Origin: Porphyra umbilicalis
Taxonomy: Eukaryota; Rhodophyta; Bangiophyceae; Bangiales; Bangiaceae
DNA: 64,000 nucleotides
Assembly (NCBI GenBank): GCA_002049455.2
Contig: KV918840.1
Coordinates: forward strand, 124,001-188,000
Reading direction: 5' to 3'
Made by a program: the position numbers and the translations under genes. The stretch's first letter is position 1. Every line of letters starts with the position of its first letter. The notes beneath the pieces are model-generated. The model worked only from the letters and a program-made list of their open reading frames with translations, was not told the origin of the DNA and made no database searches. Shown piece by piece: positions 1-64,000 of the stretch.

Positions 1-1444
1 CCGCTGGCGATCGATCGCCGGCGGCCGCCGCCGCGGCGCCAAGGCCGGCGGCCGCGGCAGCGGCGCCATCGGCACCAGCTCCTCCCTGCCCAACTGCGCC
101 GGCGAAGGGGTCTCCGCCGGCGGCCGCCGCTGATTCGACATCGCCGGCGGCCGCCGCACCAGGTCCCGTACTGCCAGCCCAGCCGACGTCGCCTGCGCCA
201 ACGTCATGGCCATCATCGGCGGCGGCCGCAGGTTCCCCATCCCTTGCGGCCGCCACCGCTGCCATACGCTCATGAGCAACATACCGGCCACGCCTCTGCT
301 CAACGACCATGTTGTGCAGAATGGCGGCCGCCTTGCCGGCAAGCATCATCTGCTCTACAGAGCCAAATCGGCCAGGGTGTAGAAGAATGTGGAACCTCGC
401 TGTCATAACCCCGTAGAGCCGCTCGACATCCTTGCGCAGCGCTTCCTGGAGACGGTTGAAACTTTTTTCTGCGGGTGTGATGGGGTTACATGCAACAAAA
501 AATGGATACTTGGGATAAACACCGTCAGTAAGAGAATACAACAAACGACGTGAACGACCATTAACACAGACAGAGAAAGACTTCGGCGGCCAGACACCCT
601 CCACCACATCAAAATACAACGGTGAGATGCGTAACACGTTGAGGTCATTGAGGCTTCCAGGCGCCCCGATGAAGAAGTGCCAGATGTAAAGGTCCTCATC
701 ACAAACCGTCTCCATGACAATGGAGCGCCGCTTCTTGCGGTTCTGATACTGCCCAGCAAGCCCCTTTGGGCACGCGGCCCACTCCCAGTGCGAGCAATCG
801 AGGCTGCCGATGCATCCCGGCATGCCCCGTGCTGCGTTGCGTTCCAGCATGCGCTTGACCTCCTCGTCGTTAGGAGGCCGCAGGTAGACGGGCTCCCACT
901 CCTCAACAATAAACTCAATCAGCTTCTTCGTGGCCACTTCAGGTGTAGACTTGGACAGCCGGACATACTCATCCGCACGAACATACGACTCCCCGTACGC
1001 AAGGACACGGAAGGCGGCCACCAGCTTCTGCAGAGCATAAGCTTGTGGCCGCCCCGTCGCATTGATGCTCTGCCGCCAAAATGGCCGGTCCCGGATGGCC
1101 TCATAAATGCGCATAAAAACAGACCGTGGCACACGGAAGCGACGCTCAAACGTCTCTTCTCCATACAAAGGCGACTGCTCATACACACCAAAATAATCCC
1201 GCATGATGCCGCGCATACCCTTGTCGAAATCACGCGGCCGGTTGGCGCGCCGCCCGGCCACAGACCCGTCAAAACGCCGTCTGCGCGCTCGCTGCGCCGC
1301 ATTCCTGCGATGACGGCGCGTCGGGAACAGAGATCGCGCTCCGATGACGGCCGCAAGCAGCTCGTCCGCGGAGCCCTCCGACTGCCCGCGGCCGTCATCG
1401 CTCGACGACCCAGACCCAGCATCAGTGGACGCGTCCATCTCCAT
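1..1444 (-). CDS. PIF/Harbinger transposase (DDE_Tnp_4 type), 3' end beyond window
   Basis: The minus-strand frame opening at the ATG at 1442-1444 stays open to base 1, about 481 codons, so it has no stop inside the window. The N-terminal part is Arg/Asp/Ser-rich, followed by a helical region matching the 207-codon remnant in element 2. The catalytic core is clear. The first Asp is in GSLDCSHWEW (residue about 216), the second in PGSLNDLNVL (about 267), and the Glu in KDVERLYGV (about 341). These are the signature blocks of plant-type Harbinger nucleases (DDE_Tnp_4/Plant_tran). The C-terminal part, from about residue 390, is Ala/Gly-rich with GCGGCCGC-rich codons. The start is chosen because element 2 uses the identical ATG context. 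No Myb/SANT partner gene, usual for this superfamily, was recognised. Confidence 0.85.
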   Translation of the reverse strand, partial: MEMDASTDAGSGSSSDDGRGQSEGSADELLAAVIGARSLFPTRRHRRNAAQRARRRRFDGSVAGRRANRPRDFDKGMRGIMRDYFGVYEQSPLYGEETFERRFRVPRSVFMRIYEAIRDRPFWRQSINATGRPQAYALQKLVAAFRVLAYGESYVRADEYVRLSKSTPEVATKKLIEFIVEEWEPVYLRPPNDEEVKRMLERNAARGMPGCIGSLDCSHWEWAACPKGLAGQYQNRKKRRSIVMETVCDEDLYIWHFFIGAPGSLNDLNVLRISPLYFDVVEGVWPPKSFSVCVNGRSRRLLYSLTDGVYPKYPFFVACNPITPAEKSFNRLQEALRKDVERLYGVMTARFHILLHPGRFGSVEQMMLAGKAAAILHNMVVEQRRGRYVAHERMAAVAAARDGEPAAAADDGHDVGAGDVGWAGSTGPGAAAAGDVESAAAAGGDPFAGAVGQGGAGADGAAAAAAGLGAAAAAAGDRSPA

Positions 1445-2327
1445 CCACCAGTGCAGCCGACTTCAGGAGAGCTAGAGCGGCCGCAGAAGCGGACGCAAAG
1501 GCGGCCGTCAACACGGCAACTCACGGCCGCTCACGGCCGCTGCGCCGGCGAAGGAGACGGGCAGAACGGGGAAACGGGGTGGACGACGCCGACGACGGCG
1601 GTGCCGCAATCGCGCTCCCCCCGACGACGACGGTGTGATCGACGCGCAGCTGTTGGCGGGCGCACCGCGTCGATCTGTCGCTCCGCGCCCCCCCCCCACA
1701 GAAAGCGCAATTGGCAGGTCCCGGGCGGCCGCGTGATCACTAATGTGGGCTGCGCGGCGCTGCCTGAAAACCCCCATGCAGGGCCCATTCCCGCGGGTGC
1801 GGCTGCGCGCGGACTGTCACATGCCGGCCACACAATGTTGCGCTGCGCGGAACCCCCCCCCGATTGGCTCCCAGCGCAGGTCGGTGGCACCAACAGCGCG
1901 TCAACTAGGGGCCACCCCGCTAAAGAATTCCGCTGCACGACCGCATTGCGGCCGCGCGCCCACCCATGCGACAGTGCTTCTAGGCGGCTCCCCCCCCCTA
2001 ATCAAACCGTTCAGCCGTGGAGGGGCCGACCCAGAATCGCGCGTGGCGGCGGATGTCCACCAGGAAAAACCGTGTCCCGCCCGCCTCCCCCCCCACAGGG
2101 CCCGACAATGAGCGCCGCCTGCGCCTCGAACGGAATCTGCGGCCACTCGCGACCGCATGCTCATGAATATCAGATCTCGAGACGCCTGTGCGATCGTCAG
2201 CGCAACGTGTGTTTGTCTGCGATCGTCCCGATTTGGGTGTTTGACCCCCGTTAAGACACAATTGTAGACAGATTCGGTTCGCAAAACGTTCGGAAATGCA
2301 CAAACGCCTGCCCAAACGCCAGTGGTA

Positions 2328-2772
2328 TTGCTTGCCTCCAAAAAATGGCGGTTGCAGAGAGAAGGCAGGCAGAGCCGACGACACAGCATACAAATGAAGT
2401 TGGATTGGCTGTTCGACAAGCCACGATCGTACGATTGGCTGAGAGTTGCCGCCAGTAATCTTGCAAGCCAATCAACGTGTCTTGCTGGGGTCACGCAGAG
2501 CCATTGCAACCCACAATGAGATTTCCTGAGGTTTTTGGGCCGCTTGCTTGGGCCTGAAGAGGGCATTGAGAGGGTTCTGGGCCAGATCTGTGATTTGTCA
2601 TGAGATCAACAAAGTTTTCCAGACTTCTTGGGATCCTGATGTTTCTAGCGCCCAGAGCTGCATGAGGACACTGTGTAAGGAACTCACATGATTCCCAGCG
2701 TTTTTATTGGTCCACGTACGCTGTCGAATGATTGCAGCCACTCTGCAACCGCCTTTTTTTGGCGGTCAGCAA
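2328..2772. mobile_element. 445-bp MITE with TA target duplication (Tc1/mariner-type)
   Basis: Element 2 shows the uninterrupted sequence at 6421-6440. In element 1 the same sequence is split by 445 bp flanked by TA on both sides (2326-2327 and 2773-2774). The insert has terminal inverted repeats of about 32 bp: TTGCTTGCCTCCAAAAAATG at the left and a closely matching complement ending in GGCGGTCAGCAA at the right. A TA duplication and lack of coding capacity fit a non-autonomous Tc1/mariner derivative. No transposase for it is evident here. Confidence 0.85.
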
Positions 2773-2963
2773 TATGGTCGGCCGATGGAAAAATGCGAAC
2801 CTCCTGCGAACCAGCGCCATATTATTCGGTTGGACTTATATCTGGCCCACCAGTATCTCGGTTCGCAGATCTGGTTCGCGACGTTGGTGGGATGACCGGT
2901 TTTCCCATACCTCTGCCCATAACTGGCAAAGATGCCACGTTTAACGAATAATGCGCAAAAGCG

Positions 2964-3024
2964 GTTCGCAACCGACGTTGTTGGGTGTGCTCTAAGAGCA
3001 CACCCAACAACGTCGGTTGCGAAC
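2964..3024. repeat. Perfect 29-bp palindrome: abutting Harbinger tips around one TAA
   Basis: The right tip of element 1 (2964-2992) and the left tip of element 2 (2996-3024) are perfect inverted copies separated only by TAA (2993-2995). The tip reads GAGCACACCCAACAACGTCG inward. The single TAA serves as target duplication for both elements. Confidence 0.9.
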
Positions 3025-3599
3025 GACCTGCGAACCGTTTAAGAGCGCAGCGTGTGCGCCTATGAGTGGCCAAAAGTGGTTCGGCAGCGATATGCGCAGG
3101 CTATGCGAACCCGCTCCGCTCGGATCCAGAGTACTTGTTTTCTTCTGTCGGCAGATCGCAGTGTATGGGAAACGGAGAAGGTGACGTTGCTGGGTTGTCG
3201 ACCTGCGAACTGGAGCCTGCGAGCGGCTTTCCCGTGAGATGTCCACATTCCGACAGTCCAGTGCGACATTTCAAGCAAACGGGCCATCGATCGACCTCGC
3301 GATCACGCTGATCTGGACCCCAATCGTCAGCAAATAAGCCGGTCAAGTGAGACACGCAGCGCGATAGGCTTCAAATGGCTGCAAATTCTTGCAATCGAGT
3401 AGACACGACGAGGTCAAACGCACAAATGTCGGAGACACGTTGGCAGTATCTCTCATCATCTCGCGGCGCTGTCGCATCTCGCGACTGACAGCACTGATTT
3501 GTAGGTCTCTCATTGGTCCGTTCAGCCGGCAGACGTACAGCGTGCGTGCAATCTGGTGGCGCTTTCGCCTCGATCGACACTGGAGCATTCTGTTCTGAA

Positions 3600-4480
3600 G
3601 CGCCTGTGAGGCGGCCGCGTGGTGTCTGCCGGTCACCGTGACGCAGGGCGGGCTCCCACGCGGCCGCCTGCGGTGGTCGGGCGGCCCGGCCTGCGAGGCT
3701 GCCGAGACGCGCCAGGGGCCACGTACGATCGCGTCCCTTACGGAGCGGCAGAATCGTGCGATCCCCTCCGATTTTTGTGTCATCGATCCGCATGCTCATT
3801 GGTCAGACGCGCTGTTCATATGCATCCAGCCGGACACACCCTGCTGCTGTCCAGTGCAAGACTGCGCAAGGCCAAAGCAGCGCAGTCACGCCTCGCATTG
3901 ACAACGACTGCGCTGTCTGTATTGGGAACCTCTGCGGCCGCTACTGCGGCCGCTGAGGCGACGGCGGCTGCGGCCGCAGGTGGGGCTCCAGGTGCGGCCG
4001 CATCGCCTGCATGTGCGTCTTCTGCATGTGCCGGTGCGGCCGCGTCTCCTGGGTCTGGCGGAGCGCCCGCTACGCCCGGCGTCGCGGCTGTGAACGGCCG
4101 CGAAGCGGCCGCGTCGGCGTCGACCACGGGCCGTACGGTCGAGTCCCCGGCGTCCGGCGCGGCCGCGAGTGCGGCCGCATTGCTTCCGTCTGCACCTTTT
4201 CCCAGCGGCGGCTCCCATGCGTCGCCGTGTGCCGGCGCATCACCAGCTGCGGTCGCCAGCGCGGCCGTTGCCCGCCACGCTGCGGCTTCGGCTGGTGTTG
4301 AATCTGTCCAGCGGAGGAGGCGTGCGGCTTGAACTCGCTGCAGACCAAGCATGCCCCTTCACGACGAGTGGGGACTCCGTCCCGGGTCCAAGTCGCTTGG
4401 TGACGCCGCGGCCGCAGAATGCGGCCGCTGGCGCTTCGGGCGACGACGAGTGGGACGCTTGCTGTGGCACTTGTGGCAGC
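3600..4480. other. GCGGCCGC-rich, Ala-coding stretch inside Harbinger element 2
   Basis: Open frames exist on both strands (for example 3619-4332 on + and 3816-4352 on -). All are dominated by Ala, Pro and Gly because the DNA is packed with GCGGCCGC words. No domain is recognisable, and openness on both strands argues that it reflects composition. The Ala-rich tail of the element 1 transposase is built of the same words, so this may be a decayed equivalent of that tail. Functional coding is not supported. Confidence 0.35.
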
Positions 4481-4923
4481 GATGTCGCGGATGGTGACTT
4501 GCCTTGAGTTGTGACTCTTTTAATTTGCGAGACGGAGTCCTCTATGCGCGTTGAGTGTTCGGCTAGTGCACCACAATAATACACGTTTTTTTTTCCCTTT
4601 GCCGGTTTTCTTTTTTCCTACTCTCTGACTCTGTCCGACTCACCGACTCTGTCCGAGAAACCAGCACGGCACGATCCCTTCACTTATGCACCAGTTACAT
4701 TGCAGCATGATATTCTACGACGCTCGAGGACATCCGCCCACGCCAGACAGAGCGGTGGCCTCGCCTGTCTTTCCAGAGAAGTGGAAGCCGCCCATGAGTC
4801 TTACCTATCCTAAGTCGACGTGGCGGCCGCGGCCGACGCATAAATATGTGAGGAAAAAAAGCCATGACGGCGAAAAAAAGAACCGTTGAAGTCTACACAT
4901 ACGGCTCCGGAAGGGACCCGCGG

Positions 4924-5547
4924 TCAGCGGAAATATGGGCTGCCAGGTCTTCGCGGAGAGATCTCCCCCTCGATAGGAGGCCGTCGGTACACAGATTCCC
5001 CCTCCTCAGTGATAAACTCAATCAGCTTCTTAGTCGCCAAGTCAGTTGTGAAATTGGACAGCCGAACATACTCATCCGCGCTATTGTACGACCCCCAGTA
5101 CGCGGCCACACAGAAACCGGCCACCAGCTTCTGCAGAACATGAGCTCGTGGCCGCCTCGTCGCATTGATGCTCTGCCGCCCACACGGCCTGTCGCAAATG
5201 GCCTCGTAAACGCTCATCAACAGAGACCGTGGCACACGGAAGCGACGCTCAAACGTCTCTTCTCCATACACAGGCGGCTGCCCATCCACACCAATATAAT
5301 CCCGCATGAAGACGCGCATACCCTGGTCGAAATCACGTGGCCGGTTGGCGCGCCGCCCGGCCACAGACCCGTCAAAACGCCGTCTGCGTGCTCGCTGCGC
5401 CGCATTCCTGCGATGACGGCGCGTCGGGAACAGAGATCGCGCTCCGATGACGGCCGCAAGCAGCTCGTCCGCGGAGCCCTCCGACTGCCCGCGGCCGTCA
5501 TCGCTTGACGACCCAGACCCAGCATCAGTGGACGCGTCCATCTCCAT
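4924..5547 (-). pseudogene. Truncated Harbinger transposase (N-terminal 207 codons)
   Basis: Starts at the same ATG context as the element 1 transposase and follows it closely through the N-terminal and helical region (shared words GEETFERRF and LQKLVA). It departs just after the block KKLIEFI and ends shortly afterwards. All three catalytic DDE blocks are missing, so no active nuclease can be made. It might still bind DNA if the N-terminal half holds the DNA-binding region, which is inference only. Confidence 0.8.
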
Positions 5548-6652
5548 CCACCAGTGCAGCCGACTTCAGGAGAGCTAGAGCGGCCGCAGAAGCGGACGCA
5601 AAGGCGGCCGTCAACACGGCAGCTCACGGCCGCTCACGGCCGCTGCGCCGGCGAAGGAGCCGGGCAGAACGGGGAAACGGGGTGGACGACGCCGACGACG
5701 GCGGTGCCGCAATCGCGCTCCCCCCGACGACGACGGTGTGATCGACGCGCAGCTGTTGGCGGGCGCACCGCGTCGATCTGTCGCTCCGCGCCCCCCCCCC
5801 CACAGAAAGCGCAATTGGCAGGTCCCGGGCGGCCGCGTGATCACTAATGTGGGCTGCGCGGCGCTGCCTGAAAACCCCCATGCAGGGCCCATTCCCGCGG
5901 GTGCGGCTGCGCGCGGACTGTCACATGCCGGCCACACAATGTTGCGCTGCGCGGAACCCCCCCCCGATTGGCTCCCAGCGCAGGTCGGTGGCACCAACAG
6001 CGCGTCAACTAGGGGCCACCCCGCCAAAAAATTCCGCTGCACGACCGCATTGCGGCCGCGCGCCCACCCATGCGACAGTGCTTCTAGGCGGCTCCCCCCC
6101 CCTAATCAAACCGTTCAGCCGTGGAGGGGCCGACCCAGAATCGCGCGTGGCGGCGGATGTCCACCAGGAAAAACCGTGTCCCGCCCGCCTCCCCCCCCAC
6201 AGGGCCCGACAATGAGCGCCGCCTGCGCCTCGAACGGAATCTGCGGCCACTCGCGACCGCATGCTCATGAATATCAGATCTCGAGACGCCTGTGCGATCG
6301 TCAGCGCAACGTGTGTTTGTCTGCGATCGTCTCGATTTGGGTGTTTGACCCCCGTTTAGACACAATTGTAGACAGATTCGGTTCGCAAAACGTTCGGAAA
6401 TGCACCAACGTCTGCCCAAACGCCAGTGGTATGGTCGGCCGATGGAAAAATGCGAACCTCCTGCGAACCAGCGCCATATTATCCGGTTGGATTTATATCT
6501 GGCCCACCAGTAGCTCGGTTCGCAGATCTGGTTCGCGACGTTGGTGGGATGACCGGTTTTCCCATACCTCTGCCCATAACTGGCAAAGATGCCACGTTTA
6601 CCAAATAATACGCAAAAGCGGTTCGCAACCGACGTTGTTGGGTGTGCTCTAA

Positions 6653-7084
6653 AGCCCATCGGATCGACTGTTCGAAGGGGCCCGATGACCGCCATCGGAC
6701 TTAAATCGGGCGCCCATCAAACAGGGACGTGGGGCCGCTCTCGTGATCAGGACTGAAATCAAGCCTTTTTTTTTTGAACAGAGGCTTCTAGAGCTGCGAG
6801 GGACTACATGTAAAGCATGCCACGTTTCCATGTAAGGAGCAGAAGAAAGTGCGAGGATCATCTGGGTGGTGACGCAGTCCTGCACCACTTGGCATCACGG
6901 CGAGTCTGAGGGCCAACCACGCGTCACCGCCCTGTGCTCCTTCCAGGGTTCCGTTGGTTTGGTGAACCATCGGAAGGTTCAATGAATCAGGTATACTTCA
7001 ACTTTTGAACCAAACCAAACATCAACGGACTTATTAAACTTCAGGATCCTGAGCCTCCACCGAATTTGGACTTTCGCGTCGCTG
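6653..7084. other. Intergenic, nothing recognised
   Basis: Unique sequence of moderate GC with a run of T at about 6767-6775. No domain-bearing frame, inverted-repeat element or RNA gene was seen. Confidence 0.4.
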
Positions 7085-7151
7085 TCACGCGTACACCTCG
7101 CACAAGTTCCCTCCCAACGCCCGCGGTGGCACCCCCCGCTCCCCCTCTGGC

Positions 7152-7347
7152 TGTGATATGCTGAAGAAGGTTGCCCCGCCGGAGATCGGCGGGGGGACCG
7201 GTCGCTGGTGGCGGGTTTATCTAGTGCAGGCGGAATCAATCCAGAGACGATTCAATCAACATAAATCACAACGGAGATCCAATGCGATATAGCAATTCGG
7301 GCGAAAATCGGTCTTGTGGCTTGGGGTTGTAGGCCGAGCATTCCACA
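7152..7347 (-). repeat. 3' LTR of copia element
   Basis: Near-identical to 12184-12378. Read on the minus strand it begins TGTGGAATGC and ends CACA, giving canonical TG...CA ends. It is followed outside by CTGGC. Confidence 0.88.
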
Positions 7348-7357
7348 CTCCCCGCAT
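7348..7357 (-). other. Polypurine tract of copia element
   Basis: On the minus strand the bases just before the 3' LTR read GCGGGGAG, a purine run in the position expected for plus-strand priming. Confidence 0.55.
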
Positions 7358-7490
7358 GTGTGCAAGGCGGGGGGGGCCGCGGAGCCAAGGCCAATTTGAT
7401 GGCGTTGGGGTGTTGGCCACGGTGTGCGGGGGTGGGAGTGGGCAGGGTATGAGTCGGTGGGTCTCGTATCTTAGGCAAACTCCCCCCTCG

Positions 7491-10244
7491 TCAATAGGGG
7501 GGGGGCGCGAGCCGCGGCGCCACGCGGTCGACAGACTGGGGGCGGCGGGGCTCGTTGCGGTAGGAGGCCGATGTGGTGTGGGCTCGGGCGGTTGGGCGAA
7601 GGAAGCCCGAGGAGAGCGTCGTCGTGAGGGCTTGGTTGGGGGCGGGGCGAGGAAATGTCGGCTTGGACACGGCGTAAGCGGGGTTGGAGTCGCCCGTGAT
7701 GAGGTGGAGGGACTGCATGGTGCCGTGGAGTAGCGCGCGTCGGAGCATGAAGAGGTCGTTCTTGCTGGACATGTCGGTGGGGTCCCGGAAGGAAGTGACG
7801 AGCTCGTATGCCGCCGAGGAGTCGATGTTGGCGGCGAGAGGGACGCGGCGAGAGAGAAGCTCTTGGAGGAGGAGGCGGATGTCGAGGGCAGCGGCGACGG
7901 CGTCGGCAAGGGCGAGGAGTTCGCCTGCGCAGGATCCGCGGCAGACGCGGTGAGGGCGGTGGGTGGCCCAGTGGAGGAGGGAGAAGCGGCGGGTGTTGTC
8001 GTTCAGGGCATTGAGGAAGCCGAGTTGGCGCTTGTGGAGGGGGGAGACGGCGGACCCGGAGTAGTCGGCGTCCACGTCGAGGCAGAGTGAGTCGGCGTCG
8101 AGGCGCGTGAAGTGGAGGGTGACGGGGCGGGTGACGAGGGAGGCGAGAGCGGCGTTGGCGCGGCGGGCGTCGGCACCGGTGGGGTTGGGGAGGTTGGCGA
8201 GTTGTGTGGCGTCCGTGAGGACGTCGGGGCGGGCGACGCGGCCGACCCAGAGCAGCTTGACGGCGAGGGAATGCAAGTCCTTGGGGTTGGGGAGGAGTGT
8301 GGAGAGGGGCGGGCGGAGTGGGAGCGGGGAGATGGTGGCAGCGTAGGAGCCGGCGTCACAGTGGATGCCGGTGGCGGTCGTGCGGGCTGAGATGCCGGCA
8401 AAGATGACGTTGTCGTGGTCGGGGCGGTGGGTGTTGTAGTCCTTTAGAATGGAGGCAACGGCGGCGAGGAAGGCGCGGGTGCCCGCGTGGAGGGTGTCGT
8501 CGACGTAGGTGCAGACGGCGCCGCGGAGGGGGGCGACGTAGACGGTGTCGAAAGCGGAGCTGAGGGTGCTGTGCGGGATGGAGAGGAAGTGGGACTGTGT
8601 GTTGAAATGGAAGTGTCTACCGGCGTCATTCTTGCCGTACATGGCGCGGTGGAAGGCCCAGACGGAGCCGTCGGGATCGCCGGCTTCGGGAGGGGCCCAG
8701 ACGTAGGTGGACTCACGGAGGATGTCGGTCTGGAGGTAGGCGCGGAGGAAGTCCTCGGTGTGGATGGTGAAGCGGAGGATGACGGAGGCGGCGACGATGG
8801 CGCGGACGGCGCGTTGAGGAGTAACTGGGGAGGTGGCGACGGTGTTGGCCGTGTGCCAATCGCGGTTGCCGGCCACGCAGAAGCGAGCCCGCTCGGCGGG
8901 TTTGCCGTTCCCGCGGTTGGGCTGGTGCGTGACGCACCGAATGTAGTGGAAGATCTGTTTGCCGGCTGGGACGTCGGAGGCGAGAAGGGTAGTCTTGCAG
9001 TCGATAGAGTTGAAGATGTTGAGCTCGGTGCGTTTCGCCGCGTCCCAGCGAGGGTGCGAGGGGGAGTCGGGGTCGTGGGGGTCGGCGAGGAAGGCGCGGG
9101 TCGTGGTCGGCAGTGGTGTGTGCGGGGGCGGGGCGGTGGTGTGAGTGCGGATGGAGGGCGTGGCGGCGGAGACGGGGGAGACAGCGGGGATTGGCGGGGG
9201 CGGGGGGCGGCGGGAGACGTAGGGCTTGGTGCGGCCCTCATGGGAGGAGTAGATGCGGTTGTTGCGGGTAACGTAGACGGTCTTGCCGTCGAGGGAGTGG
9301 ACGCGGCCTTGAAGCCAACCGTGTTTGTTGCGGTGGAACCAGACGGCTTGGCCGACCTCGACGAAAGGGACGTTGGCGCCGTGGTGGGAGAGAGCGCCGA
9401 GGAGATGGTCGGCGGCAGTGTATGCCTCCATGGAGGCGCGGGCGGCTTGCATGGCACGGTGGCGGGAGGCGATGGCGGGGTCGATGTGGTGGTTGTCGCC
9501 GATTAGGCGACTGGGCGGGGCGCCGGTGACGGCGGTAGTAGGGTAGGAACCGTGAGCGCGGGGGGCGTCGTTGCGGGCTTTGTACGCTATGGCCAGGATG
9601 AGGTCGGGTGCGAGGGCGGGGGTTTCAGCGGCGATGCGGAGGTAGGCTTGGCGGATGGGGAAATGATGGCGTTCATTGCGACCGATGCCCCAAGGTGCCT
9701 CCGTAGGGATGGGGCGCCAGTGGACACCCATGGACGTGAGGGCGTTGTCGAACGGGTCGTTCTCGACCTCGGAGCCGCGGTCAGTTAGAGTGGTGTCGGG
9801 GCAGCCCCAAATGCAGAGCCAGGTAACACAGAGAACAGCAAACATGGTGTGGCCGGTCATGGAGAAAACGAAGCGGCCGAGGCTAAAGTCAGTGTGGAGG
9901 CACGTGATGTCGAGGACGTTTAGGAGGTCGGGGCGGATCTGGAAGGTATCGAGGGCGATCACCCGGCTGAACGTGAGTGGCCGCGGGGGAAGGGCGCAGC
10001 GGGGGCGGCGGGGCAGGTGCGAGAAGCGTTGGCTGGGGACGCAGGAGGTGGCCACCTCGCGGAGGGTGGCGACGTCCGACGGGGAAAGCGTCGTGGGTGG
10101 GAAGGAGCGGAGGAGGGGTTCGAAGCTGGCGTGGCCAAACTGGTGGTGGGCGACGGCCAGTTCGTCCGGGTGAAGAGGGTGGACGCGGGAGACGGCGGGG
10201 CCAGGGGCGGGGGCAGCGTCAGGTGGCCACGTTGGATGGCGCAT
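7491..10244 (-). CDS. copia pol: integrase, reverse transcriptase, RNase H
   Basis: A 917-codon frame. The integrase zinc region shows H and H in AVAHHQFGHAS (about residue 33), but the CxxC partner reads CVPS, so one Cys is lost. The core has D in ALDTFQI (about 101), D in LTDRGSEV and E in IGRNERHH. Reverse transcriptase has FLRAYLQTDI and the catalytic box TYVDDTLHAG (about residue 580). RNase H shows Asp in LDVDADYSGS (about 720), Glu in CAGELLAL and Asp in ANIDSSAAYEL. This is the copia order. The frame overlaps gag-pro by 286 bases in the -1 register; no internal ATG is evident at the junction, so translation would need frameshifting or the split is a mutation. Confidence 0.88.
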   Translation of the reverse strand: MRHPTWPPDAAPAPGPAVSRVHPLHPDELAVAHHQFGHASFEPLLRSFPPTTLSPSDVATLREVATSCVPSQRFSHLPRRPRCALPPRPLTFSRVIALDTFQIRPDLLNVLDITCLHTDFSLGRFVFSMTGHTMFAVLCVTWLCIWGCPDTTLTDRGSEVENDPFDNALTSMGVHWRPIPTEAPWGIGRNERHHFPIRQAYLRIAAETPALAPDLILAIAYKARNDAPRAHGSYPTTAVTGAPPSRLIGDNHHIDPAIASRHRAMQAARASMEAYTAADHLLGALSHHGANVPFVEVGQAVWFHRNKHGWLQGRVHSLDGKTVYVTRNNRIYSSHEGRTKPYVSRRPPPPPIPAVSPVSAATPSIRTHTTAPPPHTPLPTTTRAFLADPHDPDSPSHPRWDAAKRTELNIFNSIDCKTTLLASDVPAGKQIFHYIRCVTHQPNRGNGKPAERARFCVAGNRDWHTANTVATSPVTPQRAVRAIVAASVILRFTIHTEDFLRAYLQTDILRESTYVWAPPEAGDPDGSVWAFHRAMYGKNDAGRHFHFNTQSHFLSIPHSTLSSAFDTVYVAPLRGAVCTYVDDTLHAGTRAFLAAVASILKDYNTHRPDHDNVIFAGISARTTATGIHCDAGSYAATISPLPLRPPLSTLLPNPKDLHSLAVKLLWVGRVARPDVLTDATQLANLPNPTGADARRANAALASLVTRPVTLHFTRLDADSLCLDVDADYSGSAVSPLHKRQLGFLNALNDNTRRFSLLHWATHRPHRVCRGSCAGELLALADAVAAALDIRLLLQELLSRRVPLAANIDSSAAYELVTSFRDPTDMSSKNDLFMLRRALLHGTMQSLHLITGDSNPAYAVSKPTFPRPAPNQALTTTLSSGFLRPTARAHTTSASYRNEPRRPQSVDRVAPRLAPPPY

Positions 10245-11765
10245 CGGACGCGGCGGCGGGCACGGCCGAAGAGGATGGTGTTGGCGGCCGCGTCGACGAT
10301 GAGGTTGAGGCGTTTGTGGGATTGGACGCCGAGGAGGAGTGGGACCGCAGTTTGTCGGAGGATGTGCACGTCGGGAAGGTCGAAGATTAGCGGGAGGCCG
10401 GATGTGTCAGTTGTGGTTAGGCGGAGGGAGAGGCGGCCGATGGAGGAGGGCACGTCGTGGCCGAGGGCGTAGCGGGTGGTGGCTGGGCGGAGTGGGGACG
10501 TGGCGGCTTGAGGGTGGCAGCGCAGCCAGGCGTCGCCGAAAATGTCGCCGGGCGTGCCGATATCGGCGATGGCCGTGCGGATGTCGGCTTCGGGGGCGGC
10601 GTAGACAGTGGAGATAGGGAGGATGGGGACGTGCCAGGCGTCATCGCAGTTGTGGTCTTGTAAGGCGGGGGGGGCGTGTTCAGAGAGATTGGCGGCGGGG
10701 ACCGGGGTGGGGGGCGGGGGTGGCAGGATGTCGGCCGTGGACTTTGTTTGTGCCAGGCGGGCGGGGGTCGGGCGGCTAGGGGCGGGCGGGCGGGTGGTGG
10801 GGCAGGTCCGGTCGAAGTGGTCCGTGCCTTGGCAGATGCGACAGGGGTTGGCGGGGCCCGGGCCGCGGTATGGGCGGGCGGGGGAGGTCTCCATGCGGTA
10901 AAGGCGGGAGGCGCCGCTGCGGAAGCGGCGCAAGACGTAGAAGACTTCGTTCGGGTCGCCGTCGGGGGGCACGGTCGTGTCGACCGTCCAATGGTCGTCG
11001 ATGGCTGGGGCGGGGTTGGCGGAGGTGGCGAGGAAGGCGGAGTTGGTGGGGTTGGAGGTGGGAGGTGGCGAGGGCGAGAGCAAGGTGGGGGAACGGATCC
11101 CGGGGGGTCCGTTGGCGAGGAGGAGCTTGGCGCGGGCGGCAAGGTCGTGCGGGTCGGAGTGCTTGGCGGCGGAGATGAGAGAGGCGGCGAACCATTCGCC
11201 GCGCACCGTGTCCATGATCTTGTCGGCCAGCATGTCGGCGGTGTGGTAACGGGGGGGGAGCTGGGATTGGAGCAGGGAGAGGCGGGCGATCATTCGGTCG
11301 AACGTGAGACAGCAGAGTCGTTGAGGAGGACCGGTTCCGAGCGGTATGATGTGGGTAAAGGCCGCGGTTGTCAGAGACCAGGGCGGGGAGGTTGTGCTCG
11401 GAAGGACACGGCGAACGGGATGCAGGATGCGCCCTGGTGGGCGGGTACGGCGAATGCGGCGCAGATGCCGGTGATCGTGGAGCGTGCGCGGTTGTAGGAC
11501 TCGTCGTCGAGGCCGCCGTATTGGCGGTCGGCAGAGTAGTACTGGGCTACGGAGCGGACGGAAGACGACGGAGGCGGCGGGGGGGGCGGGCGGCGGCGTA
11601 CGGATGTGGCGGCGGAGTTGCCGAGGTTGGCGGGGTAGGATGCCGGTGGGACAGAAGGAGGTGAGGTCCGCGGTGAGTGCGGTGTTGAACGAGGAAGGGG
11701 AGCACGGCAGCGGGATGGAGGCCAGCGTGGCGGGGGAGAAGGCTGCGGCGGTGGGCGAGGCGGCA

Positions 11766-11797
<32 letters not shown>

Positions 11798-11881
11798 TTG
11801 GGTGGTGGCTTCGGTGGCGGCCAGGGCGGCAGCGGCAGACCCGGTGGTGTTGGCGGGGTTGAAGCTGGATTGCGGGGGCAT
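9959..11881 (-). pseudogene. copia gag-protease, frame-damaged
   Basis: The 640-codon frame carries a CCHC zinc knuckle (CRICQGTDHFDRTC, about residue 347) and a retropepsin-like stretch with ADIGTPGD and, downstream, PLLLGVQSH. Between roughly 11380 and 11640 the plausible gag sequence (QYGGLDDES and TGICAAFAV) is in a different minus-strand register, while the open frame there turns Arg/Pro-rich. That indicates at least two compensating indels. A Gag made from this frame would lack its normal middle. It runs past the start of pol in the overlapping register. Confidence 0.7.
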
Positions 11882-12171
11882 CGTGGCGAGCGGGCGGGGC
11901 GCGGAGGGGGGGGGGGAGGGGGGCGGGGCGGGGCGTCGGGACGAGGCGACGGGAGGGATGGGCGAGGCGAGGCGGCGGGACGAGACGTGGAGGCAGGTCG
12001 GCGGGGCGTGGTGGCGGGTCCGATCGGCGGGACGGGGCGACGGGTTGAATCGGCGGGGCGGGGCAGGCGCAGCGGTAGTCAGACCGGGCCGGCGCGTGGC
12101 GTGGGCGTAGAAGGACCGGGCGGCGTGGGAGGGCGGGGAGGGGGGGCGTGAACCTCAGCGACGGCGGACCG

Positions 12172-12183
12172 TGGTTGCTACCA
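12172..12183 (-). other. Primer-binding site (initiator-Met tRNA type)
   Basis: Immediately inside the 5' LTR the minus strand reads TGGTAGCAACC. TGGTAnCA is the usual start of copia primer sites complementary to the 3' end of initiator methionyl tRNA. Confidence 0.65.
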
Positions 12184-12378
12184 TGTGAACGCAGAAGAAG
12201 GTTGCCCCGCCGGAGATCGGCGGGGGGACCGGTCGCTGGTGGCGGTTTTATCTAGTGCAGGCGGAATCAATCCAGAGGCGATTCAATCAACATAAATCAC
12301 AGCGGAGATCCAATGCGATATAGCAATTCGGGCGAAAATCGGTCTTGTGGCTCGGGGTTGTAGGCCGAGCATTCCACG
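12184..12378 (-). repeat. 5' LTR of copia element
   Basis: 195 bp, matching 7152-7347. The outer end reads CGTGGAATGC where the other LTR has TGTGGAATGC, a single T-to-C change. It is flanked by CTGGC at 12379-12383. Confidence 0.88.
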
Positions 12379-13225
12379 CTGGCAGCTCTGCCAACGCCAC
12401 ATACTGTACCCCGCCGCCGCGTACGCCGCGGCGGCGGCCGCGACGCGCGCCGCCGTCCAGGCGATTGGCACCCACACCCCCCCCCCCCAAGGCGCCCGCC
12501 GCCGCGGCGGCGGTTACCGCCCGCGGCGACACACGCGCGGCAGCCGCCACCGCGCGCAGACCCGTCGGTGTGGCAACGCCGCGCAGGGTGCCGCGGGCGG
12601 CGGCGGCGTGCCGCCCCGCCCGGGCGCCGCTCGTCAATACGCCGCCGGCGAGGCGGTAGGTGCCTCGCGCGCCGCCGAGGCGTTCCCCGCCCGCCGCCAG
12701 CGCCGCGGTAAGCGCGTCGTCGAGGGCGGCGGCGGGCACATTGGCGGCGGCGGCGAGCGACGCGACGGTCGCCTCGCCGTCGGTTGCGCCGTCGACGGCC
12801 GTCGCCGCGTCGGCGACTGTGTCTGCCATGGCGGCGGCGGACATCGCGTCTCCCCCGCGGCCGGGCAGGAGGGTTCCCCGCGACGCTGCGAGCGCGGCGG
12901 GCACCGCTGCCGCAACCGCGCCCGTGTCAACGCCGACGGCCACCGCGAGGTCCGCCACGCCCGCCCGGCGGGCGGCAGTGGCCGCCGCCGCCACGGCGGC
13001 CGCGAGGCCGTCAGGCGTGTAGAGCGCGTCGCGGGCAATGGTGGGCGTTAGCCGGGGCAGGCGCCCGGTGGTGGCCAGGTGTGCGAGGAGGGACAGGGCG
13101 GTCGCTGTGGAGATGCGGGGGCGGTAAACCAAACCAAACGCTGACAACCCTGCGCTCCCTTCAAGCACGCGTAGCTGCCGCGCGACAGCATCATATGGGG
13201 ACACCACAGGTACGCGTCTTGCGGG
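12379..13225 (-). pseudogene. UFL1-like (UFM1 E3 ligase) N-terminal region, split by copia
   Basis: A minus-strand frame with no stop reads into the copia 5' LTR. Its pattern follows the N-terminal winged-helix part of UFL1, the UFM1-protein ligase. Short blocks line up in order: LYTPDGLA, VADLAVAVGVD, GEATVASLAAAANVP, GTYRLAGGVLTSGARAGRH and VQYVALAEL. Across the insertion, minus-strand bases from 7151 down continue the same register for about 17 codons to a TGA at 7085-7087. No ATG at a sensible start is visible; the upstream open stretch is low-complexity, so the first exon or start lies elsewhere. Lineage identification rests on eye alignment only. Alternatives are another winged-helix repeat protein, or a chance Ala-rich frame. 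Confidence 0.45.
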
Positions 13226-14719
13226 TTTTACACCGCCAAAGACGCGGCCCAGGCCGCCAAGGTGTAGAACCTCGTGCGCCTCTGTGGCCGCCCGATCCGC
13301 GTGTCGGCGACGGGCGGCGGCGGCGACGGCGGCAACGGCGGCGGCAGCGGCGGCGGCGGCGCCACGCTCCTTGTCGGCCACTCCGCGTCCGAGGGGGACG
13401 GGGCGACTCGGCGACGTGTCTTCGCTGCATTGACCCCGTCCTGGACGTGCGCCTCGGGCTCCCTCCGCTTTGACGCTGTGCGCGTGGCCACGTTTCGCAG
13501 CGGCGACGGGCGATAGGGGGCCGTTTTTCCGCGGCCAGTTGCTCGGCGGATGCGGGGGCTGGCTGGCTACGCCGGCACGGCCGCCACGACCGCCGCGAAC
13601 GCAGCGGCGGCGGCGGCGGCCGCTGCTGGTGGCGCTGCCACCGCCGGTGGTGGCGGCGGCGGTGGCGGTGGCGGCGGTGGCGGCGGTGGCGGTGGCGGCT
13701 ACCCCCTGCCCCACATCCGACGACCTCGGCCCCCCGGTCAGGGTGCACCCCCCCCCGCTCTGCAGCGGCCGCGCCCTCACCTCCCCCCCCCCCAGAGTAC
13801 GGGTACCCCCCCCCCCCCCCCAGCAATGTCGGGCGGGGTCCTCCGCTCGGGCGCGGCGCCCCCCACCAGCCTTGTGGTCCGCCGCCGCCAGGCGGCGGCA
13901 GCCGTCCCCGCTTCTAAGGCAGTCCGCGCGGCTCCTCGCCAGGCGGGCTGCCGGTCGGCCCCCCCCCCGCGCCCGTGGCGGGGGACTGACGGCCGCTTCC
14001 CGCGCGGGGGCGCGGCTGCCGCCAGCCGCCACCGCACGGGGGCCTGCAGACGCCGGGCGGGCCAGCGTTAAGGGGGGGGGGCGGGTACCCTCGGGGGGGG
14101 GGGCAGAGGGGGGGGGGGGTTGGTTCAACCGGGGGGGGGGGGGGGGGCACCCAGACGCTGGGGCCCACCGGGGGGGGGGGGTCGGCGTAGGGATGGGGGG
14201 GGGGGATCGGCGTCGGGATGGGGGGGGGTGCCCGCGCCGCCCGCGCCGGCTGAGCGCGGCCGCCCGCCGCCGTGCCGCCGTCTGCGGGGGCGGTGGGCCC
14301 GCCGGGCGGGCCACCGCCGCCGCCTCCCCTTGCCGGGCCTCTGCAGCCGCTGCCGCCGCCGCCGCAAGCGGGGCGGCCGCGCTGGGCGGCCGCGTGGCGC
14401 CGCGGCCGGCGACGCGGCGGCCGCGTGGGTGACGGCGGCGGTGGGGGTGTGCGCGTTTGGGGGGGGGCGGCGGTCGGCGCCGCCGCCTCGCTGTTGAGCT
14501 GTGAGGGGCAGCAGCAGCGGGGCGCTGCCGGCATCCGTCATGGACCGTGGGCGGTCGTGTTGACGCCACCGTCCTTGTCCGCCTGCCCTGCTTTGGTGCG
14601 CCCGCTGTGCGCCTCACACCGCGCGGGTTGAACCAGGATCCTTTGAGCGCTCGTCCCAAAAGAGGCCTTCTTGTGGCTGCCGATCCCCCTTCGTGTGCGA
14701 CACGGCTGTGCAAGTGCAG
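13226..14719. other. Homopolymer and GGC-repeat rich DNA
   Basis: Contains GGC trinucleotide runs (about 13600-13700) and a dense series of G9-G16 and C8-C14 tracts (about 13740-14240). Long frames on both strands are open only because of composition (Pro/Arg/Gly/Ala). No reliable gene. The plus-strand G tracts between 14070 and 14240 have strong quadruplex-forming character. Confidence 0.5.
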
Positions 14720-15525
14720 TACACAGCGAGACGGATGCTCGTCCTTATTTAATCCTAGCCGCAAAATCGAGAAATCCACGGGATAAGACTGAGGATCGGT
14801 TTTCCCATACAGCCACATCGATTCTCGAGGTTGGTTCGACGCGTTTCTAAGATCGTACTGTATTGATCCACAGATTGGCTCAGGACCGTCTGTCAGTTAT
14901 TCCGAAGGATCGTCCTGAGGCGATCCCAAACCCGATGTGGGGCGAGACATGGAATTAATCAGCACTCTATCCTGCGAGCTCTTCCAGTGCTCCCGTCTAG
15001 TCTATCCTGAAGATCATCGTGAGGATCATCTGCGGAATCTTCAGGAACAGTCCCCCAGATAGTCGTCAGGATCAAACTGAGAACCAGGCAACGGACTAGC
15101 CCATGGCAGGAGCAGTTGCACAAGTGGACACGTCGCTTTGTCGCCCAAGTGCGGTTGATCTTGGAGGGTCTTGCAACCGGGAACGACGCAAAACGTACAG
15201 ATCTGACTACCGGAACGTCGCTCGTCTCTGGCGCACGCACCTGAGTCTCGGGAGAGCCTCGGCGTGGTGCATTGCCTCTGCACCGCCCTCCTCCGACGTT
15301 TCTCTTGCAACCTTGTCCTTGTACGCTGCTGTTATCGTACTGCCCCCGCTCCGTGCATATGCCCAGCTCGTGGTGTCACCTCTCCTCGCGTCGCACTGTG
15401 TACCGTCTCTATATGAGGATCTCTTTGTTCTGCTTTCCCTCTGTGGTTGCGTTCTTGAGTTTGACCGTCTTATGCTTGACTATCCGTGTACACAAAAGGC
15501 CTCTCCCTGGACTGACGTCTAGTGT

Positions 15526-18500
15526 GTGTCACTACCACTAAACTTGGGTGACTGCCCGTGCTCTTACAGAACGAGTTATTCCGCAGTGTACGACCACGGC
15601 ACAAAAGAAGACATGAAGCGTCGCCGGCGTGGCCCGCGAGGTGCTGCCTTCTTTCATCTCAATGATGGGAACCTATTGCACATGGAAGAGCAGCAAGCGT
15701 CATCAGGCTCGGCTGCCCGTACTGGCGGCTTGGAGGATCCTGAAAGCAGCGTCGCAAACCAAACCCCAGATGATTCAGGCACCAGGGAGGCACCAGCGCA
15801 TTCTGTGGGAGACTATGAGGACATTGCTCTATCCTCCGACTCTGGGCGTGACGGGTGTCCCTCAGATGACTCGGAATTCTCCTTCGAGGGGGACCGCGAT
15901 CGTGGGGGCTTTGTATCATGTCGCGAGTTCGTGTGCTTCGGTTACCTGTACGGCAGAGCGCGCGTCACGCTGAGGCAGTACGACATTATGCGAGAGGCAG
16001 AAAACTCCTTTGATCCGACAGAAAAATGGCCGTCGCGGTGGCGCTTGCGAAAACTGCGCGAGCACATGTTGAAGTCTGCAAGACCCCTACGACGGGAGAC
16101 GACAACACGCCAGCTACCTGTTGGAAAAGGGAAAGCCATGCGTAAACTGCCGAACGTGGAAGTGTCGTACATCACGTTTTCTGAGCACATAAAGAGGGAC
16201 TTTGCGGATCCTGTAACAGCAGCACTGTTCCACAACAAAGGGGACTCTCGAATGGGCACTGTCGAGCGACCGGCCGAGTTCTTTCAAACAGTGGCGGCCA
16301 GGGACCCCGCCAGGGTTAATGTGAACAGGGTCTTCTTCCGTGACGAACACAGCTTTGACATTGGATGCACCGCCAAGATCTCTTTTGATGAAGCGACCGT
16401 GTTCGAGGCCCGCTTGTTAAGCACCTCCATGGCGCCTGACGGATGCGTAACCATATCGGCGTCCACGTATGCTCCTGAACGCACGTTGCGGGTAGGTGAC
16501 TCACTCGCGCTGTTTGAGGCGCTCCCCGGGTTTATGCCGCCAGAGCGCTGGGCGTCCTGTTTCACGGAAGAGCGCCGTGTTACGCTACGCTTCACGCGGT
16601 CCGGTGGCGTGTTTGTTATCGCCGTACGGGAGTCCACCGAGCATGAAAAGAATTCATGGTCAGCTTTGACTGCCACCAGCCCCTTAGAGCTGTCACATGT
16701 GCCTCAGCCCTGCGAAGACAACCTTTCCGAGAAGGACCCGTATGTGCTGTACGTGTCGCTCTACGGCGACGAGTTCAATGTGCATAAGCGTCGCCGCGGA
16801 AGCCTGGAGGGCTACTACGGGGGTTACACATCGCTGTGCTTGCAGGATCGTGCGTATTCTGTCCGTCCTCTCTTTTACCTCCCCCCAGGAGCAAGCCCGG
16901 ATGCCCTGCTCAAAAAAATCGTCGACGACTTGATAATAGCAGGTAAGGAGGGCTTGGCTGTCTATGACGCCTTCAAAAACGAGAGTGTTGTCATTCGGGT
17001 GTACCTGTGCCTCGGTGTATTTGATTTCCCCATGGCCGCCAAGTTCTCCAACTCAATAGGCGCCCCAGGCACAGAGCACTGCACAAGCTGCGACATTGTG
17101 CAAACAAAAACACACACAGAAAGGAAGGAGAGAGCGATGAGCAGCACGGTATCTTTCAACGTGAAGGACTCACGGTACTCAAGAACGCAAGAGCGAACTT
17201 CTCTCATCATGTCTGTCATAAAGAACAAACCGGGACTATCGACAGACGCAGTGAAGGACGCACTCCTCTTGAATGGCATTACGGACAAGACAGGCAGTCT
17301 AATGATGCGCCTGGCCGAGGCCCGGGGACCTGGGACGTTTGACATACACGAGCACGTCATAGTTGCTCCTTCACATCTACTATACTACAACATCGGCTCA
17401 CACCTCCTGATGGAAGCGTACGAGGCGCTCTCAGTTGAGCAGCGAGACAAGTTCATGCGGGAAATGCGCCGAAGTGCGAAGCATGTTCCAACACACACGA
17501 TCCTGTCCTCATTCGAGCCAGAAAAAATGGGTGGCACAACTCTGTCAATGTCAGACTATGCAGTGCTGATCACAGTAGGTCCCACTGTCATACAGTACCT
17601 TGTGCACAGCACGGCCACGTCACCTCACGCACGTGCTGCTCTCAGAGGTCTCAAGGCCCTGCGACGGTTTTCCACGGCACTGTTCTATGTGCCAACACTC
17701 TATTCGGACGGGGAGAAGGCCATGAGAGAGCGGCCGACCGTCGCTGAGCTCCAAGTTATGGGCGAGAGCCTCATGATTTAGCTGCGTCGACTATTACCCT
17801 TTAACGGCAGTTGGGAGAGACCGTCCGTACATCGTGTACTGGAACTGTTATATCGCACCCTCCCACTTGCGCAGCTGGGGTCAGCGATATGTGGGCTCAT
17901 TTTCGAGAAGTTCCACCATCATTCGAAGCGGGAGGTGAGCCAGAGTAACAGTCGGAACCCCGCTGAGTACTCCATGCAAAGGTGGAGAGACACAGAGCAG
18001 TACTCACGGGTTCTTTCCATGCCCGGCGCACATGGGATTCCTGCTTCGTGGCTTCTTGGTCAAGAAGGCCAGCCACTGAAGTCTGTCACTTTTCATAGCC
18101 TCGGTCCTCACAAACGACAATCACTGTCCACCAACATGCGCTGGCGTCCACGAACAGCCGCGCGTACGGTTCTGGGATCCACGGAGGAGTTCTGGCGAAG
18201 TCGTGCGCCCAACGCAACTCTGGCATTCTGGCGTCAAGCCACGCAAGCGCATCGACCGTCTGTCCTCCGAGAAGGGTCCACAGTGTCTCTGCATAAGAAC
18301 GGAGCCACCCCCGAACACGAGTCCGGCTCCGATCTGTTGGATAGCAGAGAATTGCGCTTTGTCCGTGTGCAGTCCATTGGAACAATCGATGGCGAGCTCC
18401 ATGTCGCCTGTGAGACCTGGAAGATACCAGCGATGGCATTCAGCGTCTTGGGACAGCCCGCTGAAGTCACAATCGACACTGAAGCTGGATTGTCTTTGAT

Positions 18501-18600
18501 ACCAGCTGACCATGTGAGACTACTTGCCTTCGTTCTGCCCTGCGGGCAGCACAACGTGATGTTCACCAAGAGATCTGGCTTCCACTTCAAGAGTGGATGA
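15526..18600 (+). pseudogene. E1 copy 1 transposase, one nonsense codon
   Basis: Identical in length to the 1024-residue copy 2 protein. The only lesion is a TAG at 17779-17781 where copy 2 has GAG. The frame stays open after it to the TGA at 18598-18600, with no indel along 3075 bases. About twenty other residue differences are visible between copies. The truncated product (751 residues) keeps the first Asp block and the CxxC but loses the C-terminal Glu region (see copy 2). The mutation is therefore likely inactivating and recent. Confidence 0.85.
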
Positions 18601-18845
18601 CTGGGGGCGTTTTTGCCAATGCGGCTGCGCTAGGATGGGGCTGAGTGAAAGAGCATATTGTGTTCTCTGGATGTATCACCTCACCCAGCAAAACGAGCAA
18701 TATTGTCAAGGCAGTATCACACGAAAAGGTAGATGAAAAAAGCACACAAACCTCCACGCCCCACCGGGAACATCGGAAGTAAGAGCTCAGGACCCGGAGA
18801 CTATCAAACAAAAGAAAATCAGTGGTAACCAGAAACATGTCTTAT
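18601..18845. other. Gap between convergent E1 genes
   Basis: About 245 bases between the two stop codons. It is AT-richer than its surroundings and would hold both 3' ends. The same gap is present at 36591-36835 in copy 2. Confidence 0.5.
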
Positions 18846-21797
18846 TCAAGAGGCACCCTTCCGCCCCCCCCCCCCGAGCACCTTCAGCTTGTCCACCAAC
18901 AGGTACACGCTGCTGTTGGACAGCCGCTGCACCAGCACAGGAGCATGGCATCCGGCCAGGTCCTTAGAAGTCGGAAGACCCTGGCGGAGCCGATCGTGCT
19001 CTGCATCGAACATGACAGGTGCACACCGCCAGCAGCACAGTGGCGCGTTAGGAACCGCATCATCACCGAGCTGCTCAATGCACGCCGGGCAGACAACCGC
19101 AGAAATCCATGTGACCACACCACAGTGAGGGCATGAAGCGCCGTCAACAGAGTAGTCTGTAGCAGTTCCCTCCATCTCGTTCGGGAGCACTAAGGGCTCA
19201 CCCTCCGGCTGGATCGCATTTTCGACGATAAACCGCTGAACAGCTCGTGATGTGCTTCCAAGGGCCACAGCAGTGGGCTTTTTGCCTCCCCAGCCTGGCT
19301 GAGAGTCCACTTCCATGAAGGTAACAACACTGTTGAGGTACTCTTCTAAGTACGACACCATCACGGCGACATCTCGTCGGAACTCTGCTGGCTCCCACGC
19401 TTCATAGGTCTTTGCATCGCCGCACCACCACTCCCCGTCGGCTAGCTTCTGAGCGGCAAGCACCAGCAACTTTTCGAAAGGGATGTGGATTGTGAGCTTC
19501 GTACGCCAGTGTGCGGCATGTTCTATCGCATAGGAGAGCCAACCCGTGCATGCCAGGTTCACCGCAGAGGCTATGTTTGGTCCCCCGTTGAAACCACTGT
19601 GCAGTACTCCATACCCCGTTACAACAAAGTCCCCAGTCTCCATCGTGTGGAACCCCACGCGAACGCCATGCGCTAGAAACAGAGTCGCAGGCCAAAGGCA
19701 CGCTTTCACGGCGAGTACCTCCCATACATCTCCTCCAGCCGCTGCCAGTACAGCGGGGTCCATGTGTTCTCGCATGACGCGCTCGGCTCGCGGACGTTCG
19801 GGGGCAGGAATAAAAAACCAAAACTTATTTGAGCCCTTCTGCAAGTACGATGAGGACTGCAGCAGACTGTCCTCCACGTGCCAGCTGAAGTGGGACCCTC
19901 TGGTCCCAGCGTAAAGCAGGTTGGTGTTGATCCCTTCGTACGTAGACGCGGCACCGAGCATGGTGTGGTGGTTTAGAGTGCGTGGATTCTCAAAGCGCTC
20001 ACGAGGAGGAACAGGAGCCGCTATGGCGGTACAGGAAGGGTCGCCAAGGCTCCTGCTGCACCCATCCTCGTTTCGAGGTGACATATCTGAAAGATAGTAC
20101 ACATCGATTGGTCTTGGCTCACCGCCCATCACCATCTTCTCGTTCCGACCAGCGGTCACCTGTTGCACCCATGTGACGCTCGGATCATTCACACTGCTGA
20201 GGAAGCGTTTCACACCAAAGTCTTTGTACTCGGCTCGAAGGGAAGCTGCGCTCTCGCTGACCTTTCGGTTGAGTTCCGTAGCAGACAACCGCTTTTCCCG
20301 TTCTGACGGCAGCTGAGCCCTCAACTCTTTGCGTTTCACACTAGAGTCGGCCGCAGGCCTGCCAAAGAATGCGTCACTCACAATGGTCGGGTATTGTGGG
20401 AAGGTCTGAACGCGCACCCTGAGCTTATCCCCGGTACGTCGCTTGGGCATGCGACTGGACGGAGGACGCCTCTCGGGGGCTACTACTCGGAAAACGTGAG
20501 CACCAAATGTCCGAATCGACGCAATCTTTGATCGAATCAGACCGTGCATTCCGAATTCAGGAACCGATGTCAATTCGGTAACAGGTGCTGAGTGGAACTG
20601 CATGACATGTCGTGACGAGGACCCAACCGCCTGGGCAGACGCCTGCCCTTCGTCGTGATGTGCTGCTGCCGGGCCACGCGCCTCATTGGCATGTGAGCCG
20701 CGGGTTAAGGGGGCATGTACTTCTCTGGCAGCATCAACATCGTGCTTGATAGCACCTTCTCGGCGCTCGGCCGTGGTTTCACGGCGGCGGCTGACCTCTG
20801 GGGCACCTTTGACGTGGTCTGGGCAGTGTTTTTTCGTCGTAGCGTTGTCGGACACAGGCCCGAGCTGCATTGCCCTCTCGATGTACGGTACGTACGACGA
20901 CCCGGAGCGTCCAGGTTTGCCTCTGAAGCATGTAGAGGAGAGGGCCTCTGAAATAAACCTGAGGTCCTCCGCGTCCAAGCTGGATAACGGATCGTCATGG
21001 CGCGAGGCAGAGACTCCACTAAACAGAGACAAATCACCCCCGAGTTGACCACCTCCCACATCACAACCGCTACCGCCATCATCGTCCTGATCGTCGGCAG
21101 CTGCAGCGTCGGTGGCCACATGTCGCGCGTCTCCAGCAGCTCCGTCATGATGGCGTCGATCGCGTGGGCGAGCGACAACGTGTCGATCGCCGTGCGCGGC
21201 GGCGTCGACACGGGTGTCGACGGCGCCGCCACCTACGCCGTCACGGGCGGCGGCGTCTTGTTCTCGATGCACATGAACACCATCAACAGCAACTCCACCA
21301 TCACGGCGTCGGTCGTGCGTGCGTGTTGCGAGGTCTCCATCGCCGTCGACGGCGGCGTCAGCACGGGCTCCGACATCGCGGCCTTCTACTCCAACACGGG
21401 TGTCGGCATCGTGACGTCGCTTCACATGATAGCCATCAACGACAACTCCACCAGCACGGCGTCGGTCCTGCGCGCGTGCACCAACTCGTCCATCGCCGTC
21501 CACGGCCGCAACATCTCGTTCGCCGTCGCCGGCCGCTGCTGGCAGCGTCCACCGGGTGCCTGCAGGCACATGTGACTCATCAACAACGGCTCCACGATCA
21601 CGGCGTCGGCCGTGCGCGGTGTGGCAACTTTCGATCGTCGTCGAGGGCGCCGCCGCCGGCGTCACGACGGGCGACGACTGCGCCGCCGCCTCGCCTGTCA
21701 CCGTCGTTACTGTCGGGCCTTTGATGCACGTGTGACGAAAGTACAACATCGCCACGATCACGGCGTTGGCCTTGCGCGCATGGGACCACTTCGGCAT
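18846..21797 (-). CDS. E1 JmjC-domain oxygenase (putative demethylase), open in copy 1
   Basis: A 983-codon frame. Residues to about 270 are Asp/Arg/His/Gly repeats. A basic linker follows, then a JmjC domain at about 620-760. Fe(II) ligands are visible as His640 and Glu642 in SHFSWHVEDS and His733 in GVLHSGFNGG. Around them are KFWFFIP, GDFVVTGY and IASAVNLA, the arrangement of KDM4/KDM5-type histone lysine demethylases (Fe/2-oxoglutarate enzymes acting on chromatin). The C-terminus (about 890-935) is Cys-rich: CPHC, CPAC and CCWRC, probably zinc-binding. No JmjN domain is obvious. The start at 21797 is formal, since the element is truncated upstream and copy 2 has a much longer N-terminus. 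Substrate unknown; protein hydroxylase activity is possible instead. Confidence 0.75.
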   Translation of the reverse strand: MPKWSHARKANAVIVAMLYFRHTCIKGPTVTTVTGEAAAQSSPVVTPAAAPSTTIESCHTAHGRRRDRGAVVDESHVPAGTRWTLPAAAGDGERDVAAVDGDGRVGARAQDRRRAGGVVVDGYHVKRRHDADTRVGVEGRDVGARADAAVDGDGDLATRTHDRRRDGGVAVDGVHVHREQDAAARDGVGGGAVDTRVDAAAHGDRHVVARPRDRRHHDGAAGDARHVATDAAAADDQDDDGGSGCDVGGGQLGGDLSLFSGVSASRHDDPLSSLDAEDLRFISEALSSTCFRGKPGRSGSSYVPYIERAMQLGPVSDNATTKKHCPDHVKGAPEVSRRRETTAERREGAIKHDVDAAREVHAPLTRGSHANEARGPAAAHHDEGQASAQAVGSSSRHVMQFHSAPVTELTSVPEFGMHGLIRSKIASIRTFGAHVFRVVAPERRPPSSRMPKRRTGDKLRVRVQTFPQYPTIVSDAFFGRPAADSSVKRKELRAQLPSEREKRLSATELNRKVSESAASLRAEYKDFGVKRFLSSVNDPSVTWVQQVTAGRNEKMVMGGEPRPIDVYYLSDMSPRNEDGCSRSLGDPSCTAIAAPVPPRERFENPRTLNHHTMLGAASTYEGINTNLLYAGTRGSHFSWHVEDSLLQSSSYLQKGSNKFWFFIPAPERPRAERVMREHMDPAVLAAAGGDVWEVLAVKACLWPATLFLAHGVRVGFHTMETGDFVVTGYGVLHSGFNGGPNIASAVNLACTGWLSYAIEHAAHWRTKLTIHIPFEKLLVLAAQKLADGEWWCGDAKTYEAWEPAEFRRDVAVMVSYLEEYLNSVVTFMEVDSQPGWGGKKPTAVALGSTSRAVQRFIVENAIQPEGEPLVLPNEMEGTATDYSVDGASCPHCGVVTWISAVVCPACIEQLGDDAVPNAPLCCWRCAPVMFDAEHDRLRQGLPTSKDLAGCHAPVLVQRLSNSSVYLLVDKLKVLGGGGRKGAS

Positions 21798-22144
21798 CGT
21801 CAGGATGGCGGCGTCAACGCGGGCGCCGCCCGCGGCCCGTCTCCTCCATCATGGCGTCGCCGTCACGACCTGCACGTAACATCATCACCAACAGCTCCAC
21901 CATCACTGCGTCGGCCGTGGGCGCGTGCGGCGACATGGACATCGCCGTGCACGGCGGCGTCGACACGGGCGCCGCCAGTGCGGCCGTCTCCTCCATCACG
22001 GCCATCGGCACCACGACCTGCATGGACATGTAACACATCCTCAACAGCTCCACGATCACGGCGTCGGCCGTGGGCGCGTGCGGCGACTTCGACATCGCCG
22101 TGCACGGCGGCGTCGACACGGGCGCCGTCAATGTAGCGGTTCTA
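20990..22144. repeat. Degenerate coding tandem repeats, E1 copy 1
   Basis: Repeats related to the 153-bp units of copy 2, more diverged here. Recurrent words are GGCGGCGTCGACACGGGCGC and CACGATCACGGCGTCGGC. Several frames on both strands remain open. The repeats encode the N-terminal Asp/Arg-rich part of the JmjC protein. Confidence 0.7.
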
Positions 22145-22312
22145 AGCACCACCACGTTGGTTCGTCGTCTAGCCGAAGTGACCTCTTGATCAGCTCGGTC
22201 CGTCGAAGGAACTGCCCCGGAAATCGACCCAAGCCCAGCCTTCCCCCAACGGGAGGACAGGATCACGGCAAAGCCCAGGGCGGAATCGCAGTCCAAAGCA
22301 CAGTTGGTTTTA

Positions 22313-25300
22313 TCAAACGGCGACGGGGACGGGTCCCGCNGCGCCGCGCAGGGCCGTCATGTCCGCCTCGCCAGCGGCCACGCGGCTGTCATGGCCGCCG
22401 CCCCCACCCCTGCCGTCGGCGGAGGCGTTGGCGTTGGCGACCGCCGCCGACCGCGCGGCGGAGCGGAGGCCCGAGCCCCACGCCGCCTTGCCGCCGTCGC
22501 CGCCACCGCCGTCGCCGCCGCCGCCGCCGTGACGGCCGTCGCGCACCGGATGCGACGCTGGGTGGGTGGTCATTGCCGCCGCCGCCGCCGCCGCCAGCGA
22601 CGCGGCCGCCGCGGGCAGAGTCGTCAGGGGCACCCCCGCCGACCCGCTGACGGCATCGCCGTGCCGTGCGCGCGTCGCGGAGCGGGCGACAGCCGCTGCG
22701 CGGATGCGACGGGCCAGGTGCCAAAACCGCACCTGGTCCTCGGCAATGTTAATCGCTCGCACCCACAGACGGGCCGCTTCCTCCCCCCGGTGGACGGCGA
22801 GCACGTCGGGGTAGTCGGACAGGGTCGCAAGCACCGCCTCGCGCGACACCGCCGCAATCTCGCAGTACGTGCCGCAGACGGCCTGCATGGTGCGGGGGCG
22901 CGAGAAGAGTAGCTCGTCTTCGCCAAAAACGTCGCCGACGCGGAGCTGCACGACGCCGTCGGAGCGGCCCGACGTCGAGCGCGCAGAAAAGTCGCCCCCC
23001 TCACCGCCACCGCCGCCGCCGCCACCGTCGTCCCCGTCACGCGAGACGCGCCCCCTGTTGGTGCCGCTGCCCGCGCCAGCACCATCCAGCCCGAGCCGGT
23101 CATCAAACGCGTCCATGCCGCCCTCACTCCCTGTCGACCGATCCCGGTCCCCCCCGTCATCCGGGATTTCCAGCGTCGCCTCTCCATGCATGAGCACATA
23201 CAGCGCGTCGGCCGTGTCGCCCGCACGGTAGACCAGCTCGTCGGGGCGAAAGAAGAGCTCCCGCGCCTGCGAACACACCGCTGCCAGTGCGGCGGGTGGC
23301 AAGTCCCGCAACAGCGTCGCCCGTGACAGCGCTTTGCCGTACGTATAGGCCATAACTTGCGCGCGCAGGTCTGGGCTCATCGCGTCGAGGAGCTGCTTCT
23401 CGTTCGCGATACGCAGCCGCTCATAGCGATGCTGGAAGTAACGGCGGATGTCAAAAGCCAGGGAGGAGGGCAGCTTGCGCAGCCGCGCATAATCGCTGAG
23501 CTGGTCCATCTGCGTACGGTGGTACATGGAGTTGACCGACAGCTCCGACACCAGCGAAGCCACGTTGGTAATGACGTACGCAAAGCACGCGGCGCCCATG
23601 AACATGACGATGACGGTGTAGCACCGCTCCCGGGTGTTCCGCGGCGTGATGTCACCGTACCCAATTGTCGTGACGGTAGCTGTACGCCGGGTGGGATGCA
23701 ATCAAACAAGAGCAGGGGTTCATATGCATTCGGTAACAGCAGTGCACGTGAGAACAGCTCGACCACATCAGACAAAGACAGGGGTAAAAGCAAGAAACTC
23801 GTCAGTACAGAGCCACTCAACGACGGGTTCCGTCTACACAGGTAGACCAACTCACCGAATGGCCAGCTGCTCGACCCACAGACACAACCACGCCCGAACC
23901 GAAATGCATCGCACGACAAACACCCAGAACGCCACCAACGTACCGGCCGAAAAAAACACCGACGCCACCCAACGCCCAAACAGGTCGTCTGGAATATCGT
24001 CCTGCAGGAGCCACGAGTCCTCCCCGTCCTCGTGCAGCGAACCGATGAAGTAGAAGAGGCACCCAATCCAGTGCGCGAGCAGCAACACCATCCCGAGCAG
24101 GTACAGCATGCGCAGGTACGCGTACTTGATGTGCATCCGCACCTCCACGCGGGTGAACGAGTTGCGCATCCGTGCCCGGCGAAAGAGGGAGACGAGCTTG
24201 GACAGTCGCAGTAGGCGGAGAAAGCGAAGGAGCTTGAAGAGCACCCCCGACTCGGAGGAGAATGCCAGCGACAGGGCGTCCCAGGGCAAGGTCGACAGGA
24301 TGTCGGGGACGAGCCAGGTGCGCGAGTAGCGAGCAGCAATGACTTTGCCACGCGTCTCCATCACCCGGTCGTGCCGCACGTAGCCAGTGACAAAGCACAG
24401 GAGGATGTCGGTCGCAAACGCCGCGTCCATGACCCGCTCCATCCAAAAAAAGAAGGACGACGGCGTCAGCCGAGCGTAAAAGCAGTAGACAAACACGGAA
24501 AAGGTTGCCACGTACAGCAGAAGCACGCACAAGACGGCGTCCCAAAAGCGCCGGAACCCCCCCGTCGGGTCAAAGTAGATACCAAACCAGCCACTGGCCG
24601 CCGCCGACGCGGAGCGGTGGCGCAACGCGTACCCGCCGTGCTTCTTATCCGCCACCGCTTGGAGGGCCACGTTGACCTGGTCCTTGACGAGCAACGCCGC
24701 GTCGCTGCTCGAGTCCGTCCTCCCCCCATTGACGCCACTGCCCGCCTGGGGCGTCGTGGCCGACCCAGAGAGCGTGTCGGACGAGTCGCCCGTCGACATG
24801 AGGGCGCCATCGGAACGGTTGCACCCGTGGCGCCGCGCCTCGGCGCGCCCCCGCGCGTCATCGTCCCGGCCAGCGGTGCCGCGGGCGACCGCGGTACCGC
24901 CCCGTGGGGAGCCGACGCCGCCGGTGCCACCGCCACCGCCGCCGCCCGACAAAGACGCGAGCAGCTCTGGGTAGGAGGAGGCGGCCGCGATGCTGCCGAG
25001 CCCCCCCCCTGCGCCCGCCCCCGATCGCCCCCGCCGGATGGTGCGGCCCGTCGAGCGGGCGACGCGGGAGCCAGCCCGCCCCGAGCTCGACGGCGCCCGC
25101 GTCTGTGAGACGCCCCCAGAATCGTCGCCCGACCACACATCCAGCGGGGAGACCTCCAGCGACCGGTGACGCTCGTCGAGGTGCCGCTTATACATACGCG
25201 ATAAGCGGTACATCTCCCGCACGTCGGGGCCGGGGAGGGGTCGAGGGGCGCCCGGTGCCACGCCCGTGGGGGGGGTCAAGCCGTGGTCGACGGGTGGCGG

Positions 25301-25840
25301 CGCAGCGTTGCCAAACGCCGACGGCAGGGGCGGCAACAGGCCGCCAGGCGGCCCCTCACCGAGCTCCAGCGGCGGCGGCAGCCGGCTGGCGCCATGCCGG
25401 CCGTCCCTCCCCGTCGCGGGGGTGCCCAGCGCGAGGTCGGGCAGCGGCGGGAGGCCTGGTAGGCCATCCCCCGCCCCATCTTGCACGACCAGTGGCGCCA
25501 GCGGCGCCAGCCCCCCGACGCCCGCCGCCTCGACCCGCTCAAAGGGCGTCAAGACGTTGGCGCCTGCGAGCAATGCCGCCGCCGACGCCGCCGCCGCCGC
25601 GTATGGCCCGCCCGCCGGCGCGGGGGCGTCGACGCCCCCGCCACGCCCGTCGCCGCCCGCTGCTGCCGGCGGCGGCACCGTCCCGCTGGCGGGCGGCGCG
25701 TACGCAGACGACGACCCGTGGGCGGGCGGCGGCGTCTGGGGGCGCGCGGCGGCGGCGGGGGGGGAGCCCCGCGGATCCCGGTAGGCGGCGTTGGCAACCG
25801 CCGCATCGCGAAGTGTGGCGCGCAGCGTGCCGCCATCCAT
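22313..25840 (-). CDS. Cyclic-nucleotide-gated / HCN-EAG type K+ channel
   Basis: Two exons, 25840-23944 and 23679-22313, joined by a 264-bp intron (GTACGT...ACAG), give 1087 residues. Residues 1-425 are Pro/Ala/Gly-rich and disordered. Six membrane helices follow: S1 about 432-456 and S4 with LLRFLRLLRL at 537-546. The pore contains the K+ filter TTIGYGD (about 636-642), restored only after splicing. A C-linker and a cyclic-nucleotide-binding domain (about 755-925) follow, with RAGDTADALYVL, FGEDELL and RPRTMQAV. A Gly/Asp/Ser-rich insert of about 65 residues interrupts that domain at about 806-873. Such channels sit in the plasma membrane and pass K+ under voltage and cNMP control. Start chosen as the ATG at 25838-25840; the frame is open further upstream to about 26095 without recognisable sequence. 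One ambiguous base (22340) lies near the 3' end. Confidence 0.88.
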
Positions 25841-26095
25841 TGTGAGAGGCAAGGGAGAGGGGCTGAGTGGCAGCGAGACGGAAATAAAATGTGGCCCGGC
25901 TTCAGGTACGGAAGACACTGGCGGTACGGGGTACGATGGTGCAGAAAGCAGGCCGAGGCCGCCCCACGACCACGGCAAAGAAGAGTCGGGCACGGTCGAC
26001 GGGAGCGACCACAACACGAACGACGGCGTGATGAGCGAAACCAGTGAGGTGCGCCGCCGACGGAGTAGACAACCCAACTGCCCTGCCGGCCGCAA

Positions 26096-26686
26096 TCACG
26101 ACGCGGGCCGGCGGCGCGCTCCGCGCAGCCTCCGCCTCGGCCGCAAAGACGCTGGCGCGCCACCAAATCGACACGGCTCCTCCTTGCCCCACCCGCGCGG
26201 TGTGGTCCGCATCGCCGATGCAGAGGTCGACTCTCGGTGGCTGGATGTGTGAACTGCCCTAATCTCCTAATCTTCGCCGTGTTAGAATTGCCCTGCCAAA
26301 GTCGACTGGGATGGTTGACCGTGCCTCGTCCACTTGTGGTGGGCGCGGCCGTTTGATTGTGGTTCCGGAGCATGACGCATGCGAGGACTGCAACCTGTGA
26401 TAGGCCCAGGGCCCAGCTTCAACAGCCCCGCCTTCGTGCCCCCTCTGCCTGTTGGGTCGAACAGGGCCCTTTCGTATATCCGGGTACGCTGGTGGCTTGT
26501 ATGTAGGCTGCAACCGCAACAAATGAGCGATGCCACACTGGGGTCAGACGGATACTGTCGGCCGTCACACCGATTTCGCCGCGCTGTGTAGTCATCATCT
26601 TTGCGCTCGTTGTCGCTCGCTGGCTACCGTTTGCGCGCCTCCCTGGGTCAAGCTGGGACTCTCGGGTATCGTCGAGCGCTGTCACG
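26096..26686. other. Upstream region of K+ channel, nothing recognised
   Basis: Non-repetitive sequence with no domain-bearing frame. It is the likely promoter space between the leftward channel gene and any rightward gene starting near 26687. Confidence 0.4.
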
Positions 26687-26986
26687 ATGTTCGGCATCGG
26701 TCTTTTGATGCGAGTGGCCGACGTCGCCGTTACTGTTGGCGCCTGTGCCGCCGGGATTACCGCGTATGGTATTGTATCCATTCTGGACTTGACGGGAGTT
26801 CGGCGTCTGGACCCTCCTCCCCGGTCCCCTTCGACGGAGGTGCAGCGGAGCAATAAATCGTTTAGTCGATTGCGACGGGCCGCCGCGCACCTGGCTGATG
26901 AAGTACACATCGGCCTGGTGATTCTGTCTTCTCCTATACTAATCTGGGTGGAGGGCCGTCGCCGAAACCCGCGGAATCGCCGGTGA
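26687..26986 (+). CDS. Small hypothetical protein with hydrophobic N-terminus
   Basis: A 99-residue frame opening with MFGIGLLMRVADVAVTVGAC and continuing through a hydrophobic stretch compatible with one membrane helix or an organelle targeting signal. A second hydrophobic segment (HIGLVILSSPILIWV) lies near the end. The last residues are Arg-rich and the downstream DNA is Ala-coding repeat, so the gene may continue through an intron. No family recognised. Divergent orientation from the channel is the only contextual support. Confidence 0.25.
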   Translation: MFGIGLLMRVADVAVTVGACAAGITAYGIVSILDLTGVRRLDPPPRSPSTEVQRSNKSFSRLRRAAAHLADEVHIGLVILSSPILIWVEGRRRNPRNRR

Positions 26987-26989
26987 GGC

Positions 26990-27370
26990 ACGTCCTGCGC
27001 CTGCAGCGGGCGGACCGAGGAGGGGGGGGGAAGCGGGCTGGCCAGCTCCGCGGCCGACGAGGCGGCGGCAGTCGCGGCGGCAGTGGCGACGGCGGCGGTA
27101 GCGGCGGCGGCGGCGACAAAGGCGGACGGCGGTGCACCTGCTACCGCGGCGCTAGAGAGCGTCGCGTACAAGTCGTCTGCCGCAGCGGCGGCGGCGGTTG
27201 TGCAATCCGCCGCTATCGCGCCAAGAGGAATGGTCGGGGAACGGGTCGGCCAGCGCCGCGGCCGATGAGGCGGCGGCAGTCGCGGCGACGGTCGCGGCGG
27301 CCTCGCGCCAGGTGGCCGACTTTGGGGCATTTGTTTGGACGATAAGCAACTTCTCGAAGGCGATTGTGTG
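26990..27370. repeat. Diverged tandem duplication, Ala-coding
   Basis: Two related stretches around 27030-27110 and 27235-27310 share GGCCAGC, GCCGCGGCCGA and GAGGCGGCGGCAGTCGCGGCG. They lie in different registers relative to each other. In one + register the first copy reads SGLASSAADEAAAVAAAV; the second reads alike in another. The block may be the tail of the small gene upstream. Confidence 0.4.
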
Positions 27371-27379
27371 AGCTGTGAT

Positions 27380-29901
27380 GGCCAGGAGCACTGGGGGCTA
27401 CCGCCAAGGACTGAGTGCCACCGACAGGTTATCGGTGGTCCCGCCGGACGGGGCTGAATGCGCCCGGCAAAGGAGCGGGACGCCACCACTTGGGGGATGA
27501 GCGGGCTGGGGATGAGCGCCTCCCTCAGGGAGGGGGCGCCCGTATGCCCGCCCGCGCCGGTACACGCGCGCACTGCTTTGTTTCATCATAGTCATCCCGG
27601 TGGGGGCTAGCCCCGCTGAGAGAGGTCGTAAGAAAGCCAACCCTTGTATCAAACCGGGTCGGTCAGAAAAGCCTTGGAAGGGCCCTCGGGGCCGTTGCAC
27701 AAGGGACAGTGTGTGGTGGGGGAAGAAAACACAAGCACGGCTAGTGGGAGGCGGAGTGACGAGCACAATGGCGCCAAAAGGGGCGGGCGTCGGAATGAGG
27801 AGCGCATGGCTGGGGTGCGCCACCGCTGCGGCGGCGGCGGCGGCGGCAGCCAGTGTTTGGCGGCTCACGCGCGGCCGACGGCCGACACGACGGCGGCAGC
27901 AAATACAAAGGTCGTGGCCGTCAAACCACCATCTGATCAGCCGCCATGGTGCGGGTGTGGGGGGAGAGCCCTCAACGCCCACTCGCCGTCGGCGCTAACA
28001 ATCACAGGCACTGTCACGCGTCTGCACACGCGCCCTCCCACCTAAAAGTGGCTGCAAAAGCGGGCAGGCGGCTCGACGCACGGAGCCGCGACTGATGGGC
28101 GGTCGCGCACGGGGGGGAAGGGACAATCGCGGCTGAAGGGCGTGGGGAAGGACCCGTTGCCGCCGCTGCTCGTCAGGCCGTTGCCCCAGCCAACTGCGCG
28201 GACGCTGCTCTCCAAGTCGGCCGTCTCCTCGTCCGAGCGCGTCGACCGCGGCGCCTGCGCGTCAAAGTCCCAAAAGTCAAAGCCGGCCGATCAACCCACA
28301 CACGCGCTCAGCGCGCCCGCCGACAACTGCACGTAGAACTGGTCGGTGAGCGCCCCCGCCGTGCGCGTGTCAGACGACGGGTGCTGCCCGCTGCACACCG
28401 CCGACGGGGTGGCCGACAGAGCAGGCACGCAATTAAAGAATGCGCGAAGCGCAACGAACAGCCTCGGAGCATGCACCCCCAAAACGCCCGGGCAAGGCAA
28501 GCGCCACAGAGAAACAACAAGCGCTCGACAGGCCAGGACGGCGGACGCCCGACCGCCCGCCGTCCGACGCGGCTGGTGCCGTGCCCCGCGCCGCCGCCGC
28601 CGCAGCGCGGCGGTGCCGGCGGCCGCCACGGTGGCAGTGACGGCAGCAGCGATAGTGGCGGCACCGCCGGCGATGCAGCGCCTCTCGCGGTGAGGGGGGT
28701 GGGGGGGATTGAGGGGCGGGGGTGTAGGGGGTACGGATGGCACCGCCCCAACAGACGGCGACGCGATGCCCGAGGGCGAGCGGCCGCAGCGCGCTGCGCC
28801 ACCGGACGACGCGCGCGGCGCCACCGCCGCGCACGTTGCCGCAGGTGCGCTGTGCGTGTGCGACTCTGCCCCCTCCTGTGGCGCGGCCGTGGCCACTCAC
28901 GTACACACGGGGGGACACACTGCGCGCTGCGTCGGCGGCGGCGTCGGCGGTGGCCCCCCCAGCCGCGCCGTCGCCGGCCAGTGACCACCCACCGGCGGCC
29001 GCGGCGGCGGCGGCGCCCGCCACCAGCGGCAGGTCGCGCGCACCGTCGCCCGCGCGCCCGTGCCAGACGACGCGCCGCCGCCACGGGTAGGTGCGCCGCT
29101 GCCGCCACGCTCAAGGGCTGGGAGGCGCCCCCCCCCCCCCCGCCCCCCCCTCGCAGTAACCGCCGGCCGCGGCGCCGCACGCGGCCCTGTAGTTGGCGCC
29201 GCCGCCGCCGGCGGGCAAGCGCCGCGCGCCTATCGTCGCCGCCAGCCACGGCGGCGGGTGTGGCCGACGGCGGCCGCGTCGCCGCCGCCCGCCCCCCACA
29301 CCCGGTCCGCGTGCCACCCGACGCCGACCCGCGCGTGCGACAGCGACCGCAGTGGCCATCCCCCCGACCGTGACCGCACCGTCCCCGCCCACGATGGTCA
29401 CACCACCGGTGCGCGCGGCACACCCCACACGACGACCAGCCGGGCCACGTCGGCGACGGCCGCCCCCGCCCGCGACGCGGCGGCTCTGTCGACCCTCAGA
29501 GCCGCCGCCGCGGCGGCGGTCGACGCGGCGAGACGCACCGCCACCGCTCGCCGCAGCCGCAGGGCGGGGGAGGGGGGGGGGGGAGGGTGCACCGTCGGCG
29601 GCAACGCCGACGCCACCCCCCGTCGCCGGCGTGGGTGGGGGCGGCAGAGGCGCCGCCGCTCGCGACTCTTTGAGTCATCGACGGCCGGTGGCGGTGGTGG
29701 CGGCGGGGGGGGCGGTAGGCGGCGTCGGAGGCGGGGGCGGGGGGGGGGAAAGCGGCCGCGCCGCCGCGGCGGGCGTGGCGGGCGCTGGGTGCCCGACCGT
29801 CCCGCCGGCGCCCCCTCCACGAGGGTGAAGAACGAAGCGCCGCGGCATCCACCGCCAACGCGAACTTTCGTACGGGTCCGAAAGTAAACACACACACGCA
29901 G
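27380..29901. other. GC-rich region with unassigned minus-strand frames
   Basis: Long frames occur on both strands, mostly Arg/Pro/Ala/Gly from composition. On the minus strand, short stretches look more protein-like, for example ALTDQFYVQLSAG (around 28340) and GFDFWDFDAQAPRS just downstream in another register. A small intron-containing minus-strand gene is therefore possible near 28150-28450. C14 and G-runs occur near 29130 and 29570. No family recognised. Confidence 0.3.
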
Positions 29902-29909
29902 GTGCACAC

Positions 29910-30843
29910 CAGGGGTCTTCAAGCGTACTCAATTTCTGCCAGCGTCTGCGTATTTGAGATTTTTCCTGTCAAGCAACCGCGTGCCGGAAAGAAGGAGCTC
30001 CACCCAAGCGTACATTGTCAACCGGTGAACAGTAAGCGTTTTTTTGTGGGTATTTTTCGACCGAGATGTGTGACTGGGTATTTTGTTCCCAGGAAACACA
30101 CCGCGTATTCTGCGGGTATTTTTCACGGCCGGACTCGACCTCGGCCATCTGTCTGGCGTGGGAGCGACCCGACCCACTGCTGGCGGGCATATTCGCCCAG
30201 CGGCCGCCGGCTGTTGGTCGGGCAGGCGCGCGGCGGTAGCCGCCGGTCGGTCGGGCAGGCACGCGGCCGCCGCCGCGCATCGAGGCCGCCGCGGTAGTGG
30301 GTGGGGCGGGGGGAGTACGGGGGGGCTATAGGGGGGAGGGGGAAGGGAAAGAAGCCGTGGATGGCGGCAGGGGGGGGGGGGGGGGTGAGGGGAGAAAAGA
30401 GCAGGGGTGCCACGCCACCGCGGCCGCCGCCACCGCGGCCGCCGCCACCGCGGCCGCCGCCACCGCCCGCTGCCGCGTGCGGGCGCGCTTCGTGGGCGCG
30501 GCCGTCCACCGCCCACCGCCGCGTCGGCGACTGGCGCGGTGGCAACGCCGAAACCGGCGGCGGACGCCGCCCCCACCCGCCGCGCGCGGGTGTCGGCCAC
30601 GTAATGTTGATAGGGGGTAAAGTACGCTGGAGGTGATCAGGCCAGCGTACTTCCTGACAGAAGTCACCGGGTATGGGTATTTCCAAAAAATACCCGGTTG
30701 CGGCGGGTCCAAGCGTTTTTGAGTCAATGGCTCTTCTTCGGGTAGCGTACAACTGCAGGAAGGCAGAAATCCAAGCGTGTGGGTATATACCCGGAAAAAA
30801 ACGCGCGAATACGCTTGGGGAAAAGTACGCTTGAAGACCCCTG
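29910..30843. mobile_element. Non-autonomous hAT element, 934 bp
   Basis: Perfect 20-bp terminal inverted repeats (CAGGGGTCTTCAAGCGTACT) lie at 29910-29929 and, inverted, at 30824-30843. They are flanked by perfect 8-bp duplications GTGCACAC at 29902-29909 and 30844-30851. The 8-bp duplication and CAGGG tips are diagnostic of hAT elements. Subterminal DNA repeats GGGTATTT/AAATACCC and AAGCGT words. The centre is GC-rich with a short tandem CCACCGCGGCCGCCG block (about 30417-30470). No transposase is encoded. Confidence 0.92.
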
Positions 30844-30851
30844 GTGCACAC

Positions 30852-31557
30852 ACAGTTTTGGCCATGCCTGCGGCGCGCACGCGGGCCAGAACGCCCTGAG
30901 CACGCCCCCCAGTTTCCAACTTTGCTGCTGGCTCGACAAACCCAACAACCTTTGCTGCCAAAAGAATGCGATCATGCCCACCGCCAGGCCCGCGTCAAAG
31001 CCCTCGACCAAATCATCTGGCCACCGTGGCATCTTTCATGCTGGGAGCACCCAATGTAAGCGACACGTTTGCGATGATCTCTCGTCCGTCAGACCAATGA
31101 AGACGCAAACCGCTTCATGCTCACCGGCCCCCCGGCCCGCTCCACAAACAAACTGCATATGGAGTTTGCAGACGCCATATGAAAGCATCCTACAACAAAA
31201 GACACGACGGGGAACTCTCCAGAGACGCCTGAGACTCGGACAAAGACGGCTATGGCGCTTCCCCAAAAATTGGGCACACCGCTGATCAGGAAGCATCGTG
31301 CACACATCGTGCTGTAAGGGCGAGACATCGATGCACGGCCAATGGTTGAGCGTCGTTTGTGCCCCGGTAAAATCGGACGCACGCTCAGGACTGACGGTCG
31401 AGACTCCCGTTTTTCTCCGCATTTCACCGCCGTCAGGCCCCTCATGCAAGGAAGCAGCCCTCTAGTGTCTATTCTACCTGGCCCTGGCATCAATTGATGC
31501 CAGGGTTGTGCTCAATTGATGCCAAGCCGGAATCGTTGATTCCAGCTCTCCCGCATA
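30852..31557. other. Region between hAT and E1 copy 2
   Basis: Minus-strand frames run from 31032 and 30961 into the hAT element. One contains GMIAFFWQQRLLG and another VVGFVEPAAKLETGG, which could be pieces of an interrupted host gene, but no family is recognisable. The rest shows nothing except the palindromic motif listed separately. Confidence 0.3.
31463..31521. repeat. Palindrome-bearing dispersed repeat, copy A
   Basis: Contains the 16-bp perfect palindrome GGCATCAATTGATGCC (31486-31501) preceded by CTAGTGTCTATTCTACC. The same preceding block and palindrome occur in opposite orientation at 50172-50225. Confidence 0.7.
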
Positions 31558-31646
31558 TACACAGCGAGACGGATGCTCGTCCTTATTTAATCCTAGCCGC
31601 ACAATCGAGAAATCCACGGGATAAGACTGAGGATCGGTTTTCCCAT

Positions 31647-32796
31647 CGTCACCACCGGCAGAATCCCCATCCGTCCCAATCCAAAGCCTATCCGTATCCA
31701 AAACTCTGATGGATGGGCGTTTTTTGACGTCTGTGAGCGCCCCCCGATTCCCCATCCAAAGAGTTACTTGGATGGGCTTCCTCGACCGAGGCCAGTCAAA
31801 AGTCATCGGGTTTTTGTGCAGCACAGCCGTTTCTTTCCGGCCCTCGTCACGGCCGCGGAGAAATCCCGCCATCTCATTGGGCCAGCATCATTTCTACTCT
31901 TGTGGCGGGCCCTTGCTAACTGTAGCCCCCGTACCAGTCCCATCCTGTCCGCCGTGCTCGGCGGTCGGCGGCACGAGGTCGATTCTTGCTGTTCTGCGAT
32001 GCAACTCCCACGATTCATAGTAATTGACATTCAAATCTTGTAGATTGTGTCCGCGTCGTCGACGACACGACCAGACCGACGGTCGTCTTCTTCACGCCGA
32101 CAGACAGCGACAGGAGATGACTTGGCCTCGAAAATCGCGAAGAGTCGGAGACATCGCAAAACGCCGTGCTCCACGCAGCGCTCCGCTATTCGCTTTGAGA
32201 GTGCAAAAAATCCGTCACTTGCACAGTGCTTTTCGAAGTCACCGACGCCGCAAGCCCATTGCGAGGTAGCCCTTGCGCTGAGGCACTGGAGTCACGAACG
32301 CTGCATCTTTGCCTCCGCCGCGACTTCACCTCGTTGGATTCGGAGTCGGTCGTGAGGACGGCGGGCTCCAATCAAGGCACGTGCAATTGGCATGCTACAC
32401 AATAAAATACTTGTGGTACCAGCAGACCAAGTGCATCGGCCCAAACTGCTACGCGGTGTGGCCAAACCACGTGCGACTGGTAGCCAATCACATGGTCTCT
32501 TGGTTGTACATTGGGGTTTCTGAAAATGAAACGGCCGAGCCTGCCGAGGATCACACGCTGTCTCTCGAGCGGGCCACCTCGACTCGAAGAACTCACGGGC
32601 GGAACTCGGGACTACACCATCATCTCAGAACGCACATCCAAAGCCCATCCAAAGCCCAGCGGTATCCCATCGAAAACTCTGATGGATGGGCTTGGATGAG
32701 CGGGTGACGCCCATCCGTCAACATCCGAAGAGTGATGAGACAACATCCAAGGCCCATCTAAAACCCGGTTGGATGGGGATTCTGCCGGCGGTGGCG
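31647..32796. mobile_element. 1150-bp inverted-repeat element inserted in E1 copy 2
   Basis: Copy 1 of E1 is uninterrupted at 14801-14815. In copy 2 the same point holds 1150 bp bounded by AT on each side (31645-31646 and 32797-32798). Terminal repeats of about 26 bp begin CGTCACCACCGGCAGAATCC on the left and match at 24 positions on the right in inverted form. Both subterminal regions repeat CCATCC, TGATGGATGGGC and CATCCAAAGCC. No transposase-like frame. A 2-bp AT duplication does not settle the superfamily. Confidence 0.85.
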
Positions 32797-33515
32797 ATAC
32801 AGCCACATCGATTCTCGAGGTTGGTTCGACGCGTTTCTAAGATCGTACTGTATTGATCCACAGATTGGCTCAGGACCGTCTGTCAGTTATTCCGAAGGAT
32901 CGTCCTGAGGCGATCCCACACCCGATGTGGGGCGAGACATGGAATTAATCAGCACTCTATCCTGCGAGCTCTTCCAGTGCTCCCGTCTAGTCTATCCTCA
33001 ACATCATCGTGAGGATCACCTGCGGAATCTTCAGGAACAGTCCCCCAGATAGTCGTCAGGATCAAACTGAGAACCAGGCAACGGACTAGCCCATGGCAGG
33101 AGCAGTTGCACAAGTGGACACGTCGCTTTGTCGCCCAAGTGCGGTTGATCTTGGAGGGTCTTGCAACCGGGAACGACGCAAAACGTACAGATCTGACTAC
33201 CGGAACGTCGCTCGTCTCTTGCGCACGCACCTGAGTCTCGGGAGAGCCTCGGCGTGGTGCATTGCCTCTGCACCGCCCTCCTCCACCGTTTCTCCTGCAA
33301 CCTTGTCCTTGTACGCTGCTGTTATCGTACTGCCCCCGCTCCGTGCATATGCTCAGCTCGTGGTGTCACCTCTCCTCGCGTCGCACTGTGTACCGTCTCT
33401 ATATGAGGATCTCTTTGTTCTGCTTTCCCTCTGTGGTTGCGTTCTTGAGTTTGACCGTCTTATGCTTGACTATCCGTGTACACAAAAGGCCTCTCCCTGG
33501 ACTGACGTCTAGTGT

Positions 33516-36500
33516 GTGTCACTACCACTAAACTTGGGTGACTGCCCGTGCTCTTACAGAACGTGTTATTCCGCAGTGTACGACCACGGCACAAAAGAAG
33601 ACATGAAGCGTCGCCGGCGTGGCCCGCGAGGTGCTGCCTTCTGTCATCTCAATGATGGGAACCTATTGCACATGGAAGAGCAGCAAGCGTCATCAGGCTC
33701 GGCTGCCCGTACTGGCGGCTTGGAGGATCCTGAAAGCAGCGTCGCAAACCAAACCCCAGATGATTCAGGCACCAGGGAGGCACCAGCGCATTCTGTGGGA
33801 GACTATGAGGACGTTGCTCTATCCTCCGACTCTGGGCGTGACGGGTGTCCCTCAGATGACTCGGAATTCTCCTTCGAGGGGGACCGCGATCGTGGGGGCT
33901 TTGTATCACGTCGCGAGTTCGTGTGCTTCGGTTACCTGTACGGCAGAGCGCGCGTCACGCTGAGGCAGTACGACATTATGCGAGAGGCAGAAAACTCCTT
34001 TGATCCGACAGAAAAATGGCCGTCGCGGTGGCGATTGCGAAAACTGCGCGAGCACATGTTGAAGTCTGCAATACCCCTACGACGGGAGACGACAACACGC
34101 CAGCTACCTGTTGGAAAAGGGGAGGCCATGCGTAAACTGCCGAACGTGGAAGTGTCGTACATTACGTTTTCTGAGCACATAAAGAGGGACTTTGCGGATC
34201 CTGTAACAGCAGCACTGTTCCACAACAAAGGGGACTCTCGAATGGGCACTGTCGAGCGACCGGTCGAGTTCTTTCAAACAGTGGCGGCCAGGGACCCCGC
34301 CAGGTTTAATGTGAACAGGGTCTTCTTCCGTGACGAACACAGCTTTGACATTGGATGCACCGCCAAGATCTCTTTTGATGAAGCGACCGTGTTCGAGGCC
34401 CGCTTGTTAAGCACCTCCATGGCGCCTGACGGATGCGTAACCATATCGGCGTCCACGTATGCTCCTGAACGCACGTTGCGGGTAGGTGACTCACTCGCGC
34501 TGTTTGAGGCGCTCCCCGGGTTTATGCCGCCAGAGCGCTGGGCGTCCTGTTTCACGGAAGAGCGCCGTGTTACGCTACGCTTCACGCGGTCCGGTGGCGT
34601 GTTTGTTATCGCCGTACGGGAGTCCACCGAGCATGAAAAGGATTCATGGTCAGCTTTGACTGCCAGCAGCCCCTTAGAGCTGTCACATGTGCCTCAGCCC
34701 TGCGAAGACAACCTTTCCGAGAAGGACCCATATGTGCTGTACGTGTCGCTGTACGGCGACGAGTTCAATGTGCATAAGCGTCGCCGCGGAAGCCTGGAGG
34801 GCTACTACGGGGGTTACACATCGCTGTGCTTGGAGGATCGTGCGTATTCTGTCCGTCCTCTCTTTTACCTCCCCCCAGGAGCAAGCCCGGATGCCCTGCT
34901 CAAAAAAATCGTCGACGACTTGATAATAGCAGGTAAGGAGGGCTTGGCTGTCTATGACGCCTTCAAAAAGGAGAGTGTTGTCATTCGGGTGTACCTGTGC
35001 CTCGGTGTATTTGATTTCCCCATGGCCGCCAAGTTCCCCAACTCAATAGGCGCCCCAGGCACAGAGCACTGCACAAGCTGCGACATTGTGCAAACAAAAA
35101 CACTCACAGAAAGGAAGGAGAGAGCGATGAGCAGCACGGTATCTTTCAATGTGAAGGACTCACGGTACTCAAGAACGCAAGAGCGAACTTCTCTCATCAT
35201 GTCTGTCATAAAGAACAAACCGGGACTATCGACAGACGCAGTGAAGGACGCACTCCTCTTGAATGGCATTACGGACAAGACAGGCAGTCTAATGATGCGC
35301 CTGGCCGAGGCCCGGGGACCTGGGACGTTTGACATACACGAGCACGTCATAGTTGCTCCTTCACATCTACTATACTACAACATCGGCTCGCACCTCCTGA
35401 TGGAAGCGTACGAGGCGCTCTCAGTTGAGCAGCGAGACAAGTTCATGCGGGAAATGCGCCGAAGTGCGAAGCATGTTCCGACACACACGATCCTGTTCTC
35501 ATTCGAGCCAGAAAAAATGGGTGGCACAACTCTGTCAATATCAGACTATGCAGTGCTGATCACAGTAGGTCCCACTGTCATACAGTACCTTGTGCACAGC
35601 ACGGCCACGTCACCTCACGCACGTGCTGCTCTCAGAGGTCTCAAGGCCCTGCGACGGTTTTCCACGGCACTGTTCTATGTGCCAACACTCTTTTCGGACG
35701 GGGAGAAGGCCATGAGAGAGCGGCCGACCGTCGCTGAGCTCCAAGTTATGGGCGAGAGCCTCATGATTGAGCTGCGTAGACTATTACCCTTTAACGGAAG
35801 TTGGGAGAGACCGTCCGTACATCGTGTGCTGGAACTGTTATATCGCACCCTCCCACTTGCGCAGCTGGGGTCAGCGATATGTGAGCTCATTTTCGAGAAG
35901 TTCCACCAACATTCGAAGCGGGAGGTGAGCCAGAGTAACAGTCGGAACCCCGCTGAGTACTCCATGCAAAGGTGGAGAGACACAGAGCAGTACTCACGGG
36001 TTCTTTCCATGCCCGGCGCACATGGGATTCCTGCTTCGTGGCTTCTTGGTCAAGAAGGCCAGCCACTGAAGTCTGTCTCTTTTCATAGCCTCGGTCCTCA
36101 CAAACGACAATCACTGTCCACCAACATGCGCTGGCGTCCACGAACAGCCGCGCGCACGGTTCTGGGATCCACGGAGGAGTTCTGGCGAAGTCGTGCGCCC
36201 AACGCAACTCTGGCATTCTGGCGTCAAGCCACGCAAGCGCATCGACCGTCTGTCCTCCAAGAAGGGTCCACAGTGTCTCTGCATGAGAACAGAGCCACCC
36301 CCGAACACGAGTCCGGCTCCGATCTGTTGGATAGCAGAGAATTGCGCTTTGTCCGTGTGCAGTCCATTGGAACAATCGATGGCGAGCTCCATGTCGCCTG
36401 TGAGACCTGGAAGATACCAGCGATGGCATTCAGCGTCTTGGGACAGCCCGCTGAAGTCACAATCGACACTGAAGCTGGATTGTCTTTGATACCAGCTGAC

Positions 36501-36590
36501 CATGTGAGACAATTTGCCTTCGTTCTTCCCTGCGGGCAGCACAACGTGATGTTCACCAAGAGATCTGGCTTCCACTTCAAGAGTGGATGA
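33516..36590 (+). CDS. E1 transposase, intact (Plavaka/CACTA-like)
   Basis: A 1024-residue protein. Residues 1-130 are acidic and disordered. The core resembles the transposases of the CACTA/Plavaka/KDZ group. An Asp lies in VSLYGDEFNVHK (about residue 415), followed by a block with a CxxC (Cys519 and Cys522, HCTSCD) after FPMAAKFPNS. Next comes a helical block around VAPSHLLYYNIG, and a Glu (about 794) in ELIFEKFHQHSKRE, in the position of the third catalytic acid. A protein of this kind would cut and join element ends in the nucleus. It faces the JmjC gene tail to tail. The ATG at 33516 opens the longest frame; an ATG at 33603 is also possible. Superfamily naming is by motif order only and should be treated as provisional. 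Confidence 0.7.
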   Translation: MSLPLNLGDCPCSYRTCYSAVYDHGTKEDMKRRRRGPRGAAFCHLNDGNLLHMEEQQASSGSAARTGGLEDPESSVANQTPDDSGTREAPAHSVGDYEDVALSSDSGRDGCPSDDSEFSFEGDRDRGGFVSRREFVCFGYLYGRARVTLRQYDIMREAENSFDPTEKWPSRWRLRKLREHMLKSAIPLRRETTTRQLPVGKGEAMRKLPNVEVSYITFSEHIKRDFADPVTAALFHNKGDSRMGTVERPVEFFQTVAARDPARFNVNRVFFRDEHSFDIGCTAKISFDEATVFEARLLSTSMAPDGCVTISASTYAPERTLRVGDSLALFEALPGFMPPERWASCFTEERRVTLRFTRSGGVFVIAVRESTEHEKDSWSALTASSPLELSHVPQPCEDNLSEKDPYVLYVSLYGDEFNVHKRRRGSLEGYYGGYTSLCLEDRAYSVRPLFYLPPGASPDALLKKIVDDLIIAGKEGLAVYDAFKKESVVIRVYLCLGVFDFPMAAKFPNSIGAPGTEHCTSCDIVQTKTLTERKERAMSSTVSFNVKDSRYSRTQERTSLIMSVIKNKPGLSTDAVKDALLLNGITDKTGSLMMRLAEARGPGTFDIHEHVIVAPSHLLYYNIGSHLLMEAYEALSVEQRDKFMREMRRSAKHVPTHTILFSFEPEKMGGTTLSISDYAVLITVGPTVIQYLVHSTATSPHARAALRGLKALRRFSTALFYVPTLFSDGEKAMRERPTVAELQVMGESLMIELRRLLPFNGSWERPSVHRVLELLYRTLPLAQLGSAICELIFEKFHQHSKREVSQSNSRNPAEYSMQRWRDTEQYSRVLSMPGAHGIPASWLLGQEGQPLKSVSFHSLGPHKRQSLSTNMRWRPRTAARTVLGSTEEFWRSRAPNATLAFWRQATQAHRPSVLQEGSTVSLHENRATPEHESGSDLLDSRELRFVRVQSIGTIDGELHVACETWKIPAMAFSVLGQPAEVTIDTEAGLSLIPADHVRQFAFVLPCGQHNVMFTKRSGFHFKSG

Positions 36591-36835
36591 CTGGGGGCGT
36601 TTTTTCCAATGCGGCTGCGCTAGGATGGGGCTGAGTGAAAGAGCATATTGTGTTCGCTGGATGTATCACCTCACCGAGCAAAACGAGCAATATTGTCAAG
36701 GCAGTATCACACGAAAAGGTAGATGAAAAAAGCACACAAACCTCCACGCCCCACCGGGAACGTCGGAAGTAAGAGCTCAGGACCCGGAGACTATCAAACA
36801 AAAGAAAATCAGTGGTAACCAGAAACATGTCTTAC
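36591..36835. other. Gap between convergent E1 genes, copy 2
   Basis: Same 245-base spacer as in copy 1, with a handful of substitutions. Confidence 0.5.
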
Positions 36836-39800
36836 TCAAGAGGCACCCTTCCGCCCCCCCCCCCGAGCACCTTCAGCTTGTCCACCAACAGGTACACGCT
36901 GCTGTTGGACAGCCGCTGGACCAGCACAGGAGCATGGCATCCGGCCAGGTCCTTAGAAGTCGGAAGACCCTGGCGGAGCCGATTGTGCTCTGCATCGAAC
37001 ATGACAGGTGCACACCGCCAGCAGCACAGTGGCGCGTAAGGAACCGCATCATCACCGAGCTGCTCAATGCACGCCGGTCAGACCACCGCAGAAATCCATG
37101 TGACCACACCACAGTGTGGGCATGAAGCGCCGTCAACAGAGTAGTCTGTAGCAGTTCCCTCCATCTCGTTCGGGAGCACTAAGGGCTCACCCTCCGGCTG
37201 GATCGCATTTTCGACGATAAACCGCTAAACAGCTCGTGATGTGCTTCCAAGGGCCACAGCAGTGGGCTTTTTGCCTCCCCAGCCTGGCTGAGAGTCCACT
37301 TCCATGAAGGTAACGACACTGTTGAGGTACTCTTCTAAGTACGACACCATCACGGCGACATCTTGTCGGAACTCTGCTGGCTCCCACGCTTCGTAGGTCT
37401 TTGCATCGCCGCACCACCACTCCCCGTCGGCTAGCTTCTGAGCGGCAAGCACCAGCAACCTTTCGAAAGGGATGTGGATTGTGAGCTTCGTACGCCAGTG
37501 TGCGGCATGTTCTATCGCATAGGAGAGCCAACCCGTGCATGCCAGGTTCACCGCAGAGGCTATGTTTGGTCCCCCGTTGAAACCACTGTGCAGTACTCCG
37601 TACCCCGTTACAACAAAGTCCCCAGTCTCCATCGTGTGGAACCCCACGCGAACGCCATGCGCTAGAAACAGAGTCGCAGGCCAAAGGCACGATTTCACGG
37701 CGAGTACCTCCCATACATCCCCTCCAGCCGCTGCCAGTACAGCGGGGTCCATGTGTTCTCGCATGACGCGCTCGGCTCGCGGACGTTCGGGGGCAGGAAT
37801 AAAAAACCAAAACTTATTTGAGCCCTTCTGCAAGTACGATGAGGACTGCAGCAGACTGTCCTCCACGTGCCAGCTGAAGTGGGACCCTCTGGTCCCAGCG
37901 TAAAGCAGGTTGGTGTTGATCCCTTCGTACGTAGACGCGGCACCGAGCATGGTGTGGTGGTTTAGAGTGCGTGGATTCTCAAAGCGCTCACGAGGAGGAA
38001 CAGGAGCCGCTATGGCGGTACAGGAAGGGTCGCCAAGGCTCCTGCTGCACCCATCCTCGTTTCGAGGTGACATATCTGAAAGATAGTACACATCTATTGG
38101 TCTTGGCTCACCGCCCATCACCATCTTCTCGTTCCGAGCAGCGGTCACCTGTTTCACCCATGTGACGCTCGGATCATTCACACTGCTGAGGAAGCGTTTC
38201 ACACCAAAGTCTTTGTACTCGGCTCGAAGGGAAGCTGCGCTCTCGCTGACCTTTCGGTTGAGTTCCGTAGCAGACAACCGTTTTTCCCGTTCTGACGGCA
38301 GCTGAGCCCTCAACTCTTTGCGTTTCACACTAGAGTCGGCCGCAGGCCTGCCAAAGAATGCGTCACTCACGATGGTCGGGTATTGTGGGAAGGTCTGAAC
38401 GCGCACCCTGAGCTTATCCCCGGTATGTCGCTTGGGCATGCGACTGGACGGAGGACGCCTCTCGGGGGCTACTACTCGGAAAACGTGAGCACCAAATGTC
38501 CGAATCGACGCAATCTTTGATCGAATCAGACCGTGCATTCCGAATTCAGGAACCGATATCAATTAGGTAACAGGTGCTGAGTGGAACTGCATGACATGTC
38601 GTGACGAGGACCCAACCGCCTGGGCAGACGCCTGCCCTTCGTCGTGATGTGCTGCTGCCGGGCCACGCGCCTCATTGGCATGTGAGCCGCGGATTGAGGG
38701 GGCATGTGCTTCTCTGGCAGCATCAACATCGTGCTTGATAGCACCTTCTCGGCGCTCGGCCGTGGTTTCACGGCGGCGGCTGACCTCTGGGGCACCTTTG
38801 ACGTGGTCTGGGCAGTGTTCTTTCGTCGTAGCGTTGTCGGACACAGGCCCGAGCTGCATTGCCCTCTCGATATACGGTACGTACGACGACCCGGAGCGTC
38901 CAGGTTTGCCTCTGAAGCATGTAGAGGAGAGGGCCTCTGAAATAAACCTGAGGTCCTCCGCGTCCAAGCTGGATAACGAATCGTTATGGCGCGAGGCAGA
39001 GACTCCACTAAACAGAGACAAATCACCCCCAAGTTGACCACCTCCCACATCACAACCGCTACCGCCATCATCGTCCCGATCGTCGGCAGCTGCAGCGTCG
39101 GTGGCCACATGTCGCGCGTCTCCAGCAGCTCCGTCATGATGGCGTCGATGGCGTGGGCGAGCGACAACGTGTCGATCGCCGTGCGCGGCGGCGTCGACAC
39201 GGGTGTCGACGGCGCCGCCACCTATGCCATCACGGGCGGCGGCGTCTTGTTCTCGATGCACATGAACACCATCAACAGCAACTCCACCATCAAGGCGTCG
39301 GTCGTGCGTGCGTGTTGCGAGGTCTCCATCGCCGTCGACGGCGGCGTCAGCACGGGCTCCGACATCGCGGCCTTCTACTCCAACACGGGTGTCGGCATCG
39401 GGACGTCGCTTCACATGATAGCCATCAACGACAACTCCACCAGCACGGCGTCGGTCCTGCGCGCGTGCACCAACTCGTCCATCGCCGTCCACGGCCGCAA
39501 CATCTCGTTCGCCGTCGCCGGCGCTGCTGGCAGCGTCAACACGGGTGCCTGCAGGCACATGTGACTCATCAACAACGGCTCCACGATCACGGCGTAGGCC
39601 GTGGGCGCGTGCGGCGACTTGGACATCGCTGTGCACGACGGCGTCGACACGGGCGCCGTCAACGCGGCCGTCTCCTCCATGACGGCCATCGGCATCACGA
39701 CCTGCACGCACATGTAACACATCATCAACAGCTCCACGATCACGGCGTCGGCCGTGGGCGCGTGCGCCGACTTGGACATCACCGTGCACGACGGCGTCGA

Positions 39801-42420
39801 CACGGGCGCCGTCAACGCGGCCGTCTCCTCCATCACGGCCATCGGCATCACGACCTGCACGCACATGTAACACATCATCAACAGCTCCACGATCACGGCG
39901 TTGGCCGTGGGCGCGTGCGGCGACTTGGACATCGCCGTGCACGGCGGCGTCTACACGGGCGCCGCCAGTGCGGCCGTCTCCTCCATCACGGCCATCGGCA
40001 TCACGACCTGCACGCTCATGTAACTCATCAACAACATCTCCACGATCACGGCGTCGGCCGTGCTCGCGTACAGAAACTTGTCGAGCTCGGCTCTCAACCT
40101 CATCTTCTTCGTCACGGGCACGGCCGTCGGCTCTGTCTGCGTCTTCGCTCCCTCGAGCGCCACGATCCCCCGCTCGACCGGGAATGGAGCCGCCACCGCC
40201 GCCGCCATCGCTGCCGCCGCCGCCATCGCCGCCGCCATCGCGCGCGCTGCCACCTGCGCCAGCGTCTTCGTCGTCTGTTACGTCCTTCATGCAGTCCCCG
40301 CCGTCAGAGGCCTCGTCTTCGGACAGGTCGCACCCGTTCAAAAGCTCCGCGGCTGGTTCTTGCTCATGCCAGACCTTTCCACCAGGGCGGTGCGCTTCAA
40401 CAATGCGGCGGATTAGGCCACGCAGGCGCCGAGGAGAATGGGCCTTGCGCCATTGCGGGCCATCGTCGGCGCGCAAAAGGCACGCTGCTGCTGCGGGCTC
40501 AGTAAAGTGGAAAAGAGAAAAGTACGCCAGCAGGTTGTCGGCCGTGTCAGCCATCTCTCCGGCCGGGGTCCCCACACGGCGCACCGGCAATCGAGTCCTC
40601 AAGCATCCATTCACACGCATTCGCATCCCAATGCAGTCCTTGCTGCGCAGGCGGGTCTGGCAAATGGCTGCGGTCAAGGAGCAGAAGAGGCCGTTCAACA
40701 CTTCAAAGTCAACCTCCGCGCCTCCATTCCCCGCGTATGTGTTGATGAGCACCACGGCGGCCCCGTGAACGGGCTCGGCTTCGCCGTCGAGCACGGCCTG
40801 AACAACCAACGGCACAGCCTTGTCTCAGCCTCGAATAACCACCCCCGACCAACCCCGGCCACTGTAAACCGGCATGACGACCGTACCGCCGCTGAAAACG
40901 AGGCGGTTGAGCAAGACGCTGGCAGCCCTGTTCACGATCAAGACGTCGTCCGTCGAGGCGTCCTTAACGACCTCGCCGTCCAGTGTAGAGAGCACGCGCA
41001 GGCCACCGATAACACCGCTGCTTCTCGCCCAGTAGAGGAACCACAATAGGAGGCCGTCCATCATGTGCTTGGGCATTTCCATGCCCTCTTCCAAGGACGC
41101 CAAGTCCGTTGCCGACAGTTGTACGTGCCGCTCGGCGCGGACCGGGAAAAGAAATCGTGGTGGCACTGGGAGACTCGATGCGGAGGGCACCGGACAAACG
41201 GGCACAGAGCGTGTCCTCGAGGGTGCGCCTGCGCTAGAGGCGCGTGGAAGCACTTGAGGCCCATGCGGCGGCGGGGGTGCAAAGGTCGTGACAGTGGCCG
41301 TCGACGGGGGGTCGCCATCGCGACTGGCCTTTAGACGAAGGCGCTTAGGAGGAGGTGGGGCTTGGCGTAAGAGTGGCCGTCTACGTGCGCTCAGGTCGGC
41401 CACAGCCTTGGCACGCGGCGCGATCGGCGTGTTGGAGGGACGTGGGGCCGGCACAGGAGCAGCAGGCGTCGCGAAAGGGTGGACAGAGGGCGGGGCACGG
41501 TGGGCCACGGCAGAGCATTGGCCCTTGCATCCGTGGGACGCCAAGGCTTGATGGAAGAGGAAGCCTGCTGCCGCAGTGTCGCCAAAACTCGGCACACCGT
41601 CGACGTCTTCGTGTAAGATCCTTACAGCTGAAGCCAATAGCGAATCAATCGCTTCGACGTCGCCACAGCCGCCACGGCACTGGCTCAAAACTTGCAGCCG
41701 GCTGGGGCTGGGCAAGTACCCCGGCCCGGCGAGTTCCAGGGCCGACAAAAGCATCCGCATCTGCGTAGCTGTCAGCCCGCCTACACGACCAGCCAGTACA
41801 CGCCGCGCATCGTTGATGACCGCGATCATTTCGGGCGCAGCCTGGGCCCCGTCGACCACATGCACCGCCCCGCGTGCCATAGCATGTGTGCGCTGAGTCA
41901 CCCGCCTGCCATGGCCATACGCTGTAGTCTGTTGCGTCGCCCCCGGCCGACCACGTACACTCATCCCACGCGCGAGCTGGAGACCCCTGACAGATATGGA
42001 GGCACTGTCTGCCACCGGGCCGAGCGGCGATCCGCTGCCATTGCCATGGTCTGGCACGTGGGAGGGCTCAACACGGCGAATCGGCTGGCCCTCGCCACCG
42101 CCGCGTCCTGTCCCGCTGCCACGGCCACGACGACGGCCACGGCCGCCACCGCGTCTGCTTCCAAGTATGCTGCCGTCCGGAATCGCGGGGGCCGAGTGGG
42201 CGTTACAATCGGCTTCTCGAGCCAGCGCCACCGCCCCTCGTTCAAAAGCATCCACGGCATCGACGGCCCGCGTGGCTTCTTCAACCACGCGGGCCGCTTC
42301 CGCAGTCATAGCGTCCGCCCGCCGACGGGCGCGTGCCACCTGACGACGTTGGTTTCGAGATAACTCGCCCGGCAACGGCCCGAGAGACTCTGATGCATCA
42401 CCCCCCTCCATAGCCTGCAC
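36836..42420 (-). pseudogene. E1 Ulp1-like/JmjC fusion gene, copy 2, three stops
   Basis: One register runs from the ATG at 42418-42420 for some 1730 codons, with in-frame stops TGA (40825-40827), TAA (38563-38565) and TAG (37225-37227). A C11 versus C12 run near 36860 shifts the last few codons. From the N-terminus there is a basic, Ala-rich region, then a stretch patterned like Ulp1/SENP peptidases (KHMMDGLLLWFLYWA and VVMPVYSGRGWSGVVI). After that come acidic and Gly-rich linkers, 51-residue repeats, the JmjC domain with its HxE...H ligands still present, and the Cys-rich tail. The Ulp1-like stretch lacks the expected HW and DCG. The first two stops in the JmjC half are codons that are open in copy 1, so they are recent. 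Confidence 0.75.
39150..40075. repeat. 153-bp coding tandem repeats, E1 copy 2
   Basis: Best preserved from about 39590 to 40040, where GCGGCCGTCTCCTCCATnAC recurs every 153 bp (39665, 39818, 39971). More diverged units extend left to about 39150. Each unit encodes 51 residues in the JmjC-gene register. As the unit is a multiple of three, several other frames are open as well. Confidence 0.85.
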
Positions 42421-42517
42421 CCACCGACGAGGTGACGAGCCAAGAAGCGCAGTAGAATCAGAGTGGCGGTCAATAAAAAAGTCGGTGGTTGGTCGAGGGT
42501 AATGGGCAGAGCCCCCT

Positions 42518-44080
42518 ACGCCACCACAGCGCGATCAGCTCTTTCGGGCGATCGGCGGCGGACTGCCTCGTACCCACCTTCGGGGTGACGGGAAAACTTC
42601 CACAGTGAGGACCGCCCACCCGGTGGGGCGGCCAACTCAAAAAACCCAGCGGTCGGCCCCTGCAAAAGGGACACAGCCCGCGGAAATATCAGCGCGCAAC
42701 GGCCCTCCTGGGCGGTGTGCACGAGTTCGGCGCGCACCCACCGGCGGGGTGACGAGCTCGATAAAACACGTCAAGCCGGCCCACCTAGTGTCCCGGCGAC
42801 TTGCAACAGCCAGCGGTTGGCCCACGAGAAGTGACACAGCCCGCGGAAATATCAGCGCGCAACGGCCCTCCTGGGCGGCGTGCACGTGTTCGGCACGCAC
42901 CCACCGGCGGGGTGACGAGCTGCAAACAATATGTCAAGCCGGCCCACCTGGTAGGCTAGCGACTCGCAACAACCAGCGGTCGGCCCCTGCAAAAGGGACA
43001 CAGCCCGCGGAAATATCAGCGCGCAACGGCCCTCCTGGGCGGTGTGCACGAGTTCGGCGCGCACCCACCGGTGGGGTGACGAGCTCGATAAAACACGTCA
43101 AGCCGGCCCACCTAGTGTGCCGGCGACTAGCAACAGCCAGCGGTTGGCCCACGAAAAAGAGACACAGCCCGCGGTAACAATAGCGCGCAACGGCCCTCCT
43201 GGGCGGTGTGCACGAGTTCGGCGCGCACCCACCGGTGGGGTGACGAGCTCGATAAAACACGTCAAGCCGGCCCACCTAGTGTGCCGGCGACTAGCAACAG
43301 CCAGCGGTTGGCCCACGAAAAAGAGACACAGCCCGCGGTAACAATAGCGCGCAACGGCTCTCCTGGGCGGTGTGCACGAGTTCGGCGCGCACCCACCGGT
43401 GGGGTGACGAGCTCGATAAAACACGTCAAGCCGGCCCACCTAGTGTGCCGGTGACTAGCAACAGCCAGCGGTGGGCCCACGAGAAGGGACACAGCCCGCG
43501 GTAACAATAGCGCGCAACGGCCCTCCTGGGCGGCGTGCACGTGTTCGGCACGCACCCACCGGCGGGGTGACGAGCTGCAAACAATATGTCAAGCCGGCCC
43601 ACCTAGTGTGCCGGCGACTCGCAACATCCAGCGGTCGGCCCCAGCAAAAGGGACACTGCCCGCGGTGCAAGCAACGCGCAACCGCCCGTGCGGGCAGTAT
43701 GGACGCGTTCGGCACGCACCCACCGGCGGGGTGACGAGCTCGAAGGAAAATTCAAGCCGGCCCACTCGGTGTGCCGGCGACTCGTAAATGCCAGCGGTCG
43801 GCCCGAGAAAAAGGGACACACCCCGCTGCACAAGCCAGCCCCGCTCGCCCAAATGGGCGGTTGGTGACACCCTCACACAAGCACCCGCCGGCGGGGTGAC
43901 GAGTGATAATGCACAGTGAAGACCGCCCACCCGGTGAGGCGGCCACTCCAAAAGGCCAGCGGTTGGCCCCCCGCGAGAGGGACACAGCCCGCGGCTCTGC
44001 CAAAGCGCGATCGCCCGTTGGGGCGCTCCGCGGCGGTCTGGCCCGCACCCACCGGCGGGGTAGCGGGCCTCAAAGCTCAA
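42518..44080. repeat. Satellite array, unit about 164 bp, nine to ten units
   Basis: The anchor words CACCCACCGG(C/T)GGGGTGACGAG and AAGCCGGCCCACC recur at 164-167 bp spacing from 42583 to 44060. Two unit types alternate: one with GAGCTCGATAAAACACGTC and one with GAGCTGCAAACAATATGTC. The outermost units are most diverged (42540-42620 and 43900-44070). Open frames through the array are by-products of the repeat. It begins about 100 bp upstream of the E1 copy 2 minus-strand gene, so it could be the subterminal part of E1 or an adjacent satellite. Confidence 0.88.
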
Positions 44081-45293
44081 TCGTGCCCCCAAAAACAAAG
44101 CCAAGGGGAAGTAGGAAAGGGGGGAACAGGGTGTGCAATAGTAGAATGAGATCAAGAGAGGGGGGACAGTATTACCAAGCGAGTAGGGGATCGGTACATG
44201 CGTCGCTGGGGTACTAGACGTACTGAGGTACGGTACAGTGATGGCACGAGCTCGACGACGGTGATACGTGGTCGAGACCGCACGTGCTGCTCTCCGAGTG
44301 TTGCGGAGGACAGTACCAGGCTCGGCCGCGTGCTCTGGGCGTGCCACGGTCAGGCACGGCCGCCACAGCCGCGCGTGCGGCTGAGAGGCTGTGCGCTCCC
44401 CCCCCCACACCGGATACGTCGGACACCCACGTCTGGCAGGCTGCGCGACGGGCGCGGAACACCATGTGAGATCACCCGTCGGCCCCGGCTGGGTGGGCCG
44501 GATAGTGAGCAATCTCGAGAAACGATGGACACTGTTGCCTGGCGGCGGCGTGGAGGGCGCGGCGCACCATGTGAGATCACATGTCGGTGGCAGACGGGTG
44601 GACCGGATACTGAGCAATCTCGGGAAACGATGCAAAATATTTACCACATGCAATCACACATGCAGTCAAATACACGCCGCCGTTGCCGACAGAGATCTGC
44701 AGCAATACTGTAATCAGCACCGGCGACATTTCAGCGTACCCTGACTGGCTGCTAAACCAGGGTTTAGGGACTCATCGCACCAGGACGTGGTTCTGGTTCT
44801 ACGTGATTCATGCAACATGCATATGACGTCACGCGACGGCGACAAATACGTCAACTTACGGTTTTCGTGCCCCGCATCTCCCGCTGGAGAGCAGTAGGCT
44901 GCTCCACGCATGTCCTGTATCCGGCTCTGAGAGGGCATCTGCGCCTGCTCAGGGAGGTCGTGAGGTCCAGCTCTGCGGGGCACTGACCCACGGAGATCCT
45001 GCTCTGGTGCTCGGGAGCTATGCGCTCGCCTCATATCCGACTCACTGAGAGCGTACGCCTTCTCTTTGGCAGATGCGAGTCACTCTGTAGGGCTGCGCCC
45101 ATAGCTACGCCCACCATACCTGATCCTGGAATCACTCCACTGTGCCTGAGACCTCGCTACGCTTGCGGAGCGCACGGTGCGCACGGTGACTGAGACTCGG
45201 TGACACGTGCGGAGATACACACCTCGACTGCCTCCCTGATGCGCTTGCGGAGCGTCGGACGTTGATTGAGACGCGGTCACGGTTGCAGATACA
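44081..45293. other. Non-coding stretch with two short tandem duplications
   Basis: A 107-bp unit starting at the word CACCATGTGAGATCAC is duplicated at about 44460 and 44567. A second, diverged duplication with CTTGCGGAGCG occurs near 45163 and 45246. No domain-bearing frame. Confidence 0.5.
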
Positions 45294-46420
45294 ATGCCCA
45301 GCAGCGATGCTGATGATGCTCCTGATGCTCCCTCCCCATCGCCAGTTGTCAATGGCGCCCTGTTCGCGAGCGTCTGGAACGAACATGGAGTACGTTTCCC
45401 GCTTGAATCAGTGGTGTTTCGTGCACGGCTTCTATCCGAGTTCCTATCTCGGATGATCCCTGATCTATTACTGGTTGTACGAGTTTTCTGACGCTGTCTA
45501 ACCCGTACGCATCATCCTCGTACTCGTGCCTTTCTGCCGCTGTGTCGCACCTCTTGCTGAACCAGGATGACTTGAGTGTTCTGTTTTCGCGATACGCGCA
45601 GGCGATGCTAAAGAAGATCTCCAATGGAACAGTGAGCCCTGGGAAAAGTGGTAGCAACGTGGACTCGCCCGAACACGATTGCCTCTCATGGCTGGCCCCC
45701 CCTGGACAGCTGGAAGGACCCAACAGAGACTGTACTCGCTCACTTCGTGCAGTCATGACCAAAGCTGTCGAGAAGTACGCGAACCAGATAGATTACGCTG
45801 CCAACGGCTGGACAGGAAACAGACGTGCTGTAAAGATGGCTCTGAAGAAGGGTCTACGCACTCGCTGCAACCGAAGACGCACCTCTGCTCGACTGCTTGC
45901 ATATCGGACTCTCGGAGTATACATGGACAGTGATGTACCGAAGGCATCCATGGAACGCGTGGTCCTCAGTGCGGGCGCAGAAAATGTCGCTTCGGGCGGC
46001 GCGCTGGCCGAGAGCACAGTCTTTGGGTACCGTCTGAAGCTAAAAGACGGTGACAACGAGGTCGATCGAGCGCTTGATCTGAACGGAGCGGCCGCGACAA
46101 TCATTGCTGAGCTTCTGTTTCTGGACTCAAGTGAAGTGTGGACCTCTGTGCGAGCAGCCGGAGCCGCCTGTCTGAAGAGCTATGTGCACAGCACGTTGTC
46201 AAATTGGGTCACGGAGAACTTAAAATATATGCGAACCGTGAGAGGTCGTGAGAGAAATGTTTTTCCATGCAGCAAACCTCGTGACACCATCCTCGCAAAT
46301 GTCGCTGTGTCGATCTCTAAAAGGCTCTGTCTGAGAAGGCTTTCTGACACCCCCAGAGACCTTCTTACCCCACCCACCTGGTCACCCCTACCCATGTGCG
46401 TACTCGTCTACTCCCAATAG
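45294..46420 (+). CDS. Hypothetical protein, probably two or more exons
   Basis: The ATG at 45294 opens a frame (MPSSDADDAPDAP, then VNGALFASVWNEHG) which ends early unless a 92-bp intron (45474-45565, GT...CCAG) is removed. Splicing there joins it in phase to a long frame containing DDLSVLFSRYAQAMLKKIS, then KALKK-type basic helices and a mixed alpha region ending near 46330. The frame stop at 46420 may lie in a further intron, because the last 30 residues turn Pro-rich. A protein-like C-terminus appears about 1.7 kb downstream. No family recognised and no membrane segment seen. Moderate GC and normal composition suggest real coding. Confidence 0.5.
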
Positions 46421-47640
46421 CTGCGGGCACCGCCCAACCACGGACACTTGTGCTTGCCTCCTTTCCTGTCCTCTCCCACTCCTTTCTCCTGCTGGCAGGG
46501 GGGGGGGGGGCGAGGGGGGCTGCACCTACATGCCGAGGGGGTCGGGGAGGATGGGGGCGCAAACGGTGTCGCTAGAGTGGGACGGCTGCTGGCATTGCCG
46601 TGCAGAGCTCTGGCAGGGTCATGGGGCAGGTCCTCCTTGCGCGATCAAACGGCACCCTTCACACCCAGTTCAAGGCAGACTTGGCGTACACAGTATGCAT
46701 TCTTGCGGGCACATGGAGACCTCTGCTCGGACGCCTCACCGTCGTAGCTTGTGTCAGCCAGACTTTGTTCAGTACCTGTTGGCATGATAGTCTGCTACCA
46801 ATGGGGACCCAGGATGCGCCCCCGGTCAACCGGGCAGCCAACCAGCGGGCTGGAAAACGTCAAGCCTTGTGCTTGGGGATAGCGGGGCGATTAATAATAA
46901 TTCGAAGTGCTGGGCGGCGCCAATGCGCGCCCTCGGCATGTGTGCAGGTGACTGCCATGCTGCCCCCAGCCCCGCTCCTGGCTGCCGCCCAAGTGCACAA
47001 GTGCTGCCAACATCCCCGCTCGCTCTCCTGGCCGACCGCTCGGCCCACCCTCCTGGCGGACCGCCCCGCCTACCCTCTGGTCGACCGCCCCACCCACCCT
47101 CCTGGCCGGAAGCCCCGGCCACCCTCTGTTCGATCGCCCCGCCCACCCTCCTGCCGACCGCCCTCGTTCCTGTCGTATTCTTATCTGCATCCCCTCCATC
47201 CCACGCATTCTCTCCAGCTCGCACGGGGGCGGGGGGGAGTCACTCTACGACGGGCCGGACGACGTTTGCAGTCGCTGGACTAGTGGTGGTGGCGATTGGG
47301 TGGGGATCCACACTGGCGCAGTGTGGATAGTGTGACGCGCGCGGTGGGTGGGTGGTGGATGGGTTGGATGAACTGACCACGTACTTCTTTTTCGTGTTCG
47401 CTCGCCCGTCCCCCATGTATCCTTACCATGCATATGTGCGATGGCTTCCTCTTTCTTGGCTTCTGTTTCTTTGCAAACCAATGGGTGTTGCTGACATCGA
47501 AGTCGAGTAACTTGTGTCATACGCACATGCATGCGTGGTGTCCGCGAGTCGCTGACATGGTGAGCTTGCTGTTGTCCGGTGGCCTGTAGCTCTGTCAGAG
47601 TTTGCGGCTGTGTGCAGTTAGCTACATGTCTGCGTGACTC
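46421..47640. other. GC-rich spacer or intron, no gene recognised
   Basis: Contains a G-run (about 46498-46515), Cys/Pro-coding CCACCCTCCTG repeats (47040-47155) and GT-rich DNA. Frames are short and mutually contradictory. Confidence 0.4.
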
Positions 47641-47779
47641 TGTAGCACACCGTGGCTTTCTTATCGATTTCGTGTCTGCTCTGCCACCCGTGCCCGCGCC
47701 GAGCAACAATAAAGCGACCGTGTCTTTCAATGCATCTTTGGCATGTATCCTCAATGCTGGCCGGTGTCACATCCTTTCC

Positions 47780-48147
47780 TCCGTCAGGGTCTTGCTCCAC
47801 TTCTTCCCCGAGACCTCCGAGGGATCATTGCGGCGAGTCTCGCAACATATGTCTCGAAGGATGTGAACTTCTCCTTAAAGATTGGGCAAAGAGGAGTTAT
47901 GTACTCATTTTCGATCTCTCTCTGAACGCAAAGGGGTCGAGCAGCAATACGGTTCGGCCTTGTTGCAGATACCTTGGAACCTGACACGAGATTTCATCAA
48001 CGCGCTGTGTGGATACTGCACAGTACCGAAAGTTTTTGCGCCCGGAGAGTACCGAGGCTCGCAACGGCGTCGTCCGGTGCATGCGGGATGAGTTGCAGGA
48101 CCTCAAGGCTGGCGATGTCAATCTCTCCGATGAAGAACCAGACTAGG
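47780..48147 (+). pseudogene. Fragments of a coding sequence in three registers
   Basis: Three protein-like stretches follow in order but in different frames: RDLRGIIAASLATYVSKDVN (about 47810-47870), NLTRDFINALCGY (about 47978-48018) and a convincing acidic C-terminus MRDELQDLKAGDVNLSDEEP ending at a TAG at 48145-48147. They could be small exons of the gene starting at 45294, or a broken gene. Family unknown. Confidence 0.35.
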
Positions 48148-50171
48148 AGGCTCGTACCGCTGCTACTTGCAGTCAACCCCTTGTCGTCTACCGTGCTGTC
48201 GAGGCCCACGACTCGATGCTGACGCCGGTGGGCATGACGTGCATACCGTCCTGAATACGTTCTTCATATAGTGGTGGTCTCGCACGTTTTCTTTGTCGTT
48301 CCTGTTGTGTTTGACCGTCCATTTGCCTTTTTATTATTGTCATTTATTTGCTGGATCCTGTCGTTTTTCCATATATTTTTCGCAGTTTTCTCCAATATAT
48401 TTTCTTACATCCCGTCCACGAAAAAAACTGAGGGACCTCCTGTCGGTAAATCTGACAGATAAACAGCGTACCCACCTACGGAATCGTCTTGAAACATGTC
48501 CTTGGGACTAGTTGCGCGCGTCGTCGCAAGAAGAAAATCAAAAGCAGCTCTTCAGCCGGTCCATGGAACCATCATGGGAATAATGTGGTTCTCCATATTG
48601 AAGACCTTCTTGGAGGACATACCTGGCTTTTTTTGCCGCAATATTCTGTCGCACGTTCCCAGAATCATCGCTATGCATGTGTCTCGCATCGTACACAGAG
48701 CTAGTCCTTTGTCTATTTTGGAGATGGTCTCGCCGTCTGACGTCGCAATCGTCCCTGGTTCAGGCTCTTGCGCAGTTCTCAAGAAAGGAATGACGCGTTG
48801 CTTGTGCTCTTGCTCCGAGTACATCGCCTAAATGGGATTCTGATAAAACCCTGGACCAGTGTTTTGAAAGTGCCTATGGTTTCACTTGGGGTTCAGTCCA
48901 GAGACCATACCCCACGATACGCCGCAAAGCTATCTTGTACACAGACTGGAAGGCAGTCGTGGAAACAGTCCGGAAAACAGTCCGGACAACAGTCCCTGAA
49001 CTGATCCCAGGACCATCTTGCGTCGAAACCCAAGGTAATCACAGGATGGCACCAGACAAATTCCGAAATCGATCTGCGGGACGAATCGAGCCGTCTCAGG
49101 AGATAATCCTCAAGATTATCTCACACAATTCCAGGAACTTTCCTAAAGATACGCCTCAGAGCTGCCTTCGATCGAAGAATAATAACTCCTCCTTATTTCT
49201 GTCGGAAGAAAAGATCTCACTTTATCTCGTGAATTTCATACCACCACGCAGTGTATGAGAATACCTGATTTGGTGCCTACGAACACAAGCTGTTGCGCTT
49301 CCCAACGGAACCACGAGGATTTAATTCATTGGCTCAAGCTCTGCGGCGAGGCAACCCCCTGAATGTCATCCATACGAAAAAGAACTGGTACGAACGCACA
49401 AGAATCACGCCTTCCAGCAGGACCGACGTCAACCCTCCCTGCCCCTCCCCCCCCAGGAACCCCCAAAACGGCGATTTGGACTTGCAACGATCACGCCGTC
49501 TCACCCGATCGGTCTCACCGTCGTCCCTGCCACCGCCCCACTCTGCCACAGAGGCGAGCCACCAATGGCTAAGACGGTCATGTGTGCACTTTGTAGAGGC
49601 TGCTCGTACCACGGGAGGAGGCACCTTTCCCGCCAGCGGACACGAAAGTGGGACCAGAAAACAGGTGGCCGAAGTCGTAGGCCAGCCCACCTCTTCCCCG
49701 CCCCCCCCCCGGCTCCCCTGTTCGATTCCTCCGTCCTCCCCCCATGACACTCCAACAGATCATGAGACCCGTCTTCCATCGACAGTAGTGCCTGTACTGA
49801 GCGCCGCCGCCCCAGAGTACCCAGGTACCTCGCTCCTGTGATCGAGGACCAGTCGCCACGAAGCGCCGCAAGTAGCAGGGGTGACAGTCAAGGGCGTAGG
49901 CTGCCCCGACCGTGAGCTATTCCTTTACTGTTCCCCGGTCCCTCGGCCGCTAGGTAGCGCTAAAGGCTGTGTAGGCATAGACCTACCCCCCCCCCCCTGA
50001 TCACATATGGGGCGCGACAAAAGTTGGCGCTACAACCGTTCTTGAAGAGAAATGGCTCGTATTTAAAGAGTCTCCTGTTGACCCAAGACCAAACAGGCAC
50101 AGCTGGGCTCATTTCTGTTGTCGAAAGTGCCATCCAACGAGCTGTTCGGCGAGCAGAGGTCATCCAAAAAC
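48148..50171. other. No gene recognised
   Basis: AT-richer DNA (about 48260-48470), then mixed sequence. Competing frames lie on both strands at 48496-48831, neither with a known domain. Around 48940-49150 words such as CAGTCCGGA and GATAATCCTC repeat in a manner reminiscent of transposon subterminal DNA, but no paired ends were found. Confidence 0.35.
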
Positions 50172-50225
50172 GGCATCAATTGACGCCCTGGGCATCAATT
50201 GATGCCAGTGGTAGAATAGACACTA
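50172..50225. repeat. Palindrome-bearing dispersed repeat, copy B
   Basis: An imperfect GGCATCAATTGACGCC (50172-50187) and the perfect palindrome GGCATCAATTGATGCC (50191-50206) are followed by GTAGAATAGACACTAG. This is the inverse of the block at 31463-31521. Confidence 0.7.
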
Positions 50226-50895
50226 GCCCTGCATTTGGGGGGATTTTTTTTGCACCTTCGCTGGCGCGAACTGAAATCAGCTCGGATTTGGTCTGTCTTT
50301 GCTTCCGCCACCCGTCATTCGTGGTGGCGAGATGCAGTGAGATTGCCCCGTCTTCGACGCCCGCCGTTGCCTGTTGCCCCTGTCGCCGGGTGCCGCCGGC
50401 TGTGCCGCAGCGACCGGCCGTGCCCACCCCTGTTTAGGCGCGGACATCTGGGTCAGACACGTTTCAAATAATTTCTGGGCCACGTAAACTCGATCTCAAC
50501 AACAGCCCTCTCCTGCCCTGTTACGCTTCCACAGCAGTCACTCACCACTCATCCCCCACATCGTCGCTAGGAGCGTCGCTACGAGTGTCACTCGTCCTCG
50601 ATTTTCTCCCAGGCGCAGTCAAGCGCTTTCCCCCCTTCCCCCATCTCTCCCTTTTGCTTTTGGACAATGGAGGACAGCGCTGGTCGTGCCGCCTCGCTGT
50701 TCACTCCCGCATTGGCCACCCCCGCCCCGACTTGGTGCCGTTACAGCACAACATCAGCACAGTGACTTTTTGTGGCGGAGCACCGCATCGTGATCAGCAG
50801 CTCGCGTAGTGTGCGGGACCAATGGCGGGACCGTTGGATTATTTCTTACTTTTTCGTATGGGGCCTGTCTTGTTTCCGTCCCTCTGCTTTGCTTC

Positions 50896-53800
50896 ATGGT
50901 TTCCAGTTTGGCCGCCTCTGCTGAGGTTCGGCTGGTTTTCCCAACGGGTGGACCCGCCTACGTGTGTATTGGGTGCGAGGAGGCGTTCTTACGACCAGGA
51001 CCGCGTGGAGAGCGATGGCTGACGGCGGTCAAGAGTGGTATCGTCTGGGATCGAGCGGCTCGTGATTTTGAGGGACGCGTTAAGGTCCGCAAGTGCAGCT
51101 GCGCTTCAGGGGAAGACACCAACGGCGTTAGCCTGGGCTATTGTCACCCCTGCTACAAGGTCCATCAACCAACCCCAAGTAAACGAGCCTCCGTGTGCTC
51201 ATCTTTATTACACCCGCAAGTATCCACCGACCGCCCCGCCACTGTCGTACCTGGGCCCAAGTGCCTGCGGTTGCTGTGGGAGACCTGCAAGGCAGAGCGA
51301 GAAGCTCGCCTGCCCTGGCGGCGGCGGCATAAGGTGTGTCCGTCCTGCAAGTGGCGCGCGGAGCAGCTCGCTGCGACCAGTGTGGGACCCGCTACCCCGC
51401 CGCCTGCACCACCTGCAGCAGCAGCTGTCGCAAAATCAGCGGGGGCGGATGGCGGACCGACCATTCACGACCCCGCGCCGGCGGATTCGTGCACTCCGTC
51501 ACGTATCAAGCTGTCGACGGTGTCAGTGGCCGGAATTGGCGTCGACCCGGCGAGCCGTGGCACAGAAGCCCTGTTGGGTGCTCACCCACGACGTACGAGG
51601 CCGGAGAGCATTTCCGTTAAGTTCTCTAACGGGGTCATAAGGACGTACAAGCGGGTGGTTACGGCCACAAAAGCCGTGGTGGGCCCGCGCCAGGACCGCC
51701 GCAGACGGAACACGGCGGCGTCGCTGTTGTCCAGTCTGACGACTGTTGACCCCGCGGAGGTGTCAGCCGCCGTGTCGGCCATTGCTCGGCGGGCGAGCGC
51801 TAAAGGTGGTGTTGGAGTGGCGCCGCTCAAGTCCTTGTCGGTCCGGCAACAGACGCAGTTCAAGATTGCAAACAAGATAAGCGGCGTGACTTGGCGGCGG
51901 ATTCGGGCCTTCTTGGGCGGACGGGACAGCGGGTTGGCCTCCCTGTCGGCCCTGAGGGCGGACCAGGTCAGTTTTTCACTTGAAGCACAGAACCAAGTCA
52001 AGACGTGCGATGAAGGAGCGTACTTGGTCAGCCCTCGAGCAGCTATCCAAGCTCTGATTGACGACTTGGTCGAACGCAAGGAGTTTCTCGAGTGCCCCTT
52101 GGGTCTTAGCCCCACTAGTGCCTCTGAGGACCGCTGTCAACCCGTCCACTCACCACTCGCCGCTACAACGGCGGGCGGCGGTGAACCGACAGGTGACTCG
52201 ACGAGCGGTGGGCCGGGGGCAGGGGGTATCTGTGGCGGTGCCGCGGGTGGTGGTCAGGGGTTGTCAGGATATGCATTTCGAGGCGAAATAGAATACGGAT
52301 ACACGCCGATGCGGTGTATCTGATTACGGATAAATCGCTTAACTAAGATCCGGATGCGGATATCTGCCTCCGAAACCGGATTATTACGTAGATTATATCC
52401 GTATCTGAGTACGATTATCGTATCCGATTATATTCCTGCAAGTCCGTCAGGCCGCACAATTAGGGCCAGAGAAAGACGCCACTGAGACACTTGTTGAGTG
52501 CTAAATGGACGTCAAGTACGACGTGATCTTCACATTTGATGTGTGCGCCCCAACGGGCGCGGTCCAGGCAGTTCCCCGCCGTTTTTGCAAACGGTCGTCA
52601 GATAGACCGTTCTGAAACTCGTGGCACGCTTTGCTGATATCGGCAGCGGGCCGAGTCGCGTGCTTGAACTGCTTCTTCCGGGTCGGTCGGGATTGCCGCT
52701 TGTCGCTGCAACATGCTTGCACATGAATCTCCCGATGGTCGGATTGGGAAAAGAGAGGTGGAGTGCGTTGTACCGGAATTCTGTCGGCCCGAGAAGTTTA
52801 ATAATCTTGTATATCCCTGTATCCTGCCCTTTCATATCGGGAATACGGATCTGATATAATCTTGCAATTTTTTGTCGGACAGGATAGATATATCCTCTCC
52901 TCTCTTTCTCATAAGGCATTTAGAATATGCGTCCCCGGCGCGTATCCGAAGTGGATACGGATATAATGCATGGATATATTCCTCAGGGATATATCCATGA
53001 CAACCCCTGGTGGTGGTGGGCGCTCGGTGGGGCCAGGTTCCCGGCCTGTGGATGGGGCCTGTCGTGGGACCACGGCGCGCTGGGGCCGGGCGGAGGGCCC
53101 AGACGCCTCCGGCGTGCACGCTGCCGCTCCGCTGGTCATCACGCCACGGCCAATGGACACGACCGGGTCATGTCTGGATGCCGGGGTGGCACCCGTGCCA
53201 CGGGCCGGTGACGCAGAGGCCCAGCCTGATGCTTCTGCCGGCGTGCGGGCCGGCGGCGGCGGATCAACCGTCACCGCCAGCAGCACCACTCCGGCGGGAC
53301 CCGCTCGCGCTACGGCGGCTGCCGAGGGCAGCGACGGAAGTCGGTCGCCCTCCGCTGACAGCGTCGCTCCTGTGGGGCCCCCTGTCCAGCTCCTTTTTGG
53401 AATGGACAAGGGCGGCAGGACCAGCACTGTCAAGGTGTATCTGGGCATTGCAAACCAGCGCCGGCCGGCCAGTGTCGGAAACTCGGTTGTGATTGGTGTC
53501 TTCCCCTGCCGCACCGACGACTACGCCGCCCTACGGCGCATATGCGCTATGTGGTTGGCCGACATCGAGGACCTAAGGTCCAGGGGGCTCCTGGTGGGGG
53601 GCGTTTTGAGGTCAGTTCTGCTAATTCTGACAGGCGACTATGCCTGGATGACAGCGTTCTGTGGGCATTCGGGTGCGTCAAGCCGCCACCCGTGCCTCCT
53701 GTGCTCGGCGGTTGGTCCTCGGTGGGAGGGCGATGAGCAGCTGGTGGCCTTTTACGGCTGTTTACAGCATGGCAGCCAGTGTCGCGGTGAGCCCCGCACG

Positions 53801-54880
53801 GTGGTGCAGGCCGCCGAGGTGTGCCGCGCTTTGGGCTCGTGCTCCGAGAATGCCTCGCTGGCGCGCCCCATGACGCACGACCAACACCGGTCAATTCGGC
53901 GCCGACCACTCATGCTGGTGCCGGCATCCGATATCGCTACCATGCCTCTACGCACGACCCTGGGCATCACAACGGACCTGCTGCATTTGGCTGCCCAGAT
54001 TATCCAGGCCTCGTGCGGGCCTGTGCGGGCGGCCAAATTTCGTGAGGAGCTCGGCGGTCTCCTGCTTGAGCGTGCTGGGGTCACGCCTGCTCCCTACTTT
54101 TGGGGCACCTTTGAAGGGTCCGAGTGCCATCGGATTGGTCGGAAGCTGACACTCGTCTGCAGCCTTTTGGAGAAGTACGCTCCGCCCCGGTGGGCGGCGC
54201 CCTACAGGCGCGCGTGCGGTGATTGGCAGGCGCTGCCACCGACGCTCAACCGCTCTGTGGCAATCTCAGCTTACGATGCCGACGAGTTTGAACGGAGAGC
54301 TGCTTCTTTCTTGGACGGGCTCCGGGCATCTTTTGATTGGGTTACGGTAACGCCCAAAATGCACGTGCTGGTTTGCCACTCCGCTGCCTTCCTACGGCGG
54401 TTTGGCAGCCTCGGGCGTTACAGTGAACAGGCCTTGGAGGCGCTGCACGGGAGGTTTAATCAAGAAGCTGCTCTCCACACGGCCGGGACCTTTTTGGGGT
54501 CCTGCGGAGAATTCGTCAAGGCGTCGGCGATGAGCCGAGCACCTGGCGGCGACCTGTACAACAATTGACAGACGCGGAAGCCCGCTCGGGCGGGGGCGCG
54601 GGCGGCCACGCGAGCTGACGTTGGTCGGTTGCGTGGCAACAAAACTCAACGCGGGGCTCCGAGCAAGTCTGCAGCGTGCAAGCAGAAGGACACGGAGGAC
54701 GTTGCCAAGTGGTCGGCGGCACTGGCCGCTGCCGCCGCCCGCCGCATTGGCGCGTGGGAGACGAGTCGGGGCCGGGATACAGTCCTCCAGGCCATCGAGG
54801 ATGGCCTCATGCCGCCTGACGATGTTCAATTGCTGATGGGGTGTTTGGGGTGGGCGTTTCCAGTGGGGGATGAAGAATAA
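50896..54880 (+). pseudogene. Transposase-like gene split by a hAT insertion
   Basis: The ATG at 50896 starts a frame with Cys pairs typical of zinc binding (CIGC, CSC...CHPC, CPSC). It enters the hAT element at 52255 and resumes in the same register at 53018. If the insert and one 8-bp duplication are disregarded, the register is continuous for about 970 codons to a TGA (54566-54568), and open beyond that to the TAA at 54878-54880. The C-terminal half has FGMDKGGRTSTVKV, LILTGDYAW, a GHSGASSRHPCLLC zinc-like block, LGITTDLLHLA, VTPKMHVLVCH and YSEQALEALHGRFN. This D-D-E-like order occurs in an uncharacterised animal transposase-like family and recalls RAG1/Transib topology. Superfamily unresolved. 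Confidence 0.6.
52255..53009. mobile_element. Non-autonomous hAT element, 755 bp
   Basis: Ends CAGGGGTTGTCA and TGACAACCCCTG are perfect inverted repeats of 12 bp, flanked by 8-bp duplications GTGGTGGT (52247-52254 and 53010-53017). Inside are AT-rich subterminal repeats of CGGATA/TATCCG. No coding capacity. It splits the transposase-like gene. Confidence 0.9.
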
Positions 54881-55189
54881 AGGGCTCGCCTGGTCGGGTC
54901 GTCTTGAAATCAGATTTCGCCAAGTCCCGCGCCACTGCACGATCGCTGTGGAGACCAGATCGCGCACGGCCGTCAAGACATTTCGAGGAGGCGGTCAGGA
55001 ATCGTGGCACGGATAGCGCTCTGAGTCACTCAAACGCCGGTCGCGCGATGCGGAATGTCAACACCTGCTTCACGCCACTGTCTGCGGTGTGCCACGGTTC
55101 GGAACACTTCGAATGCGAGTACTCTTTCGTGTTGACCAATGAGAAGCCAGAAACCCGAGAGACCGTTTCTCGGAATCTTAAGTAGGGGT
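54881..55189. other. Spacer, nothing recognised
   Basis: Unique sequence between the end of the transposase-like register and the minisatellite. No paired terminal repeat for an enclosing element could be identified. Confidence 0.35.
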
Positions 55190-56600
55190 GTGCCGTCGCT
55201 GCCTGTGGCCAACGCACCGTCGCGCACCGCCACCGCCGGCGCCGTGGCTCCCCGCCTCCGTCGCCGATCGCCACTGTGACACACCGTGCCCGGCTGGGCA
55301 TCCGCCGCCGCCACCGGCTGTGCCGCTGCCACCGCGACCAGCCGCCGTCGGCCGTGTCGTCGCTGCCAGTAGTCTCGGCCGGTAGGTTCCGCCATCGCCT
55401 GCTGTCGCCCCGACGCCTGCTGTCGCTGCTGGCTGTGACGCGGCCGTCGGCCATCGCCAAAGGCTGTGCCGCCGCCGCTGGCCACGCCGTTGTCGCCGCC
55501 GGCCGCGCCCTCGCTGCCGATTCCCACCGCCACCGTGTGTCAGTCGTGACGTCGCCGCCGTGACGTCGCCGCCGTCGGCCTGCTGCCGTTTCCCGCCGGC
55601 ACCGTCGCAAGCTGCCGTCGGCCGTGCTGTGGCTTGCCGTCGGTTGCCGTCGCTCGCCGTCGCTCGGCGCCGCCGTCACCCGTCGCCACCACCTGCTTTG
55701 CCGCCTCCTTTGCCACCTCCCCCGTTTCCCGCTGCCGCAGTCCCCAGCCGCTCTCCGCCGCGGCGCTGCCCGCCGTCCCCGGTGGTCCCCGTCGACCGTC
55801 GCTGACGTGTGCCGCCGCAGTTGGCCGCCCCGCCGCCGCCGTCCCCCCCCGCCTCTGTCGTTGGGCGCCACCCCCCGTGACGTCGCAGCCAGCAGCCTCC
55901 GCTACCGGCGCCTGCCGCCGACGTTGCCCGTCGCCGCCGGCTGTGCCGACGTCGCCGGCCGCGCCGTTGCGGCCGTCGGACACGACATCGCTGCCCTTGC
56001 CCTCCACAGCCTCCGGCCGTCGCCGCCGGCTCTGCCGCCGCCGGCTGTGCTGCCGCCGCTACCCGCGACGCTGCCGCCGTCGGTCAAGTCCGTCCCGCCG
56101 CTGCTGGCCGCGCGGTTGCGGCCGTTGGCCACGCCCTCGCTGCCTTTCTCTGCCACACCCTCTGGCAATCGCCGCCTGCTCTGCCGCCGCCGGTTGCGCC
56201 GCCGCCGCTGGCTGCGCTGTTGCCGCCGTCGGTCAAGCACTGCTGCCGTTGACCGCCGTCTGCCGGCGCCGCTGGCTGTGCAGCATCGGGCTGTGCCGCC
56301 GCCGGTCGTGCTGCCGCTGGCTGTGCAGCCGCCGGCTGTGCCGCCGCTGCTGGCCGAGCCGTTGCGGCCGTCGGCCACGCCCTGGCTGTCGTTGTCCGAC
56401 GCCCCTGTCGCGCGCCGCCGTCGTCAAGGTCGTCGCCGGCGTTAGCCGCAGGCGCCACCGGGCGCCGCTTCTGTCGTTGCCGGCCGGCGCCACTGGCCGC
56501 ACCGCCGCCGCGGCCGGCCCGCGCCATTTCCAGTGGCCGCCGCCGGGTGCACAGGGTCCGTGCCGCGCCCGTGTGGCTGCTACCCGCCGTGACGCCGCTG
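55190..56600. repeat. Degenerate CCGCCG/GCTGTG minisatellite
   Basis: Built from variable tandem words such as GCCGCCGGCTGTGCCG, GCCGTCGGCCACGCC and CGTTGCGGCCGT, most regular at 56270-56370. Frames on both strands are open through much of it and give Arg/Pro/Ala-rich products, so coding is not inferred. Confidence 0.7.
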
Positions 56601-56729
56601 CCGGCAGGTGAACGGGGCTCCGCTGCCGACGTCTGCTGGCACCGACCACGAGGCTCTCCCCCCCGTCGTAGTGTTGGAGTGGACGCGCTGGGGACAGCCG
56701 CCGTCCTTCTCGTTCTGCACGTCAAAAAA

Positions 56730-57592
56730 ATGTATTCCGAGCACCTCCGCGCTTCCGCGCTGTCCATGCTGTCCAACGGCGTCGAGCGAAGCAAGGTGCA
56801 CAGCAGCATTGGCGTCAAGCGGACGCAGCTCAAGCGATGGGAGCAGTACTATGCGGACAGTGGGTCGGTCTGGCGTAATGTGGACCGCCACAACAAGCAC
56901 CACGACGCCTGCCGGCACGACCGGCAGCTGATGGACGGGCTCATCTACCTCGTGCGCACTCTTCCCCAGGCGTTACTTCGGGAGCACTCCCAGATGCTGG
57001 AGGTTATGAGTGAAGACCTTGAAGGGGACATGACGCGGCTCCGATACTCTAAGAGTACGGTTGACCGCCACCTTCACCGCCTCGGTTTCACTCGCAAAAA
57101 CATTTTGCGGCTGTTTCGTGAGTCGTCGGAGGAGCGCCGCCGTCAACACGCCGTTGTTCGGCAGCGCATCCCTCGTCGTTTTATCGTCTCCGTCGACGAA
57201 ACACACACGGTTGGGTCGGACGTGTTTCGGCTGTACGGTCGCTCCCTGACGCACGAGCGTTCCCGCCTCCTGGATCGTGACCCGAGGTCCGTCCCTCGCA
57301 CCAGCACTACGATGGCGGTCTCCAGCGACGGCTGCATCGTCGGCTTTATGTCTGTGGTTGTGCGGGAGAGGGCGTTGACGGGGGTGGATCGGCGATTGTT
57401 TCTCCAACACCTCTTCCCCAAGCTCGGCGTGTACACACCGGGGGCGCCCTGGCATCTGCAGCCCGACAACTGCGTTGTCATGTTCGATAATCGATAACGC
57501 CCCCATCCATGACGCCGAAGGGAACGCTTTCATGACGGCCAACGGTGTCTCATTCCTCCGTCTTACACCGTACAGCCCGGACATAGTTACTG
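56730..57592 (+). pseudogene. Broken mariner/IS630-type (DDE_3) transposase
   Basis: The ATG at 56730 begins MYSEHLRASALSMLSNG, an N-terminal helix-turn-helix, followed by a second one around YSKSTVDRHLHRLGF. The nuclease core has its first Asp in FIVSVDETHTVG and its second in the VMFDN / APIHDAEG block. That block is broken by a perfect 7-bp tandem duplication TCGATAA (57484-57490 and 57491-57497) which shifts the frame to a stop. In the next register the family sequence goes on through LTPYSPD and then ends at about 57592, where the usual LNPIE and third acid are missing and Ala-coding DNA of the neighbouring gene begins. The gene is thus both frameshifted and 3'-truncated. Confidence 0.8.
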
Positions 57593-58423
57593 CTGCCGCC
57601 GCCACCGCCACGGCCGCCGCTACATCCGCCGCTGCCGCCGGCGCCTCCGCCGGCGCCGCCGCCGCCGCCGCCACCACCACCACCGCCGCCGCCGCCGCCG
57701 CTGCTGTCGCGGTCTGCCGCCGAAGCCACCGCCACGACCAACGCGAGCGCCGAGCGGAGTGCCGTCAGCGTCTCCGGCGGCACGCCAGCGTCGCGGCCGC
57801 CGCCCGTCGCGTTGCCGCCGTCGGCGGGCGGCGCGTAGCCGGCGCCGTCGCCGGCGGCGAGGAGCCACGTGACCGCCGCGGCGGGGGTGGCCGGCAAGGA
57901 GGACGGCGCGGAGGGCGAGCCGCGCGAGCCGTGGGGGGAAGCCCATGGCGACGACCGCCGCCACGTCCGGATGGACGGCCGGCGTCGGTGTGGGGGGGGG
58001 GGATGGCCGCACCGCGGGCGCTGCTGCGGCGGCGCCACGGGTTGGACTGCTCGCGACAGTGGCGGCGGCGGCAGTGGCGGGGGCCGGGACCGCCGTCGCG
58101 GCCGACTGTGTGACGGCGGCCGCTGGCGCGTGGGACGCCGAGGGCGCAGGAGAAGGCACCACTGCCGGCAGCGCGGCATCGTCGCGCGGCCCGCCCAGCC
58201 GGGGCCCGCCCACATCCGTGGCGGCGGCGACGGCTATCGATGCGTCGACGTCCCCCGGCTGCGTCGCAGCCGCCCCCGCACTCTCAGACCGGGAAACGGG
58301 CAGGTCTGCTACTGCCGCCGTGGTTGCAGCCACCGCAACAGCGGCTGTTGGCGCCGCCCCCGCTGGTGCGCGGGCGGCCGCCGCTCCGCCGGCCGAGTGC
58401 GAAATGACACTCCACTGCTCCAC
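57560..58423 (-). pseudogene. UBA-domain protein with a frame break
   Basis: A minus-strand frame rich in Ala/Pro/Ser leads into HPDVAAVVAMGFPPRLARLA, the first two helices of a UBA (ubiquitin-binding) domain with its MGF loop. The third helix, AAAVTWLLA, follows in a different register from about 57895, so one or two bases are gained or lost within the domain. Beyond it the second register runs through a Gly-rich tail to near 57550. Start undefined: the frame opens with GTG and may begin at a splice site. UBA proteins usually deliver ubiquitinated cargo or act as E3/adaptor subunits; which one is unknown. A base error in the assembly would also explain the break. Confidence 0.45.
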
Positions 58424-58433
58424 GTCCAGTTAA

Positions 58434-61213
58434 CGGCGGACATCAGGATTAAGACACGTTGCTGCCTCACAGCCGCCACGTAAGAATATTCACACGTGCC
58501 CGGCGCAATCGATCTTCTTGCACTTGCTACGAACGTCGGTCTTGCTCCTGCCCCACCGTCGTCACCGACCCCGCCGGATCCCAGAATTTGTACTGCTGAG
58601 ACCGCAGTGTGTGCTTCTTCCTATTTCTGTTGCGCTGGTGGAGTTTCTGTGGCTTGCTCCCGTCGTATCATGTCGTTGTCGTCCGCCGGCGCCCCCGCCC
58701 CGCCGCTGGGCGCGCAATGGTTCATACACATGGCTCTGAACCAAGCGTGAACCAGAACGCTCATCAATGCTACACGGTTTGCTACGCGATTCTGACACCT
58801 CTGGGTGGGGCACGGCGTGAAGTAGGTAGCCAAAGTTTTTACTTTTTTCTGGCAGGGCGAGGGAATATCAGGGGAGAAAAAACTGTTGCTCACGGTACAC
58901 AAAGTGCCCCGCTGAGCCCGTCCACCGCTGGTCAATAATTCGCCATGGGCGCCGAATAGTGCACGCGGGTGGTGATTAGACACTTGTGCTTTGCTGCCGC
59001 TATTTCTTTTTCCAGAGAAGCCGCATGTTGGGCACTGTGCCCCCCGCCGAATGCCGCCCGGACAAGAACATGTGGTGATGCGGTGTGTCCCGATCAAGCG
59101 CCAGAGCGGAGACGACTCGGACATGCGATTGGTTGCGTCGGCCGTCTTTCTTTTTCTGAATGAGGCGGACGGTGCAAGAGACCCCGAAAAAAGGGGCTCC
59201 CACAAGATGTGATATGGCCTCCTCAGGTGGGATTCTGAGACACGAGAGCTAACTGTTAGACACGACGAAAAATATGCTTGACACGTACTCCAAAGCAGAG
59301 AAACACATTGGAAACTGCTTACATGAGCCTATGTAACCAATAGATGTGCCGGAATCCTGATGTCCGCATCTGACCCGTCTTAACTGGGCGTGGCTCTACC
59401 CTGTCTAATGGGGCTTGAGGGGTGCTCTACGTGGACCTGCCTGTATGACCTGCAATCGCACACGTGCTCTCACCTCCACAGGGCCATTCAGGCCACACCA
59501 AACCCCCCCCCGGACACAAGATCCCAGGCTCGGGAGTCCAGGCTTGGAGTTCCCGCACCTCAGGACTGACGAGCAACCCCAAGTCTTCAACAGCTCTACC
59601 TATCCGAGTCACCCTATAGGATATCCCAAGCGACATGCAGCAAACACTACACCGTATCATTCATCGATATCCACGAGGTCAAAAGAAATACCGGAACAAG
59701 GACTTTATGGCAATGACGGCCGCGGGGGTGCTGCTCAACGGCGACAGAGACTGGTGGATGGACAGCATGGTGAGGACCATGGTGCGCGGGGAATGAGGTG
59801 CTGAAGGGAGGGGGGCGGAGGGGGGATGGGGAAGCGGCGAGAGGGGAGCAGAGAGCGTTGAGCAGGGAGGGGGGAGCGTGGAGTGGGGAGGGGGGAGGGG
59901 GAGCGACGGTACTGCGGCGGACGCGGCGCTCGAGTCACCGGCTACGGAGGGCCGAGCTGACTACCCCACGACAAGGGGCGGAGGTGGGACGGGGGGGGGG
60001 GCGATGAGAAGGGTCTAGGGAAAGAAATCCATTAAGTAAAGAAAACACAGAAAAGAACACAGAAGAGGAGGCGGCCTTTCACGGGGGAGGAGGAGGGCGG
60101 GGCGGAGGCCAGGTGGGGGGCAGCACATGGGGCAGGGGGGGGCACGTGAGGATGCTTGCTAACAGTGGACGCGTGCAAAGGAGAACGTAGCGGCATGGCA
60201 GGCAATGCGGGGCGGGTACCAAGGGGGGGGGGCTGTGCCCATGGTGGAATGGAGTAGCCGTCGATGACGTCCGGTGATGACGTCCGAGGCAGGACGAAGG
60301 CAGGCCGATGTCGATCACGGAATGTCTCCTGCAGAGGCCTGCAGAGGCCTGCAGGCCGGAGAGGGCGTCCCCTCGCCGCGAACGACTCAGTTTGGGCGGG
60401 CAAGTGACGCGGATCAGCACCCCAGCACCTGCGCTGTGATTGGATAAATCTGAAAATTTGTCGCCACCGATGATAATCTGCACGCTGATTGGAGAAGACA
60501 TGGCGCACGGATTGTACACAAAGCGCGGACTTTTGGATCAGCCACCGCCCAGGGGCCGAAGCGCGCTCTGGCTTCGGCCCCATCCACCTCAGCTTCGACC
60601 TTCGGTTTCCTCGAGGCCTCTTCGCCCGCCCCCACCGTCGGATTCAGCGCCCCCCCCCTCCCCCCCCCCCCCCCCTCCCCCTCCGCCCCCCCTCCGGATG
60701 GACACTCTGCTGTTTCGCACGCAGCTGCCGCCGCGGCGTGCTCGACTCTGACCGACACCACCCCCCCGCTCTGCTGGGGCTGTGTCCCACCCTCTCCCCC
60801 CGTGCGAACCGTTCGCTCGTCTTGTATTCTTGTGAGGGCCCCATACTCTTCTTGTTGTACCTGTTTGCACCCCCCCCCCTCCCCCCTCCACATACCCGCC
60901 GCTACGCTGGCTGCCACGCCACTGCGGTTCTGTTGTATCCCCACCTTGCCAGTACCGTTTACCGCACTTCCCACGCTCCGCAGAGCTTGTCCGGCACTGC
61001 CCATACATCCCCGGTCCCCTGTTGCTTTCAGTGGACCCCAACGTCAGTCACCGGGTGCAGAGCGACTGGCAACCTGCCTATACTTGCCCCGCCACTGCCA
61101 GCGTGTCACGAGGGAAGGGCATGCCAGATGCCACTTTTGACACACAAGCTACAATGGAGTACTGCTGTTTTCGTTTCCCACATCCCATTGTTTGACTATG
61201 AGCCTGTTCTATA
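58434..61213. other. No gene recognised; G-rich and C-rich tracts
   Basis: Frames of 60-200 codons occur on both strands without recognisable domains. GGGGAGG-type repeats lie at 59800-60010 and C-runs at 60650-60690. A short tandem GCAGAGGCCT occurs at about 60332-60352. Confidence 0.35.
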
Positions 61214-62524
61214 TGGTGCTTTGCTGAGAAATGGAGCATGCACGTTTGCGAGTGCAAACGTTTGCCGATGTGGACCGATGTCAGGATGTCCATCAGATCG
61301 TCTCTCACCTGGCTTCAGGGGACCGATAGCGTCCCAAGTGCAATTGTGGCGCTTTATTTTAGAATTCTCATCTTGTGAGGCTTGACGAGTTTGCCAGATG
61401 AGACAAACACCTTATGCTCTTTGACGTGCTCTTTCTGATGGTGCTCCCTGCGATCTTCATGCTTCTCTCCTTGTCACGTAGCGCTTTTATCTGTCCAAGA
61501 ACAAATGTCAGGTACGTTCGACCTGGACGGAGAGCCTTGCACGAAATCGCTCTCTCAGGGGCAGTCCGCATGGATTGGTAGGCAACTTCTGAACCAAGCG
61601 GCCCTGGAGGCCTCGACCTTTGAGTGCCTCTAGCTCCGTTCGGCACTGCACAAAAAAACTGAGATTTCTAAAGTAAAGCGCCACAATTGCTCCTGGCATG
61701 ACCGGCGAAAGCCACAGCCACCTACTGGCACATGGTAAGACAGGGGACTGAAGGCTCTTCATGCAGCCAATGACTTCTCATGATTCACTGTCAAGAACAC
61801 TGCCCAAACCCTGTCAGATTGCCGGTTCAATGAATGTCACCACGTGCCCATTGGCTGCGTCAGGCGGCCTAGTTTCACAGTATTTGAGCCGGGTCTCTAC
61901 CGTCCACAAGACAGAGACTGCGCACCTGTGCCATCTGGTGCCCCAGAAGAATCGCAGGTGGGCTGGATCCAGTCACTGCTGTACCCTTCATCGATGATGA
62001 TTGGTCAAAAGAATGTCAGTGACACGTCTCGATGTCAATGAACATAGGCGATCTACTGGGCACGGGGCTCACGTGTTCGGAGGGCCAATGAACGGACCGA
62101 ACGGACAGAAAAGCATTGCAAGAACTCCTCAAACGACATGCATGTTCGGAGGCCGATTCAGCCTCTGCGAACAAACATGAGGGGCCGGTTAGGGGGGACG
62201 CTCCTGACGGCACCGCTGTGGCCGGTGGCTTAAGAAGTCTTGTCCTGATTAGGCTGTCAGCGTGCATGTTCTGGCATCGTTTCACAAAGACCACCGCGTG
62301 TGTCAGCAGGTACTTGCCACCGGGTCACTCAGAGTGCGGTTTTCCAGCTGCTGTCAGCCTTTGTCGGCCCAAGGGCCCGGTGAACCTGGTCGGGATGCTT
62401 GACATGTCACACATCACCGGGTGATATAATGGGTCTCCCTGCAGCACGGGTCAATGCTCGCAGTCGTCGGGTGTGCATGTTTGTTTGCGCAAACGAGCAT
62501 GCTCCATTTCTCAGCAAAGCACCA
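61214..62524. mobile_element. 1311-bp inverted-repeat element with TA duplication
   Basis: Terminal inverted repeats of about 36 bp begin TGGTGCTTTGCTGAGAAATG at 61214 and, inverted, end at 62524. They differ only near the inner part. TA flanks both ends (61212-61213 and 62525-62526), fitting a non-autonomous Tc1/mariner-type element. No transposase-like frame is inside; a smaller inverted-repeat unit is nested in it. Confidence 0.85.
61341..61689. mobile_element. Nested 349-bp MITE-like unit
   Basis: Arms of 30 bp, CAATTGTGGCGCTTTATTTT at the left and the inverted match ending GCGCCACAATTG at the right, differ at two positions. The outer AATT on each side may be the target duplication, giving tips GTGGCGC...GCGCCAC, or part of the repeat. 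It lies within the 1311-bp element. Confidence 0.7.
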
Positions 62525-62526
62525 TA

Positions 62527-62953
62527 GGAGTAGACGCATGCTCCGTATTCCTATAGGAGCGATTAGTGGTGTTAGCTGTCATCAAGTAAAGTACGAGACG
62601 AGATTTGAACTCCGTGACCTACTGTCAGGTCACCTCGTGCTCGTCCTGCCAGGCCGTCGGAGCGCGGGAGCTGTGAGTGGTCAAATGGTCATCATCTGAA
62701 GATCGGTGATGGACTCTGATTGGTCTGCCAGCCCAAAATTATGACTAGGGAGCTCGGCAAGCAAGGTCTGCATGGGCCACACTCTAGGCTGACACCCCCC
62801 TTTGGCTCCGATTGGAGCGCTCTACGCTCTCACCCGATTCCAACCCGTGGAGAGGGGTAGAGCGGCCACGGTCGACGGAGTGTCTTTCTATATACGCCGG
62901 CGCCCCTCCCCCCCCCCCCCACCACCGGCGCTGGGGCGTAGTCCCCCCCCCCG
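62527..62953. other. Spacer, nothing recognised
   Basis: Unique sequence, then C-rich DNA (62907-62921 and 62940-62975) at the 3' side of the WLM fragment. Confidence 0.35.
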
Positions 62954-63340
62954 TCAAGGCGGCGCCCCCCCGCCCCGCGACGCGCTGAACGCCCCCCCCA
63001 CCGACGCAATCTCTCGCATCGGCGAGTAACAACGGGCGTCGTGCGCCCCAAACACATTGTGCGACAGCTCGTGCCAGATCACCTCGAGCACTTTCCACCA
63101 CGACAGAGAGCCCTGCCCGTCGTCGGTGCGGGGGCGCATCCGAATCTCCTCCCCGCCATTCATGTTCAAGCCGAGGACGCACACGGGGTCGACGCGGACT
63201 TTGCCGTCAGCGGGCATCTCCACGAGGCGTCCAACGCGCCACCCTCGAGCGCGCATCTCCACTAGGACCATTTGCTGCCGCCGCGGCCGAAAAGTGAGCC
63301 ACTGTCGCGTTCGCGGCTGTCGATCGGCTCGGCGCGCCCG
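62954..63340 (-). pseudogene. WLM-family metalloprotease domain fragment
   Basis: The minus-strand frame contains VEMRARGWRVGRLVEMP, then VLGLNMNGGEEIRMRPR and WHELSHNVFGAHDARCYSPM. This is the order and spacing of the WLM (Wss1-like) domain, with the zinc site HExxHxxxxxH intact. WLM proteases act in SUMO/ubiquitin-linked processing of proteins on DNA. The N-terminal part of the domain is not seen: upstream the frame is Arg-rich and then repetitive. The C-terminal side stops soon after the zinc site in Gly/Pro-coding DNA. It may be an exon or a pseudogene piece. Confidence 0.6.
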
Positions 63341-63424
63341 ACCAAGGCGGCGGCGGCGCCGGCCGTGCAGCCGGCGTCGCTTAAACTGCAGTCGTCCTGC
63401 CATGGGGTGACGGGGAAGGGGTGG

Positions 63425-63700
63425 CTCCGAAGTCGTTCCCGGCCACGCGCTTGGTCGCGGCGGTGTCCTTGTGAGTGCATCCGCCGTGGCAGAAGCGGCC
63501 GTCGCCGGGCGCGCAGCCGTCGCGCCGCTGGTGGGGCGACGCGCGCGGCACCGCCGAGCGCGCGACGGCGGTGCTCCCAGCCACGCGCTGGGTCGCGGCG
63601 GTGTACCTGTGGGTGCCTCCGCCGCAGCGTCCGCGGCCGTCGTCGGGCGCGCAGCCGTCGCGCCGGCCACGTTCTTGGCTGAGGCGGTGAGCCTGTGAGT
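63425..63700. repeat. Tandem duplication, unit about 137 bp
   Basis: GCCACGCGCT(T/G)GGTCGCGGCGGTGT occurs at about 63443 and 63580, each followed by a related GTCGTCGGGCGCGCAGCCGT-type block. The duplication codes for Ala/Arg-rich sequence in the open minus-strand frame upstream of the WLM fragment. Confidence 0.7.
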
Positions 63701-64000
63701 GCCTACCAGGGCCTGAGAGCGTCTCCACCAATGGATCCAAACACCCAAACGCCTAAACGTGGCACTGTTTTGCCAAACGGGCATTGGTGGCTGGGATGCG
63801 ATCCAAAACTAGGGTGTGACGGTCCAAAAATAGACCATCCTCACATATTCTAGTCGCCTAATCGACCTCGTGTCCATGACACGCGATTGCTCTATTTTGG
63901 ATCTTCAACGGCAGGGCAAGTCCAAACGGGAACGTTTGGAGGCGCGCCACTCCAAACAGACCTGTTTGGATGCGCCTCCAACCGTTTGGCAAACCCCTGG
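63700..64000. other. CCAAACG-motif rich DNA reaching the window edge
   Basis: Both orientations of CCAAACG recur (63738-63780 and 63928-63993), and the window ends in GTTTGGCAAACCCCTGG. Read inward, that edge begins CAGGGGTTTGCCAAACGG, resembling hAT tips seen twice in this window. The left partner was not found. Confidence 0.4.

Follow-up and report, generated by a model that had tools for sequence, protein, structure and literature searches.

Does the JmjC gene that lies beside a transposase gene in this DNA of Porphyra umbilicalis belong to the transposon, and what might such a gene do for a mobile element? A sequence-only reading of the window, the stretch of 64,000 nucleotides that was analysed (contig KV918840.1, positions 124,001 to 188,000), had described two copies of a DNA transposon, E1, with a transposase on the plus strand and, tail to tail, a JmjC gene on the minus strand. 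We found the open reading frames arranged in this way in both copies, at 97% identity. Copy 2 is whole (31560..49253; 17,694 bp, two later insertions counted in), and of copy 1 only the left half (14722..22133) is present, its right half having been lost; across 7.3 kb it is about 97% identical to copy 2, and its transposase (15529-18597) contains one stop.

The boundaries of E1 could be read directly. Its left end is common to six copies with unrelated flanks. In copy 2, the left terminus CACAGCGAGACGG (31560..31572, plus strand), common to copies, and the right terminus CACCACGCAGTG (49242..49253, minus strand), read in copies with both ends, form a short imperfect inverted repeat, CACAGCG on the left and CACTGCG on the right, enclosed by the same TA at 31558..31559 and 49254..49255. 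Matching 2-bp duplications together with CAC..GTG termini were found in 6/6 copies where both ends were read, the five other copies having AT, TT, CT, TC and AC. The element had been placed at 31558 to 42517; on the left this was off by the two bases of the target duplication, and on the right it fell well short of the actual end at 49253. The window copy is not cut off at the right, as we had considered, and is instead interrupted by a nested insertion of about 1.8 kb with CACAGC..GCTGTG-like ends (46187..48003, edges within a few bases). Site 46300 was rejected as the right end because other copies run on past it. The second insertion, 1150 bp with 28-bp inverted ends (31647..32796), is missing from the other copies compared, and one copy of intact length, C301, measures 14,025 bp. 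E1 further contains a 164-bp tandem repeat array (42491..44068) and a third open reading frame on the plus strand (45464..46186, continuing at 48009-48143 past the insertion), which encodes 285 aa in C301 and gave no match in a Pfam search.

The transposase frame (33516..36590, plus strand, 1024 aa) is tnp2-like: the tnp2 profile PF02992 scored E 1.2e-5 and 25.1 bits, just below the cut-off of 28.6, which related copies pass (e.g. C206 at 37.6 bits). It contains D415, D500, C519-x2-C522 and H653-x3-H657; in an 11-row alignment read by eye, D415 and C519 are invariant and D500 and C522 nearly so, and H(3)H is present in 7/9 rows covering that part. CMCT transposases are defined by C(2)C and H(3-4)H motifs between the second D and the last E (PMC12730594), an order found in E1 with the last E, in ELIFE, assigned by eye. 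The termini, 5'-CA..TG-3', and the duplication length, within 2-5 bp, are likewise those of CMCT. By these sequence features E1 is a CACTA/EnSpm-type (CMCT) DNA transposon, predicted to move by cut and paste. With that group it shares the tnp2-type D, D, C(2)C and H(3)H, CAC..GTG termini and 2-bp duplications; unlike it, E1 adds an opposite-strand JmjC gene of up to 2570 aa and the third frame.

The JmjC core frame (37225..38562, minus strand, 445 aa) bears out the JmjC core claimed for the minus-strand gene, with a Pfam JmjC match at E 1.4e-15, exceeding the cut-off, and with the Fe-ligand residues H232, E234 and H325 in place, as are Y221 and K250. It is a fragment of a longer protein frame, which in the window copy is broken by stops at 37225-37227, 38563-38565 and 40825-40827. 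In copy C16 the corresponding frame is open throughout, at 2570 aa, with JmjC at the protein's end. The Cys-rich tail ascribed to the gene holds for copy 1, where it is in frame (983-aa ORF, 18846-21797); in copy 2 it lies in the same frame past a stop (36836..37224, minus strand, coordinates inferred by offset from copy 1). A PDB sequence search with this tail gave no match. The N-terminal part (38563..42420, minus strand, with the stops at 38563 and 40825) comprises 153-bp tandem repeats and a conserved N-terminal region. A Ulp1-like fold of that region, a resemblance by eye, was dropped when Pfam and PDB searches gave no support, and a structure model of it failed (mean pLDDT 34).

Across the genome, the JmjC profile PF02373 gave 105 matches and the window JmjC as query 97, 61 of them without internal stop, and most of the genome's JmjC matches adjoin an E1-type transposase. 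A JmjC lay tail to tail beside 46/48 transposase matches (a genome-wide count with 45 of 311 candidates scored). With the Pfam profile, a JmjC stood beside 60/69 E1-type transposases, whereas none accompanied the 67 of the other tnp2 type, the two types having been split by profile start, a division chosen after viewing the list. Counted from the JmjC side, with 10 fragments left out of the 97 matches, a transposase was paired with 61/78 at 43% identity or more and with 0/9 at 35-39%; in the latter range the transposase searches are too insensitive, and at 3/9 of these loci the C-terminal end of a transposase was seen by direct reading. The search found no transposase beside nine full-length JmjCs at 55% or more, at one of which (C1:443878) direct reading located it. 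Among the JmjC loci whose DNA was read directly, 21/21 had the transposase tail to tail, three of them at only 33-36% JmjC identity. Identity to the window copy is correlated between the two proteins (r 0.96, 42 pairs), with r 0.46 for the 27 pairs under 80% identity.

These counts, with the six of six duplications, confirm the expectation that the pair recurs with shared ends. They also bear on whether the JmjC is a passenger, or a host gene caught between unrelated insertions, an idea that the nine E1-type transposase matches (of 69) without a JmjC inside 7 kb could favour, some of which are short frames. It is highly improbable and already contradicted: boundaries and target duplications enclose the JmjC, and pairing is genome-wide, so that a host gene between insertions is rejected. 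Purifying selection across subfamilies argues against it as well. Between subfamilies (C27b left out), dN/dS was 0.11-0.17 for the JmjC and 0.12-0.17 for the transposase (five pairs each), and 0.09-0.25 for the N-terminal region of the JmjC protein; among near-identical copies the ratio is unstable, 0.17 to 0.93, and the C27b transposase codons in that comparison come partly from a neighbouring element. The E1 lineage retained the JmjC across a synonymous divergence of at least 1.3 per site, and selection has kept the gene as strictly as the transposase. The JmjC gene thus sits inside the mobile unit and travels with it, shares the transposase's line of descent, and has purifying selection acting on it.

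As to origin, a tree placed the 21 transposon JmjCs and six metagenomic relatives in one clade adjoining the host gene L003, in line with the prediction that JmjCs outside E1 copies would be more distant. The tree program (treekit) warned that long branches meet where L003 joins the E1 sequences; its placement as their sister is therefore likely and falls short of proof. L003 can be aligned to the E1 JmjC along the Cys tail as well. The E1 ancestor probably took up a JmjN/JmjC-type gene from a host gene now represented by L003.

Tail-to-tail coupling and transposase-equal dN/dS suit any essential function, and thus also one in transposition or target choice, with the JmjC acting as a chromatin-bound integration guide or hydroxylating, as an oxygenase, the transposase or some other partner; JmjC enzymes are able to hydroxylate proteins other than histones. 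We regard this as unlikely, since the nearest solved relatives are histone lysine demethylases and the genome's 67 other tnp2 matches have no JmjC nearby, which implies that tnp2 transposition in general needs none. The best solved relatives by sequence were JMJ13 (5.5e-19), KDM4D (3.3e-18) and KDM5A (1.3e-16), JMJ13 ranking top in each of three comparisons. Foldseek matched JMJ13 and KDM5B along the whole length with TM about 0.2, and these fold matches weigh little because the JmjC model is poor (mean pLDDT 51). Pfam assigned the frame to JmjC and found no TET/JBP domain in it; of the JmjN, JmjC and C-terminal C5HC2 zinc domain that make up a KDM5/JMJ14-type layout it reported JmjC only, with JmjN likeness by eye only.

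The first H and the E of the Fe ligands are retained in 21/21 copies and the second H in 20/21, C98 having D instead; the 2-oxoglutarate Lys is present in 19/21, with Gln in C301 and L005. Apart from these three copies, the E1 JmjCs have the HxE..H ligands and Lys of a JmjC demethylase. The Asn that contacts 2-oxoglutarate in KDM4 is Ser in 21/21, which, together with the two Gln substitutions, would fit a catalytically weak, chromatin-binding scaffold. Retention of the ligands speaks against such a scaffold, as does the same Ser in host L003, and we give it little credence. JMJ14 and KDM5, nearly as close to the E1 JmjC, act on H3K4, and the sequence and fold matches include KDM5A, KDM5B, KDM5C and JMJ14. 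The enzyme might then erase an activating mark, H3K4me3, and restrain E1 or silence host genes or rival elements. This is quite unlikely given that the top sequence match, JMJ13, is named in the title of 6ip4 as acting on H3K27me3, and a multiplying element would profit less directly from restraining itself.

We favour, with moderate confidence, the account that E1 is an old CACTA/EnSpm lineage that captured a JmjN/JmjC demethylase gene and uses it to lift a repressive histone mark at its copies. Anti-silencing by histone demethylation is the best explanation because of the JMJ13/KDM4/KDM5-like core and the conserved Fe ligands; such a role for the putative demethylase is plausible, and selection on the gene strengthens it. 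The predicted Fe(II)/2-oxoglutarate demethylase would strip a repressive methyl mark, most likely H3K27me3 and possibly one at H3K9 or H3K36, from element copies, which would allow transposase expression and/or accessible ends; the N-terminal region and repeats may anchor the protein to element chromatin. A search of the genome found no C5 DNA methylase domain and did find E(z)-type CXC-SET, so that silencing probably works through histone marks and not through 5mC. For Pre-SET (H3K9) the search gave no information, its control being silent. In another red alga, C. merolae, H3K27me3 covers about half of the repeats (PMC5405695). The CXC-SET domain occurs at 71 loci (the SET tally used first 69, then all 85 matches), at least three of which stand at a constant distance, 10.7 kb, from a transposase of the tnp2 kind; ends of an E(z)-type element were looked for and not found. 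It is possible, and we suggest it tentatively, that E1 carries an eraser and other repeats a writer, the E(z)-type CXC-SET H3K27 methyltransferase, with Polycomb-like H3K27 methylation as their battleground.

Transposon-encoded anti-silencing, as proposed for E1, has a counterpart in VANC, which, unlike the predicted E1 enzyme, is not known to be a histone demethylase. VANC proteins of Vandal MuDR elements are cited as anti-silencing proteins in PMC12730594 and PMC8616336. Fungal DNA transposons, EnSpm included, carry TET/JBP beside the transposase, for which a counter to silencing has been proposed (Kojima 2025, PMC12730594); as in E1, an Fe/2-oxoglutarate dioxygenase adjoins the transposase, but theirs acts on DNA methylcytosine in fungal hosts and that of E1 belongs to the JmjC histone demethylase group. 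The word 'JmjC' has 0 occurrences in that paper. HarbingerS and MuDR families with SET histone methyltransferases (cited in PMC12730594) also bring a histone-modifying enzyme aboard a transposon, a writer in other superfamilies where E1 has an eraser-like enzyme. Endogenized giant viruses of Amoebidium bear KDM4-like JmjC genes (PMC11244446), again host-derived JmjC demethylase genes multiplied within selfish DNA, although there in KDM4-derived form within viral insertions and not in a cut-and-paste transposon. Among the open-access literature matches listed, none described a JmjC-carrying DNA transposon.

In conclusion, published DNA transposons already include carriers of DNA-demethylating (TET/JBP) and of histone-methylating (SET) enzymes, and the histone demethylase-like gene retained by E1 would widen transposon counter-defence to histone marks. 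One genome provides about 60 naturally occurring pairs of transposase and JmjC together with a JmjC-free control family, so that active erasure of histone silencing by transposons becomes directly testable.

The JmjC gene of the CACTA-type transposon E1 moves with the element, descends with its transposase and is under selection. Reading of open frames and a Pfam search of the window bore out what the sequence-only reading had described, namely a plus-strand transposase and a minus-strand JmjC gene placed tail to tail, and the pair recurs with shared ends across the genome (83.8 Mb, 665 contigs), a recurrence that this reading had named as support for its proposal. The transposase search, in which 45 of 311 candidates were scored, gave at least 48 matches; in 46 of the 48 listed, a JmjC encoded on the other strand flanks the transposase on its 3′ side, mostly 595–900 bp away. 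Genome-wide, 136 matches to PF02992 were found, which we divided post hoc, with the list already seen, into 69 that align to the profile like E1 and 67 of another type; a JmjC lies within 7 kb of 60 of the former and within 10 kb of none of the latter. From the JmjC side, the genome holds 105 profile matches and 97 matches to the window JmjC query (identity 100% down to 35%; 61 without internal stop), and a transposase was found for 61 of the 78 loci of at least 43% identity. Direct reading of the window copies and 19 fetched loci revealed a transposase at all 21 transposon-type JmjC loci; at three of these (C173, C212 and C164) the sequence read covered no more of it than the C-terminal end, which is 25% identical. 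It revealed none at three other JmjC loci (L001, L002 and L003). Contig C27 also holds, downstream of a JmjC element, a second E1-type transposase fragment that is diverged (L027, 8443–10000).

The E1 transposase in the window is a weak Pfam match to tnp2, while related copies exceed the cut-off, and alignment with 10 metagenomic relatives showed D415, D500, C519-x2-C522 and H-x3-H to be kept with few exceptions. The left end, CACAGCGAGACGG, is common to both window copies (W1 and W2) and to those on contigs C17, C117, C294 and C301, with unrelated flanks; comparison of C17 with C117 gave the right end, ..CACCACGCAGTG. A 2-bp target duplication is present in all six copies with both ends read: C17 (AT), C117 (TT), C294 (CT), C301 (TC), C254 (AC) and W2 (TA), whose right end is at 49253. 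The stretch fetched for C92 showed no left end. By its transposase residues, CAC..GTG ends and 2-bp duplications, E1 falls under the CMCT/EnSpm definition given in PMC12730594.

W1 (14720–22131) has the left end only and is 97% identical to W2 across 7.3 kb. W2 is longer than the C301 copy (14,025 bp) because of two insertions. One, of 1150 bp (31647–32796), is MITE-like, with 28-bp inverted ends that are 93% complementary; the other, of ~1.8 kb (46187–48003), sits inside the third ORF of E1, has CACAGC..GCTGTG-like ends and is perhaps a non-autonomous CACTA relative. Elsewhere in the window, minus-strand ORFs resemble, by eye, a Ty1/copia-type polyprotein (7491–11881) and a cyclic-nucleotide-gated potassium channel (22313–26095), the latter adjoining the broken right edge of W1.

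Between three subfamilies, dN/dS was 0.111–0.165 for JmjC and 0.119–0.166 for the transposase (five pairs for each; dS 0.3 to 1.6); the N-terminal regions of the JmjC protein gave 0.09–0.25. For copies that are nearly identical, dN/dS is unstable, reaching 0.93 for JmjC. Identities of the two proteins to the window copy are correlated (r 0.96, 42 pairs), with r only 0.46 below 80% identity (27 pairs).

In the C16 copy, JmjC lies at the C-terminal side of one uninterrupted 2570-aa frame, which comprises in order a conserved N-terminal region (no match in Pfam or PDB), long tandem repeats, a stretch judged by eye to be JmjN-like, JmjC and a Cys cluster; the W2 frame carries three stops. The best solved relatives of the domain are JMJ13, KDM4D and KDM5A. 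Among the 21 copies, the Fe ligands H and E are invariant, the second H is kept in 20 and the 2OG Lys in 19, and the Asn of KDM4 is Ser in all.

With respect to origin, the 21 transposon JmjCs and six metagenomic ones (36 metagenomic relatives were found for JmjC) form one clade (100/99). The host JmjC gene L003 (C344:3311–6673) groups with this clade (100/98), away from L001, L002, JMJ13, JMJ14 and KDM4D, a placement that carries a long-branch warning. L003 shares the Asn-to-Ser change, and its alignment with the transposon protein spans the Cys tail as well as JmjC (28% identity over 336 aa), whereas the L001 alignment is limited to JmjC. JMJ13 is nearer to L003 (7e-33) than to the transposon protein. 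No transposase lies within 1.5 kb of L003, and its contig is absent from the transposase matches listed and from the PF02992 matches. L003 likely represents the progenitor lineage, and the simplest reading is that a host gene resembling L003 was captured once, long ago. The reverse, domestication of a transposon JmjC as L003, is less likely.

Among the papers listed by searches of one open-access library, none was on a JmjC-carrying DNA transposon. Nearest in print are TET/JBP transposons (PMC12730594) and KDM4-like genes within endogenized giant viruses (PMC11244446).

A six-frame search for C5 DNA methylase (PF00145), which intron-split genes can escape and whose control was positive in 10 of 14 genomes, gave no match genome-wide. 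The genome has 76 CXC and 85 SET matches, with CXC just upstream of 71 of the latter, indicating multicopy E(z)-type loci, many in open frames of ~900–1400 aa (e.g. L049, L052, L053 and L054); none of 77 JmjC loci checked has a SET match within 15 kb. Three SET loci lie 10,716–10,729 bp from a tnp2 match (C5:124453/135182, C313:77047/87763 and C482:28693/39418; L054–L061), and C5 and C313 are ~99% identical at both sites; since ends of this unit were looked for and not found, the spacing may stem from segmental duplication. In the red alga Cyanidioschyzon, about half of repeats carry H3K27me3 (PMC5405695; see also PMC8788455 and PMC8616336). Together, the C5 methylase result, the CXC-SET loci and the Cyanidioschyzon repeats lend contextual support to a role in which the transposon JmjC, a putative histone demethylase, would act against silencing of the element.
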